DNA of 64,000 nt from Ignavibacteriales bacterium (GTDB lineage Bacteria > Bacteroidota > Ignavibacteria > Ignavibacteriales > SURF-24), in the NCBI GenBank assembly GCA_003599415.1, contig QZKB01000151.1:62001-126000 (forward strand), in the 5' to 3' direction. Below the pieces are notes generated by a model. It made no database searches, was not told the DNA's origin, and was given only the letters and a program-made list of their open reading frames with translations. The translations under genes and the position numbers were made by a program. Numbering within the stretch: position 1 is the stretch's first letter; each line of letters begins with the position of its first letter. Shown here one piece after another: positions 1 to 64,000 of this stretch.

Positions 1-939
1 TTTGGCGGTTGCAGTTAAAACAGCGCAGGCTTCGACTGCAGACCCTAATCTTTCAAACTCAGTTCCATTCCATGAGTTTTCGTCATGGTTTGTAATGAAG
101 TACATTCTGTATGCGTCTACAGGATAATCGGTTTCATCTTTTATAAAGTATGCACCAAGGTCATTCGCATTCTTTTTTCCCTTGGCTATTTCATTTAAAA
201 GATGATATAGATTCCATCCATAAGTCATATCAAAAGCAGAATGCATTTCCGGTTTTTCTTCTTCTGCAAGCATAAAGACAGGTTTTATTTTTGAGATTTC
301 ACTGTAAGCATAATTCCAGAATTCAATTGGGAGCATACCCGCAACGTCGCATCGGTAACCATCAATATCAAATTCTTTAATCCAGTAAGCGAGGGCATCT
401 GTCATGTATTTCCACAGTTCTTTGTTTTCATAATTTAAATCGATAACATCGGACCAGTCTTTAACCGGCGGCATGAAATTTCCAAGAGAATCTTTCATAT
501 AAAAATCCGGGTGAGTTTTTGTTAAAACATTATCCCACGAAGTATGGTTTGCAACCCAGTCGATAATAATTTTCATATCATAGCTGTGGACTTTCTTTAC
601 AAGTGATTGAAAATCTTCTTTTGTTCCGAATTCAGGATTGACATCAAGATAATCTTTAACTGAATAATAACTTCCCAATGTTCCCTTTCTTTTTACTTCA
701 CCGATTGGATTTATCGGCATCAGCCAGATAATTCCAACACCAAGCTGTTTTAATCTCTCCAAATCCTTTTCAACAGCTTTAAATGTTCCTTCTTTAGAAT
801 ATTGCCTGACGTTAACCTCATAAATAGTTTGATTACGGCTCCAGGGCGTATGGTTAACGCTTTTAACCTGTGCAGAAATTATTTGAGTGGCAATAAAAAT
901 AAATAGCAAACAAAATGAGATGATTTTGTTTTTGTTCAA
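1..939 (-). CDS. Secreted alpha-amylase family (GH13) protein, C-terminus truncated by window start; TTG start
   Basis: Translated by hand from the reverse strand: LNKNKIISFCLLFIFIATQIISAQVKSVNHTPWSRNQTIYEVNVRQYSKEGTFKAVEKDLERLKQLGVGIIWLMPINPIGE...DIDGYRCDVAGM...TNHDENSW. GH13 motifs (WLMPINPIGE, DGYRCDVA, NHDE). AGGAGG just upstream of TTG at 939-937; frame open to base 1. Not in ORF track. Confidence 0.85.
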   Translation of the reverse strand, partial: MNKNKIISFCLLFIFIATQIISAQVKSVNHTPWSRNQTIYEVNVRQYSKEGTFKAVEKDLERLKQLGVGIIWLMPINPIGEVKRKGTLGSYYSVKDYLDVNPEFGTKEDFQSLVKKVHSYDMKIIIDWVANHTSWDNVLTKTHPDFYMKDSLGNFMPPVKDWSDVIDLNYENKELWKYMTDALAYWIKEFDIDGYRCDVAGMLPIEFWNYAYSEISKIKPVFMLAEEEKPEMHSAFDMTYGWNLYHLLNEIAKGKKNANDLGAYFIKDETDYPVDAYRMYFITNHDENSWNGTEFERLGSAVEACAVLTATAK

Positions 940-1050
940 TCGTTCCTCCTGTTAAATAATAAATTCTGATTAAAATTATAGAAAAATTGTAAAATTCGCA
1001 GTTGAATTTTTAATTAGAGCAGCAAGAGATTGCCGGGTATATTCTAAAAT

Positions 1051-1779
1051 TTATGGCAGAAATTTTTCAAAAATAATATTATCGCAGATTCTTCCGGCCT
1101 CCGTCATTTCCTCTTTGGACTTTGCTGTGTAACCAATAATCGGTTTGTTCTTTTTCCAGAGTATTTTTTTCGGAAGATGCCGGATATTGACCGCAAGAAA
1201 ATCGACCGGAATAAAAGAGGTATAGAGAATAGCACGGTAAACAGACCTTGAAAGCATTCCCCTTGTAATTTCCGGCGCATTCAATTTAAACCACAAAACA
1301 GTAAGCGGATTAAAGGATTCAATTGCATATAATCTATTGTAATTTCTTAAAACTTTTAAAAGAGTTTCCTCAAATATGCCGGGTAGTAACCTGCTTTTCA
1401 GTTCAATAATTAAGGGTACCTTACCGGCAACAAGCTCAAGCATCTCTTCAAACAAAGGAATTTTTTCCTCAGTACCCAGCAATCTTAATGACGAAAGATT
1501 TTGTTTGTTCATTTTATGAATATGACCTTTCGCGCCCGTCATTCTGTATAAATTATTGTCATGAAAAACGGCGATGTTATTATCTTTCATCAATCTTAAA
1601 TCAAGTTCGATGGGGTATCCTTTCTCAATAGATTTTTGGAATGCGGCCAAAGAATTTTCCGGAATGGTTTTGTTGTCATACAAACCACGGTGGGCAATTG
1701 GTATTTGCAAAAACTTTTCCAGATTAATATTCCCTTTATATGAATGAAAGGTATTGCAATTTGCTTTAAAACAAAACAC
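1051..1779 (-). CDS. Glycerophosphodiester phosphodiesterase family protein (annotated N-terminus doubtful)
   Basis: IAHRGLYDNKTIPENSLAAFQKSIEKGYPIELDLRLMKDNNIAVFHDNNLYRMTG: GDPD motif (HRG...PENS...ELDLR..D...VFHD). The ATG at 1779 lies inside the hairpin of the upstream fba terminator, so the real start is probably downstream. Confidence 0.85.
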   Translation of the reverse strand: MFCFKANCNTFHSYKGNINLEKFLQIPIAHRGLYDNKTIPENSLAAFQKSIEKGYPIELDLRLMKDNNIAVFHDNNLYRMTGAKGHIHKMNKQNLSSLRLLGTEEKIPLFEEMLELVAGKVPLIIELKSRLLPGIFEETLLKVLRNYNRLYAIESFNPLTVLWFKLNAPEITRGMLSRSVYRAILYTSFIPVDFLAVNIRHLPKKILWKKNKPIIGYTAKSKEEMTEAGRICDNIIFEKFLP

Positions 1780-1801
1780 GCCGATACGAGATCGGCGTGT
1801 T
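1775..1801 (-). terminator. Rho-independent terminator downstream of fba
   Basis: Perfect 11-bp inverted repeat AACACGCCGAT-N5-ATCGGCGTGTT followed on the minus strand by TTGTTTT. Confidence 0.8.
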
Positions 1802-1865
1802 CAGGTTCAATATGTTTATTTTACTTTTCCGGAAAAGAATAAGATTCTGGAAATAGCGATTTGAG

Positions 1866-2897
1866 TTATCTTCCTAAGGTTGTTCCTTCGGCTCTCAAAT
1901 CTTTAACAGCCTGCTTAACTCTTTCCTTCATCGATTCTTCAGATTTCTTTAAATAAGTACGAGGATCATATAATTTTTTGTTTCCAACTTCGCCTTCAAC
2001 CTTCAGAACGCCGTCATAATTTTTAAGCATATGATCTACAAGTGGACGTGTGAATGCATACTGTGTATCGGTGTCAACATTCATTTTAATAACGCCGTAT
2101 TCAAGAGTTTCTCTAATTTCAGATAATGCTGAACCGCTTCCACCGTGGAATACTAAATAGAAAGATGCTTCCGGACCATATTTGGCAACTACAGCATCCT
2201 GCCCATGTTTAAGAATATCAGGACGAAGTTTGACGTTACCAGGTTTATACACACCGTGTACATTTCCGAATGTTGCTGCAAACATAAATCTTGCATCCTT
2301 AACTGAAGATAACCTTTTGTGCACTTCGACCATATCTTCAGGAGTTGTATAAAGTTTTTCTTTTGGAGCTCCTTCGTTATTAACGCCGTCTTCTTCACCA
2401 CCAACAACGCCCGCTTCAACTTCTAAGATGATTCCAAGTTCATTGCACATCTTTAATAATTCAACTGCTTTATCCATGTTATCTTTTAAAGGAAGTTCAC
2501 TTCCGTCAAACATATGAGAGTTGAAAAGTGGTTTAAGTCCGGCTTTAACTCTTTTTCTTGATTCTTCGATAAGAGGCATAAGGAATGGTTCAACTTTTTT
2601 TGCGGGGCAATGGTCTGTATGCAAAGCAACATTAATATCATACTTTTCGGCTACAAGGTGAACATGGTTAGCAATTGAAATAGCGCCGAGAGCGGCATCC
2701 TTGAGCATTGTTCCGGAGGCAAATTCACCGCCGCCGGTAGAAACCTGAATAATTCCGTCGCATTTCAATTCGGCAAAAGCTTCCAAACAAGCGTTTGCGC
2801 TGATTTCAGAAGTAACATTAATAGCGGGATAAGCAAATTTATTTTTCTTTGCGTTATCCAGCATCTGGCAATATTTCTTATAATCTACTACTGGCAT
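1866..2897 (-). CDS. fba: Class II fructose-bisphosphate aldolase
   Basis: 343 aa; ALHTDHCPAKK, EVEAGVVGGEEDGV, FGNVHGVYKPGNVKL, LVFHGGSGS, NVDTDTQ: class II FBA metal and substrate motifs. Confidence 0.95.
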   Translation of the reverse strand: MPVVDYKKYCQMLDNAKKNKFAYPAINVTSEISANACLEAFAELKCDGIIQVSTGGGEFASGTMLKDAALGAISIANHVHLVAEKYDINVALHTDHCPAKKVEPFLMPLIEESRKRVKAGLKPLFNSHMFDGSELPLKDNMDKAVELLKMCNELGIILEVEAGVVGGEEDGVNNEGAPKEKLYTTPEDMVEVHKRLSSVKDARFMFAATFGNVHGVYKPGNVKLRPDILKHGQDAVVAKYGPEASFYLVFHGGSGSALSEIRETLEYGVIKMNVDTDTQYAFTRPLVDHMLKNYDGVLKVEGEVGNKKLYDPRTYLKKSEESMKERVKQAVKDLRAEGTTLGR

Positions 2898-3159
2898 TTT
2901 TTCTCTCGATTTGTTAAAAATTTCCCGACAAACTTAACGATATTAAAAAAGATATTCAATTTGAAGCCTGTCCTAATCTGTATTATAAGCCGTAAAAGTG
3001 GATATATTAATAAAGATTTTTTGATAAGATTGTTTTGAAAATTGCTTTTAGGCAAAGAAAGCCTGTCGTTTTTAATAAAGATATGTAAAGGCACTTTTTG
3101 GTTAATTAATGAATAAATGATATATTTACTAACCAATTTTGAAAGAAATAGGGATTGGC

Positions 3160-3231
3160 GGGCGCGTAGCTCAGGGGTAGAGCATCTGCCTTTTAAGCAG
3201 AGGGTCGGTGGTTCGAGCCCACCCGCGCTCA
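3160..3231 (+). tRNA. tRNA-Lys (anticodon TTT)
   Basis: Acceptor GGGCGCG/CGCGCTC, anticodon arm TCTGC-CTTTTAA-GCAGA, T-arm GGTGG-TTCGAGC-CCACC, discriminator A. Confidence 0.93.
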
Positions 3232-3239
3232 CAAAAATT

Positions 3240-3274
3240 AGGCGAAAATAAAACGTTTTCGCCTGTTTTGTTTT
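3240..3274 (+). terminator. Rho-independent terminator after tRNA-Lys
   Basis: Perfect inverted repeat AGGCGAAAA-TAAAACG-TTTTCGCCT followed by GTTTTGTTTT. Confidence 0.85.
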
Positions 3275-3433
3275 AAAAGCTGATAACTAAAAAACCAGCC
3301 GGATGAATCGTACCTTAAAGAATAAACGCACAACATCTATTCTTGCTAACAAAAGGACTTTAATGCCTTTCTCTGATTAAACACAACTTAATAATTATTT
3401 GCCTGGTAACTAAATTAATCTTGTTTGAAATTA

Positions 3434-4216
3434 TCATTCAGCAATAATTACCTCTATCCCGTTGTTTGTTAGATTTTTGTATTCATCAAGAGGAATGTTG
3501 GAATCCGTTACAATTGTTTTTATTACCTTTATCGGAGCGATGTATGCAAAACTCTTACGTAAAAATTTACTGGAATCAGTAACAACAATTACCTCTTTGG
3601 ATATCTCTATCATAAGTTTGTTTAGCTGTGCTTCTTCTACTGTAGGAGTTGAAATTCCATATTGCGAATCAATACTATCCACACCCATAATAAATTTATC
3701 ACAGTAAAAATTTCTTATGTTGGCTTCGGCCAAAGGTCCTATCATCGAAAGAGAAGAACGTCTTAGTATTCCTCCCAGCATTATTACATTTATCTGTGGG
3801 CAATTAATTAATTGACTTGCAAGGTTTAACGCGTTGGTTATAATGGTTAGATTTTTTATGTGCGAAAGATGTTTTGTTATTTCTAAAGTCGTTGTCCCTG
3901 AATCTAAAATAATAGTATCGTCGTCTTTAATTAGTTCGGCAGTTCTTTTTCCGATTTTTTGTTTTTCCAGTAAGTGTCGTTTTGCTTTTTCGCTAAGGTG
4001 GAAATCAATGTTTACTCTCTGACTTTTAATTCCCCCTCCTCTTGTGCGGACTAATATCCCCTTATTCTCAAGCTGTGCTAAATCATTCCTGATGGTGACC
4101 TGACTTACGTGAAAAACTTTACTCAGATCTGCAACTTTAATTTGTCCTTTTTCCTCAAGGAGATCTATTATTTTTACTCTTCTTTCAAGAGTTATTTCTT
4201 TATCATCAATATTCAT
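3434..4216 (-). CDS. DeoR/GlpR-family transcriptional regulator
   Basis: N-terminal RRVKIIDLLEEKGQIKVADLSKVFHVSQVTIRNDLAQLENKGILVRTRGG HTH plus sugar-phosphate sensor domain (LDSGTTTLEI, IMGVDSIDSQYGISTPTVEEA). Confidence 0.92.
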   Translation of the reverse strand: MNIDDKEITLERRVKIIDLLEEKGQIKVADLSKVFHVSQVTIRNDLAQLENKGILVRTRGGGIKSQRVNIDFHLSEKAKRHLLEKQKIGKRTAELIKDDDTIILDSGTTTLEITKHLSHIKNLTIITNALNLASQLINCPQINVIMLGGILRRSSLSMIGPLAEANIRNFYCDKFIMGVDSIDSQYGISTPTVEEAQLNKLMIEISKEVIVVTDSSKFLRKSFAYIAPIKVIKTIVTDSNIPLDEYKNLTNNGIEVIIAE

Positions 4217-4359
4217 TGTATCTCCAATCTTATGTTGAGAACGTTATAAAAGCTTTCTTTCAATTACATAATGATAAGAAAACAAAAGTAAAAGTATAGA
4301 AATTTTATTTTTCAATCAAATTTATTTTGTTTTATTTAGTTAAATGCCAAAAGAAAGAC

Positions 4360-4440
4360 TTGCGAAAACTTTCGTAAAGATAATTATAGAAAGAAAAAGA
4401 AATTACTTGACAATAAAACGAAAGCGTATTATTTTTCGAA
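4360..4440 (+). promoter_or_regulatory. Candidate promoter/operator region: palindrome TTGCGAAA-AC-TTTCGTAA (4360-4377), TTGACA (4407-4412)-17 bp-TATTTT (4430-4435), second CGAAA...TTTCG pair (4419-4438)
   Basis: Read directly from sequence, in the intergenic region between divergent deoR-like gene and the TonB receptor operon. Confidence 0.45.
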
Positions 4441-4533
4441 CTGAAACCGACAAGGTTCTTTTTAAATCGGTTCTTCATAAAGCAGAAGCAGTATTTAATT
4501 ATGAATTTAATTCAGCATAAAGCGGGAGGAATA

Positions 4534-7482
4534 ATGAGTAGAGATTGGAGATTATTTCTCTTTAGTTCATTACTCAATTTTATTTTTGTCTTTCTGTGTA
4601 CCTCAATTTTTCTTTATGGAAAGGACAGCGAAAAAATTACGGGTACTGTTAAAGATGCGAAAACCGGCGAGAAATTGTTTGGGGCTAATATTGTGCTTGT
4701 GGGAACGGGCATGGGTAATTCAACAAATATTGATGGTTCATATTTAATCTCGGATATTCCTGTCGGAACGTACATTATACGGGTTACGTATATCGGTTAC
4801 AAGTCTCAGAGTTTGAATATAACAGTAAAAGAAAATGAAAAGATAGTCCAGAATTTTAATTTAGAGTCGGTTGGAATTGAAGGAAGTGAAGTAATAGTAA
4901 CAGCACAGGCAAGTGGTCAGTCGCAGGCAATAAATCAACAATTGTCATCGAACCAGATTATCAACGTGGTTTCTGCTGCAAAGATACAGGAACTTCCGGA
5001 TGCAAATGCGGCAGAGTCAGTTGGTAGGCTGCCGGGAATATCTGTTCTTAGAAGTGGTGGCGAAGGGAATGCAGTTGTAATCCGTGGTCTACAACCCAAA
5101 TACAATAAGATACTTATTGATGGAGTACAAATGTCCTCTTCTAATCCACAAGACAGAGGTTCTGATCTAAGCACTATATCTTCAAATATGTTAGAAGGGA
5201 TTCAGGTTTCAAAATCCATGACTGCCGATATGGACGCAGATGTTATTGGAGGTACAGTAAACTTCAATTTGAAAGAGGCAAAAGCAAACACGGGGTATAT
5301 TCCGCTTTTTAATTTCCTTGTACAGGGAAGCTATAACAACCTGTCAAATGTTTATAACAAATTTAATAATTACAAATATGTAATAAGCATTGAAAACAGG
5401 TATCTGGATAATCTATTTGGAATTTTTGCACAGGTTGATATTGAACGTAAAAATCTTACATCAAATGAATTGGGGGCAGCATATACGCATGCTGGTGTAA
5501 GTATTGAAGACTATTATACAACTTCATTGGGGCTCTATTATATTCCCAGGGATAGGCAAAGATATAATGGCGCTCTGGTGCTTGATTATAAATTACCAGA
5601 GGGAAAGCTGAAGCTATCAAATTTCTTTAGTTCCGGAACAACAAAGAGTACATCCAGATATGAAAATTTAGATGTTCTTAACAATCAGCATCTCTTTCAA
5701 TTATCAAATTCAAAAAGCACGTTGAATATTATAACAAATGCTTTTGGGTTTGAACAGCAGCTCCCATTATTCTTTATGGATGTAAAATTCTCTCATACAT
5801 ATTCTGAAGTAAAAAATCCAAATGACTGGACTGTTAACTTTCTTCAAACCGATGCGGGATTCGGGCAGTTTAATAATGTTGCAGATGTTAACCCCGAAGA
5901 TATTCCGAAAGCCGCAAATAATAATTTTGAACAGGCAATAATTAATGGAATTGTCACCGGTAAAAGTTTTTCAAAAGAGCAAGCAGTAACAGCATCACTT
6001 GATCTGAAAACCAATCTTAATTTTTCTAATTACATAAACGCCGAGATAAAATTCGGTGGAAAATTCCGGTACCAATCAAGGTTATTTGAAAATGATTTGT
6101 TCAACGGCGGCGGCCTGCAGTTTGGTGATGCACAATATGTGAACGATTTGATAATTAATTACTTTAACTTACCTGTCCCAAGGTATCATATCTCGCTGCC
6201 GTATTTTTCCGATCCTAACTTTAGCTATGGAAAATTCCTGGACGGCAAATATAATATGGTTGGACCATTAGACTACGGTAAACTTTCTTCATTGATTGAT
6301 TTGATGAAAGCCCACACACAGGATATAGCCGCTAAACCGGGAGCAGCACAGGCTTACGGCCATAATGACTTTGAATCAACTTCAAATAATCATTCCGGCA
6401 TCGAAAGACAATCTGCTTTTTATGTAATGTCTGTAATTAACTTTGGTTCTGAGATTACGTTTATACCGGGAGTCAGATACCAGAATCTTCAAACTTCTTA
6501 TAAAGGAGTGCGAGGAATTCAGAACAGGTTATCTTACTTAACGTATGTTAATTACGATACGACCGTAACACAAAATCATGGCTTCTGGTTGCCGAACTTC
6601 TCTTTAAGAATAAAACCTTTTTCCTGGTTTGATATTCGTTTGTCATATACAAAGTCTTTGTCTTATCCGGATTTTATTGCAATCATACCGAGAATTGATG
6701 TAAGCGCAAGTAACGGAATTTCATGGAATAATTTTAAGCTGTTACCACAAAGATCAACAAACTATGATATTTATTTATCCTTTTATGAAAACACAATTGG
6801 ATTGTTTACTATCGGGGGATTCCTGAAACAAATAAATGATTTAATTTATAACTGGCAGTTCTATAAATCTGGAATGAATGCATTGCCATATTTTCCTCCC
6901 GGACTTATAACTTCATCTACAAAGCCTTCAGGAGTTTATGCTATAAATACTTATGTAAATAATTCCAAACGTGTTGATGATTATGGAATGGAACTGGATT
7001 GGCAAACCCACTTCTGGTATCTGCCGGGACCTTTATCAGGATTAGTATTCAATATTAACTACACACATATTTTTTCTAAAGCTGAATACCCATATACAAA
7101 TATTAAAATAGTTGGCAGGAAAACAGTTTATGTTGATACAACTTTTACCGACAGATTTTTAGATCAGCCTGACGATATTGTCAACTTTTCTCTTGGATTT
7201 GATTATAAAGATTTTTCAATTCGTGTCTCAATGCTTTACCAGACAGATGTTTTTACTGGAGTAAATTTCTGGCCGCAGCTAAGATCTCATACATCATCAT
7301 ATAAACGATGGGATTTAAGTACAAAACAAAAACTGCCGTGGTTCGGAATCCAGATTTTCGGTAATCTCAATAATATTAACGGAGCAAGTGATGTTAGTGT
7401 AATTCAGGGTGGCGGTGGAGTTCCTCTTTCTGAACAACAATATGGATTGACTGCTGATGTAGGGATTAAAGTTGAATTGTAA
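4534..7482 (+). CDS. TonB-dependent outer-membrane receptor with N-terminal carboxypeptidase-regulatory-like domain
   Basis: GTVKDAKTGEKLFGANIVLVGTGMGNSTNIDGSYLISDIPVGTYIIRVTYIGYKSQ; plug PGISVLRSGGEGNAVVIRGLQPKYNKILIDGVQ. Start moved from 4501 to 4534 because GGGAGG precedes that ATG. Confidence 0.92.
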   Translation: MSRDWRLFLFSSLLNFIFVFLCTSIFLYGKDSEKITGTVKDAKTGEKLFGANIVLVGTGMGNSTNIDGSYLISDIPVGTYIIRVTYIGYKSQSLNITVKENEKIVQNFNLESVGIEGSEVIVTAQASGQSQAINQQLSSNQIINVVSAAKIQELPDANAAESVGRLPGISVLRSGGEGNAVVIRGLQPKYNKILIDGVQMSSSNPQDRGSDLSTISSNMLEGIQVSKSMTADMDADVIGGTVNFNLKEAKANTGYIPLFNFLVQGSYNNLSNVYNKFNNYKYVISIENRYLDNLFGIFAQVDIERKNLTSNELGAAYTHAGVSIEDYYTTSLGLYYIPRDRQRYNGALVLDYKLPEGKLKLSNFFSSGTTKSTSRYENLDVLNNQHLFQLSNSKSTLNIITNAFGFEQQLPLFFMDVKFSHTYSEVKNPNDWTVNFLQTDAGFGQFNNVADVNPEDIPKAANNNFEQAIINGIVTGKSFSKEQAVTASLDLKTNLNFSNYINAEIKFGGKFRYQSRLFENDLFNGGGLQFGDAQYVNDLIINYFNLPVPRYHISLPYFSDPNFSYGKFLDGKYNMVGPLDYGKLSSLIDLMKAHTQDIAAKPGAAQAYGHNDFESTSNNHSGIERQSAFYVMSVINFGSEITFIPGVRYQNLQTSYKGVRGIQNRLSYLTYVNYDTTVTQNHGFWLPNFSLRIKPFSWFDIRLSYTKSLSYPDFIAIIPRIDVSASNGISWNNFKLLPQRSTNYDIYLSFYENTIGLFTIGGFLKQINDLIYNWQFYKSGMNALPYFPPGLITSSTKPSGVYAINTYVNNSKRVDDYGMELDWQTHFWYLPGPLSGLVFNINYTHIFSKAEYPYTNIKIVGRKTVYVDTTFTDRFLDQPDDIVNFSLGFDYKDFSIRVSMLYQTDVFTGVNFWPQLRSHTSSYKRWDLSTKQKLPWFGIQIFGNLNNINGASDVSVIQGGGGVPLSEQQYGLTADVGIKVEL

Positions 7483-7588
7483 TCTTATCAAATCAATTCC
7501 TTTAAGACATATAAAATATTGTTCTTGAATTTTATGACTGAAACTTTCTTAACAGATATATCAAGAAATAAAACGGAGGAGACGACTT

Positions 7589-9340
7589 ATGAAAAAGCTT
7601 TTCTTTGCAATTATTATTGCTATTGCGGTTTACTTTTTTTCATCCGGGGAGGTTCATGCTGCTGTTAACGATACGCTTACTATCCATGCGTTAGATGGCA
7701 ATCTTGAACAGATAATTAATGGTGATACTACCAATACAGGTATGCAGGCTCATAAGGCATATAAGCTTGTTTCTTTGGACACAACTTATGTCTTTCAGGG
7801 TCCGGTGTCGGTTAAATCTGATTTTACAATTGTCGGAGTTTTAGGTGCCGATGGCAGGCCTCCTTGTATCCAGCCAATGACACTTCCTGATGGGTCACTT
7901 CCTATCCGAATGTTTTCATTAAACGGAGCCAATACAAAAGCAGTCTTTAAGAATCTTTATCTTACAGGTCGGTCAACAGATAATACAATTGCCAGCGGAA
8001 TCGATTTTGATAATGGTGCGGGTTCTATTATTCAGGTCGCGGCAGAAGGAATAAGACTTACAGTTGATAATGTTGTATTTTGCGATTGGCCGACAAATAA
8101 TATTGCCTATAGTGCAAACAATGTTTCATTATTTGTTACGAATTGTAAATTCCGAAATGCCACCAACTCAGGGGCATGGTATTCCGGTGAAGCAGTTCGG
8201 AATACGTACAACAGCGCTTCAAGCGATTCAATAGTAATGAAATATAATACTATGTTTTGTATTGCATATTCTTGTCTCTGTCCTGTTACAATCAATCCGG
8301 CTAAGTATTTGGAATTCAGTCACAACAGCGTAATATATACTTTTAAAAATCCATTCTGGATTTATAATATGACTGACGGAAAAGTGAACGACAATTTATT
8401 CTATGCACCTTTTTCGGGCGGCAGCAATTTTACAGAGCACTTTGGAATGTGGGATCAATTAAGATCTTTTGCCGTTACCGGTGTTGTTGATTTTGATACG
8501 CTTCTAACTCCAATGGCTGAATGGCTGGATCCGGCTGATATTGGAAATCCAAATTTTATGTGGCTGGCAGAAGCTAAAAGAAATATTGAAGTAAAGAATA
8601 ATATTTGTTACTGGCCTCAGGCAGTTAGAGACATCTGGACAGCATGGAACGATACGGCTCATGTCGATTCCATCGTAACACCGGTTTGGATGAATGAAAG
8701 AACAATTGGAATGTTTGCAGATGATGTCCATTGGCCGGGATTAGTTGCTGCAGGTAACCTTGAAGTTGATCCTCAGTTTGGTTCTTCCTTCAACGATATA
8801 ATATTTAATAACACTGAATGCGGTGATGGGTTTAAAGATTACTTTAGAGTTGTAAGAAGTAATGAAGTTGGCACCGTTGCAAAATACGGATATAAACTGG
8901 AAACCGTTGAAGGTGATAATTGGATTCCTTTATGGCCGCTACCTGAACTTCAGGATATGCAGTATAGTAATGCAGCATTAAAAACCGGTGGTACGGATGG
9001 CAAACCAATTGGTGACCCGGGCTGGTTTACAGGTGGTATTACTGCCGTGGATAAAGATAAAAATCAGTTACCTGATAAGTTTGTTCTTGAAAATGCATTT
9101 CCAAATCCTTTCAATCCATCTACCACAATTAAATTCAGCATAGCAAAAGATGGAAATGTTAACTTGAAGATATTTGATATACTTGGACAATCTGTTAAGA
9201 CAATATTAAATAATGAGTATAAGAACATGGGGACATATGAATTTAATGTTGATATGAATGGTTTTGCCAATGGATTGTATTTCTATACTCTTCAGCAGGA
9301 TGAGCAGCAGATAACAAAAAAGATGATCCTTCTGAAGTAA
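7589..9340 (+). CDS. Secreted beta-helix-like protein with T9SS type A C-terminal sorting domain
   Basis: Signal peptide; C-terminus FVLENAFPNPFNPSTTIKFSIAKDGNVNLKIFDILGQSVKTIL...GLYFYTLQQDEQQITKKMILLK. GGAGG upstream. Beta-helix is inferred from repetitive polar strand pattern. Confidence 0.8.
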   Translation: MKKLFFAIIIAIAVYFFSSGEVHAAVNDTLTIHALDGNLEQIINGDTTNTGMQAHKAYKLVSLDTTYVFQGPVSVKSDFTIVGVLGADGRPPCIQPMTLPDGSLPIRMFSLNGANTKAVFKNLYLTGRSTDNTIASGIDFDNGAGSIIQVAAEGIRLTVDNVVFCDWPTNNIAYSANNVSLFVTNCKFRNATNSGAWYSGEAVRNTYNSASSDSIVMKYNTMFCIAYSCLCPVTINPAKYLEFSHNSVIYTFKNPFWIYNMTDGKVNDNLFYAPFSGGSNFTEHFGMWDQLRSFAVTGVVDFDTLLTPMAEWLDPADIGNPNFMWLAEAKRNIEVKNNICYWPQAVRDIWTAWNDTAHVDSIVTPVWMNERTIGMFADDVHWPGLVAAGNLEVDPQFGSSFNDIIFNNTECGDGFKDYFRVVRSNEVGTVAKYGYKLETVEGDNWIPLWPLPELQDMQYSNAALKTGGTDGKPIGDPGWFTGGITAVDKDKNQLPDKFVLENAFPNPFNPSTTIKFSIAKDGNVNLKIFDILGQSVKTILNNEYKNMGTYEFNVDMNGFANGLYFYTLQQDEQQITKKMILLK

Positions 9341-9424
9341 AGAATAATGATTTATAAGTTGATGAAGATTATGATTATAAAAAAATATAACGGAAGAACA
9401 ATTCATATGAGATTTGGTTCCCAT

Positions 9425-10153
9425 ATGAATTTCTTCCGGAATAATTTCGTGGGCATCTTATTATTTCTTTTTGTGGTGCAAATAGTATCGGGTCAAACCA
9501 ACAATAAATTTTATGAGGCTTATAAAACAACAATTCTAATTAAAGTTGATGGCAGGCTTGATGATTCGGTATGGACTAAAGCCGTATCAATTAATGATTT
9601 CGTAATAAACTCGAACAATACGCCAAGTCCTTATAAAACAGAAGCAAAAATTCTCTACGACGACAACCATGTATATTTCGCCTTCAATTGTGCCGATAAG
9701 AATATCTGGTCGACAAAAACCAAACGTGATGATCATTTGTGGGAAGAGGAAGTTGTAGAAGTTTTTATTCAACCGAACAGGAAAGAACCAAGCTATATAG
9801 AATTGGAAGTAAATCCTCTTGGTGCTTTGCTGGATGCATTTCTGATTGATTCAACAAAACACTTACCATATGATGAATGGAATATAAAAGAACTTAAGTG
9901 GGCTGTGCAGGTTAATGGAACAATAGACGGCGAATCGGGAGATACTGCATGGACATGTGAACTTGCATTTCCAATAAGTACTGTAACTGTTCAAGGCTCT
10001 GTAAAAGAAGGTGATATTTGGTATATCAATTTGTACAGGGCAGAGCTTAAACCTGAATTCCAATTAATATCCTGGTCACCTACTTACAGAAATGATTTTC
10101 ATATGCCTAGTTGCTTTGGGAAATTAATTTTTACCGGGAAAGAGGTTCGCTGA
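9425..10153 (+). CDS. Secreted CBM9-like carbohydrate-binding protein
   Basis: KVDGRLDDSVWTKAVSINDF...EAKILYDDNHVYFAFNCADKNIWSTKTKRDDHLWEEEVVEVFIQPN...YIELEVNPLGALLDA is CBM9_2-like. Signal peptide starts at MNFFRNNFVGILLFLFVV; track start 9347 is longer. Confidence 0.75.
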   Translation: MNFFRNNFVGILLFLFVVQIVSGQTNNKFYEAYKTTILIKVDGRLDDSVWTKAVSINDFVINSNNTPSPYKTEAKILYDDNHVYFAFNCADKNIWSTKTKRDDHLWEEEVVEVFIQPNRKEPSYIELEVNPLGALLDAFLIDSTKHLPYDEWNIKELKWAVQVNGTIDGESGDTAWTCELAFPISTVTVQGSVKEGDIWYINLYRAELKPEFQLISWSPTYRNDFHMPSCFGKLIFTGKEVR

Positions 10154-10184
10154 GATTTCTAATACTTTATTCTGAAAATGAAAA

Positions 10185-12227
10185 ATGAATTATTGTAAAG
10201 GGTATCATTATAAAAACCAAAAGGATTTCTTTAGAAAAGGACGAGTCCTGAAAAAATTGTTTATGAATTCAATTGCTAATAAAAGACATATATCTATCCT
10301 GATTGCAGTGTTTGTACTGGCATTTTGCGGATCTTTAAAAGCTCAATTTCCAGATAAACAAAACTGGACCCATTACGCCCGCATTTCAGGCAATAATTTA
10401 AATCCAGCTAATATTGAAAAATTAATACAAGCAGCAGTTGAACACAATACGCTTGGTATTGAACTGGATAATGATATAACTGGTCGGTATGATTCTTTCC
10501 TGGATCCATCATTAAAACTTCTGCAGATTAAAAAGGCTGCTGATGCTGCACATAAGATAGGGAATTATGCTTTCATTTATATTGCAGGCCTAGAATGTAT
10601 TACGGAAAATGCAGATAAAACCGAACACACAATGTTTAAAGATCATCCTGATTGGATTCAAAGAGATATTAATAGTAAGCCTGCAATATTCACGGGTGGT
10701 GCTTCCTTTTGGGTGAGCGAAGGAGATGAGGATGCCTGGATTAGTCCATACGCTTTGGAGTGGCGGAAGCGCTACATGGAAATTGTAAGACAGATTGCTG
10801 CAACAGGAATTGACGGAGTTTATATTGATGTTGTATACTGGATGTGGCTTTATGAAGGTTGGGAAGATAGCTGGGCAAGTTTTGATGTCTATACTGTTGC
10901 AGAATTCAAAAAGAGAACCGGTATTAACGCATTGAAAGATTTTATCCCGGGTGATTTTAATGATCCGGATTTTTTAAGATGGATTGATTTCAGGATCCAA
11001 ACAATAACCGAATTCTTTAAAGAGATTGAGGAAAATGTTAAAGCTGTAAATCCAAATTGCATTATTATTCCTGAGGTATCTCCGTCAGTTAATTCGGAAG
11101 TAGTAAGGTCAGGAGCTGATGTATATGAAATTCAGAAGTATGCCGAAGTAATTACGCATGAATTTTTTATCAATACTAATACCGGGGCGAAAAGAAATAC
11201 TTTTGACTGGCTAACTTATGTTATAGGCATCAGCACTTTACGTGCATTTGATGAAGATAAAGCAACATGGCTTTTGAGCTATTCATGGGATCACGAAGAA
11301 AATACCAATCCGCAGGATGCAATGAAACTTTTATCCTGTGCCCAGGTTATGGCCGGGGCTAATTATTGGGATGCGCCGGGACATCTTATGGCTGGATCGA
11401 ATGACTTTTCTTTAAGAAAAGAAATTTTTAAATGGATAAAGGAAAATGAAGACTTTCTTTATTCACCCAGAAAGGCTGTAAGTCCAATTGGTGTTTATTT
11501 TTCTCCGGTAACACGGAATTATTTTACTGATGATTACATTAAATCTTTTTATGGCATACTTCATCTTCTTCTAAATAACCATTTGAATTATCAGGTGGTG
11601 ACACCGAGAACATTAAATGACTTTAAAGATAATCTGCTAATACTTCCTGATGTCAGAATTCTGGGAAAGACAGAAATTGAATTAATAAAACATAAATGTG
11701 AACAGGGTTTAAATTTAATTTTAACTGGTGAATCGGGTTATTATAATAATTCCAGAAAAACGGAGAATGAAAATAGTATTCTGAAGATTTTGTGCGGTGA
11801 TAATAATGAGAGAAGTAAGTATCTATTTATACCAGAATGTCCCGAAAAAAAATATTTTGATAATCACGATACATTATTAATTAAATACTTCAGTGATCAA
11901 ATAAAAGATTTCCTGCCATCATTAAATCTTAAGTACAAAATAAAAGCTTCTTTGAATGTAAGTACAGTACAGGCAGAATTGAAGGGTAAAGACTGCATTT
12001 ACATTACCAATTTAAAAGGACTCAAAGGCTACAGTTCCTGCATCCCTCTTGTTGAAGATAAAATAGAGATTGAATTTAGTTCAGTTGAGATGCCTGAAAT
12101 CAGGTTCATTCCTTATCTGGGTGAAGAAGTTAAATTAAATGAAAACAACTTAATACAGGATAAAGATATTATTAAAATTATATTGCCTCCTGTTCAATAT
12201 GGCGGAATAGTTATAATAGAAAAATAA
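10185..12227 (+). CDS. Secreted putative TIM-barrel glycoside hydrolase (family not assigned)
   Basis: GIDGVYIDVVYWMWLYEGWEDSW...NCIIIPEVSPSVNSEVVRSGADVYEI; signal-like N-terminus (true start possibly 10263). Confidence 0.6.
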   Translation: MNYCKGYHYKNQKDFFRKGRVLKKLFMNSIANKRHISILIAVFVLAFCGSLKAQFPDKQNWTHYARISGNNLNPANIEKLIQAAVEHNTLGIELDNDITGRYDSFLDPSLKLLQIKKAADAAHKIGNYAFIYIAGLECITENADKTEHTMFKDHPDWIQRDINSKPAIFTGGASFWVSEGDEDAWISPYALEWRKRYMEIVRQIAATGIDGVYIDVVYWMWLYEGWEDSWASFDVYTVAEFKKRTGINALKDFIPGDFNDPDFLRWIDFRIQTITEFFKEIEENVKAVNPNCIIIPEVSPSVNSEVVRSGADVYEIQKYAEVITHEFFINTNTGAKRNTFDWLTYVIGISTLRAFDEDKATWLLSYSWDHEENTNPQDAMKLLSCAQVMAGANYWDAPGHLMAGSNDFSLRKEIFKWIKENEDFLYSPRKAVSPIGVYFSPVTRNYFTDDYIKSFYGILHLLLNNHLNYQVVTPRTLNDFKDNLLILPDVRILGKTEIELIKHKCEQGLNLILTGESGYYNNSRKTENENSILKILCGDNNERSKYLFIPECPEKKYFDNHDTLLIKYFSDQIKDFLPSLNLKYKIKASLNVSTVQAELKGKDCIYITNLKGLKGYSSCIPLVEDKIEIEFSSVEMPEIRFIPYLGEEVKLNENNLIQDKDIIKIILPPVQYGGIVIIEK

Positions 12228-12313
12228 TTTTAGAGTATGGCAGTATGTTCTCTAAAAGTAAACCTTATTGAGTAGAGAATTATTAAAAGAGCAAATAAAA
12301 AAGTTTTTTTAAA

Positions 12314-14521
12314 ATGAATTGTAAAATAACAGATATAGAAGTTCTCGTTTTTTTCTTTTTGCTTCTCTATGCATCAGCATTTGCGCAAAAGAATCCTAAC
12401 GTACAAAGATTAAAAGGAAATGCAGATTACTTTTGCTATTATGGCAGTTTCGACGAGAATACTGTTCTGCAGTGTCAGTACTTTGACTTGTTGATTCTTG
12501 ATGTTAATTATATTTCTCCTTCGAAGGTTGAAGATATTAGAAATGGATTTGATAATATAACCGGAACGGATGACGACGTAATTGTTATTGGCTATCTAAG
12601 TATTGGCGAGCAGGATGGTAACCTGGTAACAGGTGATGGAACCGGACCGATTTATTGGAATGGACAAAAAATTATTTATGAAAACAAAGGCTATGCTTCG
12701 TTTTATGTGGATGATAAAGATAAAAACGGTTTGCCTGATAAAGATGGTATCTGGAATAGTTACTATGTAAATGCAGGTGATTCAGCCTGGTGGGAATTTA
12801 ACAGACCGGCAGTAGAAAACATTCTCGTCATTCATTCTTGTGACGGACTCTTCCTGGATTTGATAGATACTGCCGGTCCTAACTCCTGGGGCTTAGATTA
12901 TGAGTGGACGAAAGAAGGAATGATTAATTATGTTGAACAGCTGCGTCAGGTGTATCCCGAAAAATATCTGTTGGCAAATCGAGGTATTTTTTATTTTGAG
13001 CCCTCGCTGCCGCATTATCAATATGCAGACAGATACCGCAAGTCAATTGATGGCTTAATGATGGAAAGTTATTCTGCTACATGGGATTGGACTAATTCCA
13101 GGGGTTATGCAAATCCGGAACATACTTTTCTGTCTCAACATTTTGCTCCGCTTCTTAATAACCAGGCAAACAAAGAAGATGGTTTTAATATTTTTATACT
13201 TGATTATTTATCATCTGATCAGTCTGATCATGATCAATTGCTTGAGGGTGTTGTTAATGCTGCCGAAGGTGAACAGGGATGGCTAGTTGCTGTTTCATCA
13301 ATTTTATTGGACGAGATAAGGTACGATACATTTAATCATCATGTAACAGATTTTAATCCACCAAGCTGGAAAAATATTATTGGCATTGCTTCGTTTGAAT
13401 GGATTGTGGATAGTCTTGTCATCTACTGGAATAAAGCGCTTGATCAGACTCCTCCTGTAAAATATAATTTATACGTTAGTGAAGGAGAAGTAGATTTTAA
13501 TGCTCCTGCACAATATCAGAATATTATTCCACAGGAATCAGAATTATATGACTGTAAATATGTTGTTGGGGGATTGGATAAAAGTAAAACATATAATCTT
13601 GCTTTACGTGCATCAGATAGCGCTTTTCCGGACCAGACAGACCCTAATCAAAAAATAACTTCTCTTGGAAGTATTTCTCATAACAACATTCAAATTGACG
13701 GATACTTTGAAGACTGGGAAGGAATTAATTCATTGGTTACTTCAGAAGCACCGGTGGATACTGCGTATTCTCAAATTCCGGAAGTAAATTTTACAAACTT
13801 CTGGGCTGCGAATGATTCAGCGAAATTTTATTTATGCTACCAGACTGCGGGAAACATTTCTTCTTCTTATTTCTATCATGTTTTTATAGAAACCGACGAT
13901 GAATTAAATAAAAAAGGTTTTGTTTACCAGGATAGCGCTTCAATTGGTGCCGAGTTCATGATAGAGAGTAATTTTTTATACAAGTATACTGGTTCAGGCG
14001 GAACAAACTGGTCCTGGATTCCGGCATCTGGTATGCAGAAAGCAGATAATAGTAATCGGACAGAAATTAGTATTCCGCTTAGTACTCTTTTCACAAGCAA
14101 TTCATTTGCTCAAACATTGAAATTAATTTTCCAGGTTAACTTATCTGATGCTCCTTACGCTTTTATGAGCATAGCGCCGGTTAACTACAAAGAACAGCAT
14201 TATGAATACAGAATAAATGCTTATACAAATGTGAAAGAACAGAATGTACGGATAATCGATTTTGAATTAGAACAGAATTTTCCCAACCCGTTTAATTCAA
14301 GAACAACAATAAAGTTTAACCTTGTTCAGGATGGAAAAACAGAATTAAAGATTTATAACAGTCTTGGTCAGTTGGTGAAAACTGTAATAGCGAATGAATA
14401 TAAAAATAAAGGGACCTATTGCTATGATGTTAATATGAATACTCTTTGCAGCGGAATTTATTTTTATAAACTTGCGCAGGCAAATCAAAAAACCACAAAA
14501 GCAATGATTCTTATAAAGTAG
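12314..14521 (+). CDS. Secreted GH114-like (endo-alpha-1,4-polygalactosaminidase family / TM1410-like) protein with T9SS sorting domain
   Basis: FDLLILDVNYISPSKVEDI...VIVIGYLSIGEQDG...YYVNAGDSAWWEF...CDGLFLDLIDTAG; C-terminus FELEQNFPNPFNSRTTIKFNLVQ...GIYFYKLAQANQKTTKAMILIK. Confidence 0.7.
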   Translation: MNCKITDIEVLVFFFLLLYASAFAQKNPNVQRLKGNADYFCYYGSFDENTVLQCQYFDLLILDVNYISPSKVEDIRNGFDNITGTDDDVIVIGYLSIGEQDGNLVTGDGTGPIYWNGQKIIYENKGYASFYVDDKDKNGLPDKDGIWNSYYVNAGDSAWWEFNRPAVENILVIHSCDGLFLDLIDTAGPNSWGLDYEWTKEGMINYVEQLRQVYPEKYLLANRGIFYFEPSLPHYQYADRYRKSIDGLMMESYSATWDWTNSRGYANPEHTFLSQHFAPLLNNQANKEDGFNIFILDYLSSDQSDHDQLLEGVVNAAEGEQGWLVAVSSILLDEIRYDTFNHHVTDFNPPSWKNIIGIASFEWIVDSLVIYWNKALDQTPPVKYNLYVSEGEVDFNAPAQYQNIIPQESELYDCKYVVGGLDKSKTYNLALRASDSAFPDQTDPNQKITSLGSISHNNIQIDGYFEDWEGINSLVTSEAPVDTAYSQIPEVNFTNFWAANDSAKFYLCYQTAGNISSSYFYHVFIETDDELNKKGFVYQDSASIGAEFMIESNFLYKYTGSGGTNWSWIPASGMQKADNSNRTEISIPLSTLFTSNSFAQTLKLIFQVNLSDAPYAFMSIAPVNYKEQHYEYRINAYTNVKEQNVRIIDFELEQNFPNPFNSRTTIKFNLVQDGKTELKIYNSLGQLVKTVIANEYKNKGTYCYDVNMNTLCSGIYFYKLAQANQKTTKAMILIK

Positions 14522-14574
14522 AACTTAGTAAATGTCGGTACGAATAAATTATTTTATTGAAATGGAGACCGGTA

Positions 14575-16653
14575 ATGGTATTTAAAATCAAATCAGTTTT
14601 TGTTTTTTCTTTTTTAGTAACGATGTTGCTTGCCTTTATGACAGTCGAAATTACTGTTGCTAAGTCTGGTAAGAAAATAATTGCAGAAGGTAAAAGAATT
14701 GCAGTTGAGTTTGACGACAATCTAAAGAGCAGAATTATTTCGAAACTGGATAAAAACCTGGTACTTGGAAAATTCAGCAATTCGGAATTTGTAACGGTGA
14801 ACGGAAAAAATATTAACGATTTCAAGCTTATAGATTTTAAAATGAGTGAATGGCTGGATAGCATTGGAAACGGAAAAGAATATTTGGTTACCGGCGTCTC
14901 TAAAGGTTTGAAGAAAAAGATTTCAGTTGTCAGTTATAATGAATTTCCTTCAATGCTTTTTTTCAAAGTAGCTTATCGGAATATCAGTAAACAAAATATT
15001 ACAATTGATAGCTGGACAAGTAACAACTACTCAATATCAGCAATATCGGTAAAAGAAGGCGAACCCAAATTCTGGTCGTATCAACCAGGTTCGTATGGAT
15101 GGGATAATAACTGGATTATCCCTTTAACAGAAGGTTATTCAAGAGAAAACTATTTGGGGATGAATCATGCTGAATACGGAGGCGGTACACCGGTAGCTGA
15201 TATATGGAGGCCCGATTGCGGTATTGCAATTGGTCATGTTGAAATGGTTCCGAAATATGTTTCCTTTCCCGTAAGCATGCCAGATAAAAATGAAGCTGAA
15301 CTGGCAATAGATTATAAAAAGAAAGTAGAATTAAAACCAGGCGAAGAATTCTCTACTTTCAGAACATTTGTAGAAGTTCATAAAGGCGACCATTATAATG
15401 GTCTCGTTTTATATCGTCAGTTTATGGAGAAACGGGGAATAAAATTTATTGATACACCTTCTGATGATTATGGTACTGAATGGTGTAGCTGGGGTTTAGA
15501 ACGCGATTTTACAATGGAGCAAATTTACAATACGCTGCCTAAGGTTAAAGAACTTGGTTTGGATTGGATTGTTCTGGATATGGAATGGTACGACAAGATC
15601 GGGGAATTTAATCCTAACAAAAATAAATTTCCTAACGGTGAAGAGGACATAATTAAATTTGTTCAGAAAATTCATGAAATGGGTTTTAAAGTACAACTAT
15701 GGTGGATGCCTTTTGCAGTTGAACCCAACAGTGAGCTTATGTCTAATCACTATGATTTTCTTCTGAATGATGAAGATGGTTCACCGCATTTTATGCCGTT
15801 GTTTTTTAAATCATTTTATCTTTGTCCTGCTTCAAAAGATGTTGTTGAATATTCGAAACAGCTTGTAACAAAATTTATGATGTGGGGATTTGATGGTCTG
15901 AAGATTGACGGTAATAATATGAATTGTGCGCCGCCCTGCTTTAATCCTGAACATAATCATTTACGTCCTGAAGAATCCGCTGAAGGTATACCGGCTTTCT
16001 TTAAAGTGGTTTATGAAACGGCGCTAAGCCTTAATCCAAATGCAAAAATCGAAATTTGTCCGTGCGGTACGAATCAATCATTTTTCCTTATGCCATACAT
16101 GAATGAAACTGTAGCTTCTGATCCGCATAACTCATGGCAAGTTCGTCATAAAGGAAAAACACTTAGGGCGCTGACAGGACAGAAAACACTTTTCTATGGA
16201 GATCATGTTGAACTTAGCGATGACAAAAGTGATTTTGCATCAACTATAGGTGTCGGGGGTGCCATTGGAACCAAGTTCGTTTATCCTCCCGGAATTCATA
16301 TGAATACAGAAACAGGCGATATAAGTTTAACCACGGAAAAAGAAAAAACCTGGAAGAAATGGATTGATGTTTATAATGCCAATATGCTATCCAAAGGGAT
16401 ATATCGTGGTGAGTTATATGATATCGGTTTTGATAAGCCGGAAATTCATGTGGTTCAAAAAGACAAGGTAATTTATTATGCTTTGTTTGCGCTGGAATTT
16501 AATGGCAAAGTTGAATTAAGAGGTCTTGAAAATACAAATTACAAATTGACGGATTATGAAAACAATGTTGAGATTGGGAATACTGAAGGACCTGTTAATA
16601 AAATAAAAGTAAACTTTAAAAAACATTTGCTGATAAAAGCAGAACCAAAATAA
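14575..16653 (+). CDS. Secreted GH36/melibiase-like glycoside hydrolase (paralog of 37703-39844)
   Basis: EWCSWGLERDFTMEQIYNTLPKVKELGLDWIVLDMEWYD...GFKVQLWWMPF...GFDGLKIDGNNMNCAPPCFNPEHNH...CPCGTNQSFF...DPHNSWQVRHKGKTLRALTG...GDHVELS. GGAGA precedes ATG at 14575. Confidence 0.75.
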   Translation: MVFKIKSVFVFSFLVTMLLAFMTVEITVAKSGKKIIAEGKRIAVEFDDNLKSRIISKLDKNLVLGKFSNSEFVTVNGKNINDFKLIDFKMSEWLDSIGNGKEYLVTGVSKGLKKKISVVSYNEFPSMLFFKVAYRNISKQNITIDSWTSNNYSISAISVKEGEPKFWSYQPGSYGWDNNWIIPLTEGYSRENYLGMNHAEYGGGTPVADIWRPDCGIAIGHVEMVPKYVSFPVSMPDKNEAELAIDYKKKVELKPGEEFSTFRTFVEVHKGDHYNGLVLYRQFMEKRGIKFIDTPSDDYGTEWCSWGLERDFTMEQIYNTLPKVKELGLDWIVLDMEWYDKIGEFNPNKNKFPNGEEDIIKFVQKIHEMGFKVQLWWMPFAVEPNSELMSNHYDFLLNDEDGSPHFMPLFFKSFYLCPASKDVVEYSKQLVTKFMMWGFDGLKIDGNNMNCAPPCFNPEHNHLRPEESAEGIPAFFKVVYETALSLNPNAKIEICPCGTNQSFFLMPYMNETVASDPHNSWQVRHKGKTLRALTGQKTLFYGDHVELSDDKSDFASTIGVGGAIGTKFVYPPGIHMNTETGDISLTTEKEKTWKKWIDVYNANMLSKGIYRGELYDIGFDKPEIHVVQKDKVIYYALFALEFNGKVELRGLENTNYKLTDYENNVEIGNTEGPVNKIKVNFKKHLLIKAEPK

Positions 16654-16679
16654 TATTTCCAAATTCATGACTGGTAAAA

Positions 16680-17567
16680 ATGGGAACTAAATTGATAAAC
16701 AAAACATGGTTAATTCATGCAATGCTAACTACCGTTCTCTGGGGTGTGTGGGGCGCATTAATTGAGATTCCCGAAAAGGCCGGCTTCCCCGCCACGCTTG
16801 GTTATGCTGCATGGGCGCTTACAATGATTCCTGTTGCATTAATCGCATTGAAAATTATTAAATGGAAATTAGATACTGATAAACGTTCTGTTCTGCTTGG
16901 GATAAGCGCAGGTTTGCTTGGATGCGGCGGACAATTAATTCTTTTTCAATGTTTAGGAATTGGACCGGCATATATTGTCTTTCCGATTATCTCACTTTAC
17001 CCGGTTGTTACTATAATTCTTTCCGTATTAATCCTGAAAGAAAAAGCAAGCAGACGATCCTGGATTGGAATTATACTTGCATTGATTGCTATTATTCTGC
17101 TTGCTTACCAAACACCAAATAATTCTGTTGGACATGGATTTCTCTGGCTTCTGCTTTCCGTTATTGTGTTCATTATGTGGGGGCTTCAGGCATATATAAT
17201 GAAATTTGCAAGTGATAATGAAAATGCACAAAGTATGCAGGCAGAGAGCGTTACGTTTTATTTGATGGTAAGTTCAATATTACTTACTCCAATAGCCTTT
17301 TTTATGACAGATTTTTCGCAAAGTATTAATTGGGGATTCAGCGGAATGTACTCGGCTTTGATAATACAGGCATTGAATGCAATCGGTTTTTTATTTTTTG
17401 CATATGCAATAAAATTTGGTAAAGCAATTATTGTTGTCCCGATGATGTCGCTTGCTCCTGTTGGAACTGTAATAATCTCATTAATTATTTATGCAATTAT
17501 ACCTCATCCTGTTATTATTACCGGAATGGTGATTGCATTTGTATCAATTTACCTGCTGGCAGAATAA
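16680..17567 (+). CDS. DMT/EamA-like sugar transporter (paralog of 52636-53496)
   Basis: Ten hydrophobic segments; TTVLWGVWGALIEIPEKAGFPATLGYAAWALTMIPVALI...GPAYIVFPIISLYPVVTIILSVLILKEKASRRSW. Confidence 0.75.
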   Translation: MGTKLINKTWLIHAMLTTVLWGVWGALIEIPEKAGFPATLGYAAWALTMIPVALIALKIIKWKLDTDKRSVLLGISAGLLGCGGQLILFQCLGIGPAYIVFPIISLYPVVTIILSVLILKEKASRRSWIGIILALIAIILLAYQTPNNSVGHGFLWLLLSVIVFIMWGLQAYIMKFASDNENAQSMQAESVTFYLMVSSILLTPIAFFMTDFSQSINWGFSGMYSALIIQALNAIGFLFFAYAIKFGKAIIVVPMMSLAPVGTVIISLIIYAIIPHPVIITGMVIAFVSIYLLAE

Positions 17568-17577
17568 AGGAATCAGG

Positions 17578-18303
17578 ATGAGATCGTTAAAGGATTTGAA
17601 AGAACGCGTTTGGAAATGTAACCTTGCTTTGTACGAACAAGGCTTGGTAAAAGAAACTTTTGGAAATGTGAGCGGACTTGATCGTGAATCAGGTATTTTT
17701 GCAATTAAACCAAGCGGAATTCAATATAAAGAGTTACAACCAGAAGATATTGTTCTTGTTGATTTGGATAATAATGTTATTGAAGGAATATTAAATCCTT
17801 CCAGCGATACAAAAACACATATCGTTCTTTACAAAGCCTTTCCTAAGATTAATGGAGTAGCACATACACATTCAACATTTGCAACCGCATGGGCACAGGC
17901 TAAACTGCCCATACCATGTCTGGGAACAACCCATGCAGATTTTATTCAGGGTGATATTCCCTGTACAAACGATCTTACTAAAGTGCAAATTAATAGTGAC
18001 TATGAAATTGAAACGGGCAATAAAATTATTGAGCGATTAAATTCCGTTTCTTATTCAGATGTTAAGATGATTCTCGTCGCTGGCCACGCGCCATTCACCT
18101 GGGGCCTTGACCCTGAAGAAGCATTAAAGAATACGATCATACTTGAAGAAATTGCCAAGCTTGCTTACCTGACAATTAAAATAAATCCCCTTGTTAATAG
18201 TCTAAGTGATGACCTATTGAATAAACATTACTTAAGAAAACATGGGGACAAAGCCTATTACGGTCAGAGAAAAAAAATTAAATTTGGAGAAGATAATGTC
18301 TAA
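17578..18303 (+). CDS. Class II aldolase/adducin family (AraD/FucA-like)
   Basis: GNVSGLDRESGIFAIKPSGIQYKELQPEDIVLVDLD...SSDTKTHIVLYKAFPKINGVAHTHSTFATAWAQA...ILVAGHAPFTWG. SD AAAGGA before ATG at 17578. Confidence 0.9.
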   Translation: MRSLKDLKERVWKCNLALYEQGLVKETFGNVSGLDRESGIFAIKPSGIQYKELQPEDIVLVDLDNNVIEGILNPSSDTKTHIVLYKAFPKINGVAHTHSTFATAWAQAKLPIPCLGTTHADFIQGDIPCTNDLTKVQINSDYEIETGNKIIERLNSVSYSDVKMILVAGHAPFTWGLDPEEALKNTIILEEIAKLAYLTIKINPLVNSLSDDLLNKHYLRKHGDKAYYGQRKKIKFGEDNV

Positions 18304-19225
18304 TATAACAATCGAGAATTTGTACAACTGGTGTAGCGTTCCCGTGAGGGAATTGGAAAACCATGCAGACTTGAAAATTCCTTTCCGGTTGTGCAACGAT
18401 TCGAATGAGATGGGTTACATTATGGCAAGGGAACTTGTGGATCAAATAAAATCAAATAATGAAATGAACGTTGAAACACGGGCTATTATACCTTGCGGAC
18501 CTAACTGCTGGTATGAACCGTTTGCCGAAATTGTTAACAGGGAAGAAGTATCATTAAAAAAACTTATTGTATTTCACATGGATGAATGTCTTGACTGGCA
18601 GGGGAATGAACTTCCGAGGAATCATCCGTATTCATTCCGTGGTTTTATGGAAAAATATTTTTATGCTCCGATTAATTCCAAACTTGCTGTCCTGACCGAG
18701 AACAGAAACTGGCTTAACGGTAAAAATATTGAAGAGATAAAAAGAAAAATTGAAGAAGCTCCGATAGATATAACTTATGGTGGCTGGGGGCAGGATGGAC
18801 ACGTAGCCTACAATCAGGCAAGGAGACATGCTTTCAGTAATGTGGTATTGGATGAATTAAGAAATTCGACGATAAGAATCCAGGACAATAATTATGATAC
18901 AATATTAGCGCTTGCAAACAGGACTTTTGGAGCAGCATACCAGTTTGTGCCGCCAATGTCTGTTACGCTTGGTATGAAGGAATGTCTTTCTGCAAAAAAA
19001 ATTCGTCTGTTCAGCGATACGGGTAATTGGAAACAAACTGCTTTAAGGGTTGCACTGTTTGGCCCGGTTACTCCGGAATACCCAATCACATTGTTGCAGG
19101 AGCATCCGGATGCTTTGTTGACTGCCACGATTGATACTGCAAGACATCCGATAAGCGAACACCCGGAATGGGATCTTGGGATAAAAAACGAAAACAATTT
19201 AGAAGTAACAAAACAGGAAAAGTAA
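18296..19225 (+). CDS. NagB/6-phosphogluconolactonase superfamily protein (glucosamine-6-phosphate deaminase-like)
   Basis: LIVFHMDECLDWQG, ITYGGWGQDGHVAYNQA, SVTLGMKECLSAKKIRLFSDTGNWKQTALRVALFGPVTPEYPITLLQEH. GGAGAAGATAATG start overlaps upstream stop. Confidence 0.8.
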   Translation: MSNITIENLYNWCSVPVRELENHADLKIPFRLCNDSNEMGYIMARELVDQIKSNNEMNVETRAIIPCGPNCWYEPFAEIVNREEVSLKKLIVFHMDECLDWQGNELPRNHPYSFRGFMEKYFYAPINSKLAVLTENRNWLNGKNIEEIKRKIEEAPIDITYGGWGQDGHVAYNQARRHAFSNVVLDELRNSTIRIQDNNYDTILALANRTFGAAYQFVPPMSVTLGMKECLSAKKIRLFSDTGNWKQTALRVALFGPVTPEYPITLLQEHPDALLTATIDTARHPISEHPEWDLGIKNENNLEVTKQEK

Positions 19226-20265
19226 TGGATTCGTTAAATCTCGGTAAGACAGTTTTAAAATATGAAGTAATAATTGGTGTTGGGGGAATTGGATCCGGGT
19301 CATTTTTCCGGCTCGACGGTAATCATACGCTTGGGAGAGAAGAAAGCCGCAGCGGGTACTTCCTTGACAAAAATGATTACTGTAAGCTTCATATAATTGC
19401 TCATTATGTAAAAGCTTTGCTTGGTAATAAGCTTAGAATAATTCCCGTGGGTAAAGTTGGCAATGATGATGCGGGTAAAAAGTTAATTGAAGAAATGAAT
19501 GAGGTGGATATTGAAACGGGTTATGTTGAGATTGATAAATCGAAGCATACTCTTTTCTCCTTTTGTTTTTTATATCCGGATCATAGCGGCGGAAATATGA
19601 CCACAAATGATTCTGCCTGTTCTTCTGTTGATGAAGAACATATTTTAAAATCTGAAAAAGAGTTTATGAAATATTCCGGGAAAGGTATTGCTCTGGCTGC
19701 ACCGGAGGTATCTCTTAACGCTCGTCTTTGCCTGCTCAATCTTGCAACAAAATATAATTTTTTCAGAGTCGCCTCATTTACTTCCGGCGAGATGAACAAA
19801 GTATTTAAAGAAAGAATCATTGAGAAAGTTGATTTACTGTGTATCAATCTTGATGAAGCGGCCGCAATTCTGGATATGGATTTTAATTATAATATTTCGG
19901 AGATAGTAAAACTTTCAATTGATAAATTGACCGTAATAAATCCTAAATTAATTATAACAATAACTGGCGGGAAAGAAGGCAGCTGGATATGGAATGGTTC
20001 GGAACTATCATATTTGCCCGTTGAAAAGGTTGAGGTTATAAGTACAGCCGGTGCAGGCGACGCTTTTACTTCGGGTATGATAGCAGGTATCGCATCAGGT
20101 CTGTCAATTAAAGACTCTCATCAGCTTGCAAATCTGACCGGCGGAGGATCGGTAACATCACCGCATACTATAAATAAAGAATTAAATAGGGTAACACTTC
20201 TTGAAATATCAAAAACAAGTAACACAAAATTTTCGAATAATGTTTTAAAACTACTGGAGAAATAG
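19225..20265 (+). CDS. PfkB-family carbohydrate kinase
   Basis: VGKVGNDDAGKKLIEEM; LCINLDEAAAIL; ITGGKEGSWIW; STAGAGDAFTSGMIAG (PfkB signature 2). TAATG overlap with upstream gene. Confidence 0.9.
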   Translation: MDSLNLGKTVLKYEVIIGVGGIGSGSFFRLDGNHTLGREESRSGYFLDKNDYCKLHIIAHYVKALLGNKLRIIPVGKVGNDDAGKKLIEEMNEVDIETGYVEIDKSKHTLFSFCFLYPDHSGGNMTTNDSACSSVDEEHILKSEKEFMKYSGKGIALAAPEVSLNARLCLLNLATKYNFFRVASFTSGEMNKVFKERIIEKVDLLCINLDEAAAILDMDFNYNISEIVKLSIDKLTVINPKLIITITGGKEGSWIWNGSELSYLPVEKVEVISTAGAGDAFTSGMIAGIASGLSIKDSHQLANLTGGGSVTSPHTINKELNRVTLLEISKTSNTKFSNNVLKLLEK

Positions 20266-20266
20266 T

Positions 20267-20578
20267 ATGAGCGTAACAATGAGAATTATTCAGCAATTCG
20301 ATGCAACAAAAGAAAATGAATTTATGGACTTTGAGAAAAAATTTGCAGATCTGGAAAAGGAAAGACCAGATTATCCCAAGGGTAAAAGAATGCAGCCGAT
20401 TGCAAGTGGCGAGCCATGTAATTCACTTATATGGCAGTGTGAATTTCAAACCATTGGCGAAGCATATAAAACGCTTGATTTCTTTAATGGCGATGCTGCA
20501 CACGAAAAGTTATTGGAGGGACAGCTCCCGTACTTTAGACAAGTGAAAATAGAATTTTATAAAAACCTGGATTTTTAA
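20267..20578 (+). CDS. Small conserved-looking protein of unknown function (dimeric alpha/beta-barrel-like)
   Basis: 103 aa, one base after the PfkB stop codon; MRIIQQFDATKENEFMDFEKKFADLEKERPDYPKGKRMQPI. Confidence 0.65.
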   Translation: MSVTMRIIQQFDATKENEFMDFEKKFADLEKERPDYPKGKRMQPIASGEPCNSLIWQCEFQTIGEAYKTLDFFNGDAAHEKLLEGQLPYFRQVKIEFYKNLDF

Positions 20579-20656
20579 ATTTCATAATAGGGCTAAAAAT
20601 AATTGATCTAGTTTTGAAATATAGATTGATAATTAAGGTTTAAGGAGAGAAATTAA

Positions 20657-21748
20657 ATGAGAACAATAAAAAACTTTACGGCTTATCTACTTCTGTTTTC
20701 GGTTTGTTCTTTTATATCATCCGGCTGTAGTAGAAACAATTATGAGCTAAGTGATTTTAATAAGATTAAAAAAATTGATGCGCATGTTCACGATAATTCT
20801 GAAAGCAACACGTTTTCTGAAGTAGCATCTGAAAATGGTTTTAAAATTTTATCCATTAATGTTGATTACCCGGATTTTCCAAATGTTGAATTCCAGCAAA
20901 ATGTGGCAAAGCTGCATCTGAAAGATTACAGGAATGTATTTGCCTATGCTTCAACATTTTATTTAAATGGGTGGGATGAAACCGGTTGGGCAGATAAAAT
21001 AATAAATCACCTTGATTCCACATTTAAAGATGGGGCAACTGCTGTAAAGTTCTGGAAAAACATCGGTATGGTTTTTCGCGATAAAAGTGGTAAATACATA
21101 ATGATTGATGATGAAAAATTGGATCCCGTCTTTAACTACTTAACATCTAAAAATATTCCCGTTGTTGTTCATTGCGGTGAGCCAAGAGATTGCTGGCTGG
21201 CTGTTGAAAAAATGATGAGTAATGACATGAAAGAATATTTTTCAAAGCATCCGCAATATCATATGTATCTGCATCCTGATATGCCTTCTTATCTAGATCA
21301 GATAAATGCGAGAGACAGGATGCTTGCCAAACACCCCGATATGAAATTCATGGGAGCACACATTGGAAGTTTAGAATGGAGCGTTGATGAGGCAGCAAGG
21401 TTTCTTGATAAATATCCAAATGCTAAGGTTGACCTGGCGGCAAGAATGGATTACTTGCAATTGCAATCTCAGAAAGATTGGGATAAGGTTTATCATTTCT
21501 TTTGTAAGTATAAAGAGAGAATTCTTTACGGGACTGATCTGATAATAGGACCAAAAGATGATACAACCGTATTTAAACAGGTTACACGGGATAAATGGTT
21601 GTCAGATTGGAAGTACTTAGCTACAGATTTAACAATGTCTGTAAACTCGGTTAAAGGAGAATTCAAAGGACTTGCTTTGCCGAAAGAGGTTATTAATAAA
21701 ATTTATTATTCAAATGCGGAAAAGTTATTTTATTCTGCCTGGAAATAA
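20657..21748 (+). CDS. Exported lipoprotein amidohydrolase (amidohydrolase-2-like)
   Basis: Lipobox FISSGC; IKKIDAHVHDN; VVVHCGEPRDC; KFMGAHIGSLEWS; RILYGTDLIIGP: amidohydrolase metal motifs. Confidence 0.85.
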   Translation: MRTIKNFTAYLLLFSVCSFISSGCSRNNYELSDFNKIKKIDAHVHDNSESNTFSEVASENGFKILSINVDYPDFPNVEFQQNVAKLHLKDYRNVFAYASTFYLNGWDETGWADKIINHLDSTFKDGATAVKFWKNIGMVFRDKSGKYIMIDDEKLDPVFNYLTSKNIPVVVHCGEPRDCWLAVEKMMSNDMKEYFSKHPQYHMYLHPDMPSYLDQINARDRMLAKHPDMKFMGAHIGSLEWSVDEAARFLDKYPNAKVDLAARMDYLQLQSQKDWDKVYHFFCKYKERILYGTDLIIGPKDDTTVFKQVTRDKWLSDWKYLATDLTMSVNSVKGEFKGLALPKEVINKIYYSNAEKLFYSAWK

Positions 21749-21822
21749 TAGTATAAGGACAATCAATTATCTTTAAATGAATTAATCAAAGATTTCACTT
21801 TAAATATTTTTATCCGGTGCAT

Positions 21823-21848
21823 TCCTTTCTATAAAACGGTAGAAAGGA
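21823..21848. terminator. Perfect stem-loop after the 14.6-21.7 kb gene run (possible terminator without T-tail)
   Basis: TCCTTTCTA-N8-TAGAAAGGA, perfect 9-bp arms. Confidence 0.4.
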
Positions 21849-22179
21849 TTGAAACCAACAATAAAACCCAATGAAGCTTTAGGCTTGATTCTCATGTATT
21901 TCTTGTTCATTCCTTCATTGAAGAGCCACAAATCATTTCGGAGAAGAATAGAAACGCACAACTTATTACAATCACTGCATTACATTTCGTCTCCACTTTT
22001 CTTAGTCTATTCGGAATCTTTTTTATTGAATTTTTCCGGTGATCGGTATAGGTTTAAGAAAGATATTCAAATTCATAATGTGAATCAGATTTGATAAAAG
22101 AGGTAGAAGTTATCTAAGAAACTATACCGAAGTAAAATCACCGTTCAATTAAAACAGAATTATTATTAGCGAGCTAAAT

Positions 22180-23370
22180 ATGAAAAGCATGAAATCAATT
22201 TTAGAAAAAGAAATTAACGCCAATGAAGGTATTCTTCGTTTAAAACCTGCCTGGGTTGCAAGGGATTTTCTTCCACCGGGTAAAAGATTGGGATTACCGG
22301 AAGACCAATACAACTTAGGCGAACGCGGAGGAATATGCGAAAGATGGATCGGGTCAACCACCAAGGCAGATAATAAAATTTCTGTTCCGAATGAGGGTCT
22401 AAGCTTACTGAACATTGAAGGAGAGGTAATTACTTTAAAGGAAGCCGTTGAAATTGAACCCGCTTTAATTATGGGAGAAGAGTATTCTATAAGTCATAAT
22501 GGACTTGGACGCCTGCCGAAAATTTTTGATTACCAGGAAAGACTACCTTATCATATTCATCAAATGCAAAAGCATGCAAAGCTTGTCGGTTGCAACTCAA
22601 AAGAAGAAGCCTATTATTTTCCTGAAGGCGTTCCAACGGGCAAACACCCGGAAACATTCTTTGGGGTTCATCCTTTTATAGTTGAAAAAAATAAACAAGA
22701 GTTGTTATTACGGCCAATGATTGAATGGAAAGATGATTCGATACTACAATTTGCAAGGGCGTTCCTGCAGTTACCAGGCGATGGATTTCATGTTCCGGCG
22801 GGGACACTGCACGCTCCGGGAACAGCGCTTACAATTGAACTTCAGGAGGATAGCGATGTATTTGCAATGATGCAGGCAGACTGCGGCGGAAAAATTATTA
22901 GTAAAGATCTTCTGTTTAAAGACGTTCGTAATGAAGATAAAGAAAAATACGGTGAGAAAATTATTCTTGATATGATTGACTGGAACATCTGCGGTGATCC
23001 GTATTTCTACGAGAACCGGCACACTCCTCCTTTGGAAATATATAACACCAAAGAAGCGGAAGAACACTGGATATTCTATAACACAAAAAAATTCAACGGC
23101 AAGCGGTTAAAAGTTAATGCGAATGAGAAAATTCTGAGCAGAGAAAAGGGTGTTTATAATATTCTTGTTTGGAAGGGCAAAGGGAAATTTGGACCTCATG
23201 AAATTGAAGCCGGTAATTTTGATGAGGATGAACTTCTTATAACGTATGATGCTGCAGTAAAAGAAATAGAGATAGTTAATACCGGAGGCGAAGAACTTAT
23301 TATTTATAAATTTTTTGGTCCGGACATAAATGAGGATGTTCCGTTTTTACCTCCATATAAAAAGTTTTAG
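22180..23370 (+). CDS. Cupin / class I phosphomannose-isomerase-like protein
   Basis: LPYHIHQMQKHAKLVGCNSKEEAYYFPEG...TFFGVHPF...LQLPGDGFHVPAGTLHAPGTALTIELQEDSDVFAMMQ. Confidence 0.7.
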   Translation: MKSMKSILEKEINANEGILRLKPAWVARDFLPPGKRLGLPEDQYNLGERGGICERWIGSTTKADNKISVPNEGLSLLNIEGEVITLKEAVEIEPALIMGEEYSISHNGLGRLPKIFDYQERLPYHIHQMQKHAKLVGCNSKEEAYYFPEGVPTGKHPETFFGVHPFIVEKNKQELLLRPMIEWKDDSILQFARAFLQLPGDGFHVPAGTLHAPGTALTIELQEDSDVFAMMQADCGGKIISKDLLFKDVRNEDKEKYGEKIILDMIDWNICGDPYFYENRHTPPLEIYNTKEAEEHWIFYNTKKFNGKRLKVNANEKILSREKGVYNILVWKGKGKFGPHEIEAGNFDEDELLITYDAAVKEIEIVNTGGEELIIYKFFGPDINEDVPFLPPYKKF

Positions 23371-23423
23371 AAGAAAAAAGAATAGAAATATATTATTGTG
23401 AAATATTATGGTGGGGACTATTT

Positions 23424-23454
23424 AACGCTTAAAGATTTTAAAACAGAAAGCGTT
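23424..23454. terminator. Possible terminator between convergent genes
   Basis: AACGCTT-N17-AAGCGTT followed by TTTC; weak stem with a long loop. Confidence 0.3.
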
Positions 23455-23504
23455 TTTCAAATGATATACTTGTACTAAAATATTATACAGGCTGCTGGTA
23501 TGAA

Positions 23505-24419
23505 TTAATTTAAAATCTGGTTTTTCCCAAAGGGATGCATTCGCATAAATTCTTTCGGACTCATACCAACTTGTTTTCTAAATAGCCGTGAAAAATAAGG
23601 TGGATTTTCAAAACCAAGTTTAAAAGCAATTTCTGAAATACTTTGTTCACCGGCAACAAGCATGTTTTTGGCTTCGGAAATAATATGGAGATGAATCAGT
23701 TCTAGTGCAGTTTTACCGGTTTCCTGTTTCAATAAATCACTTAAGTATTTTGGAGAAAGATTAAGCTGGGATGCCATCTGATTTACAGTTGGCAATCCTT
23801 TCGTAACTGCGTCACCTTTTTCGAAATAAATATTAAGAAACTCGTTATACTTTGTAACTGTCTTTCCAATTAATGGTTTGCGGTCAATGAATTGTCTTTT
23901 GTAAAAACGCTGAGCGTACTTCAACATTGAATCGAGATGAGAAAGAATAATAGATTTGCTGAACTCATCGGGATTATTATGATACTCTGTTTCCATCTTA
24001 TGATACAACGACCACATAACTTCTTTCTCTCTTGGTGAAAGATGAAGAGCTTCATTAATTTCATAATCGAAGAAGTTATACTTTTTAATTTCATTAAATA
24101 AAGGATGACCTATTAAAAAATCTTCGTGCAAACGAATTACAAAACCTTTTTCAGAATATTCAAGTCCACGGGCAAATAATGCCTGATTAGGTTTCGTAAA
24201 AAACATCCATCCTTTGTCATGATCGTATTTGGTTTTGCCATATATCAGCTCACCCGATTTTATTCTTTTAAGGCCTATACAATAAAAGTCACATGTGAAT
24301 TCAATATTTTTTTGAATGACAGGAGAACCCTCAAGTATGTTCAAGCTGATTAACGGATGTTCAGGTGGCGGGAAACCTTCTGCCTGTTCTAATTCACTGA
24401 TTGTTTTAAAGTACATCAT
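23505..24419 (-). CDS. AraC-family transcriptional regulator
   Basis: NQMASQLNLSPKYLSDLLKQETGKTALELIHLHIISEAKNMLVAGEQSISEIAFKLGFENPPYFSRLFRKQVGMSPKEFM. Confidence 0.95.
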   Translation of the reverse strand: MMYFKTISELEQAEGFPPPEHPLISLNILEGSPVIQKNIEFTCDFYCIGLKRIKSGELIYGKTKYDHDKGWMFFTKPNQALFARGLEYSEKGFVIRLHEDFLIGHPLFNEIKKYNFFDYEINEALHLSPREKEVMWSLYHKMETEYHNNPDEFSKSIILSHLDSMLKYAQRFYKRQFIDRKPLIGKTVTKYNEFLNIYFEKGDAVTKGLPTVNQMASQLNLSPKYLSDLLKQETGKTALELIHLHIISEAKNMLVAGEQSISEIAFKLGFENPPYFSRLFRKQVGMSPKEFMRMHPFGKNQILN

Positions 24420-24548
24420 AATTTGTTAATCCATTAATAATTTTGAATGTTTACTTTATTTGTTTAACGTGGTTCAACTCTTTTGTAATTAAATCAAGAT
24501 CCTTCAGGTTATGAAGAATCGGATTCCTGCCTAAACGAAAACAGTTTA

Positions 24549-25550
24549 CTAATCTATGTTTACAAGATCATACTTCCTGTTTCCCAAATCCATTTTCTCG
24601 GCGTGTTCAAGAGTATGAATTCCGTTTTTCTCTTCCATGCGCTTTATTAAATCATGTCCGTCATGAGCCTTATAAACCAAATCCACACAAGCCTGGTCCA
24701 ACGCTATCGGGTCAAGCGAAGCAAGAATACCAACATCAGCCATTGTTGGATCTTTTGGATTCGAATCACAATCGCAGTCAACAGAAAGTCTGTTCATAAC
24801 ATTTATATAAACAATATTTTCACCAAGACTATTCATAATAGCGCCGGCAGCCTCTGCCATTGATTCAAGGAATTTGTTTTGATCAGTAGTAAAGGCTTTT
24901 GCCAGCTCACTTGTTTTATCCGTTACGCCGGCAGTGTGAATCCACATTTTGCCGCTTGCTGAAGCAATGCCAATAGACATATTTTTTATTGCTCCGCCAA
25001 AACCGCCCATTGCGTGTCCTTTAAAATGAGATAGAATTATAAATGAATTATAATTTTTAAAGTGCGAGCCAACAAAATCTTCTTTAATGTTTATTCCTTT
25101 TTCAAAAGGTAAAGATATAGAACCTTCTTCATCCATAATATCTACAGGAGCAATTGCAGTAAAACCATGATCCTCTGCGGCTTTCTTGTGATCTGATGTA
25201 TTTGATCGTTTACCTGGATAAGCAGTGTTGCACTCAACGATTGTTCCATTCACTGACTGAACCAAATCTTTAATTAAATCGGGAGATAAAAAATTATGTC
25301 CGCCTGGTTCACCTGTGCTTATTTTTACCGCAACTTTTCCTGGTAACTTACGATTAAGTGTATTGTAAAGTTTTATTAAGGCGGCAGGATTTATATCCCT
25401 GGAAAAGTATACAACTGATTTCTTACTGTTGTCTGTTCCTGAAGCAGTTTCGGTTGAATCCTGCTTATCGTTTTTTTGGGCGTATGCATTAATAATGAAT
25501 ACAACCGAAAGAAGAATAACAGTAAGTTTACCCTGAATAAAGCATTTCAT
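24549..25550 (-). CDS. DUF362-domain protein with signal peptide
   Basis: GKVAVKISTGEPGGHNFLSPDLIKDLV...DHKKAAEDHGF...SHFKGHAMGGFGGAIKNMSIGIAS...DPIALDQACVDLVY. No obvious ferredoxin cysteine cluster. Confidence 0.85.
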   Translation of the reverse strand: MKCFIQGKLTVILLSVVFIINAYAQKNDKQDSTETASGTDNSKKSVVYFSRDINPAALIKLYNTLNRKLPGKVAVKISTGEPGGHNFLSPDLIKDLVQSVNGTIVECNTAYPGKRSNTSDHKKAAEDHGFTAIAPVDIMDEEGSISLPFEKGINIKEDFVGSHFKNYNSFIILSHFKGHAMGGFGGAIKNMSIGIASASGKMWIHTAGVTDKTSELAKAFTTDQNKFLESMAEAAGAIMNSLGENIVYINVMNRLSVDCDCDSNPKDPTMADVGILASLDPIALDQACVDLVYKAHDGHDLIKRMEEKNGIHTLEHAEKMDLGNRKYDLVNID

Positions 25551-25643
25551 CTTTCCTTTCTCCTAAGTTTGAATTTGTACGACAAACGTAATTTTATTTT
25601 TTGTTTAATCCATAATACTTATGATTCATTTCTTTACCGGGAA

Positions 25644-26810
25644 TCAGAAAGCGGTCTCAAGAATTTTTTTGCTAACATCCGGAGTTATATCCTGCGTTTC
25701 AGAAAGAGCCGTTAATCCATGAACTTTTAGCTGGTTAACAACATTAATTATTTCATCAGCTTTAATTCCGTATTCGGAAAGATGAGTTTTAATACCAAGA
25801 GATTCAAAGAATTCGCTTGTCTTTTGGATTGCAAGATCAATCTTCTCTTCGTCATTTTCATTTTCGATGTGCCATACTCGTTCTGCATATTGAAGAAGTT
25901 TGGCTTTTTTCTGTTGGCGTTTTACCTGCAGCAAGGCAGGCAGTACAATAGCAAGCGTTTGTCCATGATCTATTCCAAACAGTGCAGTAAGTTCATGCCC
26001 TATCATATGCGTTGTCCAATCCTGCGGAACGCCTGCGCCAATTAATCCGTTCAGGGCAAGAGTGGCACTCCAAACATGGTTTGCACGTACGTCATAGTTC
26101 TCTTTTTCGGCAACGGCAGGTGCTCCAATTTCAATTAATGTCTGCAGAATACCTTCTGCCATACGATCCTGCAGTTTACCATTCACAGGAAAAGTAAGGT
26201 ATTGCTCAGTTGTGTGAACAAAGGCATCTACTATTCCGTTAGCAACCTGGATTTCCGGAAGCGTAAATGTAAGTGTGGGATCTAAAATTGAAAATGTAGG
26301 ATAAGTCAACTCACTCATCACAGGAAATTTTCCATGTTCATAACTAATAACGGCGCCATTATTCATCTCAGAACCCGTTGCTGGCAAAGTAAGTACAGTG
26401 CCAAACGGAACAACTTTTCCAACAACATCAAAAGGAATTCTCATAAATCCATATTTAAGCAAATCCCGCGCATCAGCGTTATAGTTGGAGGCAAGTGTTA
26501 TAAATTTTGTCCCGTCTATAACTGATCCGCCGCCAACGGCAAGTATAAAATTAATTTTTTCTTTTTTAACTACATCCACTGCTTTCATCAGCGTTTCATA
26601 ACGCGGATTCGGTTCGATGCCGCCGAACTCATGTATATTTCTTTTACCAAGGACGTTTTTTATTTTATCAATAAGGCCGCTCTTCTTTGCACTGCCGCCA
26701 CCGTATGTAATGAAGACAATAGCATCAGCAGGAACATACTTATTAATTTCTTCAAGCCTGTCTTTGCCAAAGATAATTCTTGTCGGGTTATAAAAATCAA
26801 AATTGAACAT
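25644..26810 (-). CDS. Iron-containing alcohol dehydrogenase (YqhD/BDH-like)
   Basis: NFDFYNPTRIIFGKDRLEEI; GGGSVIDGTKFITL; LPATGSEMNNGAVIS; DWTTHMIGHELTALFGIDHGQTLAIVLPA. Confidence 0.93.
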   Translation of the reverse strand: MFNFDFYNPTRIIFGKDRLEEINKYVPADAIVFITYGGGSAKKSGLIDKIKNVLGKRNIHEFGGIEPNPRYETLMKAVDVVKKEKINFILAVGGGSVIDGTKFITLASNYNADARDLLKYGFMRIPFDVVGKVVPFGTVLTLPATGSEMNNGAVISYEHGKFPVMSELTYPTFSILDPTLTFTLPEIQVANGIVDAFVHTTEQYLTFPVNGKLQDRMAEGILQTLIEIGAPAVAEKENYDVRANHVWSATLALNGLIGAGVPQDWTTHMIGHELTALFGIDHGQTLAIVLPALLQVKRQQKKAKLLQYAERVWHIENENDEEKIDLAIQKTSEFFESLGIKTHLSEYGIKADEIINVVNQLKVHGLTALSETQDITPDVSKKILETAF

Positions 26811-26871
26811 AATACATCTCCTTTATTGTGCTGTTAAATTTAAAATTTCACTCCATTTTCCATCTTACATT

Positions 26872-27411
26872 TTATATAGCTTTTCCCATTTCAAAGGCTA
26901 TTTGCATTGCATTACCTTTTTTAATATCACCTTTGTTCCATGCACCTGTGCCGTAAATAATTCCTTTTTCCTTTGCACCATTAAGGCACAAAGTAAAACC
27001 GCGGAATTCTTCAATTGTCCGGCTTAAAGCGGTTTTATTATTATCCGCAGCAGTAATGAGGAAATAAAAATTTTTGTCAATAATTTCCGTGTAACGCGCA
27101 CATGTTCTGTCAATAAATGTTTTCATCTGACCGCACATTGTGTAGAAGTAAACCGGTGTTGCCATAACAATTACATCGGCATCAATCATTTTATGCAGAA
27201 GTTCGGCCATGTCATCTTTTTGAGAGCAGCCGTTTTTTTTAGAAACACATGTTCCGCATCCAGTACAGTAATTTATATTTTTCTCTCTCAGTGAAATTTT
27301 TTCGGTAAGGTGTCCCGCTTCTAAAGCTCCGCTTACGAACTGGTCGCTCAGCAGATCGGAGTTGCCTCCTTTACGAGGACTGGATGATATGACTAATATT
27401 TTTTTACGCAT
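26872..27411 (-). CDS. NADPH-dependent FMN reductase / flavodoxin-like protein
   Basis: KILVISSSPRKGGNSDLLSDQFVSGALEAGH...CTGCGTCVSKKNGC...ADVIVMATPVYFYTMCGQMKTFIDRT. Confidence 0.92.
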   Translation of the reverse strand: MRKKILVISSSPRKGGNSDLLSDQFVSGALEAGHLTEKISLREKNINYCTGCGTCVSKKNGCSQKDDMAELLHKMIDADVIVMATPVYFYTMCGQMKTFIDRTCARYTEIIDKNFYFLITAADNNKTALSRTIEEFRGFTLCLNGAKEKGIIYGTGAWNKGDIKKGNAMQIAFEMGKAI

Positions 27412-27474
27412 TTTATAAAATCACTTTTAATATTTTTAATTATTAAAACGAAATCAAGATTCGCCCAGGTCAAA

Positions 27475-28482
<1,008 letters not shown>

Positions 28483-28621
28483 TTAATTTAATTCGTGAAG
28501 CAAAAATAAAAAATAAATATGAAGTGGTGTTATACAAAAGGCGGTAGGTTAGATACATTGCGTAGACTTGAAAATAAAGTAACCCAAGAGACACTGAAAA
28601 ATAGTTTTAGAGTCATAATAT

Positions 28622-28654
28622 GGTATGGTCATACCTTTGGCATAAACGACCATA
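28622..28654. promoter_or_regulatory. Overlapping inverted repeats upstream of 28792 gene (candidate operator)
   Basis: GGTATG-GT-CATACC (28622-28635, perfect) and TATGGTC (28624-28630) paired with GACCATA (28648-28654, perfect). Confidence 0.4.
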
Positions 28655-28731
28655 AAAATATAAGGGTATCTATTATTTTAACCAAACACGAGGACCCTTC
28701 AAATCAATTATTTAAAATTTTAAAATATTCC

Positions 28732-28737
28732 TTGACA
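28732..28737 (+). promoter_or_regulatory. Candidate -35 box; CTTGACAATAAAA context identical to the promoter candidate at 4406-4418
   Basis: CTTGACAATAAAA occurs at 28731-28743 and 4406-4418, upstream of the two operon heads. No convincing -10 box identified here. Confidence 0.35.
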
Positions 28738-28791
28738 ATAAAAAAAATATTTGAGAAATTGTAGTGTAATAAAATCCAAGAGGAGACAAGA

Positions 28792-30516
28792 ATGAAGAAG
28801 TATTTACTTTCCCTTGCTTTCATACTGTTTGTTTTTACCGTACAGAATATTAATGCCCAGGTGAAAATTGATGGTGTTTTCTTTGACTGGGCTACGGGGA
28901 TGCAGTTGGATGTTGCTCCTAATGCTGAACTGACCTTTGCAGAAGGCGACGAAATGAGTCCTGCAAGAGGCGGAACAGACCCTTCCTATATGGCTGATCT
29001 TGATATAGAGGATGTATATGCAACAGATGATGCAGATTTTATTTATGTTCGGGTTAAAATGAACTCGGTTGCGAATGTTATGAACATAGCTAGTGATACA
29101 TCTTATCATGGCGGCGCTGCAATTGCGGCCTATATTTCAGTTGACCCGGGTGCAGGCGACACTACAGGTTTAACCTGGGGATGGTGGGGCAATGGTTACG
29201 ACTTTTTTGTACAGGTTTATCCGTCCGATTCATTAGCTGAATCAACCACGCGTTATCAGCAGTTTATTTGGGAGCATAAGCAAACCGGCAATGGCTGGGA
29301 TTATGAACCTGCAAGTGAAACTATTGGTTCAACTGTTGCATGGAATGCTTCCAATAATGATGTGGAATTCTCAATCCCAAAGAAGCTATTATTTAATCCG
29401 CGCTACTTGCCAGGTTTTCAATACCCGGATTCAATTTCTATTATGATTTATGCTGGTGAAAACTTTGGACCCTGGCGTGCAGACTATGCCTCTATGCCGT
29501 CGATTGCCGGTTTTAAGTTAGCAATTAAAAAGCCCGGCCCTATTGCTGTTGATGGCGTGTTCTTCGATTGGGAAACTTCTACACAGATTGATGTTTTACC
29601 GAATGTAGAAGAAAAAACATTTGCAGAGGGAGATGATACAGACCCGTTAAGAGGCAGTACTGACCCAAGTTATTTTGCCGATCTTGATATTGAAGATGTA
29701 TATGCAACAACAGATGACGATTTTGTTTACCTCAGAGTTAAGATGAACTCAGCTGCCAACGTAATGAACATTGCTAACGATACCTCATATCATGGTGGGG
29801 CTGCCATTGCCGCATACATTTCTGTTGATCCCGGTGCAGGTGATACAACCGGATTAACCTGGGGATGGTGGGGTAACGGGTATGACTACTTCGTTCAGGT
29901 TTATCCTGCAGATACTTCAACTGAGCAAATGACCGGTTATCAGCAGGCGCTTTGGGAACACAAACAAACGGGTAACGGCTGGGATTATGAAATTGCAGAT
30001 ACGTTACGCGGTGTATGGGCAAGCTGGAATGCAGGTAATAATGAGGTTGAGTGCGCTGTTCCGAAAGTTTTACTTTTTAATCCCCGTTACATGTCTAACT
30101 TTGTAGTACCTGATAGTATTGCTATAATGATTTATGCGGGTGAGAATTTTGGTCCATGGCGTGCTGATTATGCTTCCATGCCTGGCATTTCAGGGTATAA
30201 AGTTAAAGTTGCTACATCCACAGGAGTATCGGATGAAAGCAATGCAGTACCAGAAAAATATTTGTTGAAACAGAACTATCCTAATCCTTTCAATCCTTCA
30301 ACAAAAATATCTTTTTCGCTTCCGCAGGAAGGGTTGGTTAAAGTAAAAGTTTATAATCTTATTGGCCAGGAAATCTCAACATTAATGAATGAAACAAAAT
30401 CTGCCGGAAATTATTCCGTTTCATTTGATGCTTCCAGCCTTACTAGTGGAATTTATTTTTACAGTTTAGAGACTGATAACTTTAAGCAAGTCCGCAAAAT
30501 GCTTTTGCTTAAATAA
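28792..30516 (+). CDS. Secreted protein with two tandem near-identical CBM9-like domains and T9SS sorting domain
   Basis: VKIDGVFFDWATGMQLD...YASMPSIAGFK and IAVDGVFFDWETSTQID...YASMPGISGYK; C-terminus YLLKQNYPNPFNPSTKISFSLPQ...GIYFYSLETDNFKQVRKMLLLK. GAGGAG SD. Confidence 0.85.
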   Translation: MKKYLLSLAFILFVFTVQNINAQVKIDGVFFDWATGMQLDVAPNAELTFAEGDEMSPARGGTDPSYMADLDIEDVYATDDADFIYVRVKMNSVANVMNIASDTSYHGGAAIAAYISVDPGAGDTTGLTWGWWGNGYDFFVQVYPSDSLAESTTRYQQFIWEHKQTGNGWDYEPASETIGSTVAWNASNNDVEFSIPKKLLFNPRYLPGFQYPDSISIMIYAGENFGPWRADYASMPSIAGFKLAIKKPGPIAVDGVFFDWETSTQIDVLPNVEEKTFAEGDDTDPLRGSTDPSYFADLDIEDVYATTDDDFVYLRVKMNSAANVMNIANDTSYHGGAAIAAYISVDPGAGDTTGLTWGWWGNGYDYFVQVYPADTSTEQMTGYQQALWEHKQTGNGWDYEIADTLRGVWASWNAGNNEVECAVPKVLLFNPRYMSNFVVPDSIAIMIYAGENFGPWRADYASMPGISGYKVKVATSTGVSDESNAVPEKYLLKQNYPNPFNPSTKISFSLPQEGLVKVKVYNLIGQEISTLMNETKSAGNYSVSFDASSLTSGIYFYSLETDNFKQVRKMLLLK

Positions 30517-30529
30517 AAAAAATATTTAT

Positions 30530-30556
30530 GGGAGAGAATAAATGCTCTCCCTTTTT
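30530..30556 (+). terminator. Intrinsic terminator/attenuator between the tandem-domain protein and the TonB receptor
   Basis: GGGAGAG-AATAAATG-CTCTCCC-TTTTT. Confidence 0.8.
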
Positions 30557-30581
30557 AATCCAAAACATAACGAGGTAGGCT

Positions 30582-33131
30582 GTGATTAGAATGAGAATAT
30601 TATTCTTCACTCTCCTGATTCTTCCTTTAGTTTCATTTACCCAGACCACGGGGAAAATATCGGGAAAAATTACAGACGAAAGTAGCGAACCAATTATTGG
30701 TGCTAATATTGTTGTTGAGGGAACAAGCCTCGGGGCTTCAGCTGATGTTAACGGGAATTATTTTATCATTAATATCCCGGTTGGAACATACGAATTAAAA
30801 ATAAGCGCTATTGGATATGCTTCCCAGAAAATTGAAAAGGTAAGTATTAATGCGGGACTTACCACTAAAATTAATGCTGCCTTAAAATCATCTTCTGTCC
30901 AGCTTCAGGAAGTTGTCATACAGTATACGCGCCCGGCAGTTCAAAAAGATTTAACTTCTAAAATGCAGGGTTTTGAAATTGAAGACATCCAGGCTCTTCC
31001 CGTTAAGGGTTCTGTAAAAGATATTATTACAAAACAGGCCGGTATAAGCGCAGACATTTCTACAACTCCTGTTACCTCTCAGCCTGTGTTTGGGCAGTTT
31101 GCTACAATACCCAGCGATGGATTGCATTTCCGCGGCGGCAGAACAAACGAAACTGTTTATTTACTGGACGGTATCAATGTTACTGATCAGCTTTGGGGCG
31201 GTTTTAATCTTGATGTTGTAGGTGAGTATACTCTGCAATCAATAAGAACGTTAACAGGAACATTCGGCCCGCAGTACGGCGAGGCAATGTCCGGCGTAAT
31301 ATTGATGAATACATTAGATAATGTAGTGAAAGATTTTAATGTTCAGGCCACAACTTATACAGACAAGCTTGGTAAGAAATCCGGCGAGCAAAACTCCTAT
31401 AACTATGAGGTCCAGTTAAGCGGTCCTGTATATCCATTATCAAATGTTTCATTTTTTGGAAATGCACGGGTATATTCTTCCGACGGATATATTAATGGTT
31501 ACATTTATCCCGACTATATTGATTCGAAGGGTACAGATAAATCCGGTAGTGTTGAAGTTGTTCCTATGGCTTTCAGGGATTCAAGATTATTCTTTGCAAA
31601 ACTTATATGGCAGATTAGTGACGCATTAAAATTCCGGGTTGGTGCCATGAATTCTACCGTTGCACAGGGAGTATATAATCATTATTTCAAATACAATCCT
31701 TATGGAACACCTCATACTCATCTTTATGATGATCTTTTTTATGGAAAGCTTACACACGTACTTTCACCAAGCACTTATTATGATATAACAGTTTCAAATT
31801 ATTCCAGGAAGTTTGTTTCTCACGTTTATGATACGCAGGAAGAATATGAAATTGTAGAACCTGTTGGCGGGGCTGAGTTCTCAATTTCAGGCGGGGATTA
31901 TGTTCGCTTTGACAGCAAGTTTTCCAGGTTGGAAATACAGGGTAACTTTGCCAGCCAGGTAACACAACAGCATTTTATAAATACCGGTTTCACCATTTCA
32001 AAAATGAGAACAATATTAAAAAGAGTTAATCCTTACGGGTGGCAGACACTTGAAGATTATGATCTTAAACCGGAAAAGTATGCCGCATTTATTAATGATA
32101 AAATGGAATTTGAAGATATTGGTATGGTCGTAAACCTTGGTTTAAGATATGACTATGTTAATCCCAACAGAGAATTTATTGAAGACATTACAAAGCCGGA
32201 AGGCTCGGTTGGTAAGGTGAAAGCAAGACATTATATCAGCCCGCGTCTTGGAATAAGTTACCCTATCTCCGACGCTGCCGCATTCAGATTTGGTTATGGG
32301 CATTATTACCAGTATCCGGATTTTTACCAGTCATTCCAGGGAATGAATTCCAAGTACGAATTATATCCGGCGCCGAATGTTAAATCCGTTTCGGGCGCAA
32401 TTGCCAAAGGCGACATCCAGGAAGAGAAAACAATTAATTATGAAGTTGGTGTGCAGGCTCAGTTATCAACTGAAATATCAATTGATGTTACCGGTTTCTA
32501 CAGGAAAATATCCAACCTTATCGGAATTGAAATTATTGAAGGATACCTGACTTCCGGTGATGTTGTAAAAGCACAAAAATTTCCGGTGTTTGATAATGTT
32601 AACTTTGCAACAGTTAAAGGTGTTGAAGTATCACTTTCCAAAAGGCTGAGCAATAACTTCTCGGGTTTTCTGAACTATACATATTCACAATCACTTGTCA
32701 GCAGCTCTTTAGTGTTATCTCAACCCCAGGATGTTTCAAGAACTTTTCCTGCCGATTGGGATCAAACACATTCTTTATCATTTGGTGCAATCTTTTCGTT
32801 TCCGCACCAGTGGGGATTTTCATTGCTCGGAAGTGCGGCGTCAGGATTACCGTATACGTATAATCAATATAAACCTAATGCAGAGCGAGCTCCATGGATA
32901 GGCTCTTTTGATGGATTAGCTTATAAAGAATTTTCACTTGGAAAAATCAATACACGTTTATATGTACAGGTGATGAATATTTTCAACAGGAAAAATGTGT
33001 GGTGGGTTTATGCTGATTCCGGTCAGCCCGGCGTTGATACTAACGCAGCTACTTCTGACGATTATACTAATAATCCTCAGATGTGGGGACCGGGAAGAAG
33101 AATTCAAATTGGGTTTTCAATTAGTTATTAA
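30582..33131 (+). CDS. TonB-dependent outer-membrane receptor with carboxypeptidase-regulatory-like domain (GTG start)
   Basis: GKISGKITDESSEPIIGANIVVEGTSLGASADVNGNYFIINIPVGTYELKISAIGY; plug IITKQAGISADIS...LHFRGGRTNETVYLLDGINVTD; barrel-like C-terminus. Confidence 0.92.
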   Translation: MIRMRILFFTLLILPLVSFTQTTGKISGKITDESSEPIIGANIVVEGTSLGASADVNGNYFIINIPVGTYELKISAIGYASQKIEKVSINAGLTTKINAALKSSSVQLQEVVIQYTRPAVQKDLTSKMQGFEIEDIQALPVKGSVKDIITKQAGISADISTTPVTSQPVFGQFATIPSDGLHFRGGRTNETVYLLDGINVTDQLWGGFNLDVVGEYTLQSIRTLTGTFGPQYGEAMSGVILMNTLDNVVKDFNVQATTYTDKLGKKSGEQNSYNYEVQLSGPVYPLSNVSFFGNARVYSSDGYINGYIYPDYIDSKGTDKSGSVEVVPMAFRDSRLFFAKLIWQISDALKFRVGAMNSTVAQGVYNHYFKYNPYGTPHTHLYDDLFYGKLTHVLSPSTYYDITVSNYSRKFVSHVYDTQEEYEIVEPVGGAEFSISGGDYVRFDSKFSRLEIQGNFASQVTQQHFINTGFTISKMRTILKRVNPYGWQTLEDYDLKPEKYAAFINDKMEFEDIGMVVNLGLRYDYVNPNREFIEDITKPEGSVGKVKARHYISPRLGISYPISDAAAFRFGYGHYYQYPDFYQSFQGMNSKYELYPAPNVKSVSGAIAKGDIQEEKTINYEVGVQAQLSTEISIDVTGFYRKISNLIGIEIIEGYLTSGDVVKAQKFPVFDNVNFATVKGVEVSLSKRLSNNFSGFLNYTYSQSLVSSSLVLSQPQDVSRTFPADWDQTHSLSFGAIFSFPHQWGFSLLGSAASGLPYTYNQYKPNAERAPWIGSFDGLAYKEFSLGKINTRLYVQVMNIFNRKNVWWVYADSGQPGVDTNAATSDDYTNNPQMWGPGRRIQIGFSISY

Positions 33132-33161
33132 TTTTTACTCTTTGTTGGAGAGTATCATTTT

Positions 33162-34166
33162 ATGAAAAGAAAATTTTATTTAACAATACTGTTTCTGCTT
33201 GGTCCAGCAACATTTCTGTTTGCACAGGGAGTTAATTATCGCGGAACTTCAGCGGTAAACTTTCTTAAAATAGGTATGGGTGCAAAGTTAGTCGGAGTTG
33301 CAGAATCAGATATTACCTTCAGCCAGGATGCATCATCGCTGTTCTGGAACCCCGGTTCAATTAGCAGAATAAATAATACAAGCGCAGTGTTTTCATATTC
33401 AACATGGCTGGTAGAAACGAACTTAACTTATTTTGCTTTTACGCTTCCAACAGAATTTGGTACTGCAGGACTTGATGTTACATATTTTACTTCCGGGGAT
33501 ATTGAAGAAACGACTTTGGAAAAGCAGGAGGGAACCGGAAGAGTTGTAAGCGCTAATGATTTATCGATCGGATTGGCGTTTGCAAAAAATCTTACGGACA
33601 GATTCTCTGTAGGCTTAAAGGTAAAGTATATTCGTGAACAGCTTGTTTCTGTAACTGCAGATGCATTTGCTTTTGATATAGGCAGCGTTTTCGTAACATC
33701 ATTTCTTAATAATATGAAGCTTGGAATTTCTCTTTCAAATTTCGGGAGCCAGATGCAGTTTGACGGAAATGATTTGCTTGTTACACATGTAGTTCCTGGA
33801 AGCCCAACAAACAAACAGATTCCTGCAATACTTCAGACCAATGAATGGAACCTGCCATTATTTTTCAGAATAGGATTAGCAACAAATGCATTTGAATATC
33901 AAAACTATAAGCTGGCAGTTAGCTACGCAATTACAGATTCAAGAGATTATGAAACACGCCATAATTTGGGCGCAGCCTTTACATTTATGGATGTTCTTAC
34001 GCTGCGCGGCGGTTACCGTTTTAATTATGATGAAGCAACATTCTCAGCAGGCCTGGGTGTAGCAATACCTTCAGACTTTATGGGTAAAGTAATGTTTGAT
34101 TATGCCTATACAGATTTTGGTGAATTGAAAGATATTCATCAGCTTACAGTTGGATTAAACTTTTAA
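33162..34166 (+). CDS. PorV/PorQ-like outer membrane barrel protein
   Basis: GTSAVNFLKIGMGAKLVGVAESDITFSQDASSLFWNPGSISRINNTSAVFSYSTWL...GLKVKYIREQLVSVTADAFAFDIGSVF...LTLRGGYRFNYDEATFSAGLGV. Confidence 0.8.
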   Translation: MKRKFYLTILFLLGPATFLFAQGVNYRGTSAVNFLKIGMGAKLVGVAESDITFSQDASSLFWNPGSISRINNTSAVFSYSTWLVETNLTYFAFTLPTEFGTAGLDVTYFTSGDIEETTLEKQEGTGRVVSANDLSIGLAFAKNLTDRFSVGLKVKYIREQLVSVTADAFAFDIGSVFVTSFLNNMKLGISLSNFGSQMQFDGNDLLVTHVVPGSPTNKQIPAILQTNEWNLPLFFRIGLATNAFEYQNYKLAVSYAITDSRDYETRHNLGAAFTFMDVLTLRGGYRFNYDEATFSAGLGVAIPSDFMGKVMFDYAYTDFGELKDIHQLTVGLNF

Positions 34167-34192
34167 TCTTAGTTAACAAAAGAGTTTATAAA

Positions 34193-35563
34193 ATGAAAAG
34201 AAATAGTTTTACACCAACTTTAGTTTTGATAATACCGGCTGCAATCATTGTACTGGTATTTTTCCTGTTGCAATTAGCGGGTTGTATGGTTGACCGCGAA
34301 CCAACAGCGCCGACAGAAATTACTCGTCCCCAGCCGTTTACACTTGAACCATCAAACGGTACATTAAAGATTGGGCTATCTTCCGCAGTAAAAATGGTTT
34401 TTGATGAGCCGATGAACTTAAGCACTTTCAACGGCCGGTTCACGTTAAAGGATAAAGCCGGGAATATGGTTGAAGGTACGTTTGAAGGTTCCGACTCTGT
34501 AATAACTTTCCGTCCTTCTTCGGCATTACAAAAAGCGACCATTTATTATGCGGAGTTAAAAGGCAGGGTAAGAGATGCAAACAATAATTCAATTGAAGTT
34601 AATGGTGAAGCGGTTTTAGATGATACGACTGTAATTTTTAATAACTGGTTTTATACTCAGGGGGATTATTCAACAGGCGGTTATTATAATATTTATCTGC
34701 GCGATAAAAAAGACGGCTCAATAAGAGTATTTAGTTACCTCGATAGTATGATTACAAAAATATCTTCTCTTTCGGCACCGGAAGGAATGATAACTTCTTC
34801 AGATGGTAATTATATTTTTGTAAGCAATACCGGAAAGAACAAAGTTGAAATTTATAATTCATCAACCTTTACGCTTGAAACCTCACTGGATGTTCCAGCT
34901 AATCCCTCCAATCTTGCTGCAAACGGTGATTACGTTTATGTAATAAGTGTAAACGGAAAAGCAATTACAAAAATCAAGGCTTCAACCAAATCTGTTGAAT
35001 CAACATTTTCTCTCTCGTTCTATCCCGGTAAGCTTGCAATATCTTCAGACGGAACTATACTTTATACATTTGACCAGACCAAAAGAGATCTTTATTTAAT
35101 TAATTCTTCAAACGGATCAACTATAAAGAAAATCAGTAGTGCGGTTGATAAACTTGTATCAGGTGAAATTAAATTTGATAACAATTCAAGCACGTTATAT
35201 ATATGTGACGCAGAAGGTTTTAAATTGAGATCATTAGACAAGGACGGGGCTGCGCTACAAACAATCTTTACTTATCCGAATAATGTAAAACCGGTTGACG
35301 TTGCTTTCAATGAGCAATTTTTATATGTCGCATCGGGGAAATCAATTTATAAATACGACAAAGCTACAAACACTGCAGTTGATACTGTTACATTTTTAAA
35401 TGCAGTTAAAGCATTAACGCTTCTTCCTTCAAATGAAATAATTTTTGCAACGCTTGCCACATCAATTTCAATAATAGATGAAAAAACATTTTTCATACTT
35501 GAAGAAAAAGACCTTGCAAGCTCCGGTATAGAAAGTATAATTTCAAGCACAAAGAAGTTCTAA
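34193..35563 (+). CDS. Lipoprotein with bacterial Ig-like (SbsA-type) domain and YncE/NHL-like beta-propeller
   Basis: Lipobox LQLAGC; EPSNGTLKIGLSSAVKMVFDEPMNLSTFNGRFTLKD; repeated beta-propeller blades (SSDGNYIFVSNTGKNKVEIYNSSTF, AISSDGTILYTFDQ). Confidence 0.75.
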   Translation: MKRNSFTPTLVLIIPAAIIVLVFFLLQLAGCMVDREPTAPTEITRPQPFTLEPSNGTLKIGLSSAVKMVFDEPMNLSTFNGRFTLKDKAGNMVEGTFEGSDSVITFRPSSALQKATIYYAELKGRVRDANNNSIEVNGEAVLDDTTVIFNNWFYTQGDYSTGGYYNIYLRDKKDGSIRVFSYLDSMITKISSLSAPEGMITSSDGNYIFVSNTGKNKVEIYNSSTFTLETSLDVPANPSNLAANGDYVYVISVNGKAITKIKASTKSVESTFSLSFYPGKLAISSDGTILYTFDQTKRDLYLINSSNGSTIKKISSAVDKLVSGEIKFDNNSSTLYICDAEGFKLRSLDKDGAALQTIFTYPNNVKPVDVAFNEQFLYVASGKSIYKYDKATNTAVDTVTFLNAVKALTLLPSNEIIFATLATSISIIDEKTFFILEEKDLASSGIESIISSTKKF

Positions 35564-35581
35564 AATCAAAAGAGTTTTAAG

Positions 35582-37702
35582 ATGAAGAACAATTACATAT
35601 TATCAATACTAATTACGCTTATAATTGCACCGGTACTTCTTGGGCAGGCAGACCCAATGCTTTACCAGCGCTGGAATATAATGAATATAAACAGAGTACG
35701 AACTGAATTTAATAATACAGGTTTACTATGCGACGGCAATGAGCAAAGTCTTCCACTGGCACATTCACCATCCTTTGAATATCCGAATGGGAGCGGAATT
35801 AATTATGGCACTGCCGTTGGTGTTGTAATAGGAGCTCCTGCAGGACAGGATCCGGCAGCAGTTGGCGGCGATAACCCGGATAACGAAGCGTACCTTGACG
35901 GGACGATGGATGAAGGCCCTGCGGCATTCTGGGATGAAGAACATTTTGCTCCGTATCCAGAAGTAGTTGGTGGAAGCAAAGCCGCGATGAGTAATGATAA
36001 ATTAACCTGGCCAACAAGCGGTACAAATAAAGGATGGCCAGGAACTGTACCCGGAACTTCTACTCCATTATTGGTTGGTTCAGAAGGGTGGCCGGGAATT
36101 GGTGAAAGCGGAGAAAGAATTGCCGACCAGGAAACATACTCTGTAATGTATGGCTGGCGGGGAACAGATGAAGGCAATACAAACAGAAGATGGCTTAACA
36201 CAAGCATGGAAATGCGTGGACTTGCATGGACAGGCGAACTTTACCAGGATTTTATAATCTGGATTTTTGTAGTAAGAAATATTTCTTCTGCGCCAATTAA
36301 AGATATGCGCGTTGGTATTCATAGCGATTTCAGCTATCTGCCTCTTTCTTTTTCGCCAACAAGCACAGGAGATGATGACAGGCATTATTATGATAAAGAA
36401 CTTCAGCTTGCATATGGAACAGATGATAATGGTTATGAAGTTAGCCCTGCCGGTAATACTCTTGGTGCTTCAGATATTGCATGGAGCGGCACAATGGCTT
36501 TAAGGATGCCCGGCGGAGATAACAAAGTACACACTTATGATGCGTTCCATTTCTGGATGTCCGCCACAACTCCTGCGGGTAACGGTGCGGATAAAGCGTT
36601 GTACTATAAATACAACCTTGCAAACCAGAGTGATCCGCAGGATAGTGATAAAGATGGCATTGATGATGACTTTGATGAAAATGGAATACCTGACGACCAG
36701 GAAGGTGGACAGGGATATTATTTAGGTTTAGGTGCAGATGGAATTCAATTGCTTGGCTCGGATGCCTTTACCTTAAATCCGGGGGAAACAGATACTCTTA
36801 TTTTTGCAACGGTGTTTGGTTCGTCAAAAAAAGGTTTGTACAAAGCAGCTAACAATGCACTAACACTTTTTAATTCCGGCTGGAAAGTTGTTAAAGCACC
36901 AGCTGCTCCAAAAGTTGAAATTATTCCTCAGGATGGTAAAAATATAATTTATTTCAGCACTGAAAGTGAAAAAGAAGAAAAATTTGAAGGATATAAAATT
37001 TATCGTTCCGTTGATGATGGCGTTAACTGGGGAACAGAAACTTTTACGGATTTTGCCGGTGGGCTGCATTATATTCCCCTGGAACAATATGATAAAGTTG
37101 ATAACATAAAAGGTTATTACCAGACGCTTCCCGAATTTGCATGGTACTACCTTGGAAATGAAACCGGTTTGCCGACATTAAAAGTAATTGTGGATGAGCA
37201 GTTAAGTGTTTTTAAAAAGGGAGATACAGTTCGTGTTTATACGGATGACCAGGTTATTAACGGACAGAAATACAGGTATTACATTGCAGCTTACGATACC
37301 GGTAATGGAATCACCGGCCCGCTTGAAAACACTGCCGCCTCAACTCCGGTGGTAGGTTCAAACACTGTACAGGTTGTGCCTCACGCTGCAATTTCTATAG
37401 GCGATGTGTCTAATGTGAAAGTTGTGCCTAATCCTTATGTTGTTGCTAACGGTTGGGAAGTGGGCAAGGAACACATACTTCAGTTTACTCATCTTCCTGC
37501 AAGTGCAACTATAAGAATTTATAATGCAGCAGGTGAATTAGTAAGAACAATTGAACATCAGTCAGCGAATGCATTAGCGCCAAGTATTGCAATATGGGAT
37601 TTGAAAAACGAGAACCAGCAGCTTATAAGTGCAGGATTGTATTTCTTCCACATGGAATCACCTGCAGGTTCTGCACAAGGAAAGTTTATTGTAATCTTAT
37701 AA
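35582..37702 (+). CDS. Large secreted protein of unknown function, fibronectin-type segment and T9SS-like C-terminus
   Basis: Signal peptide; DSDKDGIDDDFDENGIPDDQEGG acidic repeat; C-terminus NVKVVPNPYVVANGWEVGKEHILQFTHLPASATIRIYNAAGELVRTI...SAGLYFFHME. Confidence 0.65.
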   Translation: MKNNYILSILITLIIAPVLLGQADPMLYQRWNIMNINRVRTEFNNTGLLCDGNEQSLPLAHSPSFEYPNGSGINYGTAVGVVIGAPAGQDPAAVGGDNPDNEAYLDGTMDEGPAAFWDEEHFAPYPEVVGGSKAAMSNDKLTWPTSGTNKGWPGTVPGTSTPLLVGSEGWPGIGESGERIADQETYSVMYGWRGTDEGNTNRRWLNTSMEMRGLAWTGELYQDFIIWIFVVRNISSAPIKDMRVGIHSDFSYLPLSFSPTSTGDDDRHYYDKELQLAYGTDDNGYEVSPAGNTLGASDIAWSGTMALRMPGGDNKVHTYDAFHFWMSATTPAGNGADKALYYKYNLANQSDPQDSDKDGIDDDFDENGIPDDQEGGQGYYLGLGADGIQLLGSDAFTLNPGETDTLIFATVFGSSKKGLYKAANNALTLFNSGWKVVKAPAAPKVEIIPQDGKNIIYFSTESEKEEKFEGYKIYRSVDDGVNWGTETFTDFAGGLHYIPLEQYDKVDNIKGYYQTLPEFAWYYLGNETGLPTLKVIVDEQLSVFKKGDTVRVYTDDQVINGQKYRYYIAAYDTGNGITGPLENTAASTPVVGSNTVQVVPHAAISIGDVSNVKVVPNPYVVANGWEVGKEHILQFTHLPASATIRIYNAAGELVRTIEHQSANALAPSIAIWDLKNENQQLISAGLYFFHMESPAGSAQGKFIVIL

Positions 37703-39844
37703 ATGAAGCATCTTCTTAAATATTGTTTGTTGAACACAATAACTGCTCTTGCAATTTTATCCTCTGCAGAGATAATTGCACAGGACAAGCAGTTTACTTT
37801 AAAGAATGAGAATATTGAGTTTATACTTTCTGATAAGCTTAGCGGAAAATTTTTATCAAAGGATAAAAGTGAATTATCCGTTTCTGAAAAAGTAGTAAAA
37901 GTGATTATTGATGATAAAGAATTATCCTTTCAGAAAGCCGTGTTAAAGAAGATGAAATTATTCGGTAATGAATTTCTTATTCTGGATGCTAAAGATGAAG
38001 ATGGATTGATTAATCTTTCGGTTAAAATTATTTCAGACGAAAAATATCCGGGGACTCTTACTTTTGAAAGTAAACTAAAAAATATTTCTGCCGGTAAGAT
38101 TTCAGTTGGTGAAATATCATTGTTCAACTTTTTACTTGATGCTAAGAATTTTGATGAAGACAGTTCTTATAAATTCTGGACGTTTCAGGGCGGAACTTAC
38201 GAGACAAGACGAGACTGGATATTTCCTTTAAATAAAAATTTTTACAGCGAAAACTTGATGGGAATGAATGCTGCCGATTATGGCGGCGGAATGCCTGTAG
38301 TAGACTTCTGGACAAAGGAAGCCGGAATTGCATTCGCATCAATATCTGATAAACCTGAGTGGATTTCATTTCCTGTTAAAGTTTTGGAGAACGGCAAAGT
38401 TTCTTTTTCAATTAACGATACGACTAAAAAGATTTTAAAACCGGAGGAGGAGATAACACTTGTTCCGGTATCTGTTATATTTCATAACGGCGATTACTTT
38501 AACGCCCTTAAAATTTATTCTGATATAATTAAAGGAAAATGGTTTTCTACTCCTTCTAGTGAACAGCAGGCTCTTGAGCCAGAATGGTGTGCCTGGGGAT
38601 ATGAAAGAAACTTCTCCATAGAGCAAATCAAAAGAACTCTTCCTATGGCTCAAGAGCTTGACTTTAAATGGGCAACCATTGATGACGGTTGGCAGAACGC
38701 TGACGGGGACTGGAATCTTGATAGGAATAAATTCCCAGGAGGCGAGAAGGAATTTAAAGAGCTTGTTGATTTGATTCATTCATATAAAATGAAAGCGCGG
38801 TTGTGGTGGGTGCCTTTATCTGCAAGCGATTCATCTTACAACGCAATTCACTTTCCCGACAAGATGAATGAACGAACAATGAAAATGCAAAGCAAAGTTG
38901 CATTGGAACATCCAGACTGGTTTATACTGGATAAGGATGGAAACAGAGTTCAGATTTCATGGTGGAATTCATTTTATCTTTGTCCTGCTGTTAAAGAAGT
39001 AAGAGACTATTATAAAGATTTTACTAAAAAGGTTTTTGATGACTGGGATTTTGATGGTTTCAAAATAGACGGGCAGAATTTCAATGCAGTACCGCCCTGC
39101 TATAACCCGGCTCATCATCATAAATCCCCATATGAATCGACTTATGCTGTACCGGAATATTTCAAAGACATATTAACAACGATAAAAAACATAAAAAAGG
39201 ATGCGGTCATTCAGCTTTGTCCGTGCGGTACAAATTTTTCAGTTTATAATATTCCTTATACAAATCAATTCGTCGGATCAGATCCTACAAGTCCATGGCA
39301 GGTAAGGCTGCGCGCCAAAACTTATAAGGCATTAGTTGGAAACAATATTGCTTACAGCGGAGACCATGTTGAATTGACGTGCAGAAAGTGGAGCGATAAA
39401 GAAAATAAGTTTATAGTTATTGGTCCCGAAGATTTTGCATCCACAGTTGGACTTGGCGGAGTAATATCAACAAAATTTACTCATCCCGATATTACGCAGG
39501 TTGATTCAAGCTTTATGTTAACTCCGGAGAAAAAAGAAATCTGGAAAAACTGGATGAAGATTTACAATGATGAAAGAATTTCTGAAGGTGAATATCTTAA
39601 TCTTTATGACATCGCCTTTGATAAGCCGGAAACGCATCTGATTAAAAAAGAAAATACTTTTTACTATTCATTCTTTTCAAATGAAGAATATAACGGACAG
39701 GTTGAACTACGTGGTCTTGAGAAAGGAAACTATGAAGTGTTCGACTTTGTAAACGACAAAAATTTAGGTGAAGTAAACAGCAATAATCCTTTTCTGAAAA
39801 TCAATTTTAAAGATTATCTTCTCCTTCGTCTGAAAAAAATCTAA
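37703..39844 (+). CDS. Secreted GH36/melibiase-like glycoside hydrolase (paralog of 14575-16653)
   Basis: EWCAWGYERNFSIEQIKRTLPMAQELDFKWATIDDGWQNADGDW...DFDGFKIDGQNFNAVPPCYNPAHHH...CPCGTNFSVY...SPWQVRLRAKTYKALVGNNIAYSGDHVEL. Confidence 0.75.
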   Translation: MKHLLKYCLLNTITALAILSSAEIIAQDKQFTLKNENIEFILSDKLSGKFLSKDKSELSVSEKVVKVIIDDKELSFQKAVLKKMKLFGNEFLILDAKDEDGLINLSVKIISDEKYPGTLTFESKLKNISAGKISVGEISLFNFLLDAKNFDEDSSYKFWTFQGGTYETRRDWIFPLNKNFYSENLMGMNAADYGGGMPVVDFWTKEAGIAFASISDKPEWISFPVKVLENGKVSFSINDTTKKILKPEEEITLVPVSVIFHNGDYFNALKIYSDIIKGKWFSTPSSEQQALEPEWCAWGYERNFSIEQIKRTLPMAQELDFKWATIDDGWQNADGDWNLDRNKFPGGEKEFKELVDLIHSYKMKARLWWVPLSASDSSYNAIHFPDKMNERTMKMQSKVALEHPDWFILDKDGNRVQISWWNSFYLCPAVKEVRDYYKDFTKKVFDDWDFDGFKIDGQNFNAVPPCYNPAHHHKSPYESTYAVPEYFKDILTTIKNIKKDAVIQLCPCGTNFSVYNIPYTNQFVGSDPTSPWQVRLRAKTYKALVGNNIAYSGDHVELTCRKWSDKENKFIVIGPEDFASTVGLGGVISTKFTHPDITQVDSSFMLTPEKKEIWKNWMKIYNDERISEGEYLNLYDIAFDKPETHLIKKENTFYYSFFSNEEYNGQVELRGLEKGNYEVFDFVNDKNLGEVNSNNPFLKINFKDYLLLRLKKI

Positions 39845-39858
39845 TTGCGGAAAACTTA

Positions 39859-41538
39859 ATGAACAGAATTTTAAATACTTTTATTTGTCTTATATCGTTT
39901 TCACTAAACGTTACTTTTGCTCAGTCAGAAGTTACTTATCTTCCTTCCGATGCTAAATTTCCTAATCCTGAACGCGGTTTTTATACCCATACTGAAGGTT
40001 GGAATGATGCCGGTGCGCTTACAGCTTCGCAGTTAAGCGGATTGAAAAGCAAGAACCAGACATTAATTTTACGGTTGTATTACATCCCCAAATGGAGAAA
40101 CGCTGATCTGCCTTCAACCTTTCTTAATATGCTTCAGAAAGATTTTAATACTATGCGGCAATACGGAGTTAAATGCATCCTGCGTTTTGCATACTCAAAT
40201 GCAATCGGAACTGCTGATGCACCGTTGAGTGTAGTACTTAATCATCTTGAACAACTTAAACCTTACCTTCAAGCGAATTATGATGTAATAGCGTTTATGC
40301 AAGCCGGTTTCATAGGAGCCTGGGGCGAATGGCATTCATCCACAAATAATCTTGATAATACTTCAAGCAGATCCGCAATCCTGAAAAAGATTCTTGAAGT
40401 GCTTCCGCCGGAAAGGATGGCACAGGTAAGAACACCATACTTTAAGCAATCTATTTTTAACAATTATAATCCATTAACTGAAGAGCAGGCTTTTACACAA
40501 ACAGAATTTTCACGTACAGGTCATCATAATGATTGCTTTCTTGCAAGCGAAGATGATTATGGAACATACCAGGATACAACAAAAGACAAAACTTACATTT
40601 CACTGGATACACGTTTTGTTCCGATTGGAGGAGAAACCTGTAATCCAACAACATATTCGGAATGTGTAAATGCAATTTACCAGGTTCAAAGATTGCATTG
40701 GACTTATGTTAACAGCAATTATCATCAGACTGTTTTAGGCAACTGGCAGAAATCGGGCTGCTATGATGAATTTGTTAAGAAGTTAGGTTACAGGTTTGAG
40801 TTAATTGACGGGCAGTTTACCGATTCTACAAAACCGAATGGTACATTATCGGTAAAATTGAAAATAAGAAATATCGGCTATGCATCACTTTACAACCCGC
40901 GTGATGTTGAAATGATTTTAAGAAATGAAGCCGACACTTTTTTTGTAAAGCTTGATACTGATCCGCGATTGATTATGTCCGGCGATACAGTTGAGATTAC
41001 TGCTGACCTCGGTATCCCGTCAACTATTAATGATGGTAATTATGAATTGCTTTTAAATCTTCCCGATCTGCTTTCGTCAATTCATTATAATCCTGCTTAT
41101 TCAATCAGGCTTGCAAATATGGATTTATGGGAGCAGGTTACTGGTTACAACAAACTGAATGTAATGGTAAATATTAATCAGAATAATTCTTCACCGGATT
41201 ATACAGGTATAAAAGTATTTGAACCATTAACAATTCCAACATCCGTTGAAGATGAGAGAAAGAGCAATCGATTGGATTATAAACTTAAAGTGAGCAACTA
41301 CCCAAATCCTTTTAATAATGAAACAAAAATAGTTTATAACTTAGACCGGGCAGGAGACGCGACATTAAAAATTTATAATATGCTTGGGCAGGAAATTCAA
41401 ACTCTTGTTAATGAAACGCAGGATATAGGTGAATACGAAGTTGACTTTAGTACAGATAATTTATCCAGCGGTATTTATTTTTATGTGCTAAAAATAAAAA
41501 GCCAGGTGGCAACCGGCAAAATGATTTTGTTAAAATAA
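39859..41538 (+). CDS. Secreted DUF4874/DUF4832 protein with T9SS sorting domain
   Basis: FPNPERGFYTHTEGW...TLILRLYYIPKWRNADLPSTFLNMLQKDFNTMRQYGVKCILRFAYS...FMQAGFIGAWGEWHSS; C-terminus VSNYPNPFNNETKIVYNL...GIYFYVLKIKSQVATGKMILLK. Confidence 0.8.
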   Translation: MNRILNTFICLISFSLNVTFAQSEVTYLPSDAKFPNPERGFYTHTEGWNDAGALTASQLSGLKSKNQTLILRLYYIPKWRNADLPSTFLNMLQKDFNTMRQYGVKCILRFAYSNAIGTADAPLSVVLNHLEQLKPYLQANYDVIAFMQAGFIGAWGEWHSSTNNLDNTSSRSAILKKILEVLPPERMAQVRTPYFKQSIFNNYNPLTEEQAFTQTEFSRTGHHNDCFLASEDDYGTYQDTTKDKTYISLDTRFVPIGGETCNPTTYSECVNAIYQVQRLHWTYVNSNYHQTVLGNWQKSGCYDEFVKKLGYRFELIDGQFTDSTKPNGTLSVKLKIRNIGYASLYNPRDVEMILRNEADTFFVKLDTDPRLIMSGDTVEITADLGIPSTINDGNYELLLNLPDLLSSIHYNPAYSIRLANMDLWEQVTGYNKLNVMVNINQNNSSPDYTGIKVFEPLTIPTSVEDERKSNRLDYKLKVSNYPNPFNNETKIVYNLDRAGDATLKIYNMLGQEIQTLVNETQDIGEYEVDFSTDNLSSGIYFYVLKIKSQVATGKMILLK

Positions 41539-41565
41539 ACCGAACTAAGTTTTACAAGAGGTAAA

Positions 41566-44145
41566 ATGAAAAATCTTTTAATTGTTTTTGTGGCAGCAAT
41601 TCAACTTATTGCTTTTGCACAAGATAAAAATGCCTTTCTTAAAGATGATGGTAAGCAGGTAACCATAGGTAATTCATTTATTGAAAGGACTATAAATGTT
41701 GCTTCCGATAAAATCGGCACAACAAAAATAAAAAATAAAGTTTCGGGCAAGGAATATTCTGTTACCTCAGATGAAATTGAATTACAAATAGTCTTTGCGG
41801 GCTTTGGACCCGCATACGGTAAAAACCAGAATGGAGAAAATCCTTCTTCATTAACAATAAAAGATTTTAATTACAACGGTTATGAAAAGAAGGAACTGAA
41901 CGATGGGAGCAAAAGACTGACGCTTAACTTCTCCCGCGAAGATTATCTTTTTAAATTCCGCCTGAGTGTCAACTACGAAATATTTCCCAATGACTTTTAT
42001 ATAAGGAAATGGGTTGAGATTGCCGACAGTTCAGAGGGAATTCATTTTCTTGACAGGGTTAATGTAGAAAATCTTGTATTTGAAGATAAAGATTTTTCAA
42101 ATGGCTCATTCGGTCAGCCGTTGTTTAATAAAGATATTTTTCTTGGAGTTGAGTATCCTGCTGTTGAAACTACAATTGAAGGGGGCAAAATTAAGTCCGG
42201 TTATCTTGTAGCAAGAAAAATTACCCCGAAAAAATTTATTAGCTACAAGTCAGTAATTGGAGTTTCGGAAAATCAAAACAAGCTTTCACAAGCATTCCTT
42301 AAATATGTCGAAAGAATAAAAGTACGCGGTACAAGAGATTTTCTGCTTTACAATTCCTGGTACGACTTCCGCAATAAAGCAATTGCAGAAGGTGAAGAAA
42401 GCATTATGAACGAAAAGAATGTTCTTCATCGTATTGAAACATTTAAAAATATTATGTTGGATAAATATGGAATTACTCTCGATGCATTTGTGCTTGACGA
42501 CGGCTGGGATAATTACAGGAGCATCTGGGAAATTGATACGACTACATTACCTCATAAGTTCAACCCGTTCCTTGAACCATTAAAAGAAATGAAAACATCA
42601 CTCGGTATGTGGGCTTCTCCATTCTGCGGTTATTCAAATAGGGACGTCCGTGTAAAATGGGGAGAGGAACATGGCTATGAGGGTACCGGCGATTTTCTTT
42701 GCTTTGTGGGGAAAAATTATAAAGAGCAGTTCAAAAAGAAAATGGTGGAGTACACAAGAGATTTTCATATCGGTTATTTTAAGTGGGACGGGTTTTTACT
42801 TGCATGCAATGAAACACAGCATGGGCATTTACCCGGGGCATATTCACGCGTTGCTTTGATTGATACTTACATTGAAATGATGAGAGAGGTAAGAAAAATA
42901 AATCCGGATTTGTTTATCAATATTACAATCGGCAGCTGGCTTTCACCATGGTGGTTACAATATGTTGATTGCCTCTGGATGCAGGGTGAGGATTACGCCT
43001 ACGCAGAAGATGTTCCTTCAATGAATCCGCGTGATAAAGCGATTACCTATCGTGATGCAGTTTTGTGGGATGATTTCCAGAATCAGAATCTTGTATTTCC
43101 AATGTCAAGTTTGATGACACACGGAATTATTAAAGGAAGACTGAATTTTCTTGGCGGCAAGGATGAATCACTCCAGTCATTTTCGAATGAAGTGGTTATG
43201 TACTTTATGCGTGGTGTGATGATGTGGGAGCTTTATGTTTCCCCCGATTTGTTATCAGACGGCGAGTGGAATGCAATTGCTTCATCCGTTAAATATTCAA
43301 AGGCGAATAAGGAGGTTCTTGCCAATACAAAAATGATTCTCGGCAATCCTTTAAAGCGTGAAGCATATGGTTATGTTCACTTAACAAAGGAGAAGGGAAT
43401 TGTACTTCTGAGAAATCCTTATGTTGAAGCGAAAGATGTTGAGATTAAGCTGACTGAAAATTTAGGTGAACTTGATCAATCGAAAGAATACTATCTGCGG
43501 GTAGTCTATCCTTATAATTTTATTTATTCAAAACCGGTAAAGGCAAATCAGTCCGTTAAGTTTGATCTTGATAGCTACGAAATGAAAGTGATTGAATTAA
43601 TTCCTGCCGAAAAACTTTCAAAGGATTTGCCGGTCGGTATTCGGTATGAACTTAGCAGTGACGGGAAAGTAACTACATTCAGCGGGAAAGATAATAAGCA
43701 ATCAGTTAAGACCGATAAAAATATTTCCTGGGATAAAAATGAAAACCAGGTAACCGGGAAAACAAAATGTAAAGTGCCGTATAATTATGCCAACTCAAGA
43801 ATTGCAATTCTTTTTGAACCCAAAGAAAAATTGCAGAAGAAAGCAAAACCCGAACTTGAAATTACTGTGAATGGAAAGAAACAGGAATTGCAGATAGAAG
43901 AAGAAAACGGTAAATGGTTCTGGTTCTCTGCTTCCGTTGAAAAAGGAGAGAATAATATTGAGTGGAAGATTACATCAGGTAAATACAAAGACGGTAAAGT
44001 TAATGTCTGGCTTTTTGCAGATGAGGTTTTAGAAGCTAAAGAATTGAGCGCCAATCCATCTAATAAAGAAGTTACTCTTCCAAAGCCATATGATTCGAAT
44101 ATTAAAAAGATTAGCTCAAATATTTATAAAGACATAATTTTATAA
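41566..44145 (+). CDS. Secreted alpha-galactosidase-like (clan GH-D / GH36-like) glycoside hydrolase
   Basis: LLYNSWYDFRN...ITLDAFVLDDGWDNYRSIWEID...HIGYFKWDGFLLACNETQHGHLPG...FINITIGSWLSPWWLQYVDCLWMQGEDY. Confidence 0.7.
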   Translation: MKNLLIVFVAAIQLIAFAQDKNAFLKDDGKQVTIGNSFIERTINVASDKIGTTKIKNKVSGKEYSVTSDEIELQIVFAGFGPAYGKNQNGENPSSLTIKDFNYNGYEKKELNDGSKRLTLNFSREDYLFKFRLSVNYEIFPNDFYIRKWVEIADSSEGIHFLDRVNVENLVFEDKDFSNGSFGQPLFNKDIFLGVEYPAVETTIEGGKIKSGYLVARKITPKKFISYKSVIGVSENQNKLSQAFLKYVERIKVRGTRDFLLYNSWYDFRNKAIAEGEESIMNEKNVLHRIETFKNIMLDKYGITLDAFVLDDGWDNYRSIWEIDTTTLPHKFNPFLEPLKEMKTSLGMWASPFCGYSNRDVRVKWGEEHGYEGTGDFLCFVGKNYKEQFKKKMVEYTRDFHIGYFKWDGFLLACNETQHGHLPGAYSRVALIDTYIEMMREVRKINPDLFINITIGSWLSPWWLQYVDCLWMQGEDYAYAEDVPSMNPRDKAITYRDAVLWDDFQNQNLVFPMSSLMTHGIIKGRLNFLGGKDESLQSFSNEVVMYFMRGVMMWELYVSPDLLSDGEWNAIASSVKYSKANKEVLANTKMILGNPLKREAYGYVHLTKEKGIVLLRNPYVEAKDVEIKLTENLGELDQSKEYYLRVVYPYNFIYSKPVKANQSVKFDLDSYEMKVIELIPAEKLSKDLPVGIRYELSSDGKVTTFSGKDNKQSVKTDKNISWDKNENQVTGKTKCKVPYNYANSRIAILFEPKEKLQKKAKPELEITVNGKKQELQIEEENGKWFWFSASVEKGENNIEWKITSGKYKDGKVNVWLFADEVLEAKELSANPSNKEVTLPKPYDSNIKKISSNIYKDIIL

Positions 44146-44217
44146 AAAATAAATTAACTAGCTTCGTATCGATCAAAGTATCGTTAATACATAAGAAATT
44201 TATATAAGGAATTAAGC

Positions 44218-46026
44218 ATGCATCTGCAGATTATTGACTGGGTTATTGTTGGAGCAACATTAGTAATTTGTTTCTTCCCTGCGCTCTTCTTTGGAAAGCG
44301 CGCAGGTAAAAGCACATCTGAATTTTTTGTCTCCGGAAGATCCGTACCCTGGTGGCTTGCAGGATTGTCTATGGTGGCAACAACATTCAGCAGTGATACA
44401 CCGAATCTTGTTACAGACATAGTAAGGCGTAATGGCGTTGCAGGCAACTGGGTTTGGTGGGCTTTTGTGCTTACCGGTGTGGCAACTGTTTTCTTCTATG
44501 CAAGATTATGGAGACGTTCAAACGTAATGACGGATCTGGAATTTTATGAAATCCGTTACTCGGGAAAAGCAGCAAGCTTTGTCCGCGGTTTCCGTGCAAT
44601 TTACCTGGGATTCTTTTTTAATTGTATTATTATGGCTACTGTAAATTTAGCCGCCTGTAAAATTGCGGCTATACTATTCGGGCTTCAGCCATGGCAGACA
44701 CTTTTATTAGTTGGAACACTTAACGTTATATTTGCAACTCACTCCGGCTTGTGGGGTGTGCTTGTAATAGATATGATTCAGTTCTTTATAAAAATGACAG
44801 CAGTAATTGCTGCGGCATATTTTGCTTTGCAGCTTCCGCAGATTGGCGGATTAACCGGACTTGTAGATAAATTATCTGCTGTTAAAGGTCCTAACGGATT
44901 AAACTTCTTAGATATTCTTCCTGACTTTACAAACAACTGGGATATTGCAATTGCAGTATTTATAATGCCAATAGCCGTACAATGGTGGGCAGTCTGGTAT
45001 CCGGGTGCAGAGCCGGGTGGTGGAAGTTATATTGCCCAGCGAATGCTTGCATCGAAATCGGAGAAGGATTCACTTGGTGCTGTGTTGTTTTTTAATGTTG
45101 CGCATTATGTGCTTCGCCCATGGCCATGGATTTTAGTTGGTCTTTGTTCAATTATTGTCTATCCACAGCTTTCGGATATTCAGAAAGCATTCCCGAATCT
45201 TAATCCGAATTTACTTGGACATGATATTGCTTACCCTGCAATGTTAAAATTTCTTCCGGTTGGATTTATTGGTTTGATGGTTGGTGGTTTAATTGCAGCC
45301 AACTCTTCAACAATTCTAACGCATCTTAACTGGGGCGCTTCATACTTGGTGCATGATCTTTACAGGCGCTTCCTTAAAAAAGATGCTACTGAAAAACATT
45401 ATGTGTTGGCGGGACGTTATTCAACCGTGCTTTTATTCGTTTGCTCTTCTGCTCTTGTGTTTGCATTAAGCAGCGCAAAAGATGCGTTCGATATAATTCT
45501 GCAGATTGGCGCCGGCACCGGTTTATTATATCTTGTTCGTTGGTTCTGGTGGCGCGTAAATGCATGGAGTGAAGTTGTTGCAATGATCAGCTCTTTTATC
45601 GTTTCAATTGTTTTGCTAATCTTAAACAGAAATGGGATATACATAAGCACACACGCGGGTTTATTGATTACTATAGCTTTTACAACTATATGCTGGGTGC
45701 TTACCGCTTACCTTGGTCCGCAGACAGACAAGAAAGTTTTAATTGAATTTTATAAAAAAGTGCGTCCGTTTGGTCCCGGCTGGTCGCACATTAAAGCAGA
45801 AGTTGCTGCAAGCGAAGGTGAGGAAATTAAAATACGGGAAAATATTCCTCTTGCGTTGGTTGGATGGGTAACAGGATGTGCAGTAATCTGGTCAGCCCTG
45901 TTCACGGTTGGTAATTTTTTATATGGCAGATTAAACTATGCCTTTATTCTTCTGGCAGTATTTGTTGTCAGCGGCATTGTTTTAATACGTACCATCAACA
46001 AACTATGGTCAGATAATAACAAATAA
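44218..46026 (+). CDS. Sodium:solute symporter (SSS family)
   Basis: FFGKRAGKSTSEFFVSGRSVPWWLAGLSMVATTFSSDTPNLVTDIVRRNG; many TM segments; SSTILTHLNWGASYLVHDLYRRFLKKDA. Confidence 0.92.
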   Translation: MHLQIIDWVIVGATLVICFFPALFFGKRAGKSTSEFFVSGRSVPWWLAGLSMVATTFSSDTPNLVTDIVRRNGVAGNWVWWAFVLTGVATVFFYARLWRRSNVMTDLEFYEIRYSGKAASFVRGFRAIYLGFFFNCIIMATVNLAACKIAAILFGLQPWQTLLLVGTLNVIFATHSGLWGVLVIDMIQFFIKMTAVIAAAYFALQLPQIGGLTGLVDKLSAVKGPNGLNFLDILPDFTNNWDIAIAVFIMPIAVQWWAVWYPGAEPGGGSYIAQRMLASKSEKDSLGAVLFFNVAHYVLRPWPWILVGLCSIIVYPQLSDIQKAFPNLNPNLLGHDIAYPAMLKFLPVGFIGLMVGGLIAANSSTILTHLNWGASYLVHDLYRRFLKKDATEKHYVLAGRYSTVLLFVCSSALVFALSSAKDAFDIILQIGAGTGLLYLVRWFWWRVNAWSEVVAMISSFIVSIVLLILNRNGIYISTHAGLLITIAFTTICWVLTAYLGPQTDKKVLIEFYKKVRPFGPGWSHIKAEVAASEGEEIKIRENIPLALVGWVTGCAVIWSALFTVGNFLYGRLNYAFILLAVFVVSGIVLIRTINKLWSDNNK

Positions 46027-46053
46027 CATTTCATTATAGGTATATAAATAAAT

Positions 46054-47139
46054 ATGGATCTAAAAATATCTACGCCAGGACGCGTTTGTTTATTCGGAGA
46101 ACACCAGGATTATCTTCAGCTGCCGGTTATTCCATGTGCTATTTCATTAAGAATAGCGATGGATGGTGAAAAAAGAAACGATAATAACGTAAATATAAAT
46201 TTACCGGATATAGATTCTGCGGAATCTTTTGTTCTTAACGGAAAATTGCATTATGAACAGGAACGTGATTACTTTAAAAGTGTTGTTAACGTAATGATAA
46301 AACATGGCTTTTCTTTTTCAAAAGGGTTTGATTGCACAGTAAAAGGAAATATCCCGATCAATTCCGGTACATCAAGTTCCTCTGCGCTGATAGTTACGTG
46401 GGTAAATTTTCTTTCAAGAATGAGCGACCAGACCAAAATACTTTCCGATGAAACAATAGCTAAGTATGCACACGAGGCGGAAGTGCTAGAGTTTAATGAA
46501 CCCGGTGGAATGATGGACCATTACTCAACTGCACTTGGCGGAGTAATTTATTTAAGTTTCCATCCGCAGATTTCAATTGAAAAATTTCCGGATAATCTTA
46601 AAACATTTGTGCTTGGTGATTCGGGTGAACCGAAAGACACAAAGTTCATTTTAGCAAGAGTAAAAAACCAGATTGTAGAAGTTGTTAAAAAATTAAGAGA
46701 AACCCATAAAGATTTTTCTTTGCAAACCGCCACCCTGGATACAATTGAATCTTATTCATCGGAATTAACAGAAGAACAGATTGATCTTCTTAAAGGAACA
46801 ATTATTAATCGTGATATTACTTTTGAAGCGCGTGAAGAACTTCTTAAAGAAAAAATTGATGATGTTTATATCGGAAAACTGCTGAACAAACATCAGGGTA
46901 TTTTAAGGGATACACTTCAGATATCAACACCAAAGATTGACAGAATGATTAAAGCTGCCCTTGAGGCAGGTGCTGTAGGCGCAAAGATAAACGGCTCGGG
47001 TGGTGGCGGATGTATGTTTGCATATGCACCAAACAATCCCGAAGCTGTTGCAAAGGCGATTGAAGAAGCCGGCGGAAAAGCTTTTATTGTTCAACCGGAT
47101 AGCGGAACAAAAGCAGAAAAAATTGAGAAGGCAGCCTGA
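46054..47139 (+). CDS. GHMP-family sugar kinase (galactokinase-like)
   Basis: STPGRVCLFGEHQDYLQLPVIPCAIS; GNIPINSGTSSSSALIVTWVNFL; EPGGMMDHYSTALGG; AKINGSGGGGCMFAYAP. Confidence 0.88.
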   Translation: MDLKISTPGRVCLFGEHQDYLQLPVIPCAISLRIAMDGEKRNDNNVNINLPDIDSAESFVLNGKLHYEQERDYFKSVVNVMIKHGFSFSKGFDCTVKGNIPINSGTSSSSALIVTWVNFLSRMSDQTKILSDETIAKYAHEAEVLEFNEPGGMMDHYSTALGGVIYLSFHPQISIEKFPDNLKTFVLGDSGEPKDTKFILARVKNQIVEVVKKLRETHKDFSLQTATLDTIESYSSELTEEQIDLLKGTIINRDITFEAREELLKEKIDDVYIGKLLNKHQGILRDTLQISTPKIDRMIKAALEAGAVGAKINGSGGGGCMFAYAPNNPEAVAKAIEEAGGKAFIVQPDSGTKAEKIEKAA

Positions 47140-48008
47140 TGGATAAAAACCTTGTAATACTTGCCGGCGGAATTTCATCCCGTATGAAAAAATCTGTTGT
47201 TAGCGAAAGCGATATTGATAAAAAATTAATTAACGATGCGGATGAAAAATCGAAATCAATGATTGGTGTTGGAAATAACTATCGACCGTTCCTGGATTAC
47301 CTTTTATTCAATGCAAACAAAGCGGGATACAAAGACGTAACAATTGTTATCGGTGAAAAAGACAATTCAATTAAAGATTATTACGGCTATAAAAATAGCG
47401 GGAATAAATTTCTTGATCTTGAAATTACTTATGCGGTTCAATTCATTCCTGATGGAAAAGAAAAACCACTTGGTACTGCCGATGCGCTTTACCAGGCGGT
47501 TAAACTAAGAAGCGACTGGAAAGGGAAAAAGTTTTCTGTTTGCAACAGCGATAATCTTTATTCTGTTGAAGCTCTTGATTTGATGTTGAAAACAGAGTAT
47601 AAAAATGCAATGCCGGATTATGATCGTTCAGCGCTCGATTTCGAAGTTGAAAGGATAGAAAAGTTTGCGGTTACAATTAAAGACGATGAAAATTTTCTGC
47701 TTGATATAATTGAAAAGCCTGATGCGGATTCGATTGAAAAAGCAAGAGATACAAATAATGTAATCGGTGTAAGCATGAATCTTTTCAGCTTAGATTATGA
47801 TATGATTTATCATTTCCTTGAAACCGTGCCTTTTAATCCGGTTAGAAATGAAAAAGAATTGCCCGATGCAATTAAGCTTATGCTTAAGGAATATCCCAAA
47901 TCTTTATTCTGCTACCCGTTTGCAGAGCACGTTCCTGATCTTACAAATAAGAGCGACATTATAAAAGTAAAAAAATACCTCGAAGAAAATTTTACAAACA
48001 TTTTATAA
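47139..48008 (+). CDS. Sugar-1-phosphate nucleotidyltransferase-like protein
   Basis: LVILAGGISSRMKKS...YRPFLDYLLFNANKAGYKDVTIVIG...KPLGTADALYQAVKLR...FSVCNSDNLY. TGATG overlap with kinase. Confidence 0.85.
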   Translation: MDKNLVILAGGISSRMKKSVVSESDIDKKLINDADEKSKSMIGVGNNYRPFLDYLLFNANKAGYKDVTIVIGEKDNSIKDYYGYKNSGNKFLDLEITYAVQFIPDGKEKPLGTADALYQAVKLRSDWKGKKFSVCNSDNLYSVEALDLMLKTEYKNAMPDYDRSALDFEVERIEKFAVTIKDDENFLLDIIEKPDADSIEKARDTNNVIGVSMNLFSLDYDMIYHFLETVPFNPVRNEKELPDAIKLMLKEYPKSLFCYPFAEHVPDLTNKSDIIKVKKYLEENFTNIL

Positions 48009-48015
48009 ATCAGCG

Positions 48016-49233
48016 ATGAAGAAAGTAAGTAGAAAAAACAAGATCAGAAGAAATTTAATTCTTCGCGAGCTTGTGGAAAACGGCCAGTTATCCTTAAGCG
48101 AACTGAAAGACAGAACGGGAATAACTCTGCCGGTTGTTTCAGATCTCGTAACCAAACTTAAAAAGGAAGGATTAATTCTTGAAGTAAAGGATAAAGAAAT
48201 TACTTCTGCAGGAAGACCGCCGGTAATTGTTAAGCTGAACGGAAAAGCCGGGTATGTTCTTGGAATCGACTTCGGACGCATCTACACTAATTTTATACTT
48301 GTAGACCTTGAATTAAATATTGTTGCCGAAGTCAGAAAGAAATCCATTCCACTAAGTAATGACATTTCAATAATAGATAAACTTGAATCGGAAATAAATA
48401 AGATACTTGAGCACTCAAAAGTTAAATGGAAAAATATGCTCGGCATTGGTCTTTCAATCCCTGGTATTGTAAGCGGTGAAAAAGGAATTAGTAAGACTTA
48501 TTTAAACTTTGGTGATGTTCCGCTGCGCGAGACTTTAAGAAACAGGTTTAAGCTTCCTGTTCATATTGAACATGACGTTAAAGCGATGACACTTGGCGAG
48601 CTTTGGTTTGGTGAAGCTAAAAAAGCAAAATGTGCATTGTGCTTAAATCTTGGATGGGGCTTAAGCCTTGGTGTTGTAATTGACGGAAGGCTTTATTACG
48701 GCAGCGAAGGCTTTGCCGGGGAGTTCGGACATATTCAAATTAAAACTGACGGACCACTTTGTTATTGCGGAAAACATGGCTGCCTTGAAACGCTTGCCTC
48801 AGGAAAGGCGATTACACAGATTGCCCGTGAGAAAATTGCAAATGGTGCTTCTACAATAATTACCGCAAACGGAGATAAGGAGCTTAATGATATTGATTCC
48901 ACTTCTGTGCTTGAAGCTGCAAGTCAGGGTGATCAGTTCTCAATAGAATTAATTGAAGAAGCGGGAAAGTATCTTGGGCAGGGAATAGGAATCCTTATAA
49001 ATATTTTAAATCCCGATAAAATTATTCTTGGCGGCGGTATTGCAAATGCAGCCCGTTATTTAATTGATTCGATTACAAGCACGGCGCTTAAGCAATCTCT
49101 TGTTCATTTAAATAAGAATGTAAAGTTTGTTCCTTCTGAACTTGGATGGAAAGCCGGCGCACTTGGTGTTGCTATGCTTGCAGCAAGAGATCTTTTTGAA
49201 GTAGAACATCTTAATCCTACCGCTTATGTATGA
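48016..49233 (+). CDS. ROK-family transcriptional regulator (N-terminal HTH)
   Basis: LILRELVENGQLSLSELKDRTGITLPVVSDLVTKLKKEGLI; HIQIKTDGPLCYCGKHGCLETLASGKAI (ROK Zn motif); GGGIANAARYLID. Confidence 0.92.
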   Translation: MKKVSRKNKIRRNLILRELVENGQLSLSELKDRTGITLPVVSDLVTKLKKEGLILEVKDKEITSAGRPPVIVKLNGKAGYVLGIDFGRIYTNFILVDLELNIVAEVRKKSIPLSNDISIIDKLESEINKILEHSKVKWKNMLGIGLSIPGIVSGEKGISKTYLNFGDVPLRETLRNRFKLPVHIEHDVKAMTLGELWFGEAKKAKCALCLNLGWGLSLGVVIDGRLYYGSEGFAGEFGHIQIKTDGPLCYCGKHGCLETLASGKAITQIAREKIANGASTIITANGDKELNDIDSTSVLEAASQGDQFSIELIEEAGKYLGQGIGILINILNPDKIILGGGIANAARYLIDSITSTALKQSLVHLNKNVKFVPSELGWKAGALGVAMLAARDLFEVEHLNPTAYV

Positions 49234-49309
49234 TGAACTATAATTTTGCGATGACATAAATTTCTTGTAATGATTCATATGAAAAAAATAAGAGAAGTTA
49301 AGGAGCAAA

Positions 49310-50362
49310 ATGGATTCGGTTACATTAACAGAAATAAAAAGACAGCAAAAAGGCTGGAAGGAAGCTTTCAAATATTTAGAAACCAAAAGTGAAAATGTAA
49401 AAGTAAAATTTCTTAAGTATAAAAACAGAACCTGGATTTTTACCGGCTGCGGTACTTCACTTTATATCGCACAAACAGCAAGCTATTGCTTTACTAAAAT
49501 AACCGGTATTCAATCAAAAGCTGTTGCTGCTTCAGAAGTTATTATTTCTCCCGAAATAGTTTTTCCAAACGATGAATTTGTTCTTGTACCTATTTCAAGA
49601 TCGGGAACAACGACAGAAATTGTATTAGCCGCAAGAAAATCCGGGAAAGAATTTTCAATACCAACCATTGCAGTTTCATGCACCTCAGAATCTGAACTTG
49701 TTGGTGAATGTGACAATGCAATTACATTTCCGTTCCAAAGAGAAGAAAGTGTTGTAATGACAGGTTCATTCCTTACAATGCTGCTGAGTATAATTTATCT
49801 TGCTTTAGAACTTTCGGAAGACACAAATGAAAAATTGAGAAGTGAACTGACCACATTGCCGGATGGTAGCGAAAAGCTCATGCTTTCAAATGAATTATAC
49901 ATAAAAGAAATAGCTTGCAAACTTGATCTTAATGAATTTGTATTTCTTGGTCAGGGACCGATGTATGGCCTTGCAAATGAAGCTGCACTTAAAATGCAGG
50001 AGATGACAATTTCTGTTGCGCAGGGTTATCATACTTTAGAATACAGGCATGGTCCAAAATCTACCTGTGCAGAAAATACATTTGCCGCTGTTATGTTGTC
50101 GGATAATGGATTTGATCTGGAAGCAAAGTTAATTCCCGAGTTGAAAGACTTTGGCGCTTCAACTTTGGTTTTATATTCTGATACGGAAAGGGAGCATGTT
50201 AATAAAGCAGATTTTAAAATTGAAATTCCCAAAGGTTATTCAGATTTAATGAAACCATTTTTCTATTTACCTCTGCTTCAGCTTCTTGGCTATTACCGTG
50301 CGGTTGCAAAAGGAATAAATCCCGACAGTCCGAAAAACTTAACGCAGGTTGTAAAATTTTAG
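49310..50362 (+). CDS. SIS-domain sugar isomerase/deaminase (AgaS-like)
   Basis: GWKEAFKYLETKSENVKVKFLKYKNRTWIFTGCGTSLYIAQTASYCF...LVPISRSGTTTEIVLAARKS...GQGPMYGLANEAALKMQEMTISVAQGYHTLEYRHGPKS. Confidence 0.85.
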   Translation: MDSVTLTEIKRQQKGWKEAFKYLETKSENVKVKFLKYKNRTWIFTGCGTSLYIAQTASYCFTKITGIQSKAVAASEVIISPEIVFPNDEFVLVPISRSGTTTEIVLAARKSGKEFSIPTIAVSCTSESELVGECDNAITFPFQREESVVMTGSFLTMLLSIIYLALELSEDTNEKLRSELTTLPDGSEKLMLSNELYIKEIACKLDLNEFVFLGQGPMYGLANEAALKMQEMTISVAQGYHTLEYRHGPKSTCAENTFAAVMLSDNGFDLEAKLIPELKDFGASTLVLYSDTEREHVNKADFKIEIPKGYSDLMKPFFYLPLLQLLGYYRAVAKGINPDSPKNLTQVVKF

Positions 50363-50372
50363 GAGAAGTGAA

Positions 50373-51320
50373 GTGAAAAGGTTGGACGTTGTTGTCGTAG
50401 GTGAGCTTAATGTTGATTTGATTTTGCAGGATATCCCTTCTTTCCCTGAGCTTGGCAAAGAAAAGATTGCAGGCAATATGATTCTTACTATGGGGAGCGC
50501 CTCGGCAATTTTCGCATCCAACATTGCAAAGCTTGGGTTGAAAGTTGGCTTTGTTGGTAAACTTGGTAAAGATAGCTTTGCTGATATTGTTCTGGAAGGA
50601 CTTAAAAGCAGAAACGTTGAAACAAATGGTATTCTCCAGGATGAAAAAGTTAAAACGGGAATTACAGTCGCACTTACATTCCCAAATGATTATGCGATGA
50701 TTACTCATATGGGAGCGATGAAAGATTTCAAACTTGAAGATATTGATCTTAGTTATCTTGATAAGGCACGACATTTACATTTTGCTTCATTTTACCTGCA
50801 GCCGGGAATGCGGCCCGGAGTTGCAGAGCTTTTCAGAATTGCAAAACAAAAAGGATTAACAACATCGTTTGATCCGGGCTGGGACCCGGATGAAAAATGG
50901 GGAAGTGATATTCTTGAAGTGCTTGATTATACTGATGTATTTATGCCTAATGAAAATGAAGCAATATTTATTTCCGGGAAGAAAAACATTCAGGATGCGG
51001 CAGAGGAATTGGGTAAGCATTCAAAAGTTGTAATGATTAAGTTGGGAAGCAAGGGCTCTCTTTGCAAAACAGGAAAAGAAACTCTTAAAACAACTGTATT
51101 CAATGTAAATCCGGTTGATACTACCGGAGCAGGTGATAGTTTTAATTCCGGATTTCTTTACGGATATGTAAATGGTAAAGATCTGAAAGCATGTGTTATG
51201 TACGGAAGCGCGTGCGGTGCTATTGCTACAACTAAAATAGGCGGCACTTCTGCATCACCCGATTTTAATGAAATGCAAAAATTTCTTGCCGGTCACACCG
51301 AAAACATCTTCTCAAACTGA
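50373..51320 (+). CDS. PfkB-family carbohydrate kinase (GTG start)
   Basis: VVVGELNVDLILQDIPSFPELGKEKIA...VGKLGKDSFADIVLEGLK...NPVDTTGAGDSFNSGFLYGYVNG. SD AGGAGAAG. Confidence 0.93.
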   Translation: MKRLDVVVVGELNVDLILQDIPSFPELGKEKIAGNMILTMGSASAIFASNIAKLGLKVGFVGKLGKDSFADIVLEGLKSRNVETNGILQDEKVKTGITVALTFPNDYAMITHMGAMKDFKLEDIDLSYLDKARHLHFASFYLQPGMRPGVAELFRIAKQKGLTTSFDPGWDPDEKWGSDILEVLDYTDVFMPNENEAIFISGKKNIQDAAEELGKHSKVVMIKLGSKGSLCKTGKETLKTTVFNVNPVDTTGAGDSFNSGFLYGYVNGKDLKACVMYGSACGAIATTKIGGTSASPDFNEMQKFLAGHTENIFSN

Positions 51321-51324
51321 GCTG

Positions 51325-52614
51325 ATGACAAAAATATTTTCAGATATAATAAAGGAACAGAAACAAAATAACCCGCTGGGGATATATTCTGTTTGTTCTT
51401 CTCATCCCTTTGTAATTGAAGCTGCGATAAAACAGGCCATTGAAGATAAATCAGAAATATTAATTGAGGCAACATCAAACCAGGTGGATCAGTTTGGCGG
51501 TTATACAGGAATGACTCCGAATGATTTTGCTGGTTATGTATATTCTATTGCAGAAAGATTATCTCCTCCAGGAGAAAAGATTATACTTGGGGGTGATCAT
51601 CTTGGTCCTAACGTGTGGCAGAGCGAACCGGCTGAATCCGCAATGCAAAAAGCAAAAGAACAGATTGCAGCATATGTTTCCGCGGGCTTTAAAAAAATTC
51701 ACCTTGATGCAAGTATGCGGTGTGCAGATGATGCTGCGTATCTTACAGATGAAATTATTGCATACAGAACTGCGGAGCTTTGCAAAATTGCAGAAGAAAC
51801 AGCAGCAAAAATAAATTTTGAATATCTTCCTTATTATGTGATCGGAACAGAAGTGCCTGTTCCCGGCGGTTCACAATTAAAAGAAGAAACACTTCACATT
51901 ACCAGTCCGGAAGACGTTAATCGTTTTATTTCCGTTACAAAAAATATCTTCAGGAAAAACAATCTTGAAAATGCATGGCAAAGAGTAATTGCAGTTGTTG
52001 TTCAACCGGGAGTTGAGTTCGGTGATGCTGAAATACATGATTATGATAGGAAAAAAGCAGCAGAACTTTCTGCATTTATAAGTTCACAGGACATGGTTTA
52101 CGAAGCGCATTCTACAGATTACCAGACCGGATCATCACTTAAGGAAATGGTTGAAGATCATTTTGCAATTTTAAAAGTTGGTCCCTGGTTAACCTATTCT
52201 TTTCGCGAGGCAGTCTTTGCTTTAGAAGCAATTCAGAATGAAATGTTTGCCGGCAGGAAAGATATTTATTTATCAAAGCTTAAGTCAGTCCTGGAAGAAG
52301 TAATGATTGCTGATCCTAAATATTGGAAGAATCATTATAAAGGAAGCGATACTGAAAGATCATTCTCGCGCAAGTATAGTTATAGCGACAGGGCAAGATA
52401 TTACTGGACGAACAAGCAAGTGAACGATGAATTAAATCTGCTGTTGGAAAACCTGAATAGGGTAAATATTCCGCTTACTCTTTTAAGCCAGTATTTACCA
52501 GCTCAGTATGAAGCAGCGAGAAATGGAATTATCAAACTATCTCCGGAAGAAATAATAATTCATAAAATAAGGACAGTATTAAAAAATTATTCTAAAGCTT
52601 GTCGAATTAATTAA
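51325..52614 (+). CDS. D-tagatose-bisphosphate aldolase non-catalytic subunit-like (GatZ/KbaZ family)
   Basis: GIYSVCSSHPFVIEAAIKQAIEDKSEILIEATSNQVDQFGGYTGMTPNDFAGYVYSIAE...LGGDHLGPNVWQ...AGFKKIHLDASMRCADD...VEDHFAILKVGPWLTYSFREAVFALEAIQ. Start trimmed from 51268. Confidence 0.9.
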   Translation: MTKIFSDIIKEQKQNNPLGIYSVCSSHPFVIEAAIKQAIEDKSEILIEATSNQVDQFGGYTGMTPNDFAGYVYSIAERLSPPGEKIILGGDHLGPNVWQSEPAESAMQKAKEQIAAYVSAGFKKIHLDASMRCADDAAYLTDEIIAYRTAELCKIAEETAAKINFEYLPYYVIGTEVPVPGGSQLKEETLHITSPEDVNRFISVTKNIFRKNNLENAWQRVIAVVVQPGVEFGDAEIHDYDRKKAAELSAFISSQDMVYEAHSTDYQTGSSLKEMVEDHFAILKVGPWLTYSFREAVFALEAIQNEMFAGRKDIYLSKLKSVLEEVMIADPKYWKNHYKGSDTERSFSRKYSYSDRARYYWTNKQVNDELNLLLENLNRVNIPLTLLSQYLPAQYEAARNGIIKLSPEEIIIHKIRTVLKNYSKACRIN

Positions 52615-52635
52615 AAAAATTTTTAGTGGAATAAA

Positions 52636-53496
52636 ATGAAAGAAAAAAAATGGTTGATGTATGCTGTAATTACAACTTTGTTCTGGGGTGTGTGGGGTGC
52701 ATTTATTGAAATCCCGGAGAAAGCCGGATTCCCGGCAACACTTGGTTATGTCGTCTGGGCGTTAACAATGGTTCCATGCGCATTAATCGGAATGAAAATT
52801 ATTGACTGGAAATTAGAGTACGATAAAAAATCAGTTCTGCTTGGTTCTATTGTTGGCTTTACAGGTGCAGGCGGTCAGCTTGTTTTATTCCAGGCTTTAA
52901 GGCTTGGTCCCGCTTATCTTATCTTTCCAATAATTTCTCTTTATCCCGTTATTACAATTTTTTTATCAGTGGTATTTCTTAAAGAGCGGGCAAGTAAAAA
53001 AGCATGGACGGCAATAATTCTTGCTTTGATGGCAATCTTTCTTTTGTCTTATTCACCGAATGGAAATGGAATTGTAACAGGTTACCTGTGGCTTGCTCTG
53101 GCTTTTTTAGTTTTTCTTGCATGGGGAATTCAGGCATACGTAATGAAGTTTTCAAATGAGTCCATGAAAGCAGAAAGCATTTTCTTTTATATGATGCTGA
53201 CCGGTTTGCTCCTTATTCCTTTTGCTTTAATGATGACGGATTTTTCGCAGGCAATTAACTGGGGATTTAAGGGGCCATATCTTGCAGCAATAATCCAGGT
53301 TCTCAATTCGATAGGAGCTTTAACTCTTGTATATGCAGTCCGGTATGGCAAAGCAATAATTGTAGTTCCAATGACATCACTTGCACCGGTTATAACAATT
53401 ATACTTTCACTTATTGTTTACAGTGTCTTTCCGCCTGCGCATTTTATAGCAGGAATTGTTCTGGCCTCCGTGGCAATTTATTTAATGGCAGAATAG
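52636..53496 (+). CDS. DMT/EamA-like sugar transporter (paralog of 16680-17567)
   Basis: TTLFWGVWGAFIEIPEKAGFPATLGYVVWALTMVPCALIGMKIIDWKLEYDKKSVLLG...GPAYLIFPIISLYPVITIFLSVVFLKERASKKAW. Confidence 0.78.
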   Translation: MKEKKWLMYAVITTLFWGVWGAFIEIPEKAGFPATLGYVVWALTMVPCALIGMKIIDWKLEYDKKSVLLGSIVGFTGAGGQLVLFQALRLGPAYLIFPIISLYPVITIFLSVVFLKERASKKAWTAIILALMAIFLLSYSPNGNGIVTGYLWLALAFLVFLAWGIQAYVMKFSNESMKAESIFFYMMLTGLLLIPFALMMTDFSQAINWGFKGPYLAAIIQVLNSIGALTLVYAVRYGKAIIVVPMTSLAPVITIILSLIVYSVFPPAHFIAGIVLASVAIYLMAE

Positions 53497-53547
53497 AATA
53501 AAAATAATTGGTAACAGGATTTCGTAAAATATTTTGATGAGTTTATT

Positions 53548-55626
53548 ATGAAATTAAAAATTACTTTGTTGCTTTTAACAGCTACTCTTTTGTTTCCGCA
53601 AATTACAAACTGGCAGAAGGTAATTCCTGAAACTAAAGTAGCAATCCAATATTACTCACCTGAGCGAACGGGCAGTTTCCTGAATGTTAAAAACACTGAT
53701 GTTAAAAATACTGATCTTGGTTCCAGTCTCACCTTTAGTAACGAATGGACAAAATCTGTTTTAACATTCAGGTATTATGAAAATGATATTGAACTTGCAG
53801 GCGAGATTAATAATCTTACCGAAAGCGATTTATGTCTTACTTTAAAAATTGTCTTTCCCCTGAAAGACAAAGATTCCTTAAGCTGGAATAACGATATGGA
53901 TAACAGCTTCATAATTCAACAGGGAAAAATTTATTCAAACTATGTTGAAGTAAGCACAACAATTCCGCCGGCAGGCTCATTCAACGCTATTGGAAAAGAG
54001 AATGGCGGATATGGAGATAAAATCGGAACGGGTCAGATGTCATTTTATCCTTTGGCTTCTGTTTCTACTGCTTCGGTTGGATATGGAGTTGGATTGGATT
54101 TAAGTATTCCGCTTGTATACCACTTATCATACAATCCTGATGAAGGATTGATTGCGGAATTTGATCTTGCTCTTACCTCACGCACAACAAAATTTCCTAA
54201 TCGTTCATTTTTTAAATTACAGCTTTTTGAACATGATCCCGGCTGGCATTTCCGTTCAGCACTTAAAAAATATTATGAAATAAATCCCGATCAATTTAAG
54301 AAGAGAGTTGCAAAGGAAGGAATCTGGCTGCCCTTCACTCCTCTTCATTCAATAAAAGGCTGGGAGGATTTTGGTTTTGCATTTCATGAAACAGACTGGC
54401 GTGCTAAAGATTCGGGAGTAAAAGGTAAATCTACAATTGAAGCGGACAGAAATGCCGGAGTATACAGCTTTCAATATACTGAGCCGTGGGACATTCAGAT
54501 TCCAATAAAAAATTTAAATGCAGATTATAATGAAGTGATAAGTGACCGGACAATTCCTGCTGAACACAGAGAATATTTGAAATCCAGTGCAACATTAGAT
54601 AAAAATAATTTATGGCAGACACGTAAACTGGAAACCCCGTGGTTTGAAAGCGGCTGGGCTGTAAGCATTACTACAAATGTTGATCCTGAAATTACAAATC
54701 TTAACAGGTACCAATTTGTCTGTAAAGATGAGATCAATCCTTCCATTAAAATGAATGTCGACGGAATATATTTCGATTCTATGGAATGGAACTGGCATCA
54801 TGATCTGAATTATAACACCAAACATTTCGAATATGCCGATTATCCGCTGACATTTTCATCTTCACTTACTAATCCAAAACCTGCAATATGGAATTACTCC
54901 TCAGAATTTGAGATGATGAAAAAAGTTGCCGATGAGATGCATGCAAAAGGAAAGTTTACAATGGGTAATGGATTTGGCTTTACTCCGTTTGCTCCAGGCA
55001 TCCTGGATTTGTTTGGCGCAGAATTAAGTCTGTATTCAAAAGGTGATGCTGATAAAAGAAAGCTGCAATTCAACCGGGCAATTTCTACCCAGAAGCCGAT
55101 AGTGTTTTTGCTTAACGAAGGCTTGAATGATAAAGTGTTCAGCACTCCGCCGTATAATGGTTACATTCAATATTTTGAAAAGATGTTGTTTTACGGATTC
55201 TTTCCTTCATTCTTTAGTGTTGATGCGGCGAATGATCCTTACTGGCAGGATTCAACGCGCTACAATATCGGCAGACCATTCTTCAAAAAGTATATTCCGG
55301 TAATAAAAGAAATTGCTGCTGCAGGCTGGGAGCCTGTTACTTATCTTAAAATAAGCAGCACTGAAATTGCCGCAGAACGCTTTGGTGATGATTTGTACAA
55401 TGGATTATACTTCACATTAAAGAACGAAAGTACCAGGGATGAGTTAGTGAATCTATCACTAAATACAACGTGCTTTAATGAAATTGATTTCAGGAATCCG
55501 GTAGTTGAAGAACTGCTTGATAAGAAAATGATCGAAACAAATGTTACTGGTAATGAAATCAAATTTAATTATCTTTTGCCTGCAAATTCAGTAAGGGTTA
55601 TTAAAATAAGCGGCAATAAAAATTAA
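53548..55626 (+). CDS. Secreted putative TIM-barrel glycoside hydrolase, family not recognised
   Basis: Signal peptide; MNVDGIYFDSMEWNWHHDLNYN...MGNGFGFTPFAPGILDLFGAELS...QKPIVFLLNEGLND. Confidence 0.55.
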   Translation: MKLKITLLLLTATLLFPQITNWQKVIPETKVAIQYYSPERTGSFLNVKNTDVKNTDLGSSLTFSNEWTKSVLTFRYYENDIELAGEINNLTESDLCLTLKIVFPLKDKDSLSWNNDMDNSFIIQQGKIYSNYVEVSTTIPPAGSFNAIGKENGGYGDKIGTGQMSFYPLASVSTASVGYGVGLDLSIPLVYHLSYNPDEGLIAEFDLALTSRTTKFPNRSFFKLQLFEHDPGWHFRSALKKYYEINPDQFKKRVAKEGIWLPFTPLHSIKGWEDFGFAFHETDWRAKDSGVKGKSTIEADRNAGVYSFQYTEPWDIQIPIKNLNADYNEVISDRTIPAEHREYLKSSATLDKNNLWQTRKLETPWFESGWAVSITTNVDPEITNLNRYQFVCKDEINPSIKMNVDGIYFDSMEWNWHHDLNYNTKHFEYADYPLTFSSSLTNPKPAIWNYSSEFEMMKKVADEMHAKGKFTMGNGFGFTPFAPGILDLFGAELSLYSKGDADKRKLQFNRAISTQKPIVFLLNEGLNDKVFSTPPYNGYIQYFEKMLFYGFFPSFFSVDAANDPYWQDSTRYNIGRPFFKKYIPVIKEIAAAGWEPVTYLKISSTEIAAERFGDDLYNGLYFTLKNESTRDELVNLSLNTTCFNEIDFRNPVVEELLDKKMIETNVTGNEIKFNYLLPANSVRVIKISGNKN

Positions 55627-55628
55627 CC

Positions 55629-56135
55629 ATGGTAATTGATCAAAATTTATTAAACGAACTTTCTGACTTTTATAAAGAACTAGATAAAGCTATCAACAGG
55701 ATAGAAAAGTATCACAAGGATAATATGAACTGTGGTAAGGGCTGTAAGGATTGTTGTATTGACGGCATTACTGTTTTTGAGGTGGAAGCAAAATACATTA
55801 AACACCATAATCCGACTTTAAGAAATTTTAAGCCGGTAAATAAAAAAGGTTGTCCATATCTTGATGAAAAAAATGAATGTATAATTTACGAAACCAGACC
55901 TTACATTTGCCGCACACAGGGTTTACCTTTAAGATGGATTGACGATTCCGGGAATGAAGCGGTTGAGATGCGGGATATTTGTCCATTAAATGAAAAACAA
56001 ATAAATGTAGAATCGCTTCCACAAAAGCAAGTCTGGTACATTGGTCCGTTTGAATCGAAGCTCGCCTCACTTCAATTTAAATATGGGAAAGGGAAGATGA
56101 AGAGAGTGGAATTAAAAACTTTATTTAAGGGTTAA
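55629..56135 (+). CDS. YkgJ-like CxxCxxCC cysteine-cluster protein
   Basis: MNCGKGCKDCCIDGITVFEVEAKYI...CPYLDEKNECIIYETRPYICRTQG. Confidence 0.85.
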   Translation: MVIDQNLLNELSDFYKELDKAINRIEKYHKDNMNCGKGCKDCCIDGITVFEVEAKYIKHHNPTLRNFKPVNKKGCPYLDEKNECIIYETRPYICRTQGLPLRWIDDSGNEAVEMRDICPLNEKQINVESLPQKQVWYIGPFESKLASLQFKYGKGKMKRVELKTLFKG

Positions 56136-56237
56136 TAAACTTCTTCATTCAAGGTTTGCTTGCTTTAATTTAGAATCGAAACATTTTTAATTTAGAACAA
56201 AGAATATCGAATTTCAAAAGGTTAATGAATTACATCT

Positions 56238-56313
56238 TTAAAAGCCCCTTCCCAGCCAGAGGCTGGTAAACCTTGGGGAAGGCCTGCCGGCAAGGCAGGG
56301 GATGGGCTTTTAA
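56238..56313. repeat. Short GC-rich hairpin repeat (MITE-like candidate) at the metH stop codon, flanked by TTAA on both sides
   Basis: TTAA(56238-56241)-AAGCCCCTTCCCAGCCAGAGGCTGGTAAACCTTGGGGAAGGCCTGCCGGCAAGGCAGGGGATGGGCTT-TTAA(56310-56313). Ends AAGCCC/GGGCTT; internal stems CCAGCC/GGCTGG and CCTGCC/GGCAGG. Confidence 0.65.
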
Positions 56314-59300
56314 TATCCCAATACCGGTGCAAGCCACCTTTCTATTTCTTCTATGTTCATTCCTTTTCTTTTCGAGTAATCAATAATCTGGTCTTTATTA
56401 ATCTTTCCGGTTGTAAAATATTTTGCTTCGGGATGAGCAAAATATAAACCGCATACAGAAGCAGCAGGATACATTGCCAGCGATTCAGTTAAATGGATTG
56501 ACGCATTTTTTTTTGCCTGCAGTAATTCAAATAAAAGTTTTTTCTCCGTGTGATCCGGCTGAGCCGGGTAACCGGGTGCAGGACGAATACCGCGGTATTT
56601 TTCTTTTACAAGTTCTTCATTAGAAAAAGATTCATCTGCAGCATAGCCCCAGTATTTTTTCCTAACATCTTCATGAAGCTTTTCTGCAAATGCCTCGGCT
56701 AATCTGTCTGCCAATGCTTTGATGAGTATTGAGTTATAGTCGTCGTGTTCGCTTTCAAACTTCCTGATAAGCTCCTCAATTCCAATTCCCGCTGTAACTG
56801 CGAATGCGCCGATGTAATCTCTTATACCGCTTTCTGCGGGAGCAATAAAATCTGCCAGGGCAATATTTTTTGTGTTTGCGGATTTTAATCCCTGTTGCCT
56901 TAAAGTATGGAAAGTAGTTACAATTTTACTTGCCGATGCATCAGCATAAACTTCAATATCATCCCCCACGCTGTTTGCCGGAAATAAACCCAACACGGCT
57001 TTCGCTTTAAGGAGCTTATCAGTGATTACCTTATCTAAAAGTTTATTTGCATCTTCAAACAGTTTTTTTGCTTCGCCGCCGTACCTTTCATCATTAAAGA
57101 TGGCAGGATATTTTCCTTTCATTTCCCACGTAAGGAAGAAAGGAGTCCAGTCAATGTAATTCCTTAATTCCTCAAGTGGATAATCCTGAAAAATTTTTAA
57201 TCCCAGCATTGCCGGTTTAGTAATTTGAGCTTTTGACCAATCATAATCGGGTTTGTTAAGTCTTGCTTCTTCAATTGAAATAAAATTCTTTTCAGATGAT
57301 TTCCTTTTGTAATCTTCTCTAAGCGAATGATATTCTTCTTTAATCTTATTAATAAATTCATCTTTTCTTTCGGAAGACCCGATCAGGCTGCTTACTACAG
57401 GAACGCTTTTGGAAGCATCAAGTACATGCACGGTTGTTCCTGAATAAGCGGGCGACACTTTTACTGCTGTATGAACTCTTGATGTTGTTGCTCCTCCGAT
57501 TAACAATGGAATTTTTAATCCTTGTCTTTCCATCTCCTTTGCAACGTGAACCATTTCATCAAGAGATGGGGTAATCAATCCGCTCAATCCTATGATATCA
57601 ACATTCTCTGCTATTGCTGTTTCAATTATTTTTGATGCCGGAACCATTACACCAAGATCAATAACTTTATAGTTGTTGCAGCCAAGTACAACACCAACAA
57701 TGTTTTTACCAATGTCATGTACATCGCCTTTTACGGTAGCTAAAAGAATAGAGCCGGTCCCTCTCCTGACAGCCCCTCTCCCAGCCTCTCCCCCAAGGGG
57801 AGAGGTGGATGTTTTATTTTCTTTAATATTTTTTGAAATGCTTTCTAAAACTTTTTCGGTTTCATTTATAACTTCGTCATTTGAAAAACGGATAACTCTG
57901 AATCCGATTTTGTTTAACCGGTTTGTCCTTTCTTCATCGGATTCTTTGTTTTCGGGAAGCTGATGAGCCAGTCCATCAATTTCAATAATAAGATTTTCAG
58001 AAAGACAAATAAAGTCTGCAATGTAAGAACCAATTATATGCTGTCTTCTGAATTTATAATTTTCAAGCTGCTTGGTTTTTAAATTCTCCCATAAGATTAA
58101 TTCTGCCGTAGTGGGTTCGTTCCTATGTTCAAGAGCAAATTCTTTAAGCAACCCATAAAGTATTGGATCTGCCGTTTCCCATTTAGGCGATTTTAATACT
58201 GTGTGAGAATTTTCCTGCTCCCCTTCCCCTGGGGAAGGGGTTGGGGGATGGGCTGTTGGTTTAGCTATAAATGGTTCTAAATATGCCACAGCTTTTTTCA
58301 TTACTCTTGCGCTTTTTACAACCTGCGGAAGAAACATTTTTCCTGCACCGAACAAATCGCCGACTACATTCATTCCATTCATTAATGGTCCTTCAATTAC
58401 TTCAAGAGGACTTGAGTATTTCTTCAAGGCTTCTTCGGCATCAATTTCAATGTAGTCAACAATTCCTTTGACCAGTGAGTGCTTTATTCTTTCTTCAACA
58501 GAATTTTTACGCCACTCCTCTTCTTCTTTTACTTCAGTTTTTTCATTTCCTTTAAACTTCTCTGCATATTCAATTAATCTTTCGGTTGCATTGTTCCTTC
58601 TGTTTAGAATTACATCTTCAACAAGAATTAATAGTTCTTTGGGAATCTCCTCGTAAACTTCAAGCTGGCCGGCATTAACTATACCCATATCCATGCCTGC
58701 TTTAATAGCATGGTACAGAAACGCCGAATGCATTGCTTCTCTTACTTTATCATTTCCCCTGAACGAGAAAGATAAATTGCTAACCCCGCCGCTTACTTTT
58801 GCATGGGGAAGATTTTCTTTTATCCACTTTGTTGCTTCGATATAATCTACTGCGTAGTTGTTATGCTCTTCAATGCCTGTAGCTATAGCAAAGATGTTCG
58901 GATCAAAAATAATATCCTGGGGCGGAAAACCTATTTCTTCTGTAAGGATTTTATATGCACGTTTACAAATTTCAATTTTCCGTTCAAGAGTATCCGCCTG
59001 TCCCTGTTCATCGAATGCCATAACAATAGCGGCCGCGCCGTATCTTAAAACTTTACTCGCATGCTCTTTAAATATTTCTTCTCCTTCTTTCATGCTAATT
59101 GAATTTACAATGCATTTGCCCTGCAGACATTTTAATCCCGACTCAATAACGGACCATTTTGATGAATCAAGCATTATGGGCAGCTTAGCAATGTCTGGTT
59201 CAGCAGAAAGCAGGTTTAAGAATCTTGTCATAACTTTTTCTGAATCGAGCAAACCTTCATCCATGTTAATATCAAGAACGTTGGCTCCACCCTCAACCTG

Positions 59301-60473
59301 CTGACGGGCGACGCTTAAAGCTTCTTCATATTTTTCTTCACGGAATAGCCTTGCAAATTTTTTAGAGCCGGTTACATTTGTACGTTCGCCTATATTTATA
59401 AAGTTTGATTCGGGTCTTACAACAAGCGGTTCCAATCCGCTTAACTTTAAGTAAGGTTCAATAGCGGGAATTTTACGCGGCGGTAGCTCCGCAACAATTT
59501 TAGAAAGTAATTGAATATGTTCCGGTGTTGTACCACAGCAACCGCCAACAAGGTTTACAAATCCGCTCCGTGCGTAGTCTTCCATTATTGCAGTCATTTC
59601 ACTTGCTGTTTCATCATAACCACCAAAAGCATTCGGCAAGCCTGCATTAGGATATAAACTTATGTAGCAGTTTGCTAATTGGGAAAGTTCTTCAATATAT
59701 GAGCGCATTTGTGCTGCACCGAGTGAGCAGTTAAGACCAACACTTAAAAGATTTTTTGTATGAGCAACCGAGATCCAGAAAGCTTCCAGTGTCTGACCGG
59801 ACAAAGTTCTGCCGCTTAAATCCACAATCGTCCCGGAAATCATAACGGGAATTTCTTTCCCTGATGAAGAGCATAGTTCATCTATTGCATAAATGGCAGC
59901 TTTGCCGTTAAGAGTATCAAAAATAGTTTCTACCAGAAGAATATCTGCGCCGCCGTCAATTAATCCTCTTGCCTGCTGGGCATAAGTTTCTACCAGTTCA
60001 TCAAAAGTAACCGCCCTGAAACCCGGATCATTTACATTCGGCGAAAGCGAAGCGGTTTTGTTAGTCGGACCAATAGCGCCGGCAACAAATCTTTTTTTAT
60101 CGGGCCTTTGTTTTGTGAATTCATCAGCGGCTTCTCTTGCAAGTTTAGCTGCGGCAAAATTTATATCATATGTAAACTTTTCTGTGTTATAATCTGATTG
60201 AGAAATTCTATTCGCGTTAAAGGTATTGGTCCCAATTATGTCAGAACCGGCTTCAAGAAATGCTTTGTATATATTCTTAATTATTTCTGGCTGGGTCAGG
60301 TTTAGGATATCATTATTACCCTTTAAATCATTCGAGTGATTTTTAAACTGTTCACCACGGAAAGCCTCCTCTGATAATTTCATTTTCTGAATCATCGTTC
60401 CGCGCGGTCCATCCAAAAGGACAATTCTTTGCTCAAGTAAGTCTGTTAATTGATTAAATATTGTTTTCATCAC
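56310..60473 (-). CDS. metH: Cobalamin-dependent methionine synthase with in-frame DUF559 endonuclease-domain insertion
   Basis: 1387 aa: Hcy methyltransferase ([12 protein letters not shown]), pterin-binding ([16 protein letters not shown]), B12 cap ([18 protein letters not shown]), B12-binding ([19 protein letters not shown]), activation domain; extra ~170 aa at 57747-58259. Confidence 0.96.
57771..58254. mobile_element. Candidate 484-bp mobile element carrying a DUF559 nuclease, with imperfect TIRs, read in frame within metH
   Basis: Ends AGCCCCTCTCCC (57771-57782) and GGGGGATGGGCT (58243-58254; reverse complement AGCCCATCCCCC), 10/12 match. Subterminal perfect palindromes CCTCTCCCC-CAA-GGGGAGAGG (57785-57805) and CCCCTTCCCC-T-GGGGAAGGGG (58220-58240). 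DUF559 core encoded at about 57837-58121. Confidence 0.6.
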
Positions 60474-60566
60474 CTTGTTTTCTTATTAATAATGTGTTTG
60501 CTTTTCTTTGAAAAGCATTGATAATATAACTAAATTTGCCTGCAATTAAAATTTAGAGGTTCGTTT

Positions 60567-61541
60567 ATGATAGTAGTAACAGGTGGCGCCGGCTTTATTG
60601 GAAGTGCAATTGTATGGCGATTAAATCAGCTTGGCAAAGATGATATATTAATTGTTGATGAACTTGGCGAAGATGAAAAATGGAAAAACCTTGTTGGGTT
60701 AAACTTTGCCGATTACCTGGACAAGGGTAACTTTATCGATAGAATTATTGACGGCGATCCTGATCTTGATATAGAAGCGATAATTCACATGGGCGCTTGT
60801 TCTTCAACCACGGAAAAAGATGCAGATTACCTCATGCACAATAATTTCAAGTACACACAGGAATTGGCAAAATATTGCATTGGCAACAATGTAAGATTTA
60901 TTTATGCTTCTTCAGCCGCAACATACGGAAACGGCGAACAAGGATATGATGACAATGAGAAGGAGCTTAATACGCTCCGCCCGATGAATATGTATGGTTA
61001 CTCCAAACAGCTTTTCGATTTATGGGCAAAGAAAAATAATTTACTGAACAAATTAGTCGGATTGAAATTCTTTAACGTTTACGGTCCAAATGAATTCCAC
61101 AAAGCCGATATGAGAAGCGTCGTTCATAAAGCATACGGACAAATAAAAGAAACCGGCAAAGTTAATTTGTTCAAATCTTATAAGAAAGATTATGAAGATG
61201 GCGAGCAGATGCGCGACTTTATTTATGTTAAGGATGCTGTTGATATGACTCTTTTCTTCCTTGAGAATAAAGACAAGAACGGAATTTTTAACATTGGAAC
61301 AGGAAATGCCAGGACTTGGAATGATTTAGTGACAATTCTTTTCAAGTCTCTTAACAAGCAGGTAAACGTGGAATATATTGAAATGCCGGAATCTATAAGA
61401 GATAAGTACCAGTACTTTACGCAGGCAAACCTGCACAAACTTTTTGAGGCGGGATATGACCAACCGATCACTTCTCTTGAAGACGGTATAAATGATTATG
61501 TAAAGAATTATCTTATCCAGGAAAAATATTTGGGAACGTAA
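60567..61541 (+). CDS. hldD: ADP-L-glycero-D-manno-heptose 6-epimerase
   Basis: MIVVTGGAGFIGSAIVWRLNQLG...IIHMGACSSTTEKDADYLM...SSAATYGNGEQGYDD...LKFFNVYGPNEFHKADMRSVVHK. Confidence 0.92.
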   Translation: MIVVTGGAGFIGSAIVWRLNQLGKDDILIVDELGEDEKWKNLVGLNFADYLDKGNFIDRIIDGDPDLDIEAIIHMGACSSTTEKDADYLMHNNFKYTQELAKYCIGNNVRFIYASSAATYGNGEQGYDDNEKELNTLRPMNMYGYSKQLFDLWAKKNNLLNKLVGLKFFNVYGPNEFHKADMRSVVHKAYGQIKETGKVNLFKSYKKDYEDGEQMRDFIYVKDAVDMTLFFLENKDKNGIFNIGTGNARTWNDLVTILFKSLNKQVNVEYIEMPESIRDKYQYFTQANLHKLFEAGYDQPITSLEDGINDYVKNYLIQEKYLGT

Positions 61542-61605
61542 TTCAATTGTTGCATCAGGTTAAACTGTGTATTACAATTCTAATTCAGTCTTACTTTGAG
61601 GATTT

Positions 61606-62064
61606 ATGAAGTTAGCTACATTATGTTATGTTAAACATGACGGAAAAACATTAATGATTCATCGTGTAAAGAAACAAAATGATTACCATGAAGGAAAATG
61701 GAACGGACTTGGCGGTAAATTTGAGCCGGGTGAAACTCCTGAGGAATGTGCCATAAGAGAAGTTAAGGAAGAATCCGGTTTAACTATTTTTTCTCCAAAA
61801 CTTCATGGACTGCTAACATTTCCAATGTTTGATGGTGTTGATGACTGGTATGTGTTTGTTTATACTATAAATGAATTTGAGGGAGAACTGATTGATTCCG
61901 ATGAGGGAAATCTTGCCTGGATACCAAATGATGAGCTTACAAAATTAAATCTCTGGGAAGGGGACCAGATATTTTTACCCTGGCTCTTCCAGGATAAATT
62001 CTTCAGCGCAAAATTCAATTATGAAAACGGCAAGTTTAAAGATTACGAGGTGGTTTTCTATTAA
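61606..62064 (+). CDS. NUDIX hydrolase (8-oxo-dGTP diphosphatase-like)
   Basis: GLGGKFEPGETPEECAIREVKEESGL: Nudix box GX5EX7REUXEEXGU. Confidence 0.93.
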   Translation: MKLATLCYVKHDGKTLMIHRVKKQNDYHEGKWNGLGGKFEPGETPEECAIREVKEESGLTIFSPKLHGLLTFPMFDGVDDWYVFVYTINEFEGELIDSDEGNLAWIPNDELTKLNLWEGDQIFLPWLFQDKFFSAKFNYENGKFKDYEVVFY

Positions 62065-62090
62065 TACTCTTGTCCCTTTAGTTGAAGATT

Positions 62091-62114
62091 AAGAATAAGA
62101 GCAAGAGTAAGAGT
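62091..62114. repeat. Four-copy hexamer tandem repeat (AAGARY)
   Basis: AAGAAT AAGAGC AAGAGT AAGAGT, intergenic between convergent genes. Confidence 0.7.
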
Positions 62115-62122
62115 GAAATTCT

Positions 62123-62914
62123 TTAAGCTAGTCTTTTCTTTAAAAAATCACTTATCGCTTTATTTACTGCTTCAGGATTTTCAACAGGGGCCATATGTCC
62201 CGCTTCAGGAATTATCACAAGTTCCGAATCCTTGATTTTGTTATGAATGTCTTTCATTACTAAAGGAGGCGTAAGTTTATCGTGCTCGCCACAGATAATT
62301 AAAGTTGGGATCATAATCTTTTCCAGAAAAGAAGTTGTGTCTGTTCTGCTTAACATTGCCAGCATACATCCTTTAACTCCTGCGGGATCATAAGTAATTG
62401 CCCGATTTAGTATTTCCTCATAAAGCCATTTTCTTTCTTTTAATGTTGAATCGGCAAAGGTGTTTGGAATAGTAGCCTCGCAGAATTTTTGTAGACCTTC
62501 AATATTAATCTGCTTAATGCCGTTTGCTCTTTTTAGTTTTGCCGTATCGTCATCGGGGAAAGATTTTGTATCGCAAAGAATTAATCCGCCAAGTTTTTCC
62601 TGTGCTCTTTCCACTGCACGAAGAGAGATATAACCGCCCATAGAAAGACCGCAAAGGACAGGCTTATCTAATTTAAACTCATTTACGATCCAGAGAAGGT
62701 CATCAACCAAAGTTTCCATAGTAAATTGTCTGTCTCCACCGGGAGATTTTCCCAGTCCCCGGATATCATAAGAGATGCAATAGTGCGAATTTTGCAGAAA
62801 TTCGACTTGTTTGCTCCACATTAAATGATCATAGGGAAATCCATGAACAAATATAACCGGAGAATTTTTTTTACTCCCGGACTCGACAATTAACAAATTA
62901 TTCTCTAATTTCAC
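62123..62914 (-). CDS. Alpha/beta hydrolase
   Basis: VIFVHGFPYDHLMWSKQVEFL...ISYDIRGLGKSPGG...PVLCGLSMGGYISLRAVE...ICGEHDKLTPPL...EAGHMAPVENPEAVNKAI. Confidence 0.95.
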   Translation of the reverse strand: MKLENNLLIVESGSKKNSPVIFVHGFPYDHLMWSKQVEFLQNSHYCISYDIRGLGKSPGGDRQFTMETLVDDLLWIVNEFKLDKPVLCGLSMGGYISLRAVERAQEKLGGLILCDTKSFPDDDTAKLKRANGIKQINIEGLQKFCEATIPNTFADSTLKERKWLYEEILNRAITYDPAGVKGCMLAMLSRTDTTSFLEKIMIPTLIICGEHDKLTPPLVMKDIHNKIKDSELVIIPEAGHMAPVENPEAVNKAISDFLKKRLA

Positions 62915-63096
62915 GGTAGCCTCTGAGCAAATTTTGTAAAAAATATTTTATCCACTCACAAGGTGGATTTTTAGTCTATATAATCGTATCCGTCACTTGT
63001 GATACTTTAATATAAAACTTAAGCAACTAAATCTAAAAACCAAAAAGTTTTACCGGTTCTGCCGGTAATGGAAATAATCTATTACCAAAGCTGCTT

Positions 63097-64000
63097 ATGA
63101 AAAAACTGTTACTATTAATATTTCTTGGAACGATTATCTATGCTCAGCAGCTTAGGTTAACTAACGATACCCTTTCGGTAAAAAATTCATTTTCAAATAA
63201 CCAGTTCCTGGTTAAAGACGCCAAATCAAAATTACACTTTGTCTATACTTCTCAGGCAAACCAGTCCAATCGTTCTAAAGATATTTTTTACGCGGAAGAA
63301 ACCGCAGATTCATTTAATGTTATTAATATTACGAATGATAATGAAGAGGATAACTATCCTTCGTTAAGTCTTGATAAAGATGGAAACTCTCATATTGTTT
63401 TTCTTTGCCGGGATACTCTGAATGTTTTTCAAATAAAATATACAAATAACATCCGCAGAAATTTTTCCAGTCCTGTTTTCCTTACAGACGATAATGTTAA
63501 TAAAGCCAACCCGATAAGCATTATTAGTCCGGATAGTATTCTTCATATTGTATATTTTACCTATTCTTACCAGAAAAACGAAATAAACTATGTTGCATAT
63601 AATCTTAAAGATTTTACCATAACTAAACCGGTTGTTTTAAGTGAAGGAGAAACTAAAGGTGGTAATGAAGCTTCCTTTGCTTTGGATAAGAAAGGGAAAT
63701 TATACCTGGTATTAAAAACCGGCCCTGCTTCCGGCGGTAATCTGAAATGTTTTACTATTACAAAAGGTAAACTACGGGAAGTATTGCTTGATGTTGAAGA
63801 GCAGGTGGTGCATCCTAAAGTTGTAGTTGATAGGTTTAATACTGTTAATATTGTTTACAAAAACACAGTTGATAACAGGCTTTATATTATTAATAATATC
63901 AGCGGATATTTTGGTGAACCGGTTGCTGTAACTCCTGAAAATCAAAATCCGGTTGGCTTTAATAACTTTGCCGTTGATGATGTTGGCAGGTTTTATTTTG
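63097..64000 (+). CDS. Secreted beta-propeller-like protein, truncated by window end
   Basis: ATG at 63097, open to 64000 when translated by hand: MKKLLLLIFLGTIIYAQQLRLTNDTLSVKNSFSNNQFLVKDAKSKLHFVYTSQ... with repeating hIVxxxxxxxhxY blades (DGNSHIVFLCRD, SILHIVYFTYS, NTVNIVYKN). Not in ORF track. Confidence 0.75.
   Translation, partial: MKKLLLLIFLGTIIYAQQLRLTNDTLSVKNSFSNNQFLVKDAKSKLHFVYTSQANQSNRSKDIFYAEETADSFNVINITNDNEEDNYPSLSLDKDGNSHIVFLCRDTLNVFQIKYTNNIRRNFSSPVFLTDDNVNKANPISIISPDSILHIVYFTYSYQKNEINYVAYNLKDFTITKPVVLSEGETKGGNEASFALDKKGKLYLVLKTGPASGGNLKCFTITKGKLREVLLDVEEQVVHPKVVVDRFNTVNIVYKNTVDNRLYIINNISGYFGEPVAVTPENQNPVGFNNFAVDDVGRFYF

Follow-up and report, generated by a model that had tools for sequence, protein, structure and literature searches.

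The locus studied here raises the question of which polysaccharide is cut by a secreted protein of 735 aa, encoded at 12314..14521 (+; ATG at 12314, stop at 14521), and how the released sugars enter metabolism. The window, a 64,000-nt stretch of DNA from an Ignavibacteriales bacterium, lies on contig 2 of a 5.03-Mb assembly (173 contigs, 88.5% complete, 7.3% contamination). A sequence-only reading had proposed that the protein is GH114-like and, together with a tagatose-type catabolic module, degrades a galactosamine polymer. We compared the window with G832, a genome of the same order, and with Marinimicrobia genomes, including G396 and G429.

The open reading frame is real, and both motifs quoted in that reading are present in its product. 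Secretion, also claimed there, is supported by a signal-peptide-like stretch at the N terminus and a type IX secretion system (T9SS) sorting domain at the C terminus (PF18962, 5e-12; residues 656-732). Residues ~30-340 form a divergent TIM barrel of the GH114/166/191 superfamily, and FN3-like and CBM9-like regions occupy the middle of the protein.

Divergent membership of the endo-galactosaminidase superfamily

The GH114 hidden Markov model (HMM) PF03537 failed to match the 12314 product even at E = 10, an outcome that the sequence-only reading had itself named as refuting, so that the GH114 assignment technically falls on that check; a phmmer search of the PDB with the single sequence also returned no match. 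Because these single-protein searches were empty, homology was established through relatives. A phylum-wide search revealed relatives of ~285 residues, 25-30% identical to the 12314 product and nearly all PF03537-positive; PF03537 matched 18 of the 20 aligned relatives, but not the window protein itself, and scored a same-order relative (L056) at 15.9 bits, below its cut-off of 27. Close relatives were found in G832 and in Marinimicrobia (L027, whose catalytic domain is 50% identical), and a single-protein search of the genome contigs led to one locus only. A profile of six close relatives aligned by hhalign to the PF03537-positive set with a probability of 99.9% (E 7e-31), and the combined profile retrieved from the PDB PelA (6e-33), TM1410 (1e-16) and the GH114-type entry 9ep5 (1e-15). 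At the sequence level, PelA and TM1410 were reached only by profiles and not by the single sequence.

The putative catalytic pair, at the C-terminal end of the barrel, is D182 (codon 12857), within the conserved FLD motif, and E251 (codon 13064). Both residues are invariant across 20-24 aligned relatives and align exactly with D160 and E218 of PelA, the double replacement of which yields hydrolase-inactivated PelA (PMC12022489). An AlphaFold model of the protein (pTM 0.80) adopted the modified TIM barrel of endo-galactosaminidases, and Foldseek matched it best to PelA (1e-15; TM to target 0.75), followed by TM1410 (4e-14; 0.69) and Ega3 (1e-8; 0.72). The alignment supplied to AlphaFold included PF03537 proteins, so the structural evidence is not fully independent and the fold match supports rather than proves the assignment. 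Given the profile alignment, the model matches and the correspondence of D182/E251 with the PelA pair, the 12314 product belongs, as judged by sequence and model, to the endo-galactosaminidase superfamily as a divergent member outside GH114 proper. Of the GH114-like claim, the motifs and a firm remote homology to the superfamily stand, and the match to the family HMM does not.

One result pointed elsewhere. With the profile built from close relatives only, the top PDB match was PbFucA (9e-5), slightly ahead of PelA (4e-4), and PbFucA carries acidic residues at the same places as the catalytic pair. On an alternative reading, the protein happens to share the fold but is an endo-hydrolase, of the fucanase-like GH168 type or another, whose polysaccharide substrate is not aminated. 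GH168 fucanases (9jos/9jom) do appear in the fold search, ranking after PelA and GH191, but at a TM to target of ~0.5 rather than 0.7-0.75; no sulfatase or fucose-catabolism genes were recognised among the window proteins scanned, and the neighbouring genes indicate alpha-galactosamine. We regard this reading as unlikely.

Within the superfamily, the best fold match is the GH166 hydrolase domain of PelA (5tcb), with which the 12314 product shares ~19% identity. It differs from PelA in an extra acidic-loop insertion, an insertion between the catalytic residues and the T9SS and CBM9-like additions, and its gene lies in a degradation locus rather than a pel operon. With GH191 (TM1410 and Env-GH191) it shares the fold and the 69-residue spacing of the Asp and Glu, which equals that of TmGH191, with 14% of positions identical when the folds are aligned; of these two, Env-GH191 acts on Pel and TM1410 has no demonstrated activity. 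With GH114 (Ega3; PF03537) the fold is common, and the family is reached through intermediate PF03537-positive Bacteroidota proteins, not by a direct HMM match.

The acidic loop is an insertion that sets the close family apart, and it precedes the catalytic Asp. It consists of a DxDxNGxxD-type stretch (residues 134-142) followed by a conserved Trp (134-147 overall), in the region to which the mobile lid loop of such enzymes has been assigned (PMC12054363). From the pattern we would guess that it binds calcium.

Neighbouring hydrolases point to alpha-galactosamine

Immediately downstream, 14557..16653 (+) encodes a GH36-like protein that matches the alpha-galactosaminidase FpGalNase over its full length (phmmer 9awt, 5.8e-71), and a second such protein is encoded at 37703..39844 (+; 9awt, 3.1e-55). 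The equivalents of the FpGalNase nucleophile D463 and of C513 and D532, the latter two required for activity (PMC11762096), are kept in both, which assigns them by sequence to the FpGalNase type of GH36. The 37703 product also keeps D346 and D347; in the 14557 product D347 is replaced by M, so that its DD motif lacks the second Asp, and Y464 is kept in neither protein. These retained residues are the likeness to the Flavonifractor plautii FpGalNAcDeAc/FpGalNase pathway, from which the window differs in linking its GH36 genes to endo-hydrolases of a Pel-like type.

Melibiase Pfam matches among the window proteins, and a GHMP kinase that matches galactokinases as well, would also fit an ordinary alpha-galactoside or galactan locus with GH36 alpha-galactosidases, a galactokinase and a nucleotidyltransferase, beside which the amino-sugar genes lie by accident. 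The GH36 proteins are, however, far nearer FpGalNase (1e-55 to 1e-71) than other alpha-galactosidases (1e-14 or weaker), an AgaR-type repressor and a GatZ-like protein score above their cut-offs, and relatives of the locus carry GH109; an ordinary alpha-galactoside locus seems to us quite unlikely.

A candidate second endo-hydrolase is the T9SS-secreted DUF4874 and DUF4832 protein at 39859..41538 (+; Pfam 2.6e-48 and 9.5e-65), which is also present in the G396, G429 and G832 loci. By domain content (DUF4832), it resembles an enzyme with a TIM barrel and DUF4832 from the pel locus of Streptococcus intermedius, which disrupts GalNAc-rich Pel aggregates (PMC12345266). Further secreted or hydrolase-like products are a GHL10-like TIM-barrel protein at 10185..12227 (+; PF02638 5e-5, below cut-off), a remote GH36/melibiase-like protein at 41566..44145 (+; 60% identical to a G832-locus protein), a protein at 28792..30516 (+; conserved in the loci) with a T9SS tail and a CBM9-like domain that recurs, as judged by sequence pattern, and a conserved secreted protein at 35582..37702 (+; 72% identical in G832). 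The orphan secreted protein at 53548..55626 (+), a candidate new hydrolase, is ~51-55% identical to Marinimicrobia locus proteins; it has no Pfam relative, a PDB profile search was empty, and its structure model (pLDDT 31) is too low in confidence for a fold.

A locus shared with G832 and Marinimicrobia

On one contig, G832 encodes, in order, a 12314 homologue, a CBM9-like protein, TonB and PorV-like proteins, two more secreted proteins, GH36 and DUF4832; the same contig carries the 41566 homologue, the symporter, the GHMP kinase, the nucleotidyltransferase and the ROK regulator. Many of the same families occur in Marinimicrobia G429 and G396, where GH109 adjoins the kinase or GH36 gene. These shared gene sets tie the 12314 gene to the 28792-55626 set despite 14 kb of intervening other genes.

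The transport genes of the window are a TonB-dependent-receptor-like outer membrane protein (30582..33131, +) and a PorV-like outer membrane protein (33162..34166, +), both conserved in the loci, and a sodium:solute symporter (44218..46026, +; PF00474 6e-22) that is 52% identical in Marinimicrobia loci. The symporter gene is followed by a conserved locus core of a galactokinase/N-acetylgalactosamine-kinase-like GHMP kinase (46054..47139, +), for which galactose is also a possible substrate, a sugar-1-phosphate nucleotidyltransferase-like protein (47139..48008, +) and a ROK-family regulator (48016..49233, +). The conserved intracellular set is the GHMP kinase and the nucleotidyltransferase, and by analogy this suggests a sugar-1-phosphate route like that begun by the GalNAc kinase of Bacteroides thetaiotaomicron, which serves mucin use together with GH109 (PMC11992087). 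The B. theta polysaccharide utilisation locus BT4240-50 follows the same logic for mucin GalNAc, with GH109 (here in the relatives' loci) and a sugar-1-kinase; the two kinases belong to different superfamilies, GHMP in the window and APH in B. theta, and the BT locus as described has no Pel-type endo-hydrolase.

The mucin parallel, the GH109 genes of the relatives and the activity of FpGalNase on de-N-acetylated blood group A (PMC11762096) would also fit a locus for the breakdown of glycoproteins that bear GalNAc in mucin- or Tn-like O-glycans or in blood-group-A-like ends, with the 12314 enzyme cutting within these glycans, rather than of a galactosamine homopolymer. We consider this rather unlikely: no protease, sialidase, fucosidase or M60-type genes were recognised among the locus proteins scanned, and the 12314 enzyme comes from a superfamily known for action on alpha-1,4-linked homopolymers.

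Two further features of the Marinimicrobia loci were observed. In G429 the 12314-like catalytic domain occurs a second time, as a short protein (L036:6748-7815, 355 aa) that has no T9SS tail and whose gene adjoins that of the nucleotidyltransferase. An HGSNAT-like membrane N-acetyltransferase, which might re-acetylate terminal galactosamine, is encoded beside some of the loci (L036:2698-3813, E 2e-7; L039:2438-3553); three homologues lie elsewhere in the window genome, so this association is not specific.

A tagatose-type module particular to the window

The tagatose module proposed in the sequence-only reading proved partly accurate. An AgaR-type DeoR repressor at 3434..4216 (-) exceeds the cut-off of NF040755 (283.6 versus 260 bits), and the GatZ/KbaZ-like tagatose-bisphosphate aldolase subunit at 51268..52614 (+) is confirmed by TIGR02810 (597 versus 568.8 bits). 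The SIS-domain hexosamine-6-phosphate deaminase/isomerase at 49310..50362 (+), which had been called AgaS-like, is closer to a GlmD-type deaminase: it scores 113 bits against a cut-off of 529 with NCBIfam agaS_fam, and a higher 201 bits, against a cut-off of 580, with the GlmD model. The PfkB protein at 50373..51320 (+), a candidate tagatose-6-phosphate kinase, is a PfkB-family kinase as claimed but is not assignable to tagatose-6-phosphate kinase. The class II enzyme encoded at 1866-2897 satisfies the general models for class IIA FBP aldolases and is an ordinary FBA, but scores low as a tagatose-type enzyme (67-109 bits with the KbaY/GatY models, cut-offs 383-542). No deacetylase was recognised within the window, in agreement with the sequence-only reading, which had allowed for an off-locus enzyme; outside the window, the same genome encodes two NagA proteins that score above cut-off.

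The module is also missing from the syntenic locus of the same order: SIS-PfkB-GatZ was not found there, the sole SIS protein in G832 being of GlmS length, and GatZ was not found in the four Marinimicrobia genomes. Among the genomes examined, the SIS-PfkB-GatZ set was seen only in the window. With the Escherichia coli aga/gam regulon the window shares AgaR, a SIS protein and GatZ/KbaZ; it differs in that its SIS protein is nearer GlmD and that no KbaY-type aldolase, PTS or local AgaA was recognised.

The window holds two parallel modules, 16680-20265 and 49310-53496, each encoding an EamA transporter, a hexosamine-phosphate-deaminase-like protein, a PfkB kinase and an aldolase-type protein. 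They differ in pairing a NagB fold with an AraD-like protein in the first and a SIS fold with GatZ in the second; the EamA-family transporter of the latter (52636..53496, +) is 61% identical to that at 16680-17567. The 18242-19225 product is a divergent NagB-like protein in which, by eye, the position of the NagB catalytic Glu148 reads Gln. A separate oddity is the cobalamin-dependent methionine synthase ORF at 56310-60473 (-), which contains an in-frame DUF559 (residues 777-883, E 2e-33) between its B12-cap and B12-binding domains, with low-complexity linkers on either side.

Proposed function

PelA, Ega3 and Sph3 work in the biosynthesis of their own polymers, and the 12314 enzyme could by the same token trim a self-made Pel-like polymer in biosynthesis or biofilm dispersal. 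PelG was absent from the five genomes tested (the 88.5% complete window genome and four Marinimicrobia), whereas the Thermotoga maritima control gave a match, and the locus holds uptake and catabolic genes. We therefore set self-directed trimming aside as highly improbable; the absence of PelG makes degradation of a foreign polymer likelier, and the locus probably scavenges a foreign galactosamine-rich polymer.

Taken as a whole, we think it probable that the 12314 product is a secreted hydrolase of this superfamily, acting most likely on alpha-1,4 GalN/GalNAc polymers, in a conserved utilisation locus. Homology, the alignment of catalytic residues, synteny, the regulator class and the absence of PelG underlie this reading, which proposes a substrate, a linkage, endo action and an order of steps. 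The core of the galactosamine-polymer idea is upheld by independent support from the FpGalNase-like GH36 proteins, the DUF4874/DUF4832 protein, AgaR and the GH109-bearing syntenic loci. As we infer it, the substrate with the best support is an alpha-1,4 galactosamine polymer resembling Pel or galactosaminogalactan; the inactivity of TmGH191 on galactosaminogalactan (PMC12054363) counts against it.

In the proposed pathway, the T9SS-exported 12314 enzyme would cut Pel- or galactosaminogalactan-like slime from other organisms by a retaining mechanism, with D182 as the presumed nucleophile and E251 as the acid/base, and the DUF4874/DUF4832 protein would add another endo cleavage. FpGalNase-like GH36 enzymes, with GH109 in the relatives, would then release single GalN/GalNAc residues. 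The CBM9-like proteins and the TonB/PorV-like pair would serve at the outer membrane and the symporter at the inner membrane, after which the GHMP kinase and nucleotidyltransferase would provide the conserved sugar-1-phosphate route. In the window genome, alone among those examined, the deaminase, PfkB and GatZ proteins with off-locus NagA may send hexosamine-6-phosphate via tagatose phosphates to glycolysis.

In the literature that we searched, we found no catabolic locus dedicated to Pel or galactosaminogalactan. It is possible, and we put it forward tentatively, that the DxDxxGxxD loop marks a new GH family, distinct from GH114, GH135, GH166 and GH191, that anchors an undescribed locus type of two phyla for foraging on cationic polymers of galactosamine in biofilms built by other microbes. 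The biofilm matrices of bacteria and fungi include Pel and galactosaminogalactan as polymers, and the locus, if it acts as proposed, would offer a candidate route by which such a polymer reaches central metabolism, as well as new enzymes for cutting matrices rich in galactosamine. It would also give the DUF4874/DUF4832 proteins, and the orphan family at 53548-55626, a role that can be tested.
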